From Antedon mediterranea (Eukaryota > Echinodermata > Crinoidea > Comatulida > Antedonidae): a stretch of 64,000 nucleotides of DNA. Below the pieces are notes generated by a model. It saw only the letters and a program-made list of their open reading frames with translations, was not told the DNA's origin and ran no database searches. The DNA is taken from the NCBI RefSeq assembly GCF_964355755.1, contig NC_092678.1:20122922-20186921 (forward strand). The letters run 5' to 3'. Both the position numbers and the translations under genes were made by a program. Positions 1 through 64,000 of the stretch are shown one piece after another (position 1 is the first letter of the stretch; every line of letters starts with the position of its first letter).

Positions 1-2460
1 CTCGGCTTTGCCTCGTTGATATAACCTTTCATCATTCACCTCGTGCCATTATTTGTACCATTGCACTCATAAACATTCATTATTTGTATAATATTTGATT
101 AACTTAGTAAGTTGACCTAGGCCTACATAAAAGAGTTTATAGTATTTCTACCCCTTTTAGGCCTATATATAAATAGTTTATTATGTTATATTATATTTAG
201 TGACGTCATGTTTTAGATTTATACAGACGAATATGATGTAATCACGTTAGTCTGGCAGGTGGTGTAGATATAGTTATAATAATTAGTTCGAAAAGGCTTC
301 CTAATAATAATTAAGCAATAATAAAAAAATATATAATACACAACGTTATCATGGCAAGACTATGCACACATTATCATTACAAACCCATTCATATTATATG
401 CTATATACACAAGCATGAGTGGATATTCGATTAATGTATACATATTTAACATACATTAATATATGTATGTTGCTTTATTTAACCAGCGTAATATTTCGAT
501 TCCCAATACAATGTCATGACTCTACATAATAATCAAAGAATATTTTGCTGCCATTTCGAATCAAGTACGCATGCAACGAAGCTGAAATTGTGATTTTAGT
601 TTCTCTGGAAAATGATTTGTAATTTTGAACGATCTAGATTCAGTTGACTTGTATAGTCAATGTATGTTACATTATATCATATATTCAGTGATTATTCAAG
701 GGCGCATATATTTTAATCTATGTTTTAAAATTGATATATGATACTATTATACTATATTGCACTGCTATAAACATTATTGTGCTTAAATGCTTTTTATTCA
801 TTTTTTCATTTCATTTCACAAAACATATTATCATTACTATACTATATTGCACTGCTAAAAGAATGTTGTGCTATAATGGACTTTGATTTTTTTTAAATGG
901 TAATACTTTTTGTATAGAATTATAATAATTATATAATTTTTAAAAGGTAATAATGATAATGTCATTTCCATTGTACTTTATTGCACTGCGTTACAAATAT
1001 TGTGCTATAAAGGCTTTAGATTTAAATAATATTCTGGAACTAGACATTCAATAGATTCGTATGACTCGTGAGTCTAGCTATAGTCTGTGTAGGGTTATAC
1101 TAACTATGTCTCTACCTCATGGATCGCAAACATTTCAAAGTATGGCAAGCCAATGCATGTCTGTAATATTGTCTACAGTTTTATTTCAACTTTGTGTGTG
1201 ATTCATAATTACATAATTTAGGCCACATTATTCCACAAGATTGGTTCAGCATTGTTATTTATATTGCTACTGTATATCCTATCGATCATAACCAATTCGT
1301 CTGTGTTTAATTTTGTTTAATTAATAAGACTATGTCTTTTTGAAGTGATTCGAGCGTGATATAAGAGGCGGTCGACCTTTACAAACCTAGTAATGCTAGA
1401 CTTACCGATCTTACAATGTTAATTTGTTTACTTACAAACGTGTCGATAGCCAAATCGTTATTTCAACAAACTTCTCTAGTCTAATTTTACATGTTTTGAC
1501 AATTGTGCTATTTGACCATATGAGTTTATTTTAACTGAACAACACATAGTGTATGTATATAACGTGCCTTAAACCAAAACAATATAATTTAGTTTGGCGG
1601 TACTGGTCTAATCAAGGATTATACCATTATGCTGTTTTTTGCACGTTGGTTGATCAAACCCGTTAGATTATTCTGTAGCATAGGACGTTGCATTAACATT
1701 GAAAATTTTCATCTGATTTGAGGATACGATATTTTAAAAAAGATATTAAAAATAAGGTTGCATTAACATTTAAGACAAGCGAGCAACTCGCATAATATAA
1801 TTCATGGAAACAGTTCGAGTGTTCATTCCATTAATGCCGTTTCCCCGTACTTCGTATAACATTTACGTTTAACCTCGCGTATCGCACGAAGATTACACGC
1901 GTTTAATAGATAATGGCGATTAATGAACGGTAGCTAGTTGATTGCTAAAGAGTAGTCTGGGTTCCAGACGAAGATTTGACTTAATGTAAATGTGGTACAT
2001 TAATATTAGTTAAAAGATAAATATTTTGGCACACATGGCGTTTCATACGTGTACTAGACAAACATTGAAAACCCTTGAAATAACTACAGACTATGGACAA
2101 GTCTACGGTAGCTAACGAGTATATTTTAGATTAAACCTAAGAATAACTCATTTTGTTTAAATTGAATAACTGGTTTATATTATTATTATACAGATAACCA
2201 AAAATCAAATTACTTTATTTCCTTGCAACATAATATTAGTAGTTTAGACAACGAGAGCGTATATTATCGTTATCCTCAAGGCAAAGTTAGTAATGATATT
2301 GTTGGTCGTAAATATATCCTAATTGGTACTGAGAGTAATTGAAATAAAAAGAAGTTTACCTTTATTCATTTCATACTCAACTGCGAGCACAAACTCGCCA
2401 GTTACAGGATGAGATAAACTAGTATATAGTATATCATGCTTATAATCTAAGTCTCATTTG
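1..2460. other. Gene-free A+T-rich stretch
   Basis: No coding region can be supported here. The only structure seen is a degenerate repeat at about 760-1010, where three blocks share the phrase TATTGCACTGC followed by ATTGTGCT, and a family D inverted-repeat element near 1953-2105, listed separately. Confidence 0.6.
1953..2105. mobile_element. Family D short inverted-repeat element, copy 1
   Basis: The left end reads TAGTCTGGGTTCCAGACG and the right end ACAGACTATGGACAAGTCTA, so the termini are imperfect inverted repeats around TAGTCTG. The internal phrase GGCACACATGGCGTTTCATA recurs in reverse complement beside the family D hairpin near 22911-22974. A second bounded copy is at 46046-46147. 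It has no coding capacity and looks like a MITE; the superfamily is not known. Confidence 0.5.
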
Positions 2461-2489
2461 AGGCTTAGGGAATGGAATTGAAAGAGTCG

Positions 2490-2575
2490 TGAGTAACGAC
2501 TCTGCTGGCACTAGGTCAAGATTGAACCACGGACCTTGGGATTGGAAGGCAAGCATATTAACCACCTTTTATTTA
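2490..2575 (-). mobile_element. tRNA-derived SINE remnant
   Basis: On the minus strand there is a B-box-like GGTTCAATC preceded by a tRNA-like arm (GCTTGCCTTCCAATCCCAAG). This is the usual look of the 5' tRNA-related head of a SINE. The A box is degenerate and no intact cloverleaf can be drawn, so a functional tRNA gene is not claimed. Confidence 0.45.
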
Positions 2576-3110
2576 TTTATTTAATTCTAATATCTTTATC
2601 CGGGGTAACACAATGGGGTAAAGAAAAACCTGTTTTACATCCTGGTCCTCATTAGTTTAGTGGAAATTAGTTTCGTGAAAAAGCGTCCTTATCTGGGCAA
2701 AGATTCGTTTAAAGTTCTGTTCAAATAATAACATATATATTTACCTTGTTTTAGTGAGCATATGAAATCAGTGGTAAAACGTATTTTCCTCATCAGTAAG
2801 ATTTACAGATCTCTTGTTGATAATCAATTTGTTAGAACATTTGAAATGTCCGTTGCATACCACTAGTGCCTCAAAAGTGATACTCGTCTTGTAAGTGGTT
2901 TGTATACAATGTAACACTGGAAGACAACAAAACTAATTGATATATCTGCAGTGTGCAACGTGAGTTGCGTCACCGAAAGTGCGTCGACAAGGAGTTTTTG
3001 ATGATTCCCAGAAATCTATGATCATGCGCAGAACGTTAAACTCAAACCTGGGTAGTTTAGTGCGGCGTTAATAAAACTGAATACGGACTCCAAAAATTGA
3101 CCAACTTTAG

Positions 3111-3284
3111 GACAATTTACACGGACGACGAATGGTAACCGTTAGCGGAAAACCGCGGAGCTTGTCTGACGTAGAATCTGTATCTATCCTAAATAGACCG
3201 TTCGCTTATAAATGGTTATAGGCCTGACATATATTCTGTATTTTGTATTACCATTACCCCTCGTCTGTGTCAATTGGCCTTTAC
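3111..3284. mobile_element. Family E MITE, copy 1
   Basis: The ends are inverted repeats: AATTTACACGGACGACG on the left and CTCGTCTGTGTCAATTGG on the right. The interior (AGCTTGTCTGACGTAGAATCTGT) matches the element at 26638-26824, so two copies define the family. Non-coding. Confidence 0.6.
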
Positions 3285-3289
3285 AGTAC

Positions 3290-4985
3290 TGATTATACCA
3301 TTTTTACTTTTGTCACTCGAACCGTACAGTGTTGATATCATAGAAGATAAATGTTAATAAAAAAACAGGATAGAATCACGGAATAATAATTACTATAAGG
3401 TTTATACGTACGCGTCGTGACGTTTTCTCCCAAACCCTTCCCACCATGCGTCGCACACGATATTTGCGATAAACCTTATTACTACTCATTGGTAGGGGCT
3501 ATTTTCCGGTTCCATATTGTTGTTCCATATTGTTTATATTCAAGTCCTCAATTGCATAATAATAACATGAAGGAATTCCTCAATGCTCACTACCTTGCAT
3601 TAAGAAACAAACTGCCTCGTTGATGAGGTGTTTAATTATATAATTAGTTTCATAATTAAATTATAAATACATTGTTTAATTCCTTATAATGGTTACGTTG
3701 CATATTTAAATTAGGATGCAAAATCGCCAGTGTCAAAAAGTGGTTGACGCGCGCGTGCCTTTATTGTTGCCTGAGTTTGACCGCGCTCGTGACGTTTTGT
3801 TTACGCGATCGCGCTGTCGCCCAGATGAGATATTCGTAACATTATCGAGAAATCAATCTTCGACCTTATAAAAATAAAAATGAAAAATAAATGAACAGGA
3901 ATCCGATCCATTTGTACACAGCCAGCGATATAAATTCAACGTTGCATTTATTGCGTCGAAAACATGCAATGTATCATATTATTGTAACTCACATTACACT
4001 ACTCAGACAACCTTATTGAATATCCAACGTTTTGCTGAGGTTCAACGCAGGTGAATTGGATTTTTTATTCAGAATATTCAGAAATAAGAACATTATAAAG
4101 CTGATAAAGCTTAGTTTAATAGATTTGTTTCGTGGACTGCGTTAAACACATCATGCATTCTGCGGTTTCCTTTAATTGAATAAAATAAATTAAACAGTAA
4201 AACCTTAATAATAATCATGTTTAAAGTATTGTTGACGATATGAATAGGCTATTAATAAAATTTAATGGCATAACCCAACCTAAATGTAAATCCGATTATC
4301 ACTATCCTATACAAATTGGTTAATACATTATAATTATGTATTGCCTATTATGTGACGCCTCTGTTATAGACCGAACCTAACCTACCCCAATTTTAATGAA
4401 TTATTCATGATTTCTGCCTTAATTAGATAGGAAAAAAAATAATGCATCCGGGCCAATGCACAGAAAACAAAGTAATTATACTATCCTATTTGGCAAATGT
4501 TTTGAAAAGTATATTTCCATGTTAAAAAATGACATGCTCTTTTCTCTAAGTTTTAATTTAAATTTATGAATTTTGATTGATAGCGATTAAATCGTACATT
4601 CACACTTCGTATATTAAACGAACGGATTAAATGAGAAAAATGATACAAAGTGCTCGGTTCATTATTCTTGTAATTATGATGTAATTACGTACAAAACGTA
4701 GACAAAGTGTTAAATAATATTTTATATACACATATAATACATCTGAAGGGAATGAACACTGTCCAGGTTCAAAGGTCATATATCTGATATCGAAGTGTAG
4801 CATAGTTTTCCAATTCCGTAATAATTTGTACGGCACGCGAGATTATATTATAACCCAACACGCACGCTTATAACAAGTTTTTAAGTAAATTTGAGTCCGG
4901 GTTTACATTTAGTAATTGAGTCGCTCAAATAGTATTTAATAAATAGAATCTAAATAAACAAGTAATATTAGTACTGCCACAAAGA
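3290..4985. other. Gene-free stretch
   Basis: A+T-rich sequence with scattered stops on all frames. The longest open frames (about 70 codons) resemble no protein known to me and lack splice or promoter context. Confidence 0.55.
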
Positions 4986-4989
4986 AAAG

Positions 4990-5185
4990 AGAGTACGCGC
5001 GCGTTCAAATGTCGATGAATATAATGTGTATAAATACGCGCGCGCCACCAAATGGCGGTAGAAGAATGTTTTTGCCTTTTTTACGCGCGCGTTCAAACAC
5101 TGATGATGAATGTGTACTTCTTTATACGCGCGCGTTCAAACACTGATAAATATTTACAACTTTGTACGCGCATTCAAATGCTGAT
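4990..5185. repeat. Degenerate repeat around ACGCGCGCGTTCAAA
   Basis: The word ACGCGCGCGTTCAAA or a close variant recurs about four times at intervals of roughly 45-65 bases, each followed by a CTGAT or TCGATGA phrase. It is an old minisatellite with alternating purine-pyrimidine GC tracts. Confidence 0.5.
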
Positions 5186-6375
5186 AAAATAGATAATTAT
5201 ATTTGTCTTGTTCGTAAGTGTCACTGAAGATAACAGCCACTAAAATTAAAACTAAGCCCTGGCAAGGCCTCCAAGTAAACCTTCATAATCGACCTGATTT
5301 ATGATACTATTACTGCTTCGTATTAGGTGATTGGTTATTTAGGTATTCATTTTAAGTATGATGCGTTATGAGTTCGTCCATATTTATAGTCAAAGCATTC
5401 ATTTCTTTAAGTAACATATCGTAGTTGCTGGTATTATAATTATTATTAAGACGCTGGCTATTTAACAATCGCAATGATATGATAAAATTATATATTAACA
5501 AAACACTGGCCTAGTGTTAGGTTTTACAAAAGCTAGAAATGTTTTCTTGATGTTTTTTTTTTAATGGGAAATAAAGTAAATGGGAGTAGGCTATGTTTGT
5601 GTATCTTTTTTTTTCGAGATGAGTGATATAGACTTCGAGTATCATTTCAAACATTTTAATCTCAACTAATTCGTAGTCTTGAATCGAATCAACCCATCTT
5701 TCCTTTGCCGGTGACCGCGCCCCATAAATTATTTGAAATAGAAAGCCGCAAAGTAAGAGAAAATGGTGTCAAAAATTGTGACCGGCCTATAGTTATTATT
5801 ATTTATGCACGTGTTGTTTCATTTAACTTGATCGTGATATTTTTTTAAGCCTTTTGAGCACAAAGTTTGTTTAGGCGAATATTTACTTCCATTAACATTT
5901 TGACATTAACATTATAATGTAGTAATGTTTATTGAGATGTCTGAGTTGTAATGGCTGTCAAGGGTTATTACCTTCTGATAAACGGGATAAAAGAAGACCT
6001 ACTACCAAATTGGAAATTTGAATTAGGAGGTCATAGAGCATAACTCATCTATGATCGTTGTCTTTTCTTATCTCTTTCGCTTAATTCCGGGTTATTTTTT
6101 TCTTTCTTGTACTTTCCAATTTCCGATTACATCCATTTCGAGTTTTAATTACAGTTAGGCCTAATTAGACATTCCATGACGTAATTTCGAAAACGAACGT
6201 ACCCATTAATTTTTGAAGATGGACATTTATTACACATTCCGTAATTTGCGATTACTTCCACAAAGAAGCATTTTAGTTAATCCAGGGAGTTGTTATTAGA
6301 CAACTCCCTGGTTAATCAATACAATAGCCCGTCAAAATGAAGACAGCAGCATACTCATACGCATACTGTCTGTAT
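5186..6375. other. Gene-free stretch with a small perfect inverted repeat
   Basis: No gene is seen. At about 6282-6313 the phrase CCAGGGAGTTGT and its reverse complement ACAACTCCCTGG flank a short loop, a small perfect hairpin of unknown origin. Confidence 0.45.
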
Positions 6376-6379
6376 TCAG

Positions 6380-6760
6380 TTAGTGTTGGGATTAGGATTA
6401 GTGTTGGGATTATGATTAGGGTTAGGATTAGTGTTACGATTAGTGTTAGGATTCGGATTAGTGTTACGATTAGTGTTATGATTGGGATTAGTGTTACGAT
6501 TAGTGTTAGGATTAATGTTAGGATTAGGATTAGTTTTAGGATTAGTGTTATGATTAATGTTAGGATTAGTGTTATGATTAAAATTAGGATTAGTGTTTAC
6601 TGTTACTAGTCCTACGATTAGTGTTTGGATTAGGATTAGTGATTATGATTTGTATTATTATTAATATTAGGATTTAGCTTAGAATTAGTGTTATGATTAG
6701 GGTTATGATTAGTGTTAGGAGTAATATTAATACTTCGGATTAAGATTACTTAGGATTAGT
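6380..6760. repeat. 12-bp minisatellite (ATTAGTGTTAGG)
   Basis: About 30 imperfect copies of ATTAGTGTTAGG and variants (GTTACG, GTTATG). Because 12 is divisible by three the plus strand stays open for 90 codons, giving a repetitive Ile-Ser-Val-Arg peptide that is not a gene. It resembles degenerate telomere sequence (TTAGGG) only superficially. Confidence 0.85.
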
Positions 6761-7718
6761 GTATTCATATTGATGGCCCGAATATATCTCGCATGCCAGG
6801 AATGATCTGTTTCAGTCTTGAGGGTTTCGATTTACTACTTACACTCATGTATGAATTATCATTTACCACACCGAGTGGCCTCTTTCTAAATTCTGCAAAA
6901 TTTAATTCTAAATGATTGTACTGAATTATTTTCTCGAGATTGTATTTTATGTTTTCTATGATGTTATCTTCTTGAATAAACGCCAATATTTGTCAGTCAT
7001 TCATGTTGTGTTTAACCTGAATAAATCAATATTTAAACCAACATTAATGTATGAATGAATGCATGAATGAATTTTTTTTCATGAGTACTCGAAACACTCG
7101 AATCGCTGCTATATCAACAACGTTTGCCACGACAGTCATCTAGCTTAAGTATCAGTCATTTTTCAAACAGTAATTGAAATTGTCGTCTATATTAATTTGT
7201 CATAAATATCTATGTATGTTCTTTGTTATAGAAGTCATTTTTTGTTTATTTTAATCAGTTCGGACATTATTATGCAGATTGACAAGAATATAGAAATACG
7301 CATATTAATTCTTTTTATACCTCATAATACACTCGTCTACGACAGGTTAATAAATATTAGTTAATACATTATTTGATATTAGTTGTTGATGATAGGTATG
7401 GAAGGCGCAAACTGAAAAAAACACCTGATTCAGATTAAGAATTAACGTAAATTCCTTCACGTAGAATTAAGAATTTGTTCGATTATTTTTACTTTAATTC
7501 ATTTTGACAAAGAAACGCTTAATAGCCACGTGATTCCTTACAACGCGCCCACGTGACGTTCATGTTAAAACATTTGTAATGTTAAATATGTTACAGTAGC
7601 GTACGTTACTGTATATGCATTAAAATAGTGTGCATTGCCATACATTTTATATATTCGTTTGCTACTAAAATATATTAGTAATTACAACATTCTCCATGAC
7701 TTAATACCGTATCTGTAC

Positions 7719-7903
7719 TAAAGCTTGGTTCCCACTAGAACGTAACGCAAGGACGTAAACGCAACGCAAGCGTTTTAACCAATGACAGGCGAAGTTATAG
7801 ACAGTTAGCAATCACAAGCGAATAAGCCATCGCTTGTGATTGGTCAATTCACTTGCGTAGCGTTACGTCCTTGCGTTGCGTCGCTAGTGGGAACCACGCT
7901 TTA
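7719..7903. mobile_element. Family B palindromic MITE, copy 1
   Basis: The ends are TAAAGCTTGGTTCCCACTAG and CTAGTGGGAACCACGCTTTA, near-perfect inverted repeats bounded by TA, as in Tc1/mariner-type target duplications. The arms carry ACGCAACGCAAGGACGTAA and the CCAATCACAAGCGA box seen in every family B copy. It is one of the most complete copies in the window, about 185 bp, non-coding, and nearly a full-length hairpin. Confidence 0.8.
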
Positions 7904-7909
7904 GGCATG

Positions 7910-8880
7910 GTCTACCAGCACTGGACACTGCCATTATCTCTCTATCTGTAATTACCAGTGAATTTTACACACCAAAACACAATCTTTTAGCATATTAACA
8001 CTTATTTATCAATATTTTGTATCATCATTCATATGAATTACTCTCTATACCCATCCATCCTTACAATTATTATTTCCATAATTATTTAATCATTTATCAA
8101 TTATGGTTATCATTATCGTTAATATCAACACAACCTATTATCATTTTCATCATATTTATCTATGTTGTTAACATATTCACATCATCATGTTTTTCAAAAA
8201 ATAATATTTATATCAATTAATCGTGATAACTTCCGATTGCAGCCTTTTATAATATAATTTTCATAATAAATATGGTTTACGAAATGTATTAAATGCATGA
8301 AAATCAATGCATTTCATCTCATTTCAGACGTGTAATACTATGTTGGCTTATTCCATACGGCTACAAATCGTTATGCTTATGTAATGTATTAAACTACGAT
8401 TTGTAGTCAGCATTTTATTCACAGTCATACATCACCACATACAGAATTACACTCGTGTTTTTAAATCACGCATTATAAAGTCGTTAGGACGAATCTCGCC
8501 AAATGCAATTGAAAAAAAAATCTATCGTTTGGAATTTACTTAACATGCCCGTATAGTCTGTCTGTTACTTACTAAAGTATCTACTAAATATTTAAATATA
8601 CTGTTTTGTAATTCTATAAACGATGAAAATCATATACTTTAGCATGAGTACTGTAATTTGCAAGGTATGTATAGTGAGCGTGCATTTGTTGATAACAATT
8701 TCCGTTTATTATCAATATCATTCCATCATCACCTTCATCACTCTCAATTTTCTTAATTTATATCACAAAAGTCAAGATAATTCAAAGCTAAATTTAATAC
8801 ACAACGTTATTTATACAGAATACAGAAACAGTGGCATGTAAAACCATAATTATTATAGTCCGACTCGTCAACAAGAGCGT
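7910..8880. other. Gene-free stretch
   Basis: A+T-rich, no coding region supported. At about 8360-8405 the phrase CTACAAATCGT and its reverse complement ACGATTTGTAG form a loose inverted repeat. Confidence 0.45.
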
Positions 8881-8885
8881 AATGT

Positions 8886-9006
8886 TGGCGCGCGCGTATC
8901 ATCATCTGAATGCGCGCGTATTATCACCTGAAAGCTTGCGTATCATCATCTGGAAGCGCGAGTATCATCATCTAAAAGTGCGCGTATCCTCAACTGAAAG
9001 CACGCG
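8886..9006. repeat. 24-bp minisatellite (GCGCGCGTATCATCATCTGAAA)
   Basis: Five imperfect units of about 24 bases alternate a GCGCGCGTAT block with CATCATCTGAAA. The open frame across it is a by-product of a period divisible by three. Confidence 0.7.
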
Positions 9007-9079
9007 GTCAATATCGACGTGGTGTACAAAGGTAACTATTATTGATATCAGGTTTTCAACGCGCGCGTTTCCTTTTTTT

Positions 9080-10845
9080 CATGACGTCTCTTCATACTGA
9101 ATTCATATTTATTCTATTACATCAATTTAACCAAGCAATCGTTGCTGTTAACCTCAAACCTTCGTCATGCATAAAATAAATGTTATGACATCCACATCAA
9201 TTGTTGAAATATCGTCGCGTTATTATATTTCCATAAACAAAACGTCTGTATGATAAACGAAGAGGAAATCCTAGCTTGCGCGGGGAACGTGCAGTGCGTA
9301 TTAACTAAAAAAAGTATTAAAGGCCTAATATTATTATAAAAATGATATAAATTAAAAATGACTTAAGGTGTATACGAATTTTCGGGAGTCAAAAGTAGGT
9401 TCAACATTCCTACAATTGTCATCAATATTGGTACGCGCATCTCATCGTCGTAGCTTCAGTAGCTCATCACATGGCCCACCGATCCACTATTGCACTGTTT
9501 AATATAAAATAATGTATAACTTACGTTTTTAGTTGTGAATCCTCATATACATAGCGTTATTCACAGCCGTTCAGTAATAGAGTGTTGTCGCTCTATGAGC
9601 ATACTTCTAATCCATTAAATTGCCTTATCGTTCTGAAGTTGTACTTACAGAAAAATCATCCTGATCTGCTTTCGAATGAACTCATTTAACTCACGTTAGA
9701 GGGTGCTAGTACTTGTTCTCAGTACATCTTCTATGGACATTGGAAGCATTGCTTCCGAAATTATTATTTAACGCCCTCAAGTATTACCACAACAGATGAG
9801 TACAAACTGTGTTGATCTAAAAAAAATATTGTGATATGATATATTTACCGCCCACCATATTATCTACTAACATTTATTTTAATATTTATCTAATTCAATA
9901 ATATATTATATATATATATTTTTTATTTTTTTTTTTGTCTTCCTTCAAAATTATATAATGTAACCTAAATCTAAATAAAATAAATAAATAATACAGTACT
10001 AAAAATAAGACTAAATAGTATAATAAAAATAGTATCACGTTTAATTAAATTACAAATAACTATTAAAATTAAATATAAGAACAAATAATCATATAGGCCT
10101 AACAGGTGCATTTATTTTAATAATAACAGTATCATAAAATCAATTAGCAATTATATATATATATATACCGGTATATATTTTTTTTTTTTTATTTTTTTTT
10201 TATTAATAATAATGATAATATATTCGCTTTAAACTTGAACATATTAAGAATACTGATAATAAATAGATAATAACATTAACTCCATCATATAGGTTAAGTA
10301 TTGTTCGATCTGTAAGATTACCTTGTTTTTACTATTTCATTTTACTTGTATAATTCGCTTCTTAGTTAAGACTTAAATGTTATTTTTTGATACTTTTATT
10401 TTTGTTTTTACACTGCCTTGTAAATTAACGCACCGTCTTATAAACGTGTGCCGCTGATACAAAAGCGTTTGTTCAATAAATTTATCTATCTCCCTCTATG
10501 GATTGGTAGTTTTCCCAGGGCACTCCACTCTGTGACGTCATGAATTACTTACTTGTGGCCTTTTGTCATTTTTGTCTCTGCCAGCAGTATAGGAATGCTG
10601 TAATATATATAGTAATCGTAGTATACAAATAATGAATGGTTATCAGCTGGCAGCCACGCCCTGACATTTTCATACGTCAGAACAGTCTTTTTTTCGTAGG
10701 CCTACAAGAAAAGCTGAACAAGAATATTACACTCTTACGTAAGAGTGCACTATAATATTTATTTTATCTCATGACCCGCAATCCTCCAATCAATATCAAG
10801 AATCTACTTTTGTGTGTTATAATGCTACGAAGCTAATTTCGACCC
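9080..10845. other. Gene-free A+T-rich stretch with microsatellites
   Basis: No gene is seen. It includes TA runs at about 9900-9920 and 10150-10175 next to T-rich tracts, and long AATAAATA-like sequence. Confidence 0.5.
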
Positions 10846-10850
10846 TAGAT

Positions 10851-11001
10851 TGGTTGGTTCCGACTAGAGACGCAACAAAAAGACGTGCCATAACGCAAGG
10901 TAAATTATTTGACCAATCACAAGCGATGGGTTATTCGAACTGTCACTGGTTAATTGGGCAACTCGCTTGCGTCGCGTCTCTATAATGGGAACAAAACTTT
11001 A
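10851..11001. mobile_element. Family B MITE, copy 2
   Basis: Reads TGGTTCCGACTAGAGACGCAAC at the left and TTGCGTCGCGTCTCTATAATGGGAACAAAAC at the right (shortened here to key words), with the central CCAATCACAAGCGATGG. It is a diverged palindromic copy without coding sequence. Confidence 0.65.
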
Positions 11002-12040
11002 ATAGTGTATATACGGTAGTTGAATGTGACTGAAATAGAAAGAATGGGGGTGTGGTTGTAGGGTATTATTAGCAAATATATGAGACACAAGCTATAATAC
11101 GTTACTAAATTAAATCAGTTGAAAATCGACCTAAATAACTTAAATTATCTAGTAAACTAAGTGGAGATCTGTTGTTTGATTTAACGCCTTAACGATCCCA
11201 TGGGATACGAGTTTGTCATTAAATAAGGAATAACCACATGATCAACGTCACGGATTGTCACTTTCGTACGCAACGCCTTCCATTTCTCCCTGCAGGTTAC
11301 CTTCAGTGAATAGAAACTTGAGTTTATTCCGAAAATAATTTGCATAATGTGTCGTTGTTTGTCTGTTTGCGTAATAGATTATTGCAACAACAGTGAAGTC
11401 ACACTCCTTTGGTGATAAGATTTTGCTCTCTCCAGGATTGTTTGTGATAGCTAACGGTTTTACATGTGAAGTGAATCTACAAAGATAACTTATTTGGTTT
11501 CAAATCGACTGATATTCAGCGAGTAATTCTTGTTGACATGTTTAAACACAATTTAATGTTGGTTTTAGAATAGTATTTCCACTTTTATATATATTTTAAG
11601 TTAGTAATGAATATTTAAAAAAAAAATTAAATGGATTCGAGGTGATGATCGAAATACTGTACCATTATTCTTCCCCAGAGAAAGTTTGTTTGTTCACATC
11701 TATAGAGGGCGCTTTCTTTGTGTGCCTTTGTTTTATTTCTCGCGACAAATTGGTTGATTTTATTATGTACAAGCTATTTATGGTAGTACTATACTATACT
11801 AATTTACAGTAGCAGTTTCAAACCCATTGACGTTTCTGGTTTAGGCCAGAAAAAACACACTTGTTTCTAACATTTTGAACAATGCTGACGTCATAGTCAT
11901 AGCGCCCTCTGAGATGTATTAGAATACGAATGATGATTGGTGTTCCTGCATCATCTCGTTGGGTGTGGTGAGAATCTAAAAACTATAGTTTTGTTCAAAA
12001 TGTGAAATTTTTTTGTACAGAATAAAGACAGAACTACATC

Positions 12041-12130
12041 GTGTCCAAATTTAGAAACTGTCCAATTTAGAGAAACTGTCCAATTTAGAGAAACTGCCCA
12101 ATTTAGAGAAACTGTCCAATTTAGAGAAAT
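12041..12130. repeat. 18-bp minisatellite (AAACTGTCCAATTTAGAG)
   Basis: About five units of AAACTGTCCAATTTAGAG in tandem. Decayed relatives (CCAAAATGT, CCAATATGAAT) continue for several hundred bases, suggesting that a larger old array ends near 12480. Confidence 0.75.
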
Positions 12131-12747
12131 CCAGAGTTGTTGAAATGCTATCCAGAATAGCGACAGTGTCCAAAATGTTAGAAGCTTTCCAATATGAATT
12201 CCAATTTGCTCAAAATGTTATTTGTTTTCCGGAATAACGACAGGAGAGGTCGAAAATGAAGTTAACTGTTACATGTATATACCAATATAGAGAAACTCTG
12301 ATATTCGTCCAAAATGTGAACATTTTGTCAAAAGAAAACAACGGGTATGTTGTGTCTAAAAATATAGCAACTATCCAATTAAAGACATTTTTCAAAATGT
12401 GTCCAAAATGATCTCTTTTCTTCAGAATAACAAAGTTGTAGGCCAACAGTACAATTGTGTCCAAAGACACTCTCCATTTCCATATTTCACACGTTGGGGA
12501 AAAATAATCTACCAGAGTACGCATTTTAATCAGATCATTACACGATAAAAAAAAAAGCTCATAAACTTAGCATTTGTTCCACATTTTTTTTTAATCAAAG
12601 CAGGTTTCATCATCATCACCGTTGCTCGCTAATCATGTTGTACTTAATAATATTACAAACTCAAACCTTACATAAAAATAATTTACATTATAATCTGCAA
12701 ATTAAAACATAGTCTCAGATTACACAGTTTAGTTAAAGTTCATTACT

Positions 12748-12892
12748 CAATACTTGGTGCCATTACGACGCAATTAAATTAATTTGACCAATCATAAGCG
12801 AGAATTCGGATGATTCGTCGCTTGTGATTGGACAAACTATACTTGATGTGGTTTAACATTGTTGTCTTGTCTCCTAGTGGGAACGAAGCCTA
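12748..12892. mobile_element. Family B MITE, copy 3
   Basis: The central box TTTGACCAATCATAAGCGA is paired with TCGCTTGTGATTGGACAAA, and the right end reads CTCCTAGTGGGAACGAAGC. The left end is diverged. Confidence 0.6.
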
Positions 12893-12928
12893 ATGCTCTT
12901 AACTCACTACTGTATGGTAGTAGTCAAC

Positions 12929-13087
12929 AGTTTGGTTCCAACTAGGAAGCAACACTAGAACATAAACGCAACCACAAGTTGACCAATTACAAGCGATGAA
13001 TTATTCAAACTATCGCTTGTAATTGATCAACTCGCTTGCGTTGCGCTTACGTCCTTGCGTTGCGATCTAGTTGGAACCAATCTTTAA
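12929..13087. mobile_element. Family B MITE, copy 4
   Basis: The left end TTTGGTTCCAACTAGGAAGC pairs with the right end CTAGTTGGAACCAATCTTTA. The centre has ACCAATTACAAGCGATGAAT and its complement. Only about 40 bases separate it from copy 3. Confidence 0.7.
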
Positions 13088-13629
13088 TATTGTCTCTATT
13101 GTGACAATTACTCCATATACCGTATTATATAAAGAAGAAAGACGTACATAAAAAACGTAATCAAATGTCATATAATATTGCAAGCATGATCAAAGACGTT
13201 ATAAAAAATAACGTATATTAGAAATAAATAATAGTTCTTTAACCATTTGTTCTTTTTTCATTAGGCTTAAAGAAATTAAAACACACTCTACATATATAAA
13301 ATAATGACATTAGTAAATAAATAAATATATAAATAAATGATATATGCACACACACTGTTAACTATATTTTTAAAATAAATGACTATTTAGGCTTTTATTA
13401 CGTAAAATAAACACGCTCCTTTCGACTTTTAGAGAATTGTATTTTTTTGTCTTTATGTTTTGTATTAAAGTTGTTTATTCTCACGCATATCTGCTGAATA
13501 ATTATAAAGAGAACTCACACACATGTTGTCTTTCGTTCCATTATTCCATAAATTGTGGAAAAATAGAACAGTATATCAGTCACGTGATTGCAGGACATCC
13601 AAGATATGAGTATTGCATCCTGGGTAATC

Positions 13630-13787
13630 TTAAGCTCTGTCTACACTATCAAAGTGACAAAAAAGTGTGCCCAATTTATATGGTAGCGATATGCCCAAAT
13701 AAGGTAACAATATGACATCAACATGTCCATATGGCCATACCACATGTTTTTGTCACATAAAGTTTGATAGTGTGGACAGAGCTTTAA
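13630..13787. mobile_element. Family A palindromic MITE, copy 1
   Basis: The left end TTAAGCTCTGTCTACACTAT pairs with the right end ATAGTGTGGACAGAGCTTTA. The centre contains short runs of the motif ATATGGTAGCGATATGCCCA. This end structure defines family A, of which about ten copies or fragments occur in the window. It is non-coding, with TA at both borders. Confidence 0.8.
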
Positions 13788-13799
13788 ACAATGACTGTT

Positions 13800-15125
13800 G
13801 AAATGTGTAATACCTTTTTTGTCTTGCTATTTATCTAATCTGGTTAGGTTAGTAATACTATTTAAATATTATTCAGGGATTTAGCAAAGGCCAGATGATC
13901 TTCTTAAGCCTATTGGCTAAGAAATTGCAAGAATGATTGAGAGAGATGCGTGGGAGGCATTTTGAATTTAATTATTAGGCCTAAGATCACAACAATAAAG
14001 AAAAGGTGAATTAATTTTTCTAGGACTGTTGTACGATGTTGAATAATATATTCGTTCCTATTATAATAATTTAATAATAATATATACGCGGTCTTAATCG
14101 CATACGCCTATAAATTGAAAGTAAAACATATGCCAATTCGGAAAAAAAATAATCGAGATTCGGTGGATATCAAACAAGTAGCTTTCTCCAAAACTTTCAA
14201 TTTCACCATATTGGTTAGGCTGTTTAAAAAAAACGTAGGCCTACCACTGTAATAGGCATATATCAGCCACGCGCTAATATGTAATTTCTTCCTTAAACTT
14301 AAAACCTTTCAAGAGTATCTCTTTAAAATACTAGGCCTAGATTTAAATAAATACATTTATGGGAGGTATGAATTATGTCAGATATCCGGTTATTTATTGG
14401 TTTTTATCGTGGAAGAAGAAGAACGTTATTGGCTTTAAATAGCAACAAAAAGACAGTTAATTGAAGAATTTTTCTAATCAGAAATCTAACCATATTTCCA
14501 TATTTGAATCTGATTAATTTCTTGAGATATGAATTTCATTAGTCGCTTTAATTTCAATTGAATATTTAATTTTCTATTTTGTATGCTTTAAATTAAAAAC
14601 TGCTGGAAGACTTAAATTAAAATGTATATGCTTACATTTATAAGCATTACAGTTACCTATTCCAGTACATTGTCGGTACCACAAAGAGAGATAAAGTTGA
14701 CTGGCGGCGCACAAAAGCAATTTTTCATCAACTGTTGAACGCGCGCGTCAACTTGTCTCTTGGTTTGCTTGCGCGTACAAAAGATGTATTGTTTCAACGT
14801 AGTCGCTTATGTACCGATTGATACGATCATGCTTTTTTTTTCAAGAAGAAAATTTGTAAAAAAAAAAACATACAGCATCCGATTAATTTTGATTTTGTTG
14901 TTGCCATCTTCATCCTAATTTTGTATCGTCATCAATATATTTTTTTTTTTTTTGTAGAAGCAAAGTAGGCCTATCTACGTTAAATTAATTAATCGCTAAA
15001 TTTAGTAAAGTAATGTATTTGATGTGCCGGTAAAAATGATTACTAGTAAGTAGGAGAGTAGTTACATAGTTAGTAGTAGTTACATAACACACCTTATCGT
15101 GGATATCATTATAATTAAGACAATT
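13800..15125. other. Gene-free stretch
   Basis: A+T-rich sequence without a recognisable gene. A poly-T/poly-A rich patch lies at 14830-14960. Confidence 0.5.
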
Positions 15126-15131
15126 AATGAC

Positions 15132-15347
15132 TAAAGCTCTGTATACACTATATCATTCTGGCTGTGATGTGTCCAAATATGGTAGTGATATACCCAAATA
15201 TGGTAGTGATATACCCAAATATGGTAGTGATATACCCAAATATGGTAGTGATATACCCAAATACGGTTGTGATATGTCATCGTGTAGTATACTATGGGCA
15301 TATCAACATTTTTTTCACATAAAGTTTGAGAGTGTAGACAGAGCTTA
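15132..15347. mobile_element. Family A MITE, copy 2, with internal 21-bp array
   Basis: Bounded by TAAAGCTCTGTATACACTAT and TGTAGACAGAGCTTA. The interior (about 15173-15275) is a tandem array of five 21-bp units of the type AAATATGGTAGTGATATACCC, expanded from a motif present once or twice in other family A copies. Because 21 is a multiple of three, both strands stay open, giving spurious 73- and 99-codon ORFs. Confidence 0.8.
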
Positions 15348-15457
15348 AAGCTATGTCTAGTTTCACCCAAAAAAGTGCGATTTGCCCAAATATGGTAGTG
15401 ATATGACATGTCCACATATGGGCACATCACATTTTTGGTAGTGTAGACAGAGCTTTA
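15345..15457. mobile_element. Family A MITE, copy 3, abutting copy 2
   Basis: Starts TTAAAGCTATGTCTAG and ends AGTGTAGACAGAGCTTTA. It begins inside the terminal TTAA of copy 2, so the two elements sit head to tail sharing the border. Confidence 0.7.
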
Positions 15458-15893
15458 CAAAGAAAATATACATTTTGAGCATTCAGTTTTTAGAAATGTT
15501 TCAGAAATTGATACTATATCATGTTTTAACAAAGAAGTAAATGAATTACACCTACATTAATTATCCAGATCACGAATCCTCTTTAAAATTAAAAATGCAT
15601 TGAGAATTATTAGAAACATGGTTTTCACTCCATTCTACAAGTCGACATATTCATAGTCTGATACTAAATTTTGTCAATGATTTTTTTTTGCGATGAACTT
15701 CCTCTGACAACAGAACTTGTTTTTAATTGAGGCGTATGTTGTGTATCCTCCATTAATGTATCTGAAAACAACTCTTTATCGATATTGTTCGTATATAAAA
15801 CTGGAAAACTGCTGCGAAATTCTTCGCGTAATTTTAATTTTAATTTTGTCGACAAACGTTATTCCACAACGTTACTCCTTTGGCTTTCTTTCA

Positions 15894-15971
15894 GTTCGAA
15901 TAATTCATCGCTTGTGATTGGTCAACTCACTTACGTTGCGTTACGTCATTGTGTTGCGTCTAAACCGGGAG
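15894..15971. mobile_element. Family B MITE fragment, copy 5
   Basis: Only one arm is present: TCGCTTGTGATTGGTCAACT followed by TTACGTTGCGTTACGTC. The other half is absent or too diverged to see. Confidence 0.55.
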
Positions 15972-16297
15972 AGAACACTATTCATTTAGTCGCATATTTT
16001 AATTTATTAACATAAGAACATTGGTTTGAATGTAATGTGAATTAGTTAATGTACCTGTTGCGTAGACTTAAACGTCACATTTGTTTATCCGCGTAAAATG
16101 ATATGCAAGACGATTTCATCACAAAATAATTCCGACGTCATCAATTATCAATATGAATTAGGAATACATTTTCTTCTCAGACTGGAAATGACATAGGTGG
16201 TATAGCCTAAGGGCTTACTCGTCATATACATAGAATATGTTTGGTGGGTAGTGATTTTTGAAGCAACAGAATAGGATGAAATCTATCAATTTTATTA

Positions 16298-16630
16298 TTA
16301 AAGATGTATTGTCCCACAAAAATGAAATATAAAGATGAATAAAATCAGATTTGTAATAAGCCATTTTGCAGTTTTAATAAGGTATTCACTTCTGTAGAAA
16401 AGATAATATAAAAAAATTATTTTACTTATAAAACGACAAAAGAAACTGTTAATTTAGCCAAAAACCATTGTCTGAATTGTAAACAGACAATTTATGTATT
16501 TTCTGCTTTAAATTACATTTTTTTAAGGAAAATAATGTTGTTTTCGATCCAGTATTTGGTCAAAGTGAATAACTATTATGTGAAATTGAAATGGCATATT
16601 CAACAACAAAAAAGGTTTTGACAAAATTAG
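16298..16630. mobile_element. Family C element, copy 1 (empty site)
   Basis: Begins TTAAAGATGTATTGTCC and shares phrases with copies at 19939-20291 and 38666-40118, including GCAGTTTTAAT, TCACTTCTGTAGAAAA and TGAAATGGCATATTCAACA (allowing small changes). The right terminus is not recognisable. At about 16569-16580 it reads GTGAATAACTATTATGTGA with no insert, which is the empty version of the site occupied by the Tigger-like element in copy 3. Confidence 0.65.
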
Positions 16631-16713
16631 AAGGTTTGCATGAATAAGAAGTACTATCCACAGACCTTAGACTTGCGTTTACACGATGTACTGCAAACAA
16701 TACTTTAGTATCA

Positions 16714-17835
16714 TCAATGGAAAGACGGCTTTTTAACAATAAAACATTCTAAATCATGACCGTTCTCCCAGTGCGCTCTTTGGCATGCTTCATTGCAGTA
16801 TCTACACAGCATGCACCTCGAGCAAACTTTTAAATGATTATTCCTATCTTCGGCTTTTCCACAGTCATTCCACGAGCACCAATGCACCATTTTAATAGTA
16901 GGGTTTCTATATATCAACCTATCCCTTTTAGTTCCTGGAAAACCAATAGGATAAAAACGTTTATAGCATCCTTTGGCTCGTCTTAAATTTTCTCCTATTC
17001 GCGCAATAAGTTCAGCAATGTGTATACCCGACTTCAAAGTCGGGTCGATAGCAACAATATACGCCCATATACCGCTTGCAGCTCGCATTACCCGACAGTC
17101 GTTTAGAGACGTTACTGCTACGCTGTTTCCACTCTCTGCGATGCAGTCAATGATTTTTAAACAAATCTCGGCTACGAATATATTCTTTGTTGTTGTCACC
17201 AGTTTTGTTATGGTATTCACAAGCCCGGAATGGCACGATACAGCGATGTGCTGAGGATCATTTGTGAAAGCTAAGGCGTTGTGAAGAAGCGCGAGAGCAG
17301 ACACCATTATCGCCTGCGTACGGTTATAACCGATATCGCTTGTCGGTGAATCAAGGTCCGTCGAAACTGCTGGCTCTGTTTCTTTCTGCAAATGCAAACA
17401 ATTCAGACAGATTTCGTTTAGTACTGGAAATAGTTCGCTATCCATGTAACAGAGACGCCTCGAAACTGGTTTGTACAGGCTAGACATCCATAAAAGACGA
17501 AGAACATTATCAATTTTAAGATCGTCTGGTGAGAACTGTGATCCGCGACTCACGAGGTACTGCGTACTGTACTGCAGAACCTTTTCAGACAAACGTTGAA
17601 CAATTTGGCAGTATCTGATCATATTAACCGTCGCTAGTTCATCCATGGCGTCCAGTAATTGCAGTAACTGCCACTGGTCCTCCATATTTGCTGATCGCAG
17701 ATGGCGGGCAAAGTTACGCACATGCGCGTCGACTTCACCAGACAGTAAAGCTGCTAACGTTTGCTCGTGCAGGAACGACGGTCGAATGCCTGATATCGGC
17801 GTCGTACATGTACTGTTTGTGTCAGCTGAGGCCAT
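16714..17835 (-). CDS. MYND-type zinc finger protein, 373 aa
   Basis: A single open frame with an ATG start. The C-terminus (residues about 320-364) is a MYND zinc finger: an initial Cys pair (C-x4-C, slightly wider than the usual C-x2-C), then CSRC, RYC, NEAC, the QRAHW segment, a His and a final DLEC. MYND domains bind proline-rich partners and sit in transcriptional regulators and methyltransferases. No SET domain is present. Residues about 20-300 are predicted helical and weakly ARM/HEAT-like, with many Leu/Ile/Ala repeats, suggesting an adaptor protein. Upstream on the minus strand, a pyrimidine-rich acceptor (TTATTTCAG) at about 17976 could close a 5'UTR intron. Codon use is far less A+T-rich than the flanks. 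I cannot assign an orthologue. Intronlessness could mean retro-origin or a lineage-specific gene. Confidence 0.85.
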   Translation of the reverse strand: MASADTNSTCTTPISGIRPSFLHEQTLAALLSGEVDAHVRNFARHLRSANMEDQWQLLQLLDAMDELATVNMIRYCQIVQRLSEKVLQYSTQYLVSRGSQFSPDDLKIDNVLRLLWMSSLYKPVSRRLCYMDSELFPVLNEICLNCLHLQKETEPAVSTDLDSPTSDIGYNRTQAIMVSALALLHNALAFTNDPQHIAVSCHSGLVNTITKLVTTTKNIFVAEICLKIIDCIAESGNSVAVTSLNDCRVMRAASGIWAYIVAIDPTLKSGIHIAELIARIGENLRRAKGCYKRFYPIGFPGTKRDRLIYRNPTIKMVHWCSWNDCGKAEDRNNHLKVCSRCMLCRYCNEACQRAHWENGHDLECFIVKKPSFH

Positions 17836-18330
17836 AGCACTGGTTCCACGCGGTAAATAGCCATTGGCAGCCTAGGCTGCTCACACGTTTAAACAGAATT
17901 CGTATTGTAAAGCTGAATGTCCATCCTAAGAAAAATTGTTTATTGCATTTTTGCCTTCGTCAGCGTTCGAGCACCTGAAATAAAAAATAAATAATTGTTA
18001 CATCACGTTTCATGGTTTCCTTAGTTACTAGTTTCACGTTCCAGAACCGTGTCACTGCTGACTATTACCCTTAACAATGTAGCAGACTTATTTTACGTTT
18101 AGGTATGTTTCGTAAACAATGTTGTCCCCGATTACTGTCACTCTTAATTGTTTTCTATAAATTAAGATTCATTGGCGTATTGATAGGATAAATAATCAGA
18201 ATAGGATTTTTCGAATGCCTGCAATTACGGCCTTGAGTAATTGATTAGGCCTGGTTCTCATTCCATTCTGCGCATCTGCGCAAACGCGTAAGTTTTCAGC
18301 GGCTGTATTATAGAACAGTAGTTGAAACAT

Positions 18331-18418
18331 TAAGCTCTTTCTACACTATCAAACTTGTATAAACACGATGACAAACACTTTTTTGTAAAAGTAGTTTGAT
18401 AGTGTAGACATGGCTTTA
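18331..18418. mobile_element. Family A MITE, copy 4 (minimal)
   Basis: The 88-bp element is almost all inverted repeat: TAAGCTCTTTCTACACTATC against GATAGTGTAGACATGGCTTTA (shown in part). The central motif array of other copies is missing. Confidence 0.75.
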
Positions 18419-18439
18419 GAGGCATCTGAAACTCGAGCT

Positions 18440-18660
18440 GTTAACCGTGTTCCCATTCGGACGCGATTATCATACATCGCGTCCTTGCGTTGCGTCTTAT
18501 GCTTGGTTCCCACTAGAGACGCAACACAAGGACGTAAATTAACGTAAATGAGTTGACCAATCACAAGCGATGGATTATTCGAACTGTCGCTTGTCATTGA
18601 TCAACACGCTTGCGTTGCGTTTACGTCCTTCCGTTGCGTCCTAGTGTGAACCAAGCTTTA
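18440..18660. mobile_element. Family B MITE, copy 6, with an adjoining fragment
   Basis: The full copy runs from about 18498 (GCTTGGTTCCCACTAGAGAC) to 18660 (CTAGTGTGAACCAAGCTTTA). It contains CCAATCACAAGCGATGGATT and the complementary TCGCTTGTCATTGATCAAC. A separate TCCTTGCGTTGCGTCTTA arm just before it (18440-18497) looks like the end of a second, broken copy. Confidence 0.7.
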
Positions 18661-18940
18661 GTGGCAACCAAGCTTTAATATTTATCTTTCTCTAGTCTAC
18701 ATGCATTATATGTCGGTTTGTCCGTTGGGCCTAGTAGGCCGGTTAATGACTTCTTCATAATGAAACGAATCCAATAAACGTGTCATATTGATACTTAATA
18801 TCATAACCACATCATTTCTCAACATAAATATTTATGTTTCAAATAAATATGCCATGTGACGAGAAGTGCTCAGATGGAACATGTTTATCGGTGATTTCAT
18901 TAATTGCTACAAACAAGCAACACATGATGTTAAGTCCATC

Positions 18941-19085
18941 TATAGATCCGAGTCTGTCTATAGATCTGAGTCTCTTTATACGTCCGAGTCCATGGATAGA
19001 TCTGATATTTTCTATAGATCCGAGTCCATAGGTCCGTGTTCAATAGATCCGAGTCCTATAGATCCGAGTCCTATATATCCGAGAC
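18941..19085. repeat. Degenerate minisatellite (ATAGATCCGAGTC)
   Basis: About nine irregular units of ATAGATCCGAGTCC and variants. Some frames are open through the array, yielding Ser/Asp/Pro-rich peptides that are not genes. Confidence 0.7.
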
Positions 19086-19130
19086 ATTTTGAAGTTATGT
19101 TAGCTGTACTGGAGACACGTAGAGATACGT

Positions 19131-19262
19131 TAAGCACAACAAGGACGTAAGCGCAACGCAATTAAGTTGACCAATCACAGGTGACTTTTCGGTAGATAGA
19201 TCTGATCCTGATTGGTCAAATTACGATACGTCATTGAATTGTGTCATATTGGGAGTCCAACC
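19131..19262. mobile_element. Family B MITE, copy 7
   Basis: Contains AAGGACGTAAGCGCAACGCA, TTGACCAATCACAGG and a diverged complementary arm (CTGATTGGTCAAATTACG). Terminal TTGGTTCCC-type ends are eroded. Confidence 0.5.
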
Positions 19263-19938
19263 TCATGGCCTATTATTATACGTGTTCGTGCTAATGTTTC
19301 TCCTATGAATAGCAACCATAGTTATACAGAGTTTTATTGCCTGGCATTTTTCTAACGCCTCGTCGTGAAAAAATGTCCCTTATTATTAGGCTATCAATTC
19401 GATCATATTTCTAGACGTAATTTCCCCTGAAGGCGTGACGACAGACTAACATTTCTGAGCAGACAATGTAGACTAAATCATGCAATCAATAAAAGAAAGA
19501 CAATTATGCTACGTTGAAACATAGTACATCGTTTCCTCGTGAAATAAAATATTTTCTAATTATGTTTTTGTCATAATAATACGTTACTTTATACAGTTTT
19601 CGAATACAAAGGGGATAGCTTTTAAGATATTGCGACGGATATATATATTGTTTTTGCATATGTTGATTTTTAATTTGGAGAATTTGGTATTTTACATAAA
19701 ATAAGTGAATGCGTGTAAGCTCAGGTGAAATCATCATTAATTGTGAAATTGATCATAAGCTTTAGGTACCGATTATAGGCTTATTTCATTGTTTTTATTC
19801 AACCGTTTTTCAATCCTGCCGTTAAATTTAATACAACAATAACTGTAGTTTAATATATTTAAACGAATTTAGGTCGACGTAACCACATTTTTTGTTGAGG
19901 TTTTCCACTTTAGTCCAATACCGTAAAAGAAACGTTAA

Positions 19939-20291
19939 TTAAAGATGTAGGTCTATGGTCCCCTGAAAATATAAATGTTAAAAATATTTTTGTTGAATAT
20001 GCCATTTTAATGTCACATAATATCCGCTTTGAAAAAAAAATGTATTTACCTGAAAAAAACTGTAATTTAACACCAAAAATAGTCAAATTGGCTGCCAGCA
20101 AATGGGGTTTTGGTTGAATTTAACTATAGTTATTTGTCATTTTATAAGTGAATTTATTTTTTGTTTTTTTTCCACGAAAGTAATTAACTTTATTAAACTA
20201 TAAAATAAGCTATTAAAAGTCTGATTTTATTAGTCTTCATTTATCATCTTTTTTTAAGTGGGGGGGGGGGGGGGGAACAATGCATCTTTAA
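19939..20291. mobile_element. Family C element, copy 2
   Basis: Termini TTAAAGATGTAGG and ATGCATCTTTAA are inverted repeats. The interior is in reverse orientation relative to copy 1, for example TTGAATATGCCATTTTAATG. A run of about 17 G lies at 20262-20278 near the right end. No Tigger-like insert is present, so this is a second empty copy. Confidence 0.7.
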
Positions 20292-20825
20292 TCATACTAT
20301 AATATTCATTTGTGCTCCAAAGGGCTTCCGAAACCACAAATGGCATTTTACGCCACATTCGGTGTTTTAGTTCCTCTTCATTTTTTCCCGTTCCTTCCTT
20401 TTTCCTCTCCCTTCCATAAATATGAAATGCGATATTTGTAGAATAACAATTTGTTTCATATTTGAAAAAGTTCGTAGACCCTCTAGACAGTTCAGCGGAA
20501 TAACCAGACTAATGCTCAACATAATCATTATGTTTTTCTACTAATATTCATATACACAGTCAGTCGGCGTCTATGATGATTAATTAAATGTATGCGCTTG
20601 AGGCGTTCCACAGAGCTACATTATGCGTGCCATACTTTTCTCGTGTTAGTAGTTATTCCCATACAATTATTCAAGTATACTTGTATCCGTAAAAATATAG
20701 CAAACATGAGGACTTCAAGTCCCCAATGAATCAATTCAACACTTAAAGTAATATCGTGAAGATGAAGCCTAAATTTGCCTTTATAGCGATTATAGCAATC
20801 TTCCAAACTTTAATCAAGCCGAAAT

Positions 20826-21030
20826 CTTGATTCCCACTTGAGGTAGAACTTAACATAAGAACGTATAACGCAACGCAATCAATTTGACCAATCATGTCGC
20901 GATGTAGCATCTAAACTATCAAATGGTCGGCTCACATGCGTTGCGCTTACATCATCATTGTGATAGAAACTGTGCTCAGCATATCTTGCGTTGCGCCTAC
21001 GTCGTTGCGTTGCGTCAAACTTAAGTATCA
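20826..21030. mobile_element. Family B MITE, copy 8 (rearranged)
   Basis: Carries ATAACGCAACGCAATCAATT, TTGACCAATCATG and two successive right-arm blocks (GTTGCGCTTACATC and TTGCGTTGCGCCTACGTC). This indicates a partial internal duplication or two overlapping copies. Confidence 0.5.
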
Positions 21031-21299
21031 AGTTGTGTTTCTTCGACAACAATTATATTATTATTATTATAAATGAGAGAATCCAGATCTACAACATGTG
21101 TTTTTATTAAGAAATAGACTATGAAAATATTAAGTGCGAATTAATTAAAGCTTAGTGTTCTAAGCGTAACTATTTTTGTAAGTAATCACTACTAATACAT
21201 CCATCTGTTTCAGTTTGCATTAATAATGTCTTGTCAACTCTGTTTTTAGCATTAAACATGTAATGTCAAAAACAGCTGCGATAAAATTTTGCTTATAGA

Positions 21300-21600
21300 G
21301 ATTGGGTCCGTAAGGATGCGTCTACGTACTTGCGTTGAGTCTCATGCTTTATATAGATTGGTTCCTACTAGGCCTGGATGCAACGCAAGCGCATCGCGAG
21401 TTAGTTGACCAATCACAAGTGACAGTTCGGATGATCCATCGCGTCAAGTTTTGTCAAATTACGCTTGGCTTCCACTAGAGACGCAACGACGACGTAACGC
21501 AACGTAAGTGATTTAACCAATCACAAGCGATTGATTATTCGGACAGTAGCTTGCCATTGGTCAACTCACTTGCTTTTCTCATAGGAGGAAGTTTCCGTTC
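21300..21600. mobile_element. Cluster of two partial family B MITEs
   Basis: Two left ends (TTGGTTCCTACTAGGCC at about 21358 and TTGGCTTCCACTAGAGACGC at about 21465) are each followed by CAACG-rich arms and an ACCAATCACAAG box. The second seems to have inserted into or replaced the right half of the first. Confidence 0.55.
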
Positions 21601-22050
21601 AGATACACATTTTGAAGATCATTTTCATCAGGATCTGCACAGTTTCATTCACTTTATTCGAGGAATTCATTTTAAAAAACAAGCCTAATCTTTAGAAGCA
21701 ATAATAATATTCGTGTCACGCATCAGTAATTTTAGTTTGCACTAAGACATTAAACTAATGAATACCTAATTAACAGTAACATATACAGGATAACAAAACT
21801 TACAAGAAGATTACAAAAAGTTATGGACACATAATTAGACTACCAGATGAAACACCAATTAAACAAACTATGAAAGAAACGAAAAAGAAAGTAAACAGAC
21901 CACCAGGAAGACAAAAAAAACTGGATAAACCAAATAATGATAATAATGTATTAAAAGCCAATCTTGGACAAAAATGTGAATTTAAAACAGTACCATTGAA
22001 AAAAATCAATATCTAAAATCTGTCAGAATTTCTGATCAACGACAATTTAC

Positions 22051-22231
22051 TAAAGCTCTGTCTACACTATCAAACTAGTTTGACAAAAGAAAAGTGTGCC
22101 CTAATTTGGCTCACTTTTGAAGTGATATGCCCAAATATGGTAGTGATTTTCCCATATATGGTAGTGATATGACATACATAGGCACATCACATTTTCTGTC
22201 ACTTAAAGTTTGATAGTGTAGACAGAGCTTA
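22051..22231. mobile_element. Family A MITE, copy 5
   Basis: Clear ends TAAAGCTCTGTCTACACTAT and TAGTGTAGACAGAGCTTA. The interior has AAATATGGTAGTGATTTTCCC units and CACATCACATTTTCTGTCAC. About 181 bp and one of the best family A copies. Confidence 0.8.
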
Positions 22232-22910
22232 AGTCAGTAAAAATGAATGGAATTAAAAACTCTGGATTGTTTCACGTATACGTTTGATTAATTTAATGGT
22301 TTTTGCATTAAGTCAGAGATTCTAACAATTTATATCTTTTAATACATACTATTACTGTGCAGTTCAAAGGTCATTACAAAGATGTTTTTGTACAACAGTT
22401 TCGTCAATAATATAATTACATTTCTAAGAATGTCAAATGAAACAATTTACAATCAACACAGGATTTATAATCATTTGCTTGAAGATAGGAATTACAATGT
22501 TTGACATTCTGGTTCACATAAACTTATGTCAAGTCATGATTCTGGATATCCTACCTTTGCAAGTGCATTGGAAAATGGAAAATAAATGTATATTTATTTA
22601 ATTGAAAAAAGACCAATTCCAATTTCAATTTAAAAAAAATACAATTATAAAGGCTAAACAATTCTAGAAAAAATAAATGTTATTAATGATAATAAATATA
22701 TTTAATTATTATTATAATAGAAGTTTCTTTATTGTTAAAGGTAATAAACGAAATTAGAAGGGCGTAATAGATTCGCCTATATTATGAACAAGTTATTGTT
22801 TGTTGTGTAAAGTAAATGCCCCAAATCTATGCTTAGAGATGCCTTTAGATATTCATCTGGACTTTCCCCAAGTATGTAGCTTACTTTATTGTCCTTTTTA
22901 GTTCATCACG

Positions 22911-22974
22911 TATGAAACGCCATATGTGCCAAAATAGTCTGGGTTCCGTCTGGAACCCAGACTAATATTCCTCT
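22911..22974. mobile_element. Family D hairpin, copy 3
   Basis: TAGTCTGGGTTCC faces GGAACCCAGACTA across four bases (GTCT), a near-perfect snapback of both family D termini. The preceding phrase GCCATATGTGCCAAAA matches the interior of copy 1 in reverse complement. It looks like a truncated element whose two ends have been fused. Confidence 0.5.
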
Positions 22975-23509
22975 TGCATTAAGAAAAAAATGAAAAACAT
23001 AGAGCAATTTACACGAGTATTAAAAAAAATTTGAACGAAGCCTAGTCAGTGTGGCGGTCGGTCGACAAAGTCATTCACTTTCATCATTGTTACACAATTA
23101 CAGTATATTTTATACGCGTTTCAATTTCTTAAACCCTCCAACAATAATCTCCATTTTATAAAGTGCGTGCTTAAAATATGCAGTGCTTAATCCGACAACG
23201 AGGCATAGCATTAGGTAAGTTATTAAAGCAGCGTAAAGGTTGTGATTCGCAATATTGATAATTCGATATTCTAAGCCCATCAATTATTACTACTGTTGTT
23301 ATGAAATATTTATCAACAATCCTTCAGAAATGCAATATTCAGGTGGAGGCATTTGCATAATAAGGGGTGATGAAGTCAGCCTGCAAAATCGCCTGATCGT
23401 GAAAAATATTCGAAGATCTATTATAGGCCTACAAAACATTTCATAATATACAATCACAAAGGAATTAATTTTTACTCTCTGTTTTCACACCAATGTCAAT
23501 CTAGGTGTC

Positions 23510-24700
23510 ATTATTACTTGGCAAAAAAGAATTTTGCCAAGTGTAGTATTCACTTTGTTACTTGGCCAAATTGAAAATTGGCCAAGTATGTTGATCTGTT
23601 TGGTTTGTGTGTTTGTTTGTTTGTCATCACTCTAGCGCTCACAGTTTTGATTCGAATGACTCCAAATTACTACCATACATGTCACCTGGTGCAAGGACGA
23701 CACTGCCCAATTTTGGTTAAAATCTAGGCCACGGTCCCAATTCTGGACCACTTTTAAAAATTATTTTCAGACCTGCTAGTGTTAAAAGATAGGACAGAAT
23801 TATCAAAAGCCGGTGAGCAGTCTTAAATTAACAAGTAAACTAAAATTGCATTTTCTTGAGAACTACTTGTCCAAAAAACTTCATTTTTGTACAAGAGGCA
23901 AGAGTTATAATTTGTGATTTGTAATTTTAAAACATAAGTTGATTTAATATACAGGTTTTTTTATGCGAATAGTTTAAAAAACCTAATTCTTTTCAAATTC
24001 ACCCTTGTGTTTGTCGCGTTGCTGTTCTATTGTTAGTCGACTGAAGCTATTGTTAGTTGAACATAACCTTTACACCAAACTCGTATACACATGATTGTAG
24101 TGAAATTAGCCTAAAATCACACAGCATAAGAAACACACTTTAGGTGAAAATTAGGTCAATGTCAGGAGGCCAATTTTGATTTGGCCAAGTATCGCGCTAT
24201 GCGCGAAGGCTAGTTTGTATGTTTGTATGTTTGTTTGTTTGTTTGTTAGCACGATAGCGCCTACAGTTTTCAAGTTATCTTTCTGAATGTTTGGGTGTAG
24301 ATAGGTATATACGTTCAGACCATGCCTATTAAAAATCAACAAAATTATTTTATTAATAACTTCACAAATAACAAAAATGATATTATTTTCAGACCGGCTA
24401 GTGTTAAAAGATAGGAGACAATTTTCAAAAGCCGGCGAGCAGCAGTCTTAAAGTAACAAGTGTACTGAAATTGCATTTTCTCGAGAACTACTTGTCCAAA
24501 AAACATCATTTTTGTACAAGAGGCAAGATTTATAAATTGTGATTTGTAATTTTTAAAACATAATTTGATTTAATGTACAGGTTTTTTGATACGAGTAGTT
24601 TTAAAAAACCTATTTCTTTTCAAATTCACCCGTCTGTTTTTCGCGTTGCTGTTCTATTGTTATTCAAATTAAACTATTGTTAGTTGATAATTAATTTTTT
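23510..24700. repeat. Two direct copies of a ~600-bp dispersed repeat
   Basis: The segment 23760-24065 recurs at about 24380-24695. Shared phrases include GCTAGTGTTAAAAGATAGGA, GAGAACTACTTGTCCAAAAA, TTTTTGTACAAGAGGCAAGA and TTCGCGTTGCTGTTCTATTG (allowing single changes). Upstream of both are a TTGGCCAAGTAT phrase and a GTTTGTTTGTTTGT tract followed by AGCGCCTACAGTTTT or its close variant. The unit is about 620 bp, non-coding, and likely a dispersed repeat duplicated in tandem. Confidence 0.7.
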
Positions 24701-25564
24701 TAGTACTGTACTTGCGTGTGTCCTTCCTTATTTCATTCTGTACATAGGTATATATACTTACAGAACATGCCTATTAATTTTCAGAAAAACTGATATATTG
24801 GTCATGTCTCAAAAGCTTATCTTCCGTACGATATATTAAATAGCACGCATTCTGTCTTTTTTTAACATGAACATATTCTTTGATATGGACCAAAACATAT
24901 AGTCGACTGGTCACGCGGTTAAGCTTACTACATGGGTTAAGGCAGAGGCGCCGCAAATCAGCACAGCTTCAAGACACTCCTCGACCATTATTCTGGTCAA
25001 TCTTGATTTTAGAAAGGTCATTGTTGCAATGCCGGAATTGTTTGTATTACAAATTAATTAAACCAATTATTAACCTTAGCAGTATTTTAACCATGTAAAG
25101 CTAATACCTAAAGCAAAAATTGTATCTTTCAACATGCTTCCAGTCAGTGGATATATTTTGCCAAGTACTTCATTCAGTTTCTGAGTGCTTTCATTTTCCC
25201 ATATCAGACGATTTCTTAAATAGAGCGTACATCATGCGCGTAATTCCAAAGTTGAATTTAGCGCCAAATATTAGATTGTACACGTGATTTCTCCATACGA
25301 TAATAAACTCTAGATACAGAATCAAGAAAGAAAAAACAAACGATAATATACGGGGTACTCGCGATATGTATTTTAATCACATGCGATAATAAAGTGCGCC
25401 TTACGCGATGCACCCATCCATCCCAGAGAGTAGAATCTCACGTTGTACAAAGCGTTTGGACATTCGGATCCAGGCAATGCAACCTTTATTTTACAACTGT
25501 TAAAATCATGAATCGGTGGCCTGTCAACCTATAATAATAATAATGAAACATAATACCAAAACCA

Positions 25565-25710
25565 TGGTTCCAACTAGGACGCAATGCATCGATGTAGGCG
25601 CAACGCAAGTCAGTTGACCAATCACAAGCGACAGAGAGATGATCCATCGCGTCATGATTGGTCAACTTGTAGTACGCTTGCGGAATAGGGATCAAGAGAG
25701 ATTTCCGTTG
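25565..25710. mobile_element. Family B MITE, copy 9
   Basis: The left end TGGTTCCAACTAGGACGCAA is followed by GACCAATCACAAGCGACAG and a partner arm GATTGGTCAACTTG. The right terminus is diverged. Confidence 0.6.
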
Positions 25711-26031
25711 TCGTCCTAAGAATGTTGCCAATCGCCCTTTAAAAAACTAATTTGCAGTTCTGATTACAATGTTTGAAATTGATTACCGCTTCTTAATTAA
25801 TTGACCTAAAAAGGTAAACATGTAATGCAGTTAATTGGGAAAAGTAAACAAAGTTAATGAACACCCTAATGCTATGTCTATAAATGTATTTATTCGACAA
25901 ATCTCGTGGCGTAATTAATACCAGTGCATCGTCACAGATAATGTTTAAACAATATTAGTGAATAGATTAATTGGTTATTGTAAGGTGTTGATTTATTCTG
26001 CTTTGATGGTTTTTGAAGAATGGTTACTTTT

Positions 26032-26150
26032 TAGTTGCGTGCAAAACGCGACTCTAGAGCTCACTATGTCGGTCGGTTGGTTTGTTGGTCGGTCGGTCGG
26101 TAAACACTAACTCAAATTTGAGCACGCGACTGTAGCCTTGTATATGGCCT
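26032..26150. repeat. GGTCGGTCGGTC dispersed repeat, copy 1
   Basis: The phrase GTGCAAAACGCGACTCTAG is followed by a TCGGTCGG-rich run and GTAAACACTAA. Related blocks occur in the opposite orientation near 47165-47262 and in diverged form near 48150-48255, all with the GCGACT word close to the tetranucleotide run. Confidence 0.5.
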
Positions 26151-26637
26151 TGTTTTAGTTGAACCAAATAAATAAATCATCTTTATCGTCTTAATCTAAT
26201 CATTTTCATTATCATCCCTATAATTTATTTTCTACATTATTATTATCATAATTTTTTCATCATTATTCTCGTCTTAATCAGAATCCCTATAAAAAGAGAC
26301 ACTTATAAAGATAGGGGTTCCGTTTACGCGCGAAACACCGGTATGGTGTCCCCTAAATAGGGGTTGTACGATAGAAGGGATTCTGCTGTAATTTTCTCCT
26401 ATTTTTTTTCTTCTTTTTTTTGTATTTATATGGTGTTTTTTTTTTATTAATGTTGAAATATCACGAACTTGTGTTGATTGAACGATGGGTGCTGCTGTAC
26501 ATCAGAATTTCATCATTATTTATACTCGTCACTTGGACGCGGTATAACAATGTACTGATCTTATCAATTTAGCATCAACATTGTTATACATTATCATTTG
26601 TATTGTAAATTTATTTGGTGGAAATTAAAAAGAAGTT

Positions 26638-26824
26638 GTCAATTTACACAGACGAGCGGTAACGGTAAGCGGAAAAGCGCGTATAGCTTGTCCCACGTAG
26701 AATCTGTCTCTATCCTGAGTGGAAGCCACCCGTTCACTCATTGTGTGTAAATGCAGGTTTATAAGGAATAACATAGATTCTATTTTGTATTACCGTTACT
26801 GCTCGTCTGTGTAAAGTGGCCTTT
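26638..26824. mobile_element. Family E MITE, copy 2
   Basis: Ends AATTTACACAGACGAGCGG and GCTCGTCTGTGTAAAGTGG are inverted repeats. The interior (AGCTTGTCCCACGTAGAATC, ATTTTGTATTACCGTTAC) matches copy 1 at 3111-3284. Confidence 0.7.
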
Positions 26825-27446
26825 ACTCGAGTTTGGAAACATTTATCTTGTATTGTTATCCAAACTGTCGCCATTTTGAAGTTATTAGACAGTATTGGGT
26901 TAGGTATATAGGCAATAAGTAACGGCGACACATGATTGCATATATTCTAATCGAAAATGATAATATTGATAATGTTGTTGTTACTCTAGGTATTCTACGA
27001 CTCGGCAAAAGTAATCAATGTTTATACGATCGAAACGAAAATTACAATATAACCAGATATGCAGAATGACAGTTATTTGGTAAATTTCTTTGGCTTCTTG
27101 AACTTCCGCCATAGTGTTCAGAAATGAATGATAACATAATTACAATACTCGTCAAGTGTCGATGTGGGTGTGGGGGTGTGCCTGGGATGGGGAAAGAATA
27201 CAAATTGGGTGGGGAGGTATATGATTATCAAAAATAATCTAACAAAGGATGCTGATCTTGAGATCAAATGGTTTATCTGTGGCTTCGACACGATCATTTT
27301 CAGACACAGCGCGCCGCGGAGAGAATATGTACATAGTTCAGTACTATGGTATTTGTCGCAGCCAGACATAAGATCAAAAGACTGTACGAGTTCCTATTTG
27401 GCAAGGCGAGCTCAGTGTTCTGTTGTTAGATTGCCTAACAACCTGG

Positions 27447-27640
27447 TACAGTAGAACCTCTCTTTTTGGACACCACTTTTAAAAGGACACAGCTAGGGGA
27501 CACCTCAACCGTGAAGCTAACGAGACTGAGATATACAGTATTTACACTATACGGACAGCTGCCAATTCAAGGGTACAGCTCTCTTAGGGGACAGTTGGGT
27601 CACAAAGGTGTCCCCCTAATTGTACAACACACACGGGGCG
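27447..27640. mobile_element. Tigger/pogo-like element, one end only
   Basis: TACAGTAGAACCTCTC is the typical pogo/Tigger terminal inverted repeat preceded by TA. It is followed by GGACAC-rich subterminal repeats (GGACACCAC, GGGGACACCTC, GGTGTCCCCC). The opposite terminus is not found. The same terminus bounds the element at 38907-40030. Confidence 0.55.
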
Positions 27641-28295
27641 CAACACCCTTTGTATGGTGCGCCCCATGTGCGTAAACTCAGGAGTTTTTCTAGGCGATGT
27701 AAAAGGGGCGTGTATATATAGGTAATGTTATACACACGGGCTTCCCATTCAATTATGTTTCATCAATGTGTTTTTCTTGTAAATTGCCCGAACGCTCTAT
27801 CTGCTAAACAGTCATTTGTTGATTTCAATATGCAGAGTGACAATAATGATCAATGCTACAAAAGGTCAAATAGAAGGCGTGACCTTACACTCGGAAGATG
27901 TAATTAATTGACGCAATAAATTAATCGTCACTACACAATTAATCAAGACACTATATTCTATTAATAGCTAGTAAAGTAAACAGAAAAGTGGGTCAATTTT
28001 AATATTTTATGTCGCAGTGCATGGTTCCTCATACTTTTAAGATATTTCGGCAAACGTATCAGGAAATGTCTGCGTTAACAAAACATTTTTAATGAACTTG
28101 AAAATGGCTATTCCTCCCTCCAGTTGCCTAATTGTTTATGGGCGTCCGTGCGTATAGTAAAGATCGATAAACATGACTTCATTACAACATGATGTGAATG
28201 AGACCGCTTGCTATTCACACGGAATGGATACTTTCTATTATTATTACTATGGCACATGCAATACAACGTTTCAATTTCCGTCGTGAATCCTTCAC

Positions 28296-28470
28296 TAAAG
28301 CTTTGTCTACATTTACAAAATAATGTGTGATGTGCACAAATATGGTAGTGATATTTCCAAATATTGTAGTGATATGCCAAAATATTGTAGTGATATGACA
28401 TCATCATGTCCATATATGGGCACATAATATTTTTTGTCACATGAAGTTTGATAGTGTAGACAAAACTTAA
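28296..28470. mobile_element. Family A MITE, copy 6
   Basis: The ends are diverged (TAAAGCTTTGTCTACAT and TAGTGTAGACAAAACTTAA). The interior has AAATATGGTAGTGATATTTCC and TGTCCATATATGGGCACAT. A spurious 126-codon ORF on the minus strand runs through it. Confidence 0.7.
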
Positions 28471-29204
28471 GGCCCAATATAGGTCCAAAGTATTATCGAA
28501 AGCACATAAGCAAAAGTAACGCCCTAGAAAGAGGTAAATATAGGCCTACAAATGAATAGCATGGAACACGATTTTAAACATTAATCACTTCAAACGTTGG
28601 CATTTTATTTGTAGTTAATACAATATTTATACTTTTTAATTATGTTCTAGCAAAGTAAAGTCAAATTTCTAATCATGAACCAATAAACCTTCAATTCACC
28701 TTAAAATAAGTACACGATGCAGTAAGTGAAATATAGCGCGTACAACGTAAATTTTAAAGCGCATGATACTAGGAGGAAAACTCATATAATGCAATATTTG
28801 TTTATACAGACCAAGAATCTGGTTCATTACATGCAATATACTTAACATTCCGTTCGTCTAATGCACTTTTTATCATGTATTGACAGCTATTAATACTGAT
28901 ATCGGGGGATATCGGAAAAAAAACAAAACAACCGAACGTGGCGAAACGGTAACTGAAGCTGACTTTTTGACGTAACATTATATTTTATCATCGACCGGCG
29001 AGAGCCCCTAGGGTCAATATCATCTCGAGTATTATCAATAAAGAGTACACTGCGAAACGGTTTGAATACGCAATTGATTCGGCTATTCAGAATTATTAAC
29101 ATTATCGTGTTAATAAAACTATACTCATGTTTATTGTAAGGATTAATACTTTGTATCAAATGTATAGTAGAATGTAATCGATATTTACATGCCGTAGCAT
29201 CTTT

Positions 29205-29965
29205 TATACTGTAGCTGAAAACACGAGTTATTCGCGTGTATTTTTCAAGCGAACTTGAGAAACAGAGCACAGAAATGCATCAATATTGATGATCCACGAT
29301 AAAATCCTTTAGCTTAAAATACGAGTTATTCGCGTTTATTTTTCAAGAAAACTTGAGAAACAGGCAGCCACCAATATTGATGCACCACGATAAAATCCTT
29401 TAGCTAAAAACGCGAGTTACATGCGTGTATTTTTAAGCGAACTCGAGAAAGAGAGTACAGAAAGCCATCAATATTGATGCACCACTTTAAAATCCTTTAG
29501 CTAAAACACGAGTTACTCGCGTGTATTTTTCAAGCGACCTCGAGAAACAGAGTACAGAAAGCCAACAATATTGATGCACCACAAGTAAGAGAGTGTATAA
29601 ATTGATGTACCATTGGTAAAATCCTTAGCTAAAACTAAGCACGAGTTACTTGCGCGTGTATTTTCTAAGCTAACTCGAGAAAGAAAGTGTAGGCCTACTG
29701 TATAAACTTATATCGATGTACCATTGGTAAATTAGCTGAAAACGCGATTTACTCGCGTGTTTTCAAGAAAATTTGAGAAACAGACTGTAGAAAGCCATGT
29801 CATATTGATGCACCATCTGTAGATCCTTTTTATGAACCTCAAGCGCGAGTTACTCGCGTGTATTTTTCAAGCAAAATCCAGACCGAGGTAGATTAAAAAC
29901 AATATTACACATTCCACCTGGTAATAGTATAACATAAATAAATCCTATGAAAACGCGAGTTACTA
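29205..29965. repeat. ~100-bp tandem repeat carrying a CGAGTTACTCG palindrome
   Basis: About eight units spaced 88-134 bases apart. Each contains CGCGAGTTACTCGCGTG or a variant, then TATTTTTCAAGCGAA, CTCGAGAAACAGAGTAC, a CAATATTGATGCACCA phrase and AAATCCTTTAGCT. The best units carry a perfect 8+8 inverted repeat (ACGCGAGT-T-ACTCGCGT). No ORF is shared between units. Confidence 0.8.
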
Positions 29966-29969
29966 TTAA

Positions 29970-32040
29970 ATGAACACGAGAAAGATAATCAACACATTTG
30001 AGGCAATATATTGTGTTATATTACTTTCGTCCTGTCACCAAAAATTGGCAGGTTCGAATCAGTTTACATGCGAGCATGTAATTTATTACGCAGAATGCTA
30101 TATGTATCAATAGAAAGTTCCTTTAATTTCTAAATTTATATAATATTACTTTATTAAATATTAATAATGCTATCAAGGATAATGGATAACATACTGTAGA
30201 CGTAATCCGAAGTGAAGTATTACAACTTACCGTTGAATTGATTCCACACGTTTTCTCTATCTGTCATCCCTTCAAAAACATTTTCAATTTACGAGACCAG
30301 ACGGCAATTTGTAATCGCCTGCACTCTACCTGGACACAATAGGTTAATCCAGTATTTATCAAGTGCAACAGAATAAAGTTGTTTTTTTTTTCAGCAACAA
30401 TCGTTTTCGTAAATTTCCTCTTCGTCAAGAATTGATTACAAAATGGTGCAACAGTATTAATTCCGAAAGGTTAGGCCTAATGTTGACGAGGATGCAATCA
30501 TGAAATGAGAACAGTGCCTATCAAGTCTCGTGGCGGTATTCCAGATATGTTTGGTATGTTTAGGCCTATACGAGCAAAGCCGAGTAGTTCCATCTCCGCA
30601 TGAGTGTTGCCTGAAACGAGAGAACAGATGCAATGCATATAGAAATTAATTATTTCATAACCTTCTCGTTATTATTGTTAACGCCGATGCGAGCGAGTTT
30701 ATTATGGAGTATATTGATTCTGTACCAACGTAAAGAAACTCGCTCGCTCGTGTGTATCTTATCGTGTAAACGAAAAGCGAACAGTAATCCTTACATGCTA
30801 AAGATAAGAATGAAACATCTATCGACTTTATTCCACGAGAGCTGCAGCCGAGTAACACTTCGAGTACTCCCGAAGGATTCGCGGGCTTATGGAAATTAGC
30901 TATGACGTCACTACCCGCTGGGACGCCAAGGTGATATCAGAAGTCATGTATTATCAAATTCGTAAATTAAAATAATGAAAGTGTTTTAATAAAATCATAG
31001 ATACGATAATACGTTTTTAAAAAGATTATAAATTATGAAGCGCATGAATATATTACATTTTATGCAAATTCAAACGATTAAGGGTACTTAGCTACGATCA
31101 AAGTAATTAAGAATACGATCTAGTGAATGCAAGAAGTAGGCAAATGGTTTACTGTAAACATTTATTTTTACGACCTAAGGCGTATTGTTGCTGTATTTCA
31201 ATATTCGCGATACAAAAATATTTTTAGATTAGGCCTATTGTTAAAAATTGCAAAGAGTCTGTAACCCAATTTATATTTTGCGGATATTAATGTTTGCTAT
31301 TTTATAAAATCATCAACGTTTTACGCGGTCTTTGATGTGTCACAATAATTTCATGATTTTGATAAAAAATATTATTATTAAGAATCCATTTATTTTCTTA
31401 AAGGTAAAAGGTAGGCCCTAAAGGTAATTATCTTAGTCCTCAAGCTTATGGAACTGAAGAGATTCGGATTAGGCCCTCTACGGACCCACGGCAGCCAGAA
31501 GTTTAGCGCCTACCACCAGATCAGCACACCGGGAGACGATCCCCATCTCTTTTCGAATAGTGTACTAAGTTTTTTAACGTGCACTGTTAAGTACACGGGA
31601 CCTTTATGTTGGTCGCGCGGTGCGCAGATATTTTGCCAACGTTGTCATGTTCCAATTTTATGTATAAAAGGTGTTTATTGTGTTCATTTTCTAAATTTCA
31701 CTGGGCAAATTCATTCAATAAAAGTATACCCAAAGTAAGGATCATACAAAAACAAACGGTGCATGCTGGGATGAGGTCTAAATGTATTTCGGAAATCTGT
31801 AGACTCTTAGTATACAACTGTGTGAATTGATGATAAGCACGCTCCCCTGGGTTATCAATTTAAACAAAATAAATAAATATTACAGTATAATGTTAATAGT
31901 AGTTCTACCTCGCACTATTCATGTGCATGCGTTAAGTTATGAGTGATAAAACAAAAGTACAGTTACGTAATAGTAATAGTACAATTCAGCCCTCTGTAGT
32001 TGTATGTCTTTCGAGTTTAGGGAATAATCAATAATGTGCA
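29970..32040. other. Gene-free stretch upstream of TUSC2
   Basis: No gene can be supported. At 31525-31620 the sequence CGGGAGACGATCCCCATCTC, TTTTCGAATAGTG and ACACGGGACC resembles a phrase I remember as repeated across marine animal genomes, so this may be an old dispersed element. The identity is uncertain. Confidence 0.4.
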
Positions 32041-32052
32041 CAACAAGCAAAC

Positions 32053-32101
32053 AAATATGGCGGCTGGCTCGCGGAGAGGAAGCGTATCACTCATCGCTTA
32101 A
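32053..32101 (+). promoter_or_regulatory. YY1-like initiator and short uORF of TUSC2
   Basis: AAATATGGCGGCTGG resembles the YY1/initiator word found at many housekeeping-gene starts. Its ATG (32057) opens a 14-codon upstream ORF ending at 32101, about 110 bases before the TUSC2 start codon. The role is inferred from motif and position only. Confidence 0.4.
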
Positions 32102-32209
32102 TTTATTAACTCATTAAGTAATTATCTTGTTATATAAAGTTATTTTTAGACGAATGACAGAAATACGGAAACGAGATAATAAGACTACTAATATATTTGG
32201 TTGACGTTC

Positions 32210-32403
32210 ATGGGAGGCTGGGTTTCTGTTGTATGTATAACGATGTGGAAAACGTTCATCTCTGGTCCAGCCCGCTGGCTGAAGAGAAAAACACTTCGCA
32301 GCAATGGCAATGGAGATGATTCGCCTCCGCCCGGTAAAGATAAACGCAACAATAAATCGCTAGCTCGTGCAAAGGCTGCCCCATGGGTGAGGAAACGGAG
32401 AAG
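32210..32403 (+). CDS. TUSC2: TUSC2 exon 1
   Basis: Encodes residues 1-64 plus two bases of codon 65. The donor AGAAG/GTTAGT ends in phase 2. An in-frame read-through ORF continues only nine codons into the intron, which supports the splice site. This N-terminal half is poorly conserved in the family except for the myristoylation start and basic patch. Confidence 0.85.
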
Positions 32404-35400
32404 GTTAGTTTATCAACATGATTGTATTTAATGTATGCCAACATTTAAAAATGTATGAACAATCTTTGACTAATAATTATTTACATTTACATATAATTAA
32501 CAGTCTAGCTAGGCATCTCTCTCTAGGCTAGGTAGTGGTAGGGGCCTAGCCTCTCTATTATATTATAGGCTGGTATGATAGAGAATAGATTATTCTAGAA
32601 ACTAGACTAGGCTAGCCTATCTTTAGGCTGCTGTAGTTAGCGTAGCTAGTATCTACAGTACAGTAGTCCAGTCTATTATAAGGACTTTCCTAGATAGATA
32701 GATTGAATAGAATATTTTCACCTACAAATTAGGCCTAGGGTAGGGGGTGCGGTACTCGGACGGTTAACACTATAATGTACACAATTGCTAAAATTGTACA
32801 TTTAGACAAACTTTTAGAATTTTAATAGAAACTTACAAATATAACTGTAATAATAATTTAGTGTCGCCAAAAACAGCAACTAAATTCATATCTAGAAGGG
32901 CCCTGGATTACCTAGGCCTTCAAGGATCGGTACTCGGACGCGTTTTTTGGTACTCGGACGCCCTCAATGTTTTGTTTATATTTCACATTATTTCATTAAA
33001 AAAAATTTTTTTTTTTTTAAATATACAAATATAATCATTTTATTCTTTATATTTACAAAAAATTATTTATAATATTTGATTTTTATAGAGATATTGAATT
33101 ACTTTAAAAAATGCGATCCACTAATTAATTTTAGTGATTAATGAGCTTAATTCAATGTTTTTATATATAGCGCCACCTACTGTCCGACTTCTAAAACAGG
33201 GGTACCATTTTGGTTCTTGGTATTTGAAGCCCTCTATCAGCCATATCCACGTGTAGCGTGTAGTATTAAAATCAAATTTTGGGTTACTTTTATACATTTT
33301 AAATAAGTTTGGTGTAGATTTTATAGACCTATGACCTTATAAGTTTCTTTAAAAACCCAAAATCACGTGTGACCTTGAACTTTACCTTACATAAATTATT
33401 GGTTTTAGAAGCGATGTTCATGGAAAATTGTAATTTTTTTTGGTTACCCAGCGACGTGACATCGGTAATGAATAATTCATGAGGAAAAATTATTTGATTG
33501 GTCAATATTTTATACATATTCATAAGTAAACAGTGTCACGTGGCCGACTAACAACAATGTCCGAGTAGCGCGCCCTCTACCCTAGGCCTAATGCTTTTCT
33601 TTTAATAATAATTAATATATACTTTATTTTACAGTTATTTTTATAACAAAAAATGTGTAGACATTTTTACATTGTTTTTGTTTTGCATTTTTAACTCTAC
33701 CAAGCACAAACAGGAAGATCCCTTTTATTTACAATCTTTACCTCAACTCTCCAATTTTTACTGACATCACTGCGGTGACAATTATATGTCTTTTGTGTCT
33801 AATTATTGCATATAATTATGACATTTAAAATCATGTTCTTTTACAGCAACATCATGTCAAGATGATTTATACACAATAATAGTCATTAGTTAATAAAGAA
33901 TGTCCTTAAACTTGCTGTACAAAATCTCTTAGATGTTGTGTGGGTGGAAGTTGGCAATGTCCAATATAATGTCATTAGTCATTCTAAGTAGCAGTAGCCT
34001 GTTCACTATTTATGACTTTTAAAATACATTTAAAATGCATTGTTTATTAATAAAAATGTCAATTCTAATTACTTTTAAAATGAATAACGTTGTATGTACC
34101 CACTTCTATTAAAGTATTATGATGTCATGTCAGGGATGAGTTGAAAAATAGATTTAACCTTGCCTTGGTTGTTTACTTTTAGAATTGAATATTTTCATTA
34201 ACCTCTGCCAAAATACTATCAAACTTTATGTGCAAAAACAAATTTGATGTGCCCATGGAAATGATGATGTCATGTCACTACCATATTTGGCTACATTACA
34301 CTCTACTTTTTCTTTCAAAACTAGTTTGATAGTGTAGACAGAGCTTTAGGCTTACCATTATTTGATGGTTTTAAGATTTGGATGGCGCTTGACAACAAAT
34401 TCCACATTGGTTCCTGTCTTAGTAACTGATTCCCAAAGATGGGATATCACCCAAGGATAAAAAATGTTGCCTTTACTCATGTGAGTCAATTAAACAACAT
34501 CCCCCCCCCCTCACTTTGTTTTGCCATTCAAAATTACCAGTGTATGCTTTGTTTTATTTTATTCAATGCATAGCCAACATAGATCAAGACCTCTACTAAC
34601 TCTGCTGGCGATGATGAAACAGAACAATGAATGCAATGAACCTTGGTGATCTTTTACCCCATCTTAAACTTAAACCCTATGATACAGTAGGCTAATAATA
34701 GTAGATTGATACTGTACTATAGAGATGCTTTTTGGATGTTAATTTTAAAAATAAACTTATGTCACATTTTGACAAGGAGCATCCTGTGTCCACTCTGTAC
34801 AAAGTATCATCAGTTCTCCTTCAGATGTAATACTTTGTGTGATATCAGACTTTTCATAGAAAAGGGGAAATTATATTACCGTATTGACGCGGGTATAAGC
34901 CCACCCCCCTTGAACATGAAATCACGTAAAGTTTGGGGGGTGGGCTTATACCCGAGGATCCAAAAATGCAGATCGTCAAAAACAGCACATGTACACTGTG
35001 TATTCCACCATGCGAGCGAGCGCCCTCACGTGTACGACGTTGCCTCTAAAATACACGAGGTGTAGAGTGTCGGAAAATTTAGCTTATAGTTCGTGTAATT
35101 TATCGTAGAATACCTTATTTTAAACATCAATTGAACAAGAATTTATCAAGCAGAAAACCAAGTATACAATGTTCATTAAATAGAAATTTAATAAGCTTGT
35201 TTATGGCAGCCGATACCAAATAGTGGTTTTCCGTTTTGGCGACTTGTAGCGTCGTGTGTGAAGCGATCTTCGACCGCAATGGAGTGTAAACAAAACAGGA
35301 CTGCTAGGCCTCATATGGCCTAGCGTATATTAGCCTAGCTTGGTTATGATCAAAGGTAGGTGTATTCGGTGTATGGACGTCGCCAAATACAAAATAATGT

Positions 35401-38400
35401 ATTACGACACACACTGTAGATCTTCGAATTAATGGGTGAGCTTATACCCGAGTGCCTAATTTTTCATGAAAATTAGTCAAAAGTCGGGGGTGGGCTTATA
35501 CCCGAGTATGGGCTTATACCCGCGTCAGTACGGTAATTACAATAATCAGGTCTAATTACAGTACTATTGGTGCCATTTTAATTTTGTTGGTAGGTTTCAT
35601 GGCGACATATCAGAACAGTATTTTAACTGATATTCTGGGTTACGGTCAAGCATCAAATGTCAATGGCTTACAGTTAGATAACCATTAGCTGGACAGATGT
35701 GATTGTGAGAAAACATTGAACGTACTACAGTATACAGTACATCCCCTACTAACTGTACTAATGTGGTATTATTATTATTACTGTCTGTACAGTATAAAGA
35801 CTAATAAAAAAAAAACGTTATTAGGTTTAATAGCATACTGTAAACATTAAGAACAAAAATTATCTGCTTAAAAGTAGACCCGTTATGTTTATTAATACTG
35901 TGCAGTGTTGTATGTGCAGAAGTACTATATATACTGTACAATTGTTTTTTCAATTTTTATTTAATTATAGATCTTTATTAAATACTTTGATTAAATGATC
36001 AGCAATTGTTGGATGGATTCACCCTCATTAAATATGGTAATATAAAAAACAGTATATGTTATTATTGTTATAAGTACTGTATGAGAGGTAACTGGCTCAT
36101 TTTAATTACCTACAGCGAAATTTATTTTGCTTAAGCTACCGTACCCTTTCCCTGCATTTTTCCTTATTGCAATGTATTGATATTATTATTAGTATTATGC
36201 TTCAAGTCGAAAAATAAACGAAATGATTCTACTAGTGCTACTAAACAGAACCTACCTTGTTTTTTGAAAGTTGTAATTAACCAATAGGGTTATATCATAC
36301 ACCCTAATAACTATTATATTTCCCTGTGGAGAGATAACAGAGTTGTACATGCCTCCAAATGCATTCCCTATATGAAAGTAACATGAACGGCATTGTTATT
36401 AGTATTACTACAGTATACAGATTGCATGCACATTGTCTGCTGCTCCATTAACAGATCTATCTTCATCTTAATAACCAGTGAACCGGAACAAACGTGGCTC
36501 TATACCACCAACAAGCAAGACATTGATTTTTTATAATCAAATAAGTGTTGCAGTGATTGTATTACACGAATGCGAAAGGTTACATCTGTTAACAATGTAT
36601 GTACATTTGTTGTGTCACCAGTGGATGATAACTTAACTCCTTGCAAAAATAAAACTAGGTCAACATTGGAATGAGTTTTATTGCACTGGCTTGTTTTGTT
36701 TTAAATAATTGGGGGTCACCCAATTGGGGATTTAACCTTGGTGACCATACTTGGTAGTGTAACTGTAACTTACCTCTGAAAACCTAAAACTCTCCCAAAA
36801 CTGGAAACTCTCCACAAACCGGAAACTCTCCAAAAACCGGAAACTCTCCAAAAACCGGAAACTTTCCAAAAACCGGCAACTCTCTAAAAACCGGAAACTC
36901 GCCATAAACTGGAAACTTTTTCAAAACTGGAAACTCTCTCCAAACTGGAAACTCTCTCCAAACTTGAAACTCTCTCAACACCGGAAACTCTCCTCTGCTT
37001 TAATTTCTTTTTCATTCAGTTGGTTAATAAACTCCACAATGCTTTCAGTGAGATGGAACAAATGTTTATTGACGTTTGTAGCGACATCAAATATTAGTTC
37101 AGAGTCGTGTCAAGGAGTACTCCACTCCTGTGTATTTATGTACCTAATCAACTTTAGATATTTACTCTACCGTCATGTGTATGATACAATGTTTAATACG
37201 CATGTGTACAAGCAAGTGTACCATGTAGATTGTCATGTCAGCTTGAAGATCATTCTCGTGCCCAGTAACGCATTTAAGGATAACATTCTCTTCATTCCAT
37301 CTCTCCAGGTTTCTTGCTTTATAGTTACTCTACCGTTATAGATGATACAATGTTTAATACGCGTGACTCGTAAGCCTACATAATGTACTACAAGCAAGTG
37401 TACCATGTAGATTGTCATGTCAGCTTGAACAACCTCATATGGATGTTCTATCCATCTCTCTTGGTTTTTTGCTCCTGTTTCTACCTCCATCCCTGATCTC
37501 CACCCCGTTTCCATTCTTTCCTGGTCAATTGGTCATCTCCAGTCCACGTCATCTTAGGTCTGTCTTTCTTTTCTTTGCCATGTCATTGTCGGCGCAATTC
37601 TGCTTTTGTCGTTTGCTAGTTTTAGCACATGTCCGAGCCATTTCCACTTCATCAGTGTGATTTCACTGCTGGTTTTAATTACATTACAATGACTTTTGTA
37701 AAGTAAAATATAGTTAAAAACCTATTAGTAATAGCTATTTTTTTTTACCATATTTAATGGGGATGATCCATCCAGCAATTGCTGATCAATAGGGACTCTC
37801 AGAGGATCACAAGACAAACAATACACAAGATGCTCTACATAAACAAAATCTTATTACAAGTCTTTGAGAGTGGAGTTGTAATTTTGTCCTTGGAAAAATC
37901 CTGACATGTGACGAGACTTGAACCCATGACCCTCCACTCTAATAGTAACAGTTTGATGCATTCACTGTTTTGTACCAGCACAAAAAAATCTCCTATCTGT
38001 ATATCAAACTTTTGAATTTTTATTTTCTTTTTTTTTACGTCAGAACATTTTTTTTCTTAAATTGTTATTGTTTTCCTTTTCCTTTTCAGTAACAGAGTAC
38101 AGTAAATTATGTGACATTTGAGAAGTAATTTTCATATCCATACTTGATAAAAACATGTTTCTAATTTCCATTATGAGCAGACTGTTCTAATTATTTTCCC
38201 CCTAAAACATATTGGAATGTATTTGTGTTTTTGTTTTTGGATTGTAATTTCGGCAAAATAAGATGAATGTTAAAGGGAAAACAGAATACAATAATCTTTC
38301 AACACATTTTCAAAATTAGAGTTATTTTTTTCAAATTCAAAACACTGACGATTGTTTAATATTTTCGGAAATAACATTTGCTTATTGTACTCATTGTAAC

Positions 38401-41400
38401 CACTATAGGCAATGAAATATTGTTCTATATTTCAGTATAGAAATGACAGAATTTGCCTATGATGTTTTTACATACAGTAACACAATCGGATACGGTGTGT
38501 ATTATTTTTTTCTGATCAAATTTATTTAAATTAATAGTTAATACTTTTAATAGAAACACAAACCATCCTGCCATAAACAGAAAAAAATGGAAACAAATTG
38601 TGGAAAGCGTAATGTCGGAAGACGGAAAACGTTAGCAACTAACTAATACTTTTTTACTTTTTAATTTAAAGATGTATTGTCCTGCAAAAACATGAAAAAT
38701 GAAGATTAATTTAAAAAGACTTTGAATAAGCAATTTTTGCAGTTTTAATGTTAATCACTTCTGTAGAAAAAAAACAAACAAAATAAGTGGTTATAAATTT
38801 AACCAAAATCCATTCACTTTCACTTCAGTCAATTTGGCCTTTTTTGCGTTAAATTACAGTTTTTTTCAGGTAAATAAGTTTTTTTCCAATTTTTGGTCAA
38901 AGTGAATACAGTAGAACCTCCATTTTACGTACGGTACGGGACCGAAAGGCGTACGTAAAACAAAGGATTCGTAAAATCAAGGTTGACCTTAAATTGACCC
39001 CAAATACGTAGAGATCGTAGCTGGCCGTGTTTGCCTTCTGTACATTATGCAGGTGGTCACTAGCTAGGCCTTGCTTAGACTATTCAGGCCAGGCTAGCAG
39101 GCCTAGCAAGATGTGAGGCCTAACTAGAAAAGTACAGTCTATACAGGCTGTGCGATGTTTAAAAAATATAATTGTTTTCTATAAAAAAAAACAGTCGCTG
39201 CTTTATGGGGAATGCACGTGCGTAGCTTGTCCCACACACAGCAGAATTCCTCACACAGCGATACGGGTTGGGTAGGTTTGGCCAGTATGCGTACCTTTTT
39301 ATGGCCAGCGGGCGTCCCGGATATTGCGCAATATGGCCAGCGGGCGTCCAATTATTGCGTAATATTTTTTCAATGGCAGCGTCCGCGCGCTCCGTGCGTA
39401 TGAAATACGTACAATCCGACAGCAGAGGGCGTTATATTTAAATTTTCCACGTGAGATGCCGGCCGGCCACGTAGTATTATTATTTATCAGAAAAAAAAAA
39501 TTAAATAATGTGAACTTTCATTTATAATGTTTTTTGATTGACATTATAATAGTTTAACTATTAAGAATTATTGTTATTAATTAGGCCCTAAAATAATTTA
39601 TTAAATCAGTTTAGGGCTAGCCTGCTCTGAACAGATAGATAGGCTTTTAGAGGCCTCGGTTCAGGCTTGCCCTATACTTGCAAATGCTGTATATATAAAA
39701 TTAATTATGTATATAGCGCTCTCTGTCAAATTGTACGTATTTCACACGCACGGAGCGGACGCTGCCATTGAAAAAATATTGCGCAATAATTGGACGCCCG
39801 CTGGCCATATTGCGCAATATCCGGGACGCCCGCTGGCCATAAAAAGGTACGCATACTGGCCAAACCTACCCAACCCTGTAGCACACAGCCATGCTTGTGG
39901 CTTTGTGTGCTTTGTTGTTGTTAAATTGCGCCCTCAATGTAAGAAAATGATGACGTCATCGGTTATTTTTAGCGTACGTAAAATCGAGGGAACGTAAAAT
40001 CAGGGTACGTAAAACACAGGTTCTACTGTAACTACTATGTGACATTAAAATGGCATATTCAACAAAAACATTAATTTTAAAACAAATTATTTTTTCAGGG
40101 GAGACAATATATCTTTAAACCTTGCAAAATATGAAATGTTAGTTATAATATTAAGGAAAATTATTCTATTGGCTCAAACAGTAGGCCTACTTCTGTTTAT
40201 TGTTAATGTATCTTTAACCCTGACATAGATCTTCAGCATTTTATGAGCAATGATAGTTCAATATTCACAATTATCATATTAATTGTAAAGTAATTCTTAA
40301 CAGTTGTGAATTTCAATTATTTTTGTGCAGTTATTTTTCGAAATTGAGCATTTATTAGACCTTGTAAAGTTGATGCCATAAATCAAGCTGCTAAACATAT
40401 TCAGAATTAGCGACAAATCTCTCGCTTATCTACTCCTTCCATTATTCATTCAATTTTGTATTGATGTGTCTTGATTTTGTGCCTCTCTTTTTGCATATTT
40501 TTAAAGGGTTTCACTAGGATTATAATTGTACAGTAATTAAAACACACAACATTTAATCACTTAACAACCTTGATATTATGCAAATAATGAATGTTTATGA
40601 GTTGAATAGTTAGAATATTTCATAAGTTGAAAAATAGAGCAGTTTTTCAAGGAATGAAATATTCTCTCCATTCAACGAATACAAAACATTAATTATTTTT
40701 TGTAACACATCTACTTGTATTCAATTTATTCATCGTAAATCATTGACAAATGCTAGGCCGGGAAAGCTAGGCCATTAAAAAAGGCAGTGGTCCAACCTTA
40801 GATGCGGAGTAGATTGGCGCACACAGCAAGTTGAATTCCGAACGTGATCAGTCAATAACGTCGTGTAGCAAATAGTTTTCAAAATGTTTACAAAAGCTGA
40901 ACGTGCATTAGAGCTGAGCTGTTCATTATCACCATTTTAGATATCACTTTTCCATGAGATAGTTCCAAATAACACCTGATGCGTAATTAACCAATCAAAT
41001 TGCATGAATACAATCATGTGCTAGATATTACCTGGGGTGATAATAATACTTTGTATTTTTATCGAAATTTTTACAAATTAAAATGAAGAAAAATCAGAAA
41101 AGCAAAAGGTTTTTATTTAAATTATTAAAGAAAAGAAGAAACACAATTACAAAAGTCTATGTTAGCAAATGTCAGCTATGATAGAAATCTAAAGATATTA
41201 ATAGCTGTAGTACTTTAGTACCCTAGAGGAATAAGTACTGTGGAGATCTACATAATATCAAGGACAATATAATATGATAAGCAGGATGCTATTAGCAAAT
41301 TAAATGAAATGATTCAACAACAAAATATGAATATTATGTAAATAAAAACAAGATGTTGTAGCACGATAGCAAAGCATACTACATTACCACCAACCATTAT

Positions 41401-44247
41401 ACAATACATGAGCCCCTTATTTAGAACACATGGGGATAACCCTCATGGGGAGACACTTGCCTATGAAATTAGGGAGAATTTGTTGTGACGTTTATGGGCA
41501 AAACAAAAGTGATGTGCCCATGGACATGATGATGTCATAGCACTACCATATTTGGATATATCATTACCATGTTTGGGCACATCACACTTTTTACAAAAAA
41601 AACTAGTTTGATAGTGTAGACAGAGCTTTAGGCTGCTTTATTGTCCCAGTGTCTTTAGTATTTGCATATTTTATAGCTCACTGAAAGGAATAATATAATA
41701 TTTAGTTATATTTTGTTTTGTTCAATGTGTTAAGCCTACACAATTATACTGTGACAAAAAAAAATGTGATGTCCATATATGGACATGATGATGTCATATC
41801 ACTACCATATTTGGGTATATCATTACCATATTTTGTTTTGTCCTTATAGTTCAATGTGTTACGATGAAGACGGGCACGTTGCTCATGAATTTTACGTGGA
41901 AGATTCCGACAAACACAACGGCAGAAGGAAAGTTGGTATGAAGCGTATTCTAGCAAACATAAAGCCTTTGGTACGTATAACGATAACAAATTTATTATCC
42001 TTTGGCAGGGCTGAGCGAACCCACTTGCCCGACGCCCGGGACAAGTGGTTTTTACGGTCGGACAACCACATTTAACGTATCCTCTTGTCCGAGGACAAGC
42101 ACTTTTGAAATTCAGGAAATTAAACTAAGAACACAGAAAACCATGTGCCAACACAGTTAGCCATGTGCATTAATACAAATAGCAGGCTTCTTCAAAGCAC
42201 ATTAAACCCAGTGCATTTAATACATCACTGATTGGTCAATGACCTGAGTCACATCATTATAGATTACACGATTTTCTATTTAGGGAGGTAATGAAAACAT
42301 TTTTGGACCATGCAGTGGTTGAGACATAGGTTAACTGGGTAATTAAAAAAATGCCCAGTTAAAAAGAACCCCCGTAATTAATGGACTCTACCAGGTATTG
42401 TTGATCAAAAATACCATGCATCAAGATGGAAGCTGTATACACGCGAGGAGGTGGTAGGCCCAGTATTTTAATTTTTCTCTGTACATCGTGCATGAAACGG
42501 ACAATTGATAAAGTGGTTTCATAGGGAAAAGAATGTTTTTTATAAATTTACCTGTGAAATGCAACAAGCTATTTTATTTAGTGAATTGGATAATAACAAA
42601 AACATCCTCTCTCCGTCCGTTGTAAGAGTAGGAGGCCTAACTTCTAGAGTAAGGATGGCCTGGGGCCTGGAGGTATTTTTCTCTCTCTCCATGGTGACGG
42701 TCTAAGGCCTAGTGTCTGGATGGCAAGCTTTAATTAGTAATTGGGCCTAGCCAGACCTACATTAATTCGGTATTATTTGTTAACTAATTATGCCTGGACA
42801 AAATAACAATTATTTAAAAAAATAATTTTAATTATGCCTGGACAAAATAACAATAACAATTATTTAAAAAAATAATTTTAATTATACCTGGACAAAATAA
42901 AAATTATTTAAAAAAATAATTTAAATATACCTACTATCTAGCTAGCCGGCATAGCTACAGTAGGCAAAGATCACTTCACGACTAGGCTATGATACGTTTG
43001 TATATAATAGACACCACAGTTTTTTTGGTAATTCAATTCTTTTATTTTTTATTTACTAACTACTATTTATTAATTAGGCCTACAGTACTCTACACACTGT
43101 TGTGTTAATAAAATAAAACCTAAAAATGACCGTTATTTTTATCAAAATATTGAGCAGGCTAAAAAAGTCTAGGCTAGGCCTATAAACTGCTGAATTTTAA
43201 ATAGACAATAAACACTTGAGTGACATTTGTCGACACTTGTGTAATTTTTTGCCTATTGCGCAATAAAGAGGGACAAGTAAATTTTTTTCTCGGACAAGTG
43301 AATTCCGTGCAGGTACTTGTCCGGGGACAAGTGAAAGAAATTGAAATTCCCTCACCCCTGTTTGGACATCCCTATTCGCACCTTGTGAGACCATGTAGTG
43401 TTGGATGATGGACTACTGATTAACTGCACTGAAATTTAATATCAATTGTATGTCTATGAATAGCCACATCCCTGGATGCCTACAATACAGCATAGTTCAA
43501 TTTAAAATTAAAATGAGTTTCTCAGTAGAGTTGACAGTAGCAATAGACAATCAGCACACTGCATACACAGTGGTCTAGCTGTAATTTATCTTTACCCGCA
43601 TGGGGTCTTGCTTTATTATTGTCTCATCTATTTTAATATAGAATGAGTTTCTCAATAGAGTTTACAGTAGCAATAGAAAATCTGCACACTGCATACACAG
43701 TGGTCTAGCAGTAATTTATCTTTACCCGCATGGGGTCTTGCTTCATTATTGTCTCATCTATTTTCATATAAAATGAGTTTCTCAATAGAGATCACAGTAG
43801 CAATAGATAATCAGCACACTGCATACACAGTGGTCTAGTTGTAATTTATCTTTACCCGCATGGGGTCTTGTTTCATCATTTTCTCATTCATTTTCAAAGT
43901 TTATGTTTTAATTATATTTATGTTTCACCTGTCTAGTGCATTACTGTAATGTCAGTTATTAAAGCACTCTACTCCATAGGGAGAGATTATATTGGATCCA
44001 CTGAGGTTACATGTCAGCCTACTGCATTATTTTTTATTGTGTACATTTCAATCTGACATTCTTAATGATTTCTTCATAAGAGGAGATTACATTGGATCCA
44101 GTGAGGTTACATATCAACATATATGTTTTTATTGTATCAATTTTAATCTGATGTTCTTTACTGCTTTTTTCTCTACAGGGAGAGATTGCATTGGATCCAC
44201 CTAGGTTACATGTGGATATGCCGTTTGTTCTGTGTGAGGTCACATGA
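32210..44247 (+). CDS. TUSC2: TUSC2 (FUS1) orthologue, three exons, 127 aa
   Basis: Join of 32210-32403, 41850-41970 and 44179-44247; introns are GT-AG and phases agree. TUSC2 is a small myristoylated protein linked in vertebrates to mitochondrial calcium handling and tumour suppression. The start MGGWVS fits the N-myristoylation consensus (Gly2, Ser at the fifth position from Gly), as in the human MGASGS start; this favours the ATG at 32210 over the ATG 11 codons later. The middle is basic (GPARWLKRKTLR, KAAPWVRKRR). The conserved core follows across the exon 1/2 junction: SMCYDEDGHVAHEFY, then NGRRKVGMKRILANIKPL, and exon 3 gives LDPPRLHVDMPFVLCEV, all aligning with the vertebrate C-terminal half. 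Length is 127 against about 110 residues in human. A poly(A) signal AATAAA lies at 44337-44342. Confidence 0.9.
32730..33590. mobile_element. Long inverted-repeat DNA element in TUSC2 intron 1
   Basis: The left end TAGGCCTAGGGTAGGGGGTG continues into CGGTACTCGGACG. The right end CGCGCCCTCTACCCTAGGCC is preceded by GTCCGAGTAG. The two are inverted repeats over about 33 bases. The phrase GGTACTCGGACG recurs inside at about 32930 and 32950 as subterminal repeats. It spans about 860 bp and has no ORF, so it is a non-autonomous element of unknown superfamily. Confidence 0.65.
34212..34348. mobile_element. Family A MITE, copy 7 (left end lost)
   Basis: The right end TAGTGTAGACAGAGCTTTA is intact. 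The left side starts within ACTATCAAACTTTATGTGC, missing the outer AAGCTCTGTCTAC. The interior has GATGTGCCCATGG and GTCACTACCATATTTGG. It lies in TUSC2 intron 1. Confidence 0.65.
34875..35537. mobile_element. Fold-back element with GCGGGTATAAGCCC repeats
   Basis: The left end ATTACCGTATTGACGCGGGT runs into ATAAGCCCACCCCC. The right end GGGCTTATACCCGCGTCAGT runs into ACGGTAAT. The GGGCTTATACCCGAG word also occurs near 34943, 35440 and 35490, so subterminal repeats are dense. It is about 663 bp without an intact ORF. Ends of the type TACCGTA followed by GCGGGTATAAGCC are common in DNA transposons of marine animals; I do not assign a superfamily. Confidence 0.7.
35540..36775. other. TUSC2 intron 1, unique sequence
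   Basis: A+T-rich intronic sequence. No gene, inverted repeat or array is seen. Confidence 0.5.
36779..36992. repeat. 18-bp minisatellite (CCGGAAACTCTCCAAAAA)
   Basis: About eleven units of CCGGAAACTCTCCAAAAA with scattered changes. On the minus strand the period gives an uninterrupted Phe-Pro-Val-Phe-Gly-Glu hexapeptide repeat of 65 codons, which is an artefact of the array. It lies in TUSC2 intron 1. Confidence 0.85.
37080..37430. repeat. Direct duplication of a ~95-bp segment
   Basis: The block at about 37160-37246 recurs at 37323-37428. Shared phrases are GATACAATGTTTAATACGC and ACAAGCAAGTGTACCATGTA, then GATTGTCATGTCAGCTTGAA. The second copy has a short insertion (GACTCGTAAGCC) in the middle. 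Confidence 0.7.
37240..37690 (-). pseudogene. LINE reverse transcriptase C-terminal remnant
   Basis: On the minus strand, KWKWLGHVLKLAND is followed by an RIAPTMTW stretch and then, through stops and frameshifts, by DQLTRKEWKR-type and QERWIEH-type sequence. This matches the well-known tail of RTE/craniofacial-development-protein-2-like LINE ORF2 proteins (WLGHVLR, GRP.TWRR, DR..WR). It is an old broken fragment within TUSC2 intron 1. No catalytic domain remains. Confidence 0.6.
37885..37985 (-). mobile_element. tRNA-derived SINE remnant
   Basis: On the minus strand, GAGTGGAGGGTCATGGGTTC followed by AAGTCTCGTCACATG contains a B-box-like GGTTCAAGTC in the usual SINE context. The A box is not convincing, so no tRNA gene is claimed. 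Confidence 0.5.
38907..40030. mobile_element. Tigger/pogo-type non-autonomous element
   Basis: The left end TACAGTAGAACCTCCATTTT continues to ACGTACGG. The right end ACGTAAAACACAGGTTCTAC continues to TGTA. These inverted repeats have the pogo/Tigger word CAGTAGAACC, bounded by TA. Comparison with the empty family C copy (GTGAATAACTATTATG) shows TA duplicated on insertion: GTGAATA on the left, TAACTACTATG on the right. It is 1,124 bp with no transposase ORF. A second inverted repeat is nested inside. Confidence 0.85.
39266..39877. repeat. Nested long inverted repeat inside the Tigger-like element
   Basis: The arm 39266-39431 (GGTTGGGTAGGTTTGGCCAG, GGCCAGCGGGCGTCCCGG, GCGCTCCGTGCGTATGAAAT) is matched in reverse complement by 39713-39877. 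The loop is about 280 bp. GGCCAGCGGGCGTCC occurs twice in each arm. It is either a separate fold-back element inserted in the Tigger-like one or an internal part of that element's long termini. Confidence 0.75.
40120..41480. other. TUSC2 intron 1, unique sequence
   Basis: A+T-rich intronic sequence with no recognisable gene or bounded element. Confidence 0.5.
41483..41630. mobile_element. Family A MITE, copy 8 (left end lost)
   Basis: The right end TTTGATAGTGTAGACAGAGC continues to TTTA. The interior carries GATGTGCCCATGGACATGAT and two CACTACCATATTTGG-like units. The left AAGCTCTG terminus is absent. Confidence 0.65.
41708..41861. repeat. Duplicated exon 2 acceptor region flanking a family A fragment
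   Basis: ATATTTTGTTTTG-TTCAATGTGTTA at 41708-41732 recurs at 41828-41861 as ATATTTTGTTTTG-TCCTTATAG-TTCAATGTGTTA. The second copy is the real intron 1/exon 2 border of TUSC2. The first lacks exactly the nine bases that hold the splice acceptor. Between them (41750-41827) is a family A fragment with TCCATATATGGACATGATGA and ACTACCATATTTGGG but no termini. Confidence 0.7.
41850..41970 (+). CDS. TUSC2: TUSC2 exon 2
   Basis: The acceptor TCCTTATAG and the donor TTTG/GTACGT bound 121 bases encoding the family core SMCYDEDGHVAHEFY and the basic NGRRKVGMKRILANIKPL segment. The first base completes a codon split with exon 1. The exon ends in phase 0, matching exon 3. A transposon begins 35 bases after the donor. 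Confidence 0.9.
42006..43370. mobile_element. CAGGG-ended DNA element, possibly hAT-like, in TUSC2 intron 2
   Basis: The left end CAGGGCTGAGCGAACCCACT and the right end GAAATTCCCTCACCCCTG are inverted repeats at their tips (CAGGGgTGAG), each followed by palindromic subterminal CTTGTCCGAGGACAAG-type repeats. The five bases TTTGG directly flank both ends, a candidate target duplication. At 1,365 bp with no transposase it is non-autonomous. CAGGG tips suggest hAT, but hAT usually gives 8-bp duplications, so the class is tentative. A threefold 50-bp repeat (GCCTGGACAAAATAA, TTATTTAAAAAAATAATTT) lies inside at 42778-42925. Confidence 0.65.
43508..43900. repeat. Three tandem copies of a 130-bp unit
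   Basis: Units start at about 43510, 43640 and 43770 with AATGAGTTTCTCAATAGAG and share GCACACTGCATACACAGTGG, CTTTACCCGCATGGGGTCTT and TTTCTCATTCATTTTC-like ends. They are over 90% alike by eye, so the array is recent. It lies in TUSC2 intron 2, just before the duplicated exon 3 segments. Confidence 0.85.
43980..44178 (+). pseudogene. Two decayed tandem copies of TUSC2 exon 3
   Basis: Copy 1 (43980-44080) starts after an AG (CTCCATAG) with GGAGAGATTATATTGGATCC and AGGTTACATGT. Copy 2 (44081-44178) reads AGGAGATTACATTGGATCCA and AGGTTACATATC. Both match exon 3 (GGAGAGATTGCATTGGATCC, AGGTTACATGTGG) for about 45 bases and then diverge. The segments between copies are also alike (TTTCAATCTGACATTCTT and TTTTAATCTGATGTTCTT). 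So a unit of about 100 bp, intron end plus exon start, was triplicated. Copy 1 keeps an AG acceptor and the exon 3 frame, staying open to 44204; copy 2 has lost one base. Confidence 0.8.
44179..44247 (+). CDS. TUSC2: TUSC2 exon 3 (terminal)
   Basis: The acceptor TTTTCTCTACAG is stronger than those of the two upstream copies. The 22 codons give GEIALDPPRLHVDMPFVLCE-VT and stop, aligning with the vertebrate end (LDHPRIHVDFPVILYEV). Only this copy keeps the complete HVDMPF...CEV tail. The poly(A) signal AATAAA follows 90 bases after the stop. Confidence 0.9.
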   Translation, partial: GEIALDPPRLHVDMPFVLCEVT

Positions 44248-44336
44248 TATTGGCTGATATGAAAGTTATCTTTTGATGGTCAAAGTTTTGCTGAAGGGAC
44301 TTCTTTTAAAATGGCTAAATGCCATAGAATCAAAGA

Positions 44337-44342
44337 AATAAA
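44337..44342 (+). terminator. TUSC2: TUSC2 poly(A) signal
   Basis: Canonical AATAAA 90 bases after the TUSC2 stop codon, followed by a T-rich region. This implies a short 3'UTR. Confidence 0.5.
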
Positions 44343-44654
44343 TTGATAATATATATGTATATATCTCTGTACATAAGAACTTAAAGCTCATTTTTATGTA
44401 CTGTACACACCAGTTCAGCTGTGTTTTTTCACATTTTTTCATCCCATATTGTCGTTCGTTCTGCTCTTTTTCTACCCAGCCAGTAATTTTATGATCTGTC
44501 AAGCTATACCAAGATCAACCCATCCTATATCCAATAGTATGGTTGTTTTCTGTCATGAATACCCACCCTTTTTTTTATTACATTCGTCAGTCTATTAGTA
44601 TTTTATTGCAATACCAGTAACAATATTGGCTCATTGCACCATACAGATGCTGGG

Positions 44655-44968
44655 TGGTTGTTTTCCATTCCCGGAGTGGTTGTTTTCCATTCCCAGGGTT
44701 GTTGTTTCACATTCCCAGGGTTGTTGTTTCATATTCCCAGGGGGGTTGTTTCATATTCCCAGGGTGGTTGTTTCATATTCCCAGGGTGGTTGTTTCATAT
44801 TCCCAGTGTTGCTTGTTCATATTCCCAGTGTTGCTGGTTCCTATTCCCAGGGTTGCTGGTACATATCCCCAGGGTTGCTGGTGCATATCCCCAGGGTTGC
44901 TGGTTCCTATTCCCAGGGTTGCTGGCTCCTATTCCCAGGGTTGCTGGTTCCTATTCCCAGGGTTGTTA
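44655..44968. repeat. 21-bp minisatellite (GGTTGTTGTTTCATATTCCCA)
   Basis: About 15 tandem units of GTTGTTTCATATTCCCAGGG type, shading into GTTGCTGGTTCCTATTCCCA. The period is divisible by three and lacks stops, so all three plus-strand frames are open for 111-141 codons. None is a gene. It sits downstream of TUSC2. Confidence 0.9.
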
Positions 44969-45579
44969 AATTACCTGCACAGAAAATTGAAACACTGCAT
45001 GGATAGTACAGATTTACTATATTCTTTATGGAATTTCATTGATATAGCGGCAGTTTTGTCAAAACCTTCTAATCTCTGAGAAAACAATAGACTCATCACA
45101 ACCATGTAATACGAATTTGATTTGATTTCAACAACATTTTCTTATTTCGTTGGTAAGAGGAATGAACAATGAATCATGGAAGATTGTAACGATTGAGATT
45201 ATTGTGTAAATTGTCGTTTAATTAAGGCTTTTATGCACAAACATTTTAAGAACTTTGCAGTATTGTATCATCATAATCTTCAAAATTACTGTATAATGCC
45301 TTGTCTTGTTTGTTACTGTGTTTTAGAGTATTAAAAGATTTTATTATTAATTAGAACTAATTATTAATATTGTTTTGTTACGATTTTTCTATATGTTATG
45401 CAGTACGATACAACATTGTGGTTAAAATCTTGAGATGTACATACAATTATTACGTTTGGGGAAATAGATATATTTAGAAGTTTTTATTTCTAGAAAACTT
45501 ACTATGAACAGTACTGTAGTTTTGTTTGTACTTAGTAGGATATTTATTTCACAGTTTGGCTTTTTCAATTTACTGTAAA

Positions 45580-45710
45580 GCAAACTAGTTTGATGTGCGC
45601 CCAAATATGATTGTAATATGCTCAAATATGGTAGTGCTATGACATCATCATGTCCGTATATGCACATCACATGTTTCTGTCACGTGACGTTTCATAGTGT
45701 AGACAGAGCA
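45580..45710. mobile_element. Family A MITE, copy 9
   Basis: The right end CATAGTGTAGACAGAGC is recognisable. The interior has CAAATATGGTAGTGCTATGAC and ATCATGTCCGTATATGCACA. The left end is reduced to ACTAGTTTGATGTGC. Confidence 0.6.
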
Positions 45711-45958
45711 ACTCTCACAAAATGAGAATACACAATTCTTATCGATATGGTTCTATATTAGATATTATATCGTTTGAAAATTCCATGTGCTCCTGTGCTT
45801 GTCTGCTCAAACAAAATTTTGACGTCTGTGTACAGGTTTTATATATATATATATTAATGCAACTCACCCGTTCAAGTTTTTATTTCTGGATGTTTGTGGC
45901 AGAAATCATAATTCATTTATTCGAAGGTGGCGCTCTTTATGGGTTTTTTTTTCAGTTT

Positions 45959-46175
45959 AGTTCCAGGACACAACGAAAGGACGTAAGCGCAACGCAAGCG
46001 AGTCGCCTGTGATTGGTTAAATCGCGTTCGGCTTATGTTTTTGCGTAGTCTGGGTTCCAGACGGAGTTTTGTCTTAATATCAAAAATCGCGGTCGAAATA
46101 AAAACAAATACATTAAAAAAAGACAATACAGACTTGGGGCAAGTCTAGTTTTTGCGTTGCGTCTAGAAGTGGATA
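45959..46175. mobile_element. Family B MITE, copy 10, interrupted by a family D element
   Basis: The left part (AGGACGTAAGCGCAACGCAA, GTGATTGGTTAAATCGCG) and the right part (TTTTTGCGTTGCGTCTAG) belong to one family B copy. They are separated by 46046-46147, which begins TAGTCTGGGTTCCAGACGG and ends GACTTGGGGCAAGTCTA, a family D element. The phrase TTTTTGCG on both sides may be the target duplication. Confidence 0.65.
46046..46147. mobile_element. Family D element, copy 2, nested in family B
   Basis: Ends as in copy 1 (TAGTCTGGGTTCCAGACG and CAAGTCTA). About 102 bp, non-coding. Because it interrupts a family B copy, family D was active after that family B insertion. Confidence 0.6.
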
Positions 46176-47470
46176 CGAATAGGGGTTTTCATTTTGTGCG
46201 AGTACGACATTTGATTTGTTTAAACTTGCTGCTTGTTTTCTTGTAAAGTATTGTAAAATAAAATTGTCATAATCGCGATGGTGAAGTTAATATATTATAC
46301 TATCGTGATGGAAATTATCCGGCAATTTTATTATTTACATGTTCATATAAATAAATGTTATTTAAAAATAAATGTGACTTAACTATTACGCCGCAAGTGT
46401 CGAATTTGTGTGATGTCATACTCATTGTAGGCTAGGCGATAGTCAATAAATAATCGGTAGCTACTGTATACTGGTTCTTCAAAAAATGGATCCGTTTGAG
46501 AGATACGATAACAAAAATCCGTGTAAAGTGATGCAGATTTAAGAAGGTATAGCTTTGTATGGAAGGCCTTTTGTATTTTATTATATACTTTATTGTAAAC
46601 TAGGCCTATAGCCTACATTTTTTAAATAGGTAAGTAAATTGACAGTACTCATCGGGTAGCATTTTTTGTATTCGAGGATCATATATAATGCGTTCGCGTT
46701 TATCATTCTCGCGCAGATAAGAGAGTTACGACATTGGATTATAGTCACGTGATATGCAGATCAATTTGTGTCAAACTTGTCTCCATTAATGCATGTAAAG
46801 AATAGGAGCAAGAAAATACTTTAAACTTTTTCTTATATTTAAAAAAATGTAATTGCACATTTTACGGTGAAATATCGATGTGTGCACAGCGTAAAGAAGT
46901 ACTTGCGGCAACGAATATTGCGCGCGCGTGCGCTAGTACATTATAAAGTTCGATTGATTGATTTTGGAACGAAACATCCTATAAACCACGTCCTATTATT
47001 AATAACAATTATGTAATATTTTCAATTCATAATGAATGCTTTGCTGACTAAATAAAATAATAAAATGTCGTGGATATATTTGTTAATATATTGAATAGCG
47101 TATGAACACTATTAAAATAATAAAGGCAAATTATTACAAATGAAATGATGAACGAGTCTCTGAAAGTTTGTGTCAACAAGGCCATATAGATGGCTGCAGT
47201 CGCGTGCTTAGTGTTTATCGACCGACCGACCAACCAACCTACCAACTGACCGAAATTACTGAACATGTTTAAAAATGTTTAAAAACAGTTATTTTTTTTT
47301 AATTTACGCGTGCGTCGCGTAGCCTGTCACTTTTGACGTGCTCGTATAACGTAATTTCGAGTTGAAAAGTAAGTCAAGAAAACAGAAATCGGGCAAAAAG
47401 AGTGCGCAACAACATTTAACGCGCAGTGCGCGCGGAAAAATATGCGCACTCATGGCAATTTTGTAAACGC

Positions 47471-47852
47471 TTAAAGCCTATTTTCCACTAGGCGAATTTG
47501 TTCGCGCGAATCGAAAGCGTCATGCTATGCGCATGCGTATTCGAGTTTCTGTCTGTCATACTCCCTTCTTCGACGAATTCTAGTTCCTTTGATTTTTCGC
47601 TTCACGAAATTTACTAGTTCGAATTGTTTCTACTTTTTGCGAAGCGAAATATTGCGCAACCAATCAGAGCTCAGGAAATGAGCTATGACGCTTTCATGAG
47701 CACTCATGCGAATCGAAATGCTCGGCAACCACGCGAGGAACATGAACGTCGCAGCTATTCGCTCCTGTAGTGGAAAAATTTTAGGCGATTTTTTTCTCTT
47801 CGAAACGTTGGATTCGCGCGAACAAATTCGCCTAGTGGAAAATCGGCTTAAA
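47471..47852. mobile_element. Long-terminal-inverted-repeat MITE (TTCCACTAGGCGAATTTG)
   Basis: The left end TTAAAGCCTATTTTCCACTA continues to GGCGAATTTGTTCGCGCGAA. The right end TTCGCGCGAACAAATTCGCC continues to TAGTGGAAAATCGGCTTAA. About 40 bases match as inverted repeats. The element is 382 bp, non-coding, and carries an inner CTTCGACG/CGTCGCAG area without clear structure. Its AAGC...TTCCACTAG tips recall family B (AAGCTTGGTTCCCACTAG), so the two may be related. Confidence 0.75.
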
Positions 47853-48149
47853 ATTGCCTGAAACGTACTCTTATTTCGTCGAAAATAAATTTTGAAAATT
47901 TTAAGCGCGCGTACGCATGCGTTACATGCGCTACGCACGTAATTGTATTGCCATATGATGATTTATGCCCTGGAATTTATGAGTACCAAATTGTATTTAA
48001 TTGTGATTCATGGTTGTGAAGATATGATTACAAACGTGATTTCGTTAAATCGTGCGTAGACCGCGTAATTTTTTTATTGCGCACCGTGAAAACATAACCA
48101 CATCGATTCCTGGTCATAAGGAATATACTGTGAAAAATTGACTTAGCTA

Positions 48150-48255
48150 GATTAAACTGATATCAAGATAAGGTCAGAAAGCGATAAAACGCATAGTGAT
48201 ACCGGACCGACAGACCGACATAGTGAACTATAGAGTCGCTTCCACGCGACTAAAA
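48150..48255. repeat. GACCGACAGACCGAC dispersed repeat
   Basis: CGGACCGACAGACCGACATA followed by GTCGCTTCCACGCGACT is a diverged relative of the blocks at 26032-26150 and 47165-47262. Confidence 0.4.
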
Positions 48256-48568
48256 ACACACAGAGGGGTGAATGTGTGTGTTTTTTGTATTGGTTCATGC
48301 TTTGATGTATCCACTTGCATGTAGGCCCTAGCATTTATTCTTTTGTTATTATAGACACAATATATATATGTTACCAAATTAATACCATTAATAAAATTAA
48401 TTAATAAATAAAAACGGAATATAAGCGTTAATTCATAGACAACAAAATCTAAAAATAATGCATGAACTACAGGAAAACGCTATACAAAATAGACGCGCGC
48501 GCCCTCAGCGTGCGAATTCTTTGACACAAAAATGGCTTCTAATTTTCAATGTCGTAACTCTTTATATA

Positions 48569-48590
48569 TTCAATTCAATTCAATTCAATT
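48569..48590 (-). repeat. LINE 3' terminal microsatellite (TTGAA)n
   Basis: About four units of TTGAA on the minus strand immediately follow the LINE 3'UTR. CR1/L2-type elements end in short tandem repeats instead of poly(A), so this marks the element's 3' terminus. Confidence 0.75.
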
Positions 48591-48663
48591 AACATTTTTT
48601 TCACGTCCAAAAGACAAAAGTAACAAACACAAAATGGCAAGTGATAAAACAAGAAAATGGACA

Positions 48664-48710
48664 AAGGCAAATCCCAAAAAGATTACAATCTTGTGACGGG
48701 ATTGCCTTTA
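48664..48710 (-). other. LINE 3' UTR stem-loop
   Basis: On the minus strand AAAGGCAATCCC pairs with GGGATTTGCCTTT (one bulged base), enclosing a second AAGATT/AATCTT stem. Such 3' hairpins before a terminal microsatellite are the template-recognition feature of several CR1/L2-like LINEs. Confidence 0.6.
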
Positions 48711-49260
48711 TAATATAGGCCTATTTAAATTAAGAGAAGAAAAAAATATAAATAAAGAAAATAAATTAATTAAACAATAAAGAAATACAAAATATATATA
48801 AAACCAGTAGATAAAAGTTGGAATAAAAAGTAAAAAAAGAAGAACAGAAAAAAGTACAGCTGCATGGTATATAGCGAATATGATGACAACCAAATGAATA
48901 ATAAAGGTAGCAAGTCACGGAACATGGAAACAACGACCATATCAAACAGATCGATCAGTAATGAGACAAAAGGTAATTTTTAATGTTATTATTGAATGAA
49001 TAGCGGTTAGCAGCACAGGAAATTGAGGGGGGTAAATTGTTAAACAATAGAGGTCCAGAATATCTAATGCTATGTTGAAAATAATTGGTGTTATGGTTAG
49101 GGATAATAATATATGTTATTTCTTGTTCTAGTGTAATATTTATGAACGGTATTATTAGGAGCGAAAAGGTCGTTAAGATGGCAAGGGAGAAGTGAGTAAG
49201 TGGCCAAAAAAACAAAGACACCTTGCTGGGATAGGTTAATGTCCGAGAGTTTGAGAAGAT

Positions 49261-49805
49261 TTAGTTTGGAGAATAAGTGGGAGGAATGTGACAGTGGATG
49301 AGCGCCAGATATAGTCCTGATAGCTTTTTTTGTAAGATAGAGAGTTTAATGATGTTTGTATGGTAAGTGTTGGCCCAGACAATGTTACCATAGCTCAAAT
49401 AAGGAAGGATGAGTGTGCAATAAAGGGTCCTGAGAATATTAGTTGGGAGGAAGGAAGAAAGCCTAGAAATGATCCCAAGGTTCTTAGACACTTTGTTCTC
49501 AATTTCTTGGATATGGGGTTTCCATGAGAGAGAGTTGTCGATGATAATGCCAAGAAATTTATTATACTTTACAGAGGGGATTTCTTGATTATCAATAACG
49601 GCTTTAAGTGGGGACACTTCAATACCTCTAGTCAACTGCGGGGTTCCGAATAGGATGTAACTACATTTATTATGATTGAGGGAGAGTTTGTTGGCAATAA
49701 AGTACTGGGACAAGGGGATAACGTTGGTATTAAAGGTGTCAAAAAGAGTTTGGATATTTTTGTTGGCATGAAAAACTGTAGTGTCATCAGCATATAGAAA
49801 AACAT
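49261..49805 (-). pseudogene. LINE reverse transcriptase, YADD box and thumb
   Basis: The frame is open from upstream of YADDTTVFHANKNI through LSLNHNKCSYILFGTP, KYNKFLGIIIDNSLSW and LPYLSYGNIVWANTY. A frameshift in a run of A near 49330 moves the conserved AIRTISGAHPLSHS continuation into another frame. No ATG is expected here because this is the middle of ORF2. Confidence 0.8.
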
Positions 49806-50372
49806 TTAGCAGGTTCGGTGGATATCATTAATGTAAAGGGTGAACAGAAGAGGGCCAAGTAAGGAGCCCTGGGGAACGCCACAGGTGATAGGGCAAAAAT
49901 TAGAAATAGAGTTAAAATATTTAGTACATTGGGAGCGGTTAGTGAGATAGCTTTTGAAAACGTTTAAGGCGGGTCCTCGGATTCCATAGTGAGACAATTT
50001 AAAAAGAAGAATATTATGATCAATGGTGTCGAAAGCCTTGGAAAGGTCGATGAAAAGTCCGATTCCAAATTGACGATTTTCGAATGCATGAATAATTTTG
50101 TTAGTGAGGTCGATCAAAGCCATGGAGGTGTTATGTCCTTTTCTAAAGCCATATTGTCTCTTGAAGAGGATGTTATGTTTGCTGATAAATGAAAATGTTC
50201 TATCATAGATAACTCTTTCCAAGGCTTTCGAAAAGATTGACAGGATGGAGATAGGACGATAGTTAGAAAGGTTGGATTTGGGGCCAGATTTGTAAACAGG
50301 GGTAACGCGCGCCAGCTTCAACCTGTTCGGAAAAACACCTTTGCAGAGGACAAGATTAAAAATGTGACACAA
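49806..50372 (-). pseudogene. LINE reverse transcriptase domain, 5' part
   Basis: The 188-codon frame covers RT palm and fingers up to just before the YADD box. Visible motifs are [51 protein letters not shown] and [13 protein letters not shown]. It ends at a stop after INDIHRTC, and the catalytic YADD lies in the next frame, so this copy cannot make active enzyme. Confidence 0.85.
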
Positions 50373-51575
50373 GGGAACGGAGACAAGGTTGATAACATGT
50401 TTAATGGCTTTAGTATGGAAATCATCAGTACCAGGAGCTTTATTGTTATCGAAGGAGGAGATAATTCTTATGATATCATCTTCTAGGACGGGGGTTGGTT
50501 AAGAACATTGATTTCGGATTTGGTTGAGGAAGAAATTCTTTGAAAGAAACATTGCTGGGAGGGATTTTGTTAGCAAGGGAGGGTCCGATTTCGACAAAAA
50601 AATCATTAAATGCTTTAGAAATAATGACGGGTCTTTAGTTGGTACTCCGTTACAGTTGACAGGGGTATTGCCTTTGTGTTGGTTTCGGTTTTTATGGTTC
50701 AATAAAGAGTTAATTGATTTCCAGGTTGCCTTAATATCATTTTTTTGCTTGGTGAAAATATCATGAAAGTGGATTCTTTTGGCAATTTTGATAGTGGAGT
50801 TAAGTTTATTACGATATCGTTTATATTTGATTTCATTGGCAGGAGAAGGGCGGTGAAGAAATTTTGCATAGCGTTTATGTTTATACTTTATTGATTTTAG
50901 CAGTCCATTGACATCCAAGATTTAATTTTTTTGTTCTTGTTTGTATTGTTCCTTTTCAGTAACGGGAAGTGTTGGTCATAAAGGGCTTTAAGTGTGTTAT
51001 CAAAGAGGTCATAAGCAAAGTCAGGATCATTAGAATTAAGGATATCAAACCAAGTTTGATTAGAGACATCATGGTAAAAGTTGTTAAGAGACGTATTGTT
51101 AATCTGTCTGAGAGATGGGATCTCTTCATTGTTTGAGCTGTAGTGGCAAAACTATCAGAGAGGTTTGAAATATTAAAAACAGGGAGATGATCAGAGATAT
51201 CACTATATAGCAGACCACTTATATGAGAACAATCAAATTGATTTGTAATAATATTATCTAAATAATGAGGCAGTTCGTCGACTATACTGTTCTAAGTCGT
51301 CGATCTTGTCCATCATGGTTCGGTTTTCTGCTACAAGATTTTCATTTTCGCGGCGAATTATATCAATGTCGCCCGCAGTTGAGGCGTTGTCCATGGTTAC
51401 GCTGTTGTAAACAGATTCCGAGACCGCGTCTAAAATATGTTTACTAATTGCAGAAATTAACACTTTGTTGGTTGTTATGGCTCTGTCGTGGTTGTTCGCA
51501 GAGCGCCATCTATTGTTGTGACGTCACACCGCAGAACTCTATTTTTTGATGATCATTCTGGTATATTCTTTGCTC

Positions 51576-53420
51576 CACGTGTGCCGTGCGGAAGCCGATC
51601 ACACCGGCGGCCGGCCGCGCTTCACTCTCCGGTCGCCGTATCAGTTTAGCGCGATGTTATGCACTCCGCCGGCCGCTATTCAATTCGACTTCCTGTGGTG
51701 CTAAGTGGCCGTTAGTATGGAGCGCCCATATCTACGTTTTCTATACTGTTCAGTGTTATAACAAATTCTTGGTGACCAAAAGAATTAAAAGAAAAAATAA
51801 TTTAAATGGAACTAGTTGAATATTTATTAGCAACAATTTTACTTTTTTCATTAACATTCAAAGAAGTTGGAACTGCTTTTGCTTTTTCTTTCAAACTAAA
51901 CTTAACTTAACTTTTTCCTTTCAAATAATCAAATACCCGTCTAAAGGGTCTTTCACACCTGTTCCGGTACGGCACCGGAAAATCCAATCGAACGTCGATG
52001 TTTCGTTTTCACGCGGCTACTCGCATATCGATTGGCGCATAGCCTCGTGGATCGTCGTGAAAAAGAAACATTGATGTTCGATTCGCCGGACCGGAACCGT
52101 GCCGGAACGCGATTTTTTTTTTCGTACATAAGTTGGGGACCCCTTCATGAAACGTCACAAAATAAACATGAATAATTCATCAGTTAAATTTGTTGTTCCG
52201 TGTGCACCCAAGCGTATAGCAACAAGAAGTGATTACACAACTGCGATACGATACTTTCTACAGTAGGCCTAGGATTCCAAGTCAATTCACGTGATTGCCT
52301 TCGCGCACTCTTCTTCACACAAAATGTGTCGAGTCGAGGCTAATCGACAGCTAGGCAAGACATTAAACTAAGTAGTAATTCATTGGACATAGCCCAAAGA
52401 AAGCTTAGACCCACAAGAATAAAGAATGTGTATAATTTGTGTACTGTATTTTTTTAATTCTGCTATTTTATTATCAAACAATATGCATGTACTCAAAGGA
52501 ATTTTAAAAATGCGCGTATATGAACACATGGGATGGGAAGATTTCACCCACGAGAATAAAAAATGTATTTTTGTGTAATGTTTATTGTTTAATTTTGCTG
52601 ACTTATTACTCGGATTGTGTCATACCAAAGATAGTAAGTGTAACTATCTTTGGTCATACCTAACACACACACGTCACACAGCTACTACTACTACTACTAG
52701 AATAGACATGGGTTTAGAGACTAATAATTAGGCCTAATAGTATTAATAGAAACTATAGTTTTAACACGTAATTCTTTAGTAATAAATTATATTAAAAACA
52801 CCATAAACTAAAGGCTGATTATTTCGACAATCCACACAAAACGCCGCTATTCTTCTATGAAATCGCACGCCGCAACAACAGCGGAGATAGGCCTAGAATC
52901 GCACTTGTGTAATCACTTCTTGTTGCTATACGCTTGGGTGCACACGGAACAAGAACATTTAACTGATGAATTATTCATGTTTATTTTGTGACGTTTCATG
53001 AGGGGGTCCCCAACTTATGTACGAAAAAAAAAATCGCTGCCGGAACAGGTGTGAAAGACCCTTTATTAAGGCTTGAATAACAATATTTAATTTCTTTCTA
53101 CAGTATGTACATTTTATAGCTTTACATTAACATTAAAAATTAGTTAAAAACCTTATTTTTATAACACTTTATCTTGCCAGTACCCATACTTACTAATTAT
53201 AGTTAATAAAAATATGTAAAATATTAATTAATTTATTTCAAATAATCTTAATATCCGTCTAATTAATGTTTATTTTGATTCTCTATAAAAAACGTGTCTC
53301 GGTTGTAAAAGACTCATTGGGCGCTCCATAGCTGCGGGCGGATTGAATCGCGGCCGGATTTAAGCGCGGCGGCCGGAGTGAAGCGCGGCCGGAGTGATCT
53401 GTGTGTGCGACGTGCGTGTA
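51576..53420. mobile_element. Composite GC-rich fold-back region before the TNFR-like gene
   Basis: The left block 51576-51735 (CCGGCCGCGCTTCACTCTCC, GGAGCGCCCATATCTACG) is matched in reverse complement by 53320-53420 (GGGCGCTCCATAGCTGCGGG, GGAGTGAAGCGCGGCCGGAG, TGATCTGTGTGTGCG). Inside them sits the element at 51942-53065. The outer right arm ends only about 35 bases before the TNFR-like start codon, so it probably forms that gene's promoter or 5'UTR. Confidence 0.6.
51942..53065. mobile_element. DNA element with ~200-bp terminal inverted repeats
   Basis: The left end TAAAGGGTCTTTCACACCTG and the right end CAGGTGTGAAAGACCCTTTA match exactly. The arms continue with CGTACATAAGTTGGGGACCC, GAAACGTCACAAAATAAACA, TGAATAATTCATCAGTTAAA and CGTATAGCAACAAGAAGTGA. 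The left arm carries an extra 130-bp palindrome (GGTACGGCACCGG, CATCGATG-like loop, CGGAACCGTGCCGG) missing from the right arm. It has no transposase and is about 1,124 bp. Confidence 0.8.
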
Positions 53421-53454
53421 TTTTCATTTAATCTTACCTTGTACAAGAAATAAA

Positions 53455-53547
53455 ATGGAATTAGACCTATGCCTCCTTCAAATCACTGTTATTATATCAA
53501 TCGCAGTCATTACAGCAGCTCCGGTTGAAATAAATCATCATGTGGTG
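53455..53547 (+). CDS. TNFR-like exon 1 (signal peptide)
   Basis: ATG at 53455 in the context AAATAAAATGG. 31 codons with a hydrophobic core (LLQITVIISIAVITAAP) and probable cleavage after the TAA/APV region. The donor GGTG/GTAAGT is strong and ends in phase 0. Confidence 0.75.
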
Positions 53548-56500
53548 GTAAGTCACAGTCTACTGTCAGTGTCACAGGTGTTGAGTAGTAGGGGTCATGC
53601 TAATCTTTGCCGGGTAGGGTTTTATGATATATTGAATGTTATCAGGTACATGCTAAAGCTACTAGCTAGGCTAGGCTAGGCCAGGCCTAACTTAGTCTAG
53701 GCTAGGCCTAACATAATATTTAATGTTTTTTGTGATATTTACTTAATTTAATTGTACGTTCTATACATTTTTTAATGTAAAACTGTCAAAATGCTGATTG
53801 TGTTTTGACCGAAAATGGAGACCGCCCTCGAGCCCAACATATTAATTAGACTAATTAGACAATCAGGCGCATTATAAAAATTGCAGTGGCTGCATCTATG
53901 GCTATTTATTGACCCTACGGCCCTCGTAACCCAAAACAAACACATCCCTCTACTACTAGGAAAATGGTGAGAAAAGATGATGGCCAATAAAGAAGATGAT
54001 GACTAAAAAAAAAAGAAAAAGATACCAACTGTAACTGCCCTAAAAATAATGCGAGTGATATTCGTTATTCAAGTCCAACACCCAAGGTGCTCCTGTATTC
54101 CTGTTTCTTGAATGTGAACCAGATTACTAAAACAAAACATAACAATGACCTATAAATGCATGTCTAGCAATATGTGTGGCTCCTTAACCCTTTCACCTCT
54201 ATGCGTAATGTATATTTTAATAAATTGCAAAATACTAATTGAGATAATTGTGTAATTATTTTTGTGGTGTGTGATGGGCAAAGGGTTAGTCTATTGTTAG
54301 GTATAAAAACAAATGTAATTTGCATATTGATGACGTCATGTGACGTCATTACAGGTATTTTGGATTTCGTGTTTTTTATCAAATCAATGATAAAAACTAT
54401 ATTTTCTATAAGAAATTCTTATGGAATACGTTTTTCCAACTGGATATTGATAAAGATACGTATAACAAATAAAAATATTTAAAAAAATTGAATTATTTTT
54501 ATTGTTTTATAAAAAGTATGCACAAATCAAAGTTTTGGGGCAAAATCGTGAAAATAATGACATTTTCCAAAAATTCACTATACGGTAGTACAAAACTAAC
54601 TATTGTTTCAGATTTTTTTTTTTTGCGTGTTGTGATAAACACAATGTTGCCCTATTGGGGCTGGTAAATTTTGGTTACTTTCAAAATGGCCGCCATTACG
54701 CTACTCAAAACAACTTTCCAAGATAGAATACTATTATATACACTATACTATACATAATATAACTATAGAGGGCGCATGATTTTCAAGACAATAATACAGC
54801 TATAGAGGGCCGTTTTTTTTGCTGGAAAAATTTTTTAATGATCCCAAATGGTCCCAAAATTTTATGGAATGTAATTAAAGTCACTAGCTGTGATCATACA
54901 TCCTCTCCTCTCTAATGCTAGATACCTCCTCACATGGTCCTAAAATGACGTCATTTTCTTAATAATGTGTGAATGTTTTTAAATTGGGTATGCTCAAGAG
55001 GTGCGAAAGTGCAGTTAACGCAGGCCTAGACCTACAAAATTATGTACGACGGTACGTTGTATATGCTAAAAATATATCTAGCAAACGAACACTCGTATCG
55101 TTGTTGAACGTGCAGATAATATAGGCCAAAGCACAGGGAAAAGCGTTTCTGTTGGGGGAGAAATTTATACCATCCCGGCTCAATTATTTATTACCCAACA
55201 ACACAGAAGCCGGCGACCGGCCTTGCTGTTTATATAGTCCGCAATAAATGCACGTGTTTGTTTAGCTAAATCCTCGTTAGACTCTACCATTTCCCGAATG
55301 TTATTTTGTTTACTCTACTGACGCACTGCACGCACGAGGAAACTTTATTAAGGGTAAAATATGAAACTACATTATTGGAGCCTAAAATGCATAACGCATA
55401 AATATTGATTTCGATAAGATCATTCATTGAAGACTATGTTTGTTTTGAATCTGAAAAGTACACCCCTATCGAAAAATAGACAATCCCGGTAAATAGCCGA
55501 CAGTCGGCTGTCGAGTCGTCAATCGTTTGTGCAGCGCAACACGTGATAGTTTGCGTAGACTCCATCATCCATGTGTCGTGTAATGTCTGTCTCTCTGTGC
55601 AGTATACCTCCATCATATTGAAATAACAAAGAGACGCCTGGTACAACGAAACAAGTTGACGAAAATGGAGCTTGAAGTAAACAACATTATAACGAACAAA
55701 ATAAATGCTTGAAGATCGACAAATGGACCTTTTAGTTGGACTTTATGCTTTTTCCAAAATGATTATTTGATTATCTATTTTATCATACCAAAATGGCTAA
55801 AGTAGCCGTTTTATTTTTCGCCAATCTGGAAACGTTTTCGCCCATGGCGACTTGGCGATCGGCCAGTGCGAGCCCAGGCCATCCGACTGGCTTTACAATG
55901 CACCGATATTCATAACATAACATAACACATTAGTATTTTATCAAAAGCCATAGGGAACTGCTGCGTTGATGTTTTTGAGAAAATTGAAAACTATCAACAT
56001 GTAAGTGAATAAGAAGCAAATAAACACAAAAACAAAACCATTTATTATTTTTAATTTTGTGATGAAAAACTTGATCCAGGCATGCTGATAGAGGCTGTTG
56101 TGACTGTTATCGCGACAGGCCGGTGAGGCTGCATTAAATAGGCCTAACATTTTTGCATGCGGTCATGTTTTTATTTTTGTTGTTGTTTTTGTTTTATTGT
56201 TTGCAAATTACAATTTAGATTTTTCATCCAACCTACACATTTATTTGATGTATTTACCAAAAAATTTAGCGATTTTAATGGATTTTAGATTTGCAATTTT
56301 GCGTTAAAAAAATCAACAATTTTATGTTGTTGTTAGAGGGCTTTTTGCGCATGTTTTTCCCATTGTCTAAAAAATGCCCAAAAAGTCTTTAAATGATTCG
56401 TAACTTTTGAGTGTGTGAATTGACTTCTTTTTTTGCATTGCATAGAATGTAATACAGTATGTATTTTAGTAAGGTTATTTATATTGACAGGTAGGTATTT

Positions 56501-59500
56501 CTGAAATTCAACATAAAATATTGTTTAAAAATGTTAAAATGTGAAAAAAATATATATATTGTGTTAATAAACTTTGTGAGTATTGTTAAATATTATTTTT
56601 CGTAAGTTTACATTTTTTTTATAATTCTACTATTTAAATTTATAATTGTAATCATATATTATTTTAATTGATTTTTGAAGCGCCAAAACTAAAAATTAAG
56701 CCTGTGCGTATTATGTGTTCGATTCCATTTCGAGCGCCGGGCCGGACGTAGACGCGGCTGCGCCTACAAGTTAAGTTACTGTATATAGGCCTAACGCCTA
56801 GATTTTTTTCCTTTTTTTTATTCCTGATATTTTATTACAAAAAATACATTACCGTAATACAAAATAATAACAAATATGATCCTCCGTCACCAAAGATTGT
56901 ATAGCGCCCCGGGCGTAAGATAGATAACTGCGCAAGATATTTGTAATCCCTTGGAGGCCATTCCGGCGGACAACTTTAAACCGGGTACTGTAAGTCGTTG
57001 TCAAGGCAATATTGTACTACAATGTTTTGGTCAAAGACGGAGTTGTCTAATGTCTAGTTGTCAATGTAAAGTAAACAAAGGAAACTTTTATTTTACTTGG
57101 TTTACTGTACATAATTTCTTCCCTTTTTTGTGAATCAACCCTCAAGATGGTTAACTACAGAAACTTCAAGGCGGACCGCAAAATTTGAACCATTTAGATA
57201 TTACGGTAAATCGAAATAGAAGGTGCTATGTTAAATGCATTAAAATGTGTCATTTTTGTTAAAACATGTTGAATTGTACAAAATAAAACCTCCAGAAATT
57301 AACTTGGGTTGGAACGTCTTCAAGTTGTACCTACTGTACAGTAGTTTGCTAGATATTATATCAACTGATCTGATTTAAGGCTAGTGTTTATCAAATTAAA
57401 TTAGTCGAAATGATGACACAGTAGGCTAAAACCTTTACCCAGCTGCAATTTTGTTTTCTAGAAAAGATCTGTTTGCAAAGATTTTATATGTCCTCCCGGA
57501 TATGAGTGCTGTGAGGATATAGATTTATGCGGTGGAGCTAATTGTCAACCATGTATAGGTATGCTATTTATTTAAATAATACGGCGTGGCTAGAGATACC
57601 GTACCATATCTTATGTTCTGGCTGCTAAATGTAAGTAAATGGCTTACGTCATGGCTATCTAATAATAAATGATTAGTTCGTGACTAATGTAATAATAATG
57701 TTGCTAGGTTGTCAACATGGCCCTAGGCTAGGTTAATTTAGCCTAGGCCTGGCCGTAGTATGCAGGGGCGGTCGCAGGACTATTTTAAGGGGGTTGCCCA
57801 AGGGTCACCAGAGGGCCGTAGATATTGAGTATTTGAATTTGTCATTTAACAAAAATTCGATGGAATTTCTCGCACATAAAATTCATGATAAATAGAAATG
57901 AGACTTTGGCTACAGTAGCAAACAGATCGTATCACGCCTGTTTTTTCCGCTGGGAAAACACAAGCGACAAACAATAGGCATTTTTTTCGTACAATGCGAA
58001 ATTCAAAGGAGATCCCAGACGAAGGTACTTCCGGTAATGTGATAGATTCTAGCAATTAAAATCATTAATACAATTATTATTATTATTAATTAATAATTAA
58101 AACAATTTAGAAAAAAAGGTGAAGCTGCATCATTTTTGTCTCATTAAAAAGATTCATTCGGTTGGAATTACAAATAAAATGTAATAGTTAATTATATCTC
58201 AACCGTAATAGTAAATAACGATTATTTATTTACTTGACGTTTCGCCCACTATCAGTTGGCTTTCTCAAAGTGTAGTGACACGTATGTCACAGTTGACCTC
58301 TAGATGACGGGGTCAACACATTGGTCCACACTTGAATTTGTACCCGCCCTCATCTCTATTAAAATTGGGGATCTTCCTGATCCAGATGGATTCCTTAACC
58401 CAGCGTCTTAATCTGCACTATGTTTGTGTTGCATGCTGTTTGGTGGTTTGTTGCACTGAATAATGATGTAAAAAATGAATTGCCATTCCTATTGGATAGC
58501 CATGACATACCATTTACCATACAGATAGAAGATAAGCCATATCTCTAGCCACAGCATAATAAATTAAAATATTATAAAATTATAGACTATAAGAAAGTTA
58601 ATAGCATTTATGATTGCTGCTCTTGGCAAGCAAATAATTGTTCAATTTTGTTCAGTCATTGTAGCATTTTGTTAGGAGCTTGGATGCATAGTAACACACT
58701 TTTACTTAATTTTCTTATCTCAATAGATGGCACATTCTCTTCTGGTAGAGAAATCTGCCAAAATTGTAGCAATTGCCTTCAAGGTGAAAAAATGATTGAA
58801 GTGTGTACTCGTACAAGTGACACGATTTGTGAATGCCCTGCTGGCAATTATATAACCAGTTATAGAGTCTGCAAGCCATGTAGCACATGCAGTGAGGGAG
58901 AAGACTGTGGAAAGTGTCAACTCACAATAACAATAAGATCAACGTTAATAACCGCAAAAACAGCAGTACCTGGTATGTTTCAAATGACCTCTTTTCTTTA
59001 GTATTCTTCTTTCTTTCTCACATATCTTTAAAATGTGTAAACATACATTTCACAACTTTGTCAAAATATGTATCTTTACATGTTTTGAAATTGCTATCTT
59101 TATATGTAGTATCGTCGTTGAAAATTAATTATTATATAATTATTTTCTTTTGGCATAATCTTTTTCTATTGTGCAATATTCTAATATGACATGCACGTGG
59201 TGTTTGTTCTGCTTCAAAGTGTTCAAAATCGATTTTTTTTTAATGTCTTCAATTTTGTTTTGTTGATTTGTCTTCAATTCATTATTTTATTTTGTAACAT
59301 TTTTTTTACTGCATATCGTTTGATTTATTATTTTTTATTTTACAGCAAGTGAGACGTCTATAGCCAAACATGGATCACCTTGTCAGTGCAACTGTAAACA
59401 AGATACCATGGTACCATGGTATTATCTGCTTCTAACGGCTGTTTGCAGTCCAGGTAATGAACTTACACTGTACTATGATTATAATATTGTATAATAATTC

Positions 59501-59944
59501 TTTCTGTAGACCAGGGGTCGGATTTATCAAACTTGCTTATCTTTAATTTGCCTTGAATCCTTGATTTTGCAAAAATGTTTGTGAGGTGCTCAGGTACTTT
59601 GTCCGATTATGGCTACGGCCCTGTAGCCAGAGGTTTCTTTAAAATTATTGTAAATTTTCAAAAATGTATCAACCCAAGGTGTAATAGACAAGGCAGTAGT
59701 AGTAGTAGTACTGTATGACTAAAGTTTATAATAATCAAAAGTGTTTTTTTCTGTTATTTGTTCAATTAACTATGACTATATTACACAGTCCAGTCCAATG
59801 CAATCTGTCCAGGTGCATGTTTTACTTGTGGTTTTATATTTCTAGTGATTGTACATGCCATCTTGAAATGGGGTAAAAAGATTGTTTGTTGGTGGACTAG
59901 GGATTCTAAGCAATATTACGCAGATAACTGTTCATGTTGTCCAT
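53455..59944 (+). CDS. TNF receptor superfamily-like membrane protein (at least five exons)
   Basis: Join of 53455-53547, 57462-57558, 58727-58972, 59346-59453 and 59789-59944. All introns are GT-AG and all phases agree. Exon 1 is a signal peptide (MELDLCLL, then a hydrophobic stretch ending TAAP). Exon 2 has CPPGYECC and CQPC. Exon 3 has typical TNFR cysteine-rich repeats: CQNCSNC, EVCTRTSDTICECPAGNY, CKPCSTC, CGKC. A Thr/Ser-rich stalk follows, then a hydrophobic segment (CGFIFLVIVHAIL) and basic KWGKK, read as the membrane anchor. TNFR family members bind trimeric TNF ligands. No death domain is visible. The last segment either continues via the donor CCAT/GTAAGC at 59945 to exons not recognised here, or reads through to a stop at about 59983. 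Confidence 0.8.
53548..57461. other. TNFR-like intron 1
   Basis: 3.9 kb without a recognised exon. A short pair TTAACCCTTT and AAAGGGTTAG at 54186-54290 may bound a 105-bp MITE. A possible non-coding exon ends at about 56991 (GGGTACT/GTAAGT). Confidence 0.45.
57462..57558 (+). CDS. TNFR-like exon 2 (first cysteine-rich part)
   Basis: The acceptor TTGTTTTCTAG is followed by KRSVCKDFICPPGYECC, EDIDLCGGANCQPC and the donor ATAG/GTATGC in phase 1. Seven or more cysteines in 33 residues fit a TNFR cysteine-rich domain of unusual spacing. Confidence 0.75.
57560..58726. other. TNFR-like intron 2
   Basis: No exon is seen. At 58233-58275 the phrase TTGACGTTTCGCCCACTATC and TTGGCTTTCTCAAAG resembles conserved ends I associate with Penelope-like retroelements, but nothing else of such an element is visible. 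Confidence 0.35.
58727..58972 (+). CDS. TNFR-like exon 3 (main cysteine-rich domains)
   Basis: The acceptor ATCTCAATAG and the donor CCTG/GTATGT bound 246 bases. The motif EVCTRTSDTICECPAGNY is the family hallmark (CT...DT.C.CP.G.Y), followed by CKPCSTCSEGEDCGKC. The last 18 residues are Thr/Ile-rich stalk. Confidence 0.85.
59346..59453 (+). CDS. TNFR-like exon 4 (stalk)
   Basis: The acceptor TTTATTTTACAG opens SETSIAKHGSPCQCNCKQ, then a hydrophobic MVPWYYLLLTAVC stretch and the donor CCAG/GTAATG, phase 1. The hydrophobic part may be the start of the membrane segment. Confidence 0.65.
59789..59944 (+). CDS. TNFR-like exon 5 (membrane segment and short cytoplasmic part)
   Basis: The acceptor TATATTACACAG leads to CPGACFTCGFIFLVIVHAIL, basic KWGKK and Cys-rich YYADNCSCCP. 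The possible donor is CCAT/GTAAGC. If not spliced, translation continues through KLCFHCVILDF to a stop at about 59983. Confidence 0.6.
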
Positions 59945-59989
59945 GTAAGCTATGTTTCCATTGTGTTATTTTAGATTTTTAAAGGAATA

Positions 59990-61290
59990 CAGTTCCTGAA
60001 AGATTTATAGTTGGGCAGTAACTGTTTCTACAAGCATTCATACTTTTGGGAAAATTTAAAGTGGAGCTCCACCCAGAAAATTACTATTTTTCATACATTT
60101 CAACTATTATTTAAAAATATCATCCCTCATACTCCATATTTTTTTGGAATTTTTTTCAATGAGAACGATTTTCTAGAAAATCACGCCTTTTTGAGTTTTG
60201 GGGGGATACCTTGTAATTTCCTATTCATTTACATGCAAAAGGGGGGTATATTTGAATAATCCTAAAAAATTAATTTCTTCACTAAAAAAAAATTTTAAAA
60301 GTATTTTTATGTAATTTTTCCAGATCTTTCTATTTCTGGTATTTTTATCGCGTATACATTGCGCAATTTTGCGTAAATAGACACTTTCCCCCGTTCGGGT
60401 CCAATTTGGGTTTTTTATTTTGCTAGGGAGTCTGATCACGTGACATTTTTTCACAATCACACTTACTGCAGCTGGCGATCTGTTATTTTGTCGCGATGTT
60501 ATTTTTGACGGGCGAAAAGTATATTGAAACATTCTGAATGTGACCCTATCATGTTTCAGTGTAATAATGTGATTATGAGACTATTACTAAAATGTCAAAT
60601 TTAACGAGATTTGAGAAAGACGTGGCTATATATTCAATAAAGCTAGGCCTAGGCCTACTAGAGTGTAGGTATGTACCGATGCTGCTTGGCCTCTATCTAG
60701 CTAGGCTGACAGCAGTGAAGTTTGTTCTGTTGACACCCAACTTCGGCCTACCCATGGGCCACGATAGGGTGCCTGAAAAGTTGCTATTCAGTCAGGCCTA
60801 AGCTTCCACATCGGTCATCGCTTTACTACTCTTGTTCTGTATAGGATTTTTTGTTTCACAATTCTTGTGAATGTGCGAGAAAACCCAGGAATGATAAATG
60901 GGGCGAAATGACCAAGCATTTTCAAACCCATGAATGCCATTATAGGCTTAGACAAAAATTCAAGGCTAGCTAGGCTGAGCAGACGGCTTAGCTAGGCCTA
61001 GCCCTAGCTTAAAGTTAATAAGCAATCTGATAAGATTATTATGCTGTTGTTGTACATTGCAAATCATGAGGTTATACATGTAAATTATACTGACATTTTT
61101 ATCGGAAATATTACTTAGGCCTAAACAAATCGTATTAATTGTGTGTATAAAATTTATTCCCCATTTTTCGACACATAATTTACCAAAGGGGAGAGAGTTC
61201 ACCGGCGACTAAAACGCGTCAGTCGCTAAGTGTAACACGTTTCGCGACGTATTGTAAACTAATAACCCCTAAGTTACTGAAAAAGTGTAA
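59990..61290. other. Gap between TNFR-like gene and LTR element
   Basis: No gene can be supported. The sequence is A+T-rich with two TAGGCCTA-rich patches (60645-60660, 60985-61010). Confidence 0.45.
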
Positions 61291-61295
61291 TGTAT

Positions 61296-61736
61296 TGTTA
61301 CGACCACTTTTGGCCTAGGCCGAAATACCTAAATAAATAGCAACAACGAGGCTTGGAACAAACAATAGTCGACACTCAGAGTATTATGCAAAGAGCACGA
61401 GCTCCATTTATTTCCTTTCACGAAGCACAAAATACATAACAACACAATTATAGATACGTATGATACCAAGTGGTTGGTTTGCCTGGCCATCTGTACACAT
61501 CACAACCTCCCCATTCTTATTGTCCTGCCTTGCTTCCAGTCTCAAGCACAGTTCTAACCGCAAGCGTCCTTAGCTGGCCCTCTCCTGAGTGACTTCCTTC
61601 TTTGTATCACACACCCAGCACAGCTTTCCAAAATACCGCGCACCACCATGCTCCATTCTGATTCGTCCACTTGACCACCGACGACTTGATTCATTTGCAT
61701 GCGACATGTGACACCTGACTCTCGTCACACGTAACA
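61296..61736 (-). mobile_element. 3' LTR of a Gmr1-like retrotransposon
   Basis: On the minus strand the LTR starts TGTTACGTGTGACGAG and ends GTGGTCGTAACA, so it has TG...CA borders and a 6-bp TGTTAC/GTAACA inverted terminus. It is 441 bp. A polypurine tract abuts its inner edge. A poly(A) signal AATAAA lies near 61407 on the minus strand. Its partner LTR is outside the window, so LTR identity and target duplication cannot be checked here. Confidence 0.8.
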
Positions 61737-61748
61737 CTCTCCCCCTTA
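61737..61748 (-). other. Polypurine tract
   Basis: On the minus strand AAGGGGGAGAG directly precedes the LTR start TGTTAC, the normal plus-strand DNA priming site for LTR retrotransposons. Confidence 0.75.
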
Positions 61749-62020
61749 AAGTTAGTTTTTCGTCAGGAAAACTTTTGGTGCCTCCTCACCAACCACTGGT
61801 ATTTACAAAAACATCTCTAATTTATTACACAATTTCAATTTCACATTACATCATATATTTTCATTTTATTCATCTATTTTTTTTTTTTTTAACACTTCCA
61901 TTTTTATTACATTTCCTACTTTTCTTTACCTTAGGGCTACATATCACTATTTTAACTTGTATTATTTACTATTTTTTTTTTTACACAAGTATACATACAT
62001 TATTCTTAATTTTACACATC

Positions 62021-62140
62021 TATATTCATTTGCATTACATTCTTAATATTTATATTCATTTGCATTACATTCATAATATTTATATTCATTTGCATTACAT
62101 TCATAATATTTATATTCATTTGCATTACATTCATAATATT
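62021..62140. repeat. 30-bp tandem repeat, four copies, in the retroelement 3' region
   Basis: Four near-identical units of TATATTCATTTGCATTACAT followed by TCATAATATT. They lie between the pol stop codon and the LTR. The overlapping plus-strand 158-codon ORF is a by-product. Confidence 0.85.
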
Positions 62141-62142
62141 GT

Positions 62143-64000
62143 TCACACCCCACGAGACAGAGCATCGGCAATCACATTTTCCTTTCCTTTAACATGCTTA
62201 ATCTCAACATTGTATTCTTGTAAAGTTAGTCCCCACCTCAGCAACCGCTGATTTTTATTTCGCATTTTATAAATAAAGGTAAGTGGGTTGTGGTCAGTGA
62301 ACACAAGTATTGGGTCTACGGTAGTGCTTAGATATACATCAAAATGCGTTAACGACTCCAATAGTGCCAGACATTCTTTCTCAATAGTCGAATAATTCAT
62401 TTGGTGTTTACTTAATTTTCTAGAAAAATAACATACGGGACATTCTATCCCATCAACGTTCTTCTGCATGAGAACGCTACCAATCCCCACATCACAGGCG
62501 TCTACATACAAACGGAATTGTTTCTTAAAATCCGGTGCTATAAGGATTGGTTCACACATTAGCATAGACTTAATTTTCCTAAAGGCACTTTCACATATAT
62601 CCGACCACTTAAATTTTACATTCTTCTTAAGCAATTCTGTAAGAGGACCTGCTACGCTAGAAAAATTGGGACAAAACTTCCGATAGTACCCCACCATCCC
62701 TAAAAACCTCATCAACGATTTTTTGTTTGTGGGTGCTGGGTACCGATAAATACTCTCAACCTTAGCCCTGATGGGTCTAACCCTTCCCTGCCCCACAACA
62801 TGACCAAGATACGTAACCGTAGCATGACAGAATTCACTCTTACTTAAGTTTACAGTTAGGTTTGCTTGTGACAAAGCTTTAAACATTTCATTTAACTGTT
62901 GCATGTGTTGCTCCCAAGTTTGACTGTATACAATCAGGTCATCAACATACGCCTCGCAGCCTTCTACGTTAGCTACAAGTCGATTTACCATTCGTTGAAA
63001 TGTCGCGGGCGCATTCTTAAGGCCAAACGGCATCACCCTGTATTGATAAAGCCCGAACGGGGTACAGAACGCAGAAATTTCCTGGGCGCGCGGCGTTAGT
63101 GGCACTTGCCAGTAGCCTTTTAAAAGGTCAAATTTACTAACAAATTTTGCGTTCCCCACCTTATCTATTAAATCTTCAATTCTCGGAATTGGATACGAGT
63201 CTGTTTTTGAACAACGATTAACTGCTCGCATATCCGCCACGAGTCTATATGAACCATCAGACTTGGGAACAAGCATGCATGGCGAACTCCAGTCGCTTTT
63301 ACTAAGCTCAATTATACTATTTTTTAACATATATTCAATTTCCTTATGGAGATACTTCATTTTAATTGGATTCACCCTGTAAGGATGTTGCTTAATAGGT
63401 TGTGTATCCCCAACAATGATATCATGGATTGCAGCATTTGTTACACTAGGGGTGTCAGAAAAGATACCGTTCCATTTATTCACAAGTGTACTCAATTGAC
63501 TCTGTTGTTCTATTGATAAATGAGTTAACTTTTGTTGTAAATTGTTCATTACATCAGAGTTGCTTAGTTTTAAATCATATTCCTTGCCCTTTTCTTTTAA
63601 ATCATTGTGAGAGCCACCGTCATTGTTACAAGCTACAGCCGCACAATTTGGTTTTACATCGCGAGAAACATGTTCGGCATATTCTTTAAGCATATTAATG
63701 TGACATAATTGTCTACTCTTCCGTCTCCCTGGTGTATTTATGACATAATTTAGATCATTTATTTTTGAGTCGATTTCGTATGGACCGTGAAATCGCGCTT
63801 GCATTGGGCTCCCCTGAATGGGAAACAACGCCAAAACCTTGTCCCCAGGTTTAAAAACCCTGCTTTTTGCATTTTTATCATACCAAGTTTTCATCTTAGT
63901 TTGTGCTTTTACTAAATTTGCTTTAGCAATGACGGTCGCCCTGTTAAGTTTATGCCTAAAGTCACATACATAATCCAATAAATTTACATTATTTAGTTCT
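62143..64000 (-). CDS. Gmr1-like pol: integrase C-terminus, reverse transcriptase, RNase H (partial)
   Basis: The frame stays open to the window edge, so the true start is outside; the codon at 63978 is TTG, not a real start. Residues are numbered from 63978. About 1-105 is an integrase tail with the GPY module (FKPGDKVLAL, ARFHGPYEI, HINMLKEY). Then RT at about 200-400 (SDWSSPCMLVPKSDGSYRLV, MPFGLKNAPATFQRM, catalytic YVDD near 343) and RNase H at about 490-608 (LYVDACDVGIGS, TIEKECLAL, VFTDHNPLTF, ending NVIADALSR). The protein stops right there, with PPT and LTR beyond. Integrase before RT is the reverse of ordinary Ty3/gypsy and matches the Gmr1 group described from deuterostomes. The visible frame has no internal stop, so the copy may be young. 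Confidence 0.9.
   Translation of the reverse strand, partial: ELNNVNLLDYVCDFRHKLNRATVIAKANLVKAQTKMKTWYDKNAKSRVFKPGDKVLALFPIQGSPMQARFHGPYEIDSKINDLNYVINTPGRRKSRQLCHINMLKEYAEHVSRDVKPNCAAVACNNDGGSHNDLKEKGKEYDLKLSNSDVMNNLQQKLTHLSIEQQSQLSTLVNKWNGIFSDTPSVTNAAIHDIIVGDTQPIKQHPYRVNPIKMKYLHKEIEYMLKNSIIELSKSDWSSPCMLVPKSDGSYRLVADMRAVNRCSKTDSYPIPRIEDLIDKVGNAKFVSKFDLLKGYWQVPLTPRAQEISAFCTPFGLYQYRVMPFGLKNAPATFQRMVNRLVANVEGCEAYVDDLIVYSQTWEQHMQQLNEMFKALSQANLTVNLSKSEFCHATVTYLGHVVGQGRVRPIRAKVESIYRYPAPTNKKSLMRFLGMVGYYRKFCPNFSSVAGPLTELLKKNVKFKWSDICESAFRKIKSMLMCEPILIAPDFKKQFRLYVDACDVGIGSVLMQKNVDGIECPVCYFSRKLSKHQMNYSTIEKECLALLESLTHFDVYLSTTVDPILVFTDHNPLTFIYKMRNKNQRLLRWGLTLQEYNVEIKHVKGKENVIADALSRGV

Follow-up and report, generated by a model that had tools for sequence, protein, structure and literature searches.

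The TUSC2 locus and its exons

TUSC2, a small conserved animal gene of the Tumour suppressor candidate 2 family, is represented by two exons in the window (the whole 64,000-nucleotide stretch of Antedon mediterranea DNA that was analysed, in whose positions all coordinates are given), on the forward strand, where all features described below also lie. Exon 2 (41850-41970) has a single base ahead of its 40 codons, closes in phase 0 and matches the Pfam profile PF15000 (TUSC2) with 39.4 bits when scored alone, and the coding part of exon 3 (44179-44247) adds 22 codons and a stop. Joined, the two reach 71.6 bits over positions 54-111 of the 111-position profile, above its curated cut-off of 25 bits, which assigns the gene to the TUSC2 family. 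Intron 2, as used with this exon 3, spans 41971-44178, from a GTACGT donor at 41971 to the TCTCTACAG acceptor ending at 44178; the first AATAAA 3' of exon 3 lies at 44337-44342. A preliminary description of this DNA was right about the gene, its exon boundary and the end of exon 2 at 41970. Two motif scans for exon 1 yielded no convincing candidate.

A TUSC2 family search of the 354-Mb genome, in which two candidates were scored, gave a single match, exon 2 of this locus, and a DNA query covering 43900-44300 matched the locus itself alone, both searches being able to miss matches by their own descriptions. As each search returned this locus once, we rejected a second gene copy or haplotig.

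A triplicated unit across the intron 2/exon 3 boundary

A unit of about 100 bp, made up of an acceptor AG, 35 bases from the start of TUSC2 exon 3 and about 65 intron bases, occurs three times at the end of the intron, with starts at 43980, 44081/44083 and 44179. TRF reports an array at 43978-44211 (period 100, 2.3 copies, 76% matches), and a repeat finder gives three copies at spacings of 100 and 99. Copy 1 (43978-44014) comprises an AG at 43978-43979 and 35 exon-like bases (43980-44014), copy 2 (44079-44112) has 30 exon-like bases (44083-44112) preceded by two AGs, which end at 44080 and 44082, and copy 3 is the genuine exon 3. Copies 1 and 2 are separated by an intron-like stretch (I1, 44015-44080); between copies 2 and 3 lies the true end of intron 2 (I2, 44113-44178), which holds copy 3's acceptor and its polypyrimidine tract. 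The exon-like parts are identical at 31/35 positions between copies 1 and 3, 28/30 between copies 1 and 2 and 26/30 between copies 2 and 3, and for all three pairs the local alignment score was reached by none of 2,000 shuffles that preserve dinucleotides. I1 and I2 agree at 42 of 51 aligned positions, with 3 gap columns (0/2,000 shuffles, local). The sequence 5' of copy 1 (I0) is weakly similar to I2 (P 0.04 local, 0.0075 global) and showed no significant likeness to I1 in shuffles (P 0.43 local, 0.18 global).

The copies thus stand head-to-tail and span the junction, as in tandem duplication across an intron-exon boundary. TRF, the repeat finder and the shuffle-tested alignments together bear out the triplication proposed in the preliminary description, with corrections: the copies have 35 exonic bases in common rather than about 45, the stretch preceding copy 1 is only weakly like the true intron end I2, and copy 2 no longer has the exact junction. 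Duplication of the full exon followed by decay of its tail was rejected, as the tail of copy 3 aligns no better than shuffles to either I1 (P 0.64 local, 0.24 global) or I2 (0.84 and 0.88). An assembly artefact is also unlikely: the divergence of copies 1 and 2 is 7% in the exon part and 18% in the intron part, and a stitching error should yield near-identical copies. Arrays with a period of 60-200 turned up at six sites in 11 arbitrarily chosen genome pieces (99 kb in total) and at four sites in the window, a density of roughly one per 16 kb.

Only the third copy keeps the full conserved tail, as had been described: against the 71.6 bits obtained with copy 3, exon 2 joined to copy 1 or copy 2 scores 46.0 or 42.2 bits with PF15000. 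The exon 3 head without a tail scores 55.9 bits, to which the real exon 3 tail adds 15.7 bits, the copy 1 tail 0.1 (56.0 bits) and the copy 2 tail 2.2 (58.1 bits), a gain that we take as chance. At three positions of the 30-base core, copies 1 and 2 carry a common base that differs from copy 3, and two of these shared changes turn a profile-favoured proline codon into Leu or Val, a replacement that by itself lowers the score by about 6 bits (65.2 and 65.6 versus 71.6).

Acceptor strength and the open frame of copy 1

We scored all 123 AGs of intron 2 from 41990 on with a matrix that rests on 23 acceptors taken from this genome, in a full-letter version and in a version with C and T pooled. Splice sites for the matrices were chosen by eye from 30 chaperonin loci (of 56 matches), a choice that favours pyrimidine-rich acceptors. 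Seven of the 30 loci were left out for acceptors, four with no acceptor at the match start (L003, L005, L028, L031) and three that were ambiguous (L014, L020, L025); the donor matrix rests on 21 donors, nine loci having no clear donor at the match end (L003, L004, L005, L010, L011, L016, L028, L031) or being judged ambiguous (L018). The acceptor of copy 3 is the best of the 123 in both matrices, and those of copies 1 and 2 fall well below it in both. Copy 1 ranks 49th with the full-letter matrix, its score lying below all 23 real acceptors, and 11th with the pooled one, where it scores 5.3 against 4.3 for exon 2's own acceptor and 5 of the 23 real sites are lower.

As the preliminary description had noted, copy 1 keeps an AG and the exon 3 frame and stays open for more than 70 codons; we count 74 (43980-44201, with a stop at 44202-44204), the sole run of such length among the 123 intron AGs. 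Copy 1 could be a live alternative 3' splice site, giving a putative TUSC2 isoform in which a Phe/Cys-rich tail of about 62 residues replaces the conserved C-terminus, on a transcript with the same 3' end and without a downstream junction that would trigger decay. We consider this unlikely. Its retained AG and phase 0, its uniquely long frame, its pooled score inside the range of real sites and the absence of AATAAA or ATTAAA between copies 1 and 3 speak for such use; against it stand its full-letter score and the loss of profile-favoured TUSC2 residues. The frame itself, though somewhat unusual, is weak evidence: 134 of 2,751 comparable frames (about 5%) reach that length, and much of the tail, its Phe-rich part included, comes from translating T-rich intron, among it the polypyrimidine tract of copy 3. 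Searched alone against Pfam, the 62-residue tail matched no family at E 0.1. Were copy 1 used, a conserved protein would gain a new C-terminal isoform made from intron sequence. It is very improbable that copy 1 goes further and acts as a working, regulated acceptor, giving Antedon mediterranea a putative second TUSC2 whose C-terminus is exchanged for a hydrophobic, perhaps membrane-seeking tail from duplicated intron.

Copy 2 and the decoy reading

Of the two AGs of copy 2, the better-scoring one ends at 44080 and leads out of frame into 7 codons, and the one ending at 44082 is in frame with 22 codons and ranks 30th (full-letter) or 41st (pooled) of the 123. With an AG before 44083 and GTGAGG at 44101, copy 2 also contains a candidate 18-nt in-frame micro-exon (44083-44100, EITLDP). 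The gain of such an exon together with a new 78-nt intron running from it to copy 3, in the manner of intron gain by tandem duplication, appears extremely unlikely. The frame would be kept, and a potato gene has been described as gaining an intron by a boundary-crossing duplication (PMC4974935). However, the low rank of the in-frame acceptor argues against a micro-exon, as does its donor at 44101: the candidates at 44006, 44101 and 44106 in copies 1 and 2 all have lower scores than any of the 21 real donors from this genome; inserting the six residues would also lower the PF15000 score from 71.6 to 60.5 bits.

Copies 1 and 2 might instead serve as decoy or regulatory acceptors that tune output, either by rivalling copy 3 in recruiting the splicing machinery or by pairing with each other through their palindromic core TGGATCCA, a role to which we give very little credence. 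This core is kept in all three copies, and the predicted minimum-energy fold does pair copy 1 with copy 2, but the stability of the fold is ordinary (z -1.29; 15 of 200 shuffles at least as stable). In the full-letter matrix, moreover, copies 1 and 2 are outscored by other AGs of the intron, including those of an unrelated 3 x 130-bp tandem array (43497-43896; TRF and repeat finder). Neither the acceptor scores nor the fold gave a sign of a specific decoy role.

A model for the origin of the copies

The acceptor scores of copies 1 and 2, well below that of copy 3, their loss of profile-favoured residues and an open frame matched by about 5% of comparable frames lead us to favour debris among the three options first raised for this array (isoform, decoy or debris), the isoform being less favoured. 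We regard as the best reading, with good confidence, that copies 1 and 2 are remnants of a two-step boundary-crossing duplication, presumably without function and most likely spliced out. Two successive tandem duplications would have crossed the intron 2/exon 3 boundary of TUSC2 and left behind, upstream of the real exon 3, a pair of copies that are truncated and decaying; splicing of the pre-mRNA would most likely join 41970 to 44179, copies 1 and 2 leaving with the intron, and any use of copy 1 would be low-level cryptic splicing. The intron parts fit this two-step order, I1 being clearly and I0 weakly like I2.

Since the changes shared by copies 1 and 2 abolish the profile-favoured proline, these copies were probably already free of coding constraint when the second duplication separated them. 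Between them, 2/30 exon-like and 9/51 intron positions differ, the direction expected under constraint, but this comparison of exon and intron divergence falls short of significance (P = 0.20; P = 0.076 when gaps count as differences). If inert, the array shows plainly how boundary-crossing duplications erode next to an exon that stays intact, and such copies are raw material for new introns and alternative exons.

Relation to known systems

Tandem alternative splice sites (TASS), defined in PMC8055015 as same-type sites no more than 30 nt apart, resemble the TUSC2 array in that multiple candidate acceptors precede a single exon and the main one is the strongest; the TUSC2 copies, however, lie about 100 nt apart, outside that definition. 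With mutually exclusive exons, as presented in PMC9741552 and PMC9013439, the array shares tandem exon-derived copies of potential alternative use, but it differs in that only the first 35 exon bases, without the tail, are copied; copies 1 and 2 hold 35 and 30 exon bases and no homologous C-terminus, and so do not qualify as mutually exclusive tandem exons.

Another parallel is the potato RdRp gene, in which, according to PMC4974935, a tandem genomic duplication spans an intron-exon boundary. There, as in TUSC2, the duplicated segment joins the end of an intron to the start of the next exon, so that acceptor signals are copied. A new intron was detected in the potato gene, whereas the TUSC2 array was read from genomic DNA, comprises three copies and has three candidate donors that all score below the real ones. 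The boundary-crossing tandem duplication in TUSC2 is an event of an already known kind.

Triplication of the TUSC2 terminal acceptor region

The window holds the last two exons of TUSC2: exon 2 (41850-41970; 40 codons) and the coding part of exon 3 (44179-44247), which completes the Pfam PF15000 match of exon 2. Together they encode 62 residues that score 71.6 bits and reach the profile end, compared with 39.4 bits for exon 2 by itself. In a family search, the single TUSC2 match in the 354-Mb genome was the present locus; a DNA search of the genome with 43900-44300 returned no match besides itself, and motif scans did not locate exon 1.

We found that the acceptor region of exon 3 is triplicated, as the preliminary description had proposed. 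Tandem Repeats Finder (TRF) reported an array at 43978-44211 (period 100, 2.3 copies), and a repeat finder placed three copies at spacings of 100 and 99. Copy 1 comprises an AG at 43978-43979 and exon-like sequence at 43980-44014; copy 2 has AGs ending at 44080 (out of frame) and 44082 (in frame) before exon-like sequence at 44083-44112; copy 3 is the genuine exon. The exon-like parts are identical at 31/35 positions between copies 1 and 3, 28/30 between copies 1 and 2, and 26/30 between copies 2 and 3, and for each pair 0 of 2,000 shuffles matched the local-alignment score. Between the stretch that separates copies 1 and 2 (I1, 44015-44080) and the true intron end (I2, 44113-44178), 42 of 51 aligned positions are identical, and the alignment carries 3 gap columns. 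Upstream of copy 1, the sequence I0 is weakly similar to I2 (P = 0.04 local, 0.0075 global) and showed no significant likeness to I1 in alignments against shuffles. Aligned with I1 and I2, the genuine exon 3 tail resembled neither, so the repeat unit consists of an intron end and the exon's first 35 bases rather than the entire exon. Apart from minor corrections, the original observation holds: the unit is ~100 bp, and its exonic part is 35 bases, not ~45.

For a base rate, we counted arrays of period 60-200 that TRF scored at 100 or more in 11 pieces of 9 kb each, together 99 kb. They occurred at 6 places, given by 7 rows of which two overlap, and 5 of the pieces had at least one. The 64-kb window contains 4 such arrays, one of which (period 66) is a multiple of a 22-bp unit; 3 of the 4 lie within 1.5 kb around TUSC2 exon 3. 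As arrays of this kind are common in the genome, one overlapping some exon boundary would be expected among its many introns.

Four separate arrays (units of 44-50, 130, 100 and 22 bp) occupy ~2.2 kb around the last TUSC2 intron and 3' region (42785-44967), and two arrays of period at least 40 occur at the same settings in the remaining 62 kb. The 22-bp minisatellite (44652-44967; about 14 copies) lies 3' of exon 3, ~310 bp beyond the first AATAAA there, and its three + strand frames are all open throughout (135-152 codons). Elsewhere, three adjacent ORFs at 49261-50921 (-), one of which (49261-49824) has a sub-threshold reverse-transcriptase match (RVT_1, 20.8 bits; cut-off 29.6), may be a retroelement remnant. 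In a 385-codon ORF at 16714-17871 (-), a MYND zinc finger (28.8 bits) lies at the C-terminus, and the ORF at 58549-59001 (+), which matches the TNFR/NGFR cysteine-rich repeat (41.3 bits), may be an exon of a TNF-receptor-like gene.

Coding content and order of the duplications

The full conserved tail is confined to the third copy, as first described: exon 2 joined to copy 1 or copy 2 scores 46.0 or 42.2 bits against PF15000, versus 71.6 bits with copy 3. With an identical exon 3 head, the score is 55.9 bits without a tail, 56.0 with the copy 1 tail, 58.1 with the copy 2 tail and 71.6 with the genuine tail; the extra tails add so little that neither replaces the conserved C-terminus.

At three positions of a 30-base core, copies 1 and 2 share a base that differs from copy 3, and two of these differences turn copy 3's proline codon into Leu or Val. 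Either substitution alone lowers the PF15000 score from 71.6 to 65.2 or 65.6 bits; since the profile prefers proline, the simplest reading is that the copy 3 state is ancestral at this codon. On that reading, the ancestor shared by copies 1 and 2 already lacked the proline codon, which suggests that coding constraint had lapsed before the second duplication. The first duplication would be the older (I0/I2 likeness faint) and the second the younger (I1/I2 likeness clear), an order with which the intron parts are consistent. Copies 1 and 2 differ at 2/30 exon-like versus 9/51 intron-like positions, a lean towards slower exon-like change that is by itself no evidence (Fisher P = 0.20; 0.076 counting gap columns).

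Splicing potential of the extra copies

We scored all 123 AGs of intron 2 (41971-44178) with a matrix built from 23 acceptors of the same genome, chosen by visual inspection of 30 chaperonin (PF00118) exon loci and leaning pyrimidine-rich because of how they were chosen; genuine sites were scored by leave-one-out. With the full-letter matrix copy 3 ranked first (11.8), the copy 2 AGs 10th (out of frame, 3.6) and 30th (in frame, -0.5), and copy 1 49th (-3.6), lower than all 23 real sites. Pooling C and T 5' of the last four intron bases left copy 3 in first place (12.0), raised copy 1 to 11th (5.3, with 5/23 real sites scoring lower), and lowered the copy 2 AGs to 19th and 41st. It is mainly the C-rich tract of copy 1 that sets the two matrices at odds over this site; both rate the copy 3 acceptor as far stronger. 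Exon 2's own acceptor, a control, scores 7.0 with full letters and 4.3 when pooled, below copy 1, so the pooled matrix gives no exclusion of copy 1. With full letters, scores of 4.1 to 6.5, above copies 1 and 2, are reached by AGs in the 130-bp array, an unrelated repeat in this intron.

The frame after copy 1 was said to stay open for 70+ codons, and it does so for 74, the sole run so long among the 123 AGs. Among AG-started frames open for at least 12 codons on both strands of the window, 134 of 2,751 reach 74 codons, as do 15 of 319 in 30000-43900 (+ strand); the frame is mildly unusual, and was spotted after the fact. A Pfam search with its tail gave no family at E 0.1, and the Phe-rich part of the tail (FYCINFNLMFFTAFFS) is translated from I2, the polypyrimidine-rich sequence in which the true intron ends. 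Since the first AATAAA (44337) lies 3' of exon 3, transcripts spliced to copy 1 would probably have the same 3' end as those spliced to copy 3, with no downstream junction.

Copy 2 could also supply an in-frame 18-nt exon (44083-44100, EITLDP) followed by a 78-nt intron, GTGAGG at 44101 being the candidate donor; this donor, however, scores 2.4, under all 21 real donors (lowest 5.1, leave-one-out; exon 2 donor 5.9), and inserting EITLDP drops the PF15000 score to 60.5 bits. Candidate GTTACA donors at 44006 and 44106 (4.3 each) likewise fall below the 21 real donors.

A palindrome, TGGATCCA, lies at 44093-44100 in copy 2 and recurs in the exon-like core of copies 1 and 3, so any two copies could pair in RNA. 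The fold of 43940-44220 (-64 kcal/mol, z -1.29; 15/200 shuffles at least as good) is hardly more stable than shuffles, and the pairing between copies 1 and 2 at this palindrome is thus no evidence of regulation.

Of the three fates initially considered, a live isoform, a decoy acceptor or debris, the last is favoured by the far stronger copy 3 acceptor, the loss of profile-favoured residues from the other copies, and the ~5% of comparable frames that run as long as that of copy 1. The best reading is that the extra copies are decaying duplication debris next to an intact exon; a minor isoform through copy 1 is possible.

Comparison with known systems

Among the papers listed by the TUSC2 literature searches, none described this acceptor duplication, which does not establish that such a description is lacking. 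The definition of tandem alternative splice sites in PMC8055015 requires them to be no more than 30 nt apart, and the acceptors of the TUSC2 copies fall outside it. Alternative splicing that arises from tandem duplicated exons has been studied (PMC9741552; PMC9013439), and in a potato gene a duplication crossing an intron-exon boundary gave a new intron (PMC4974935).
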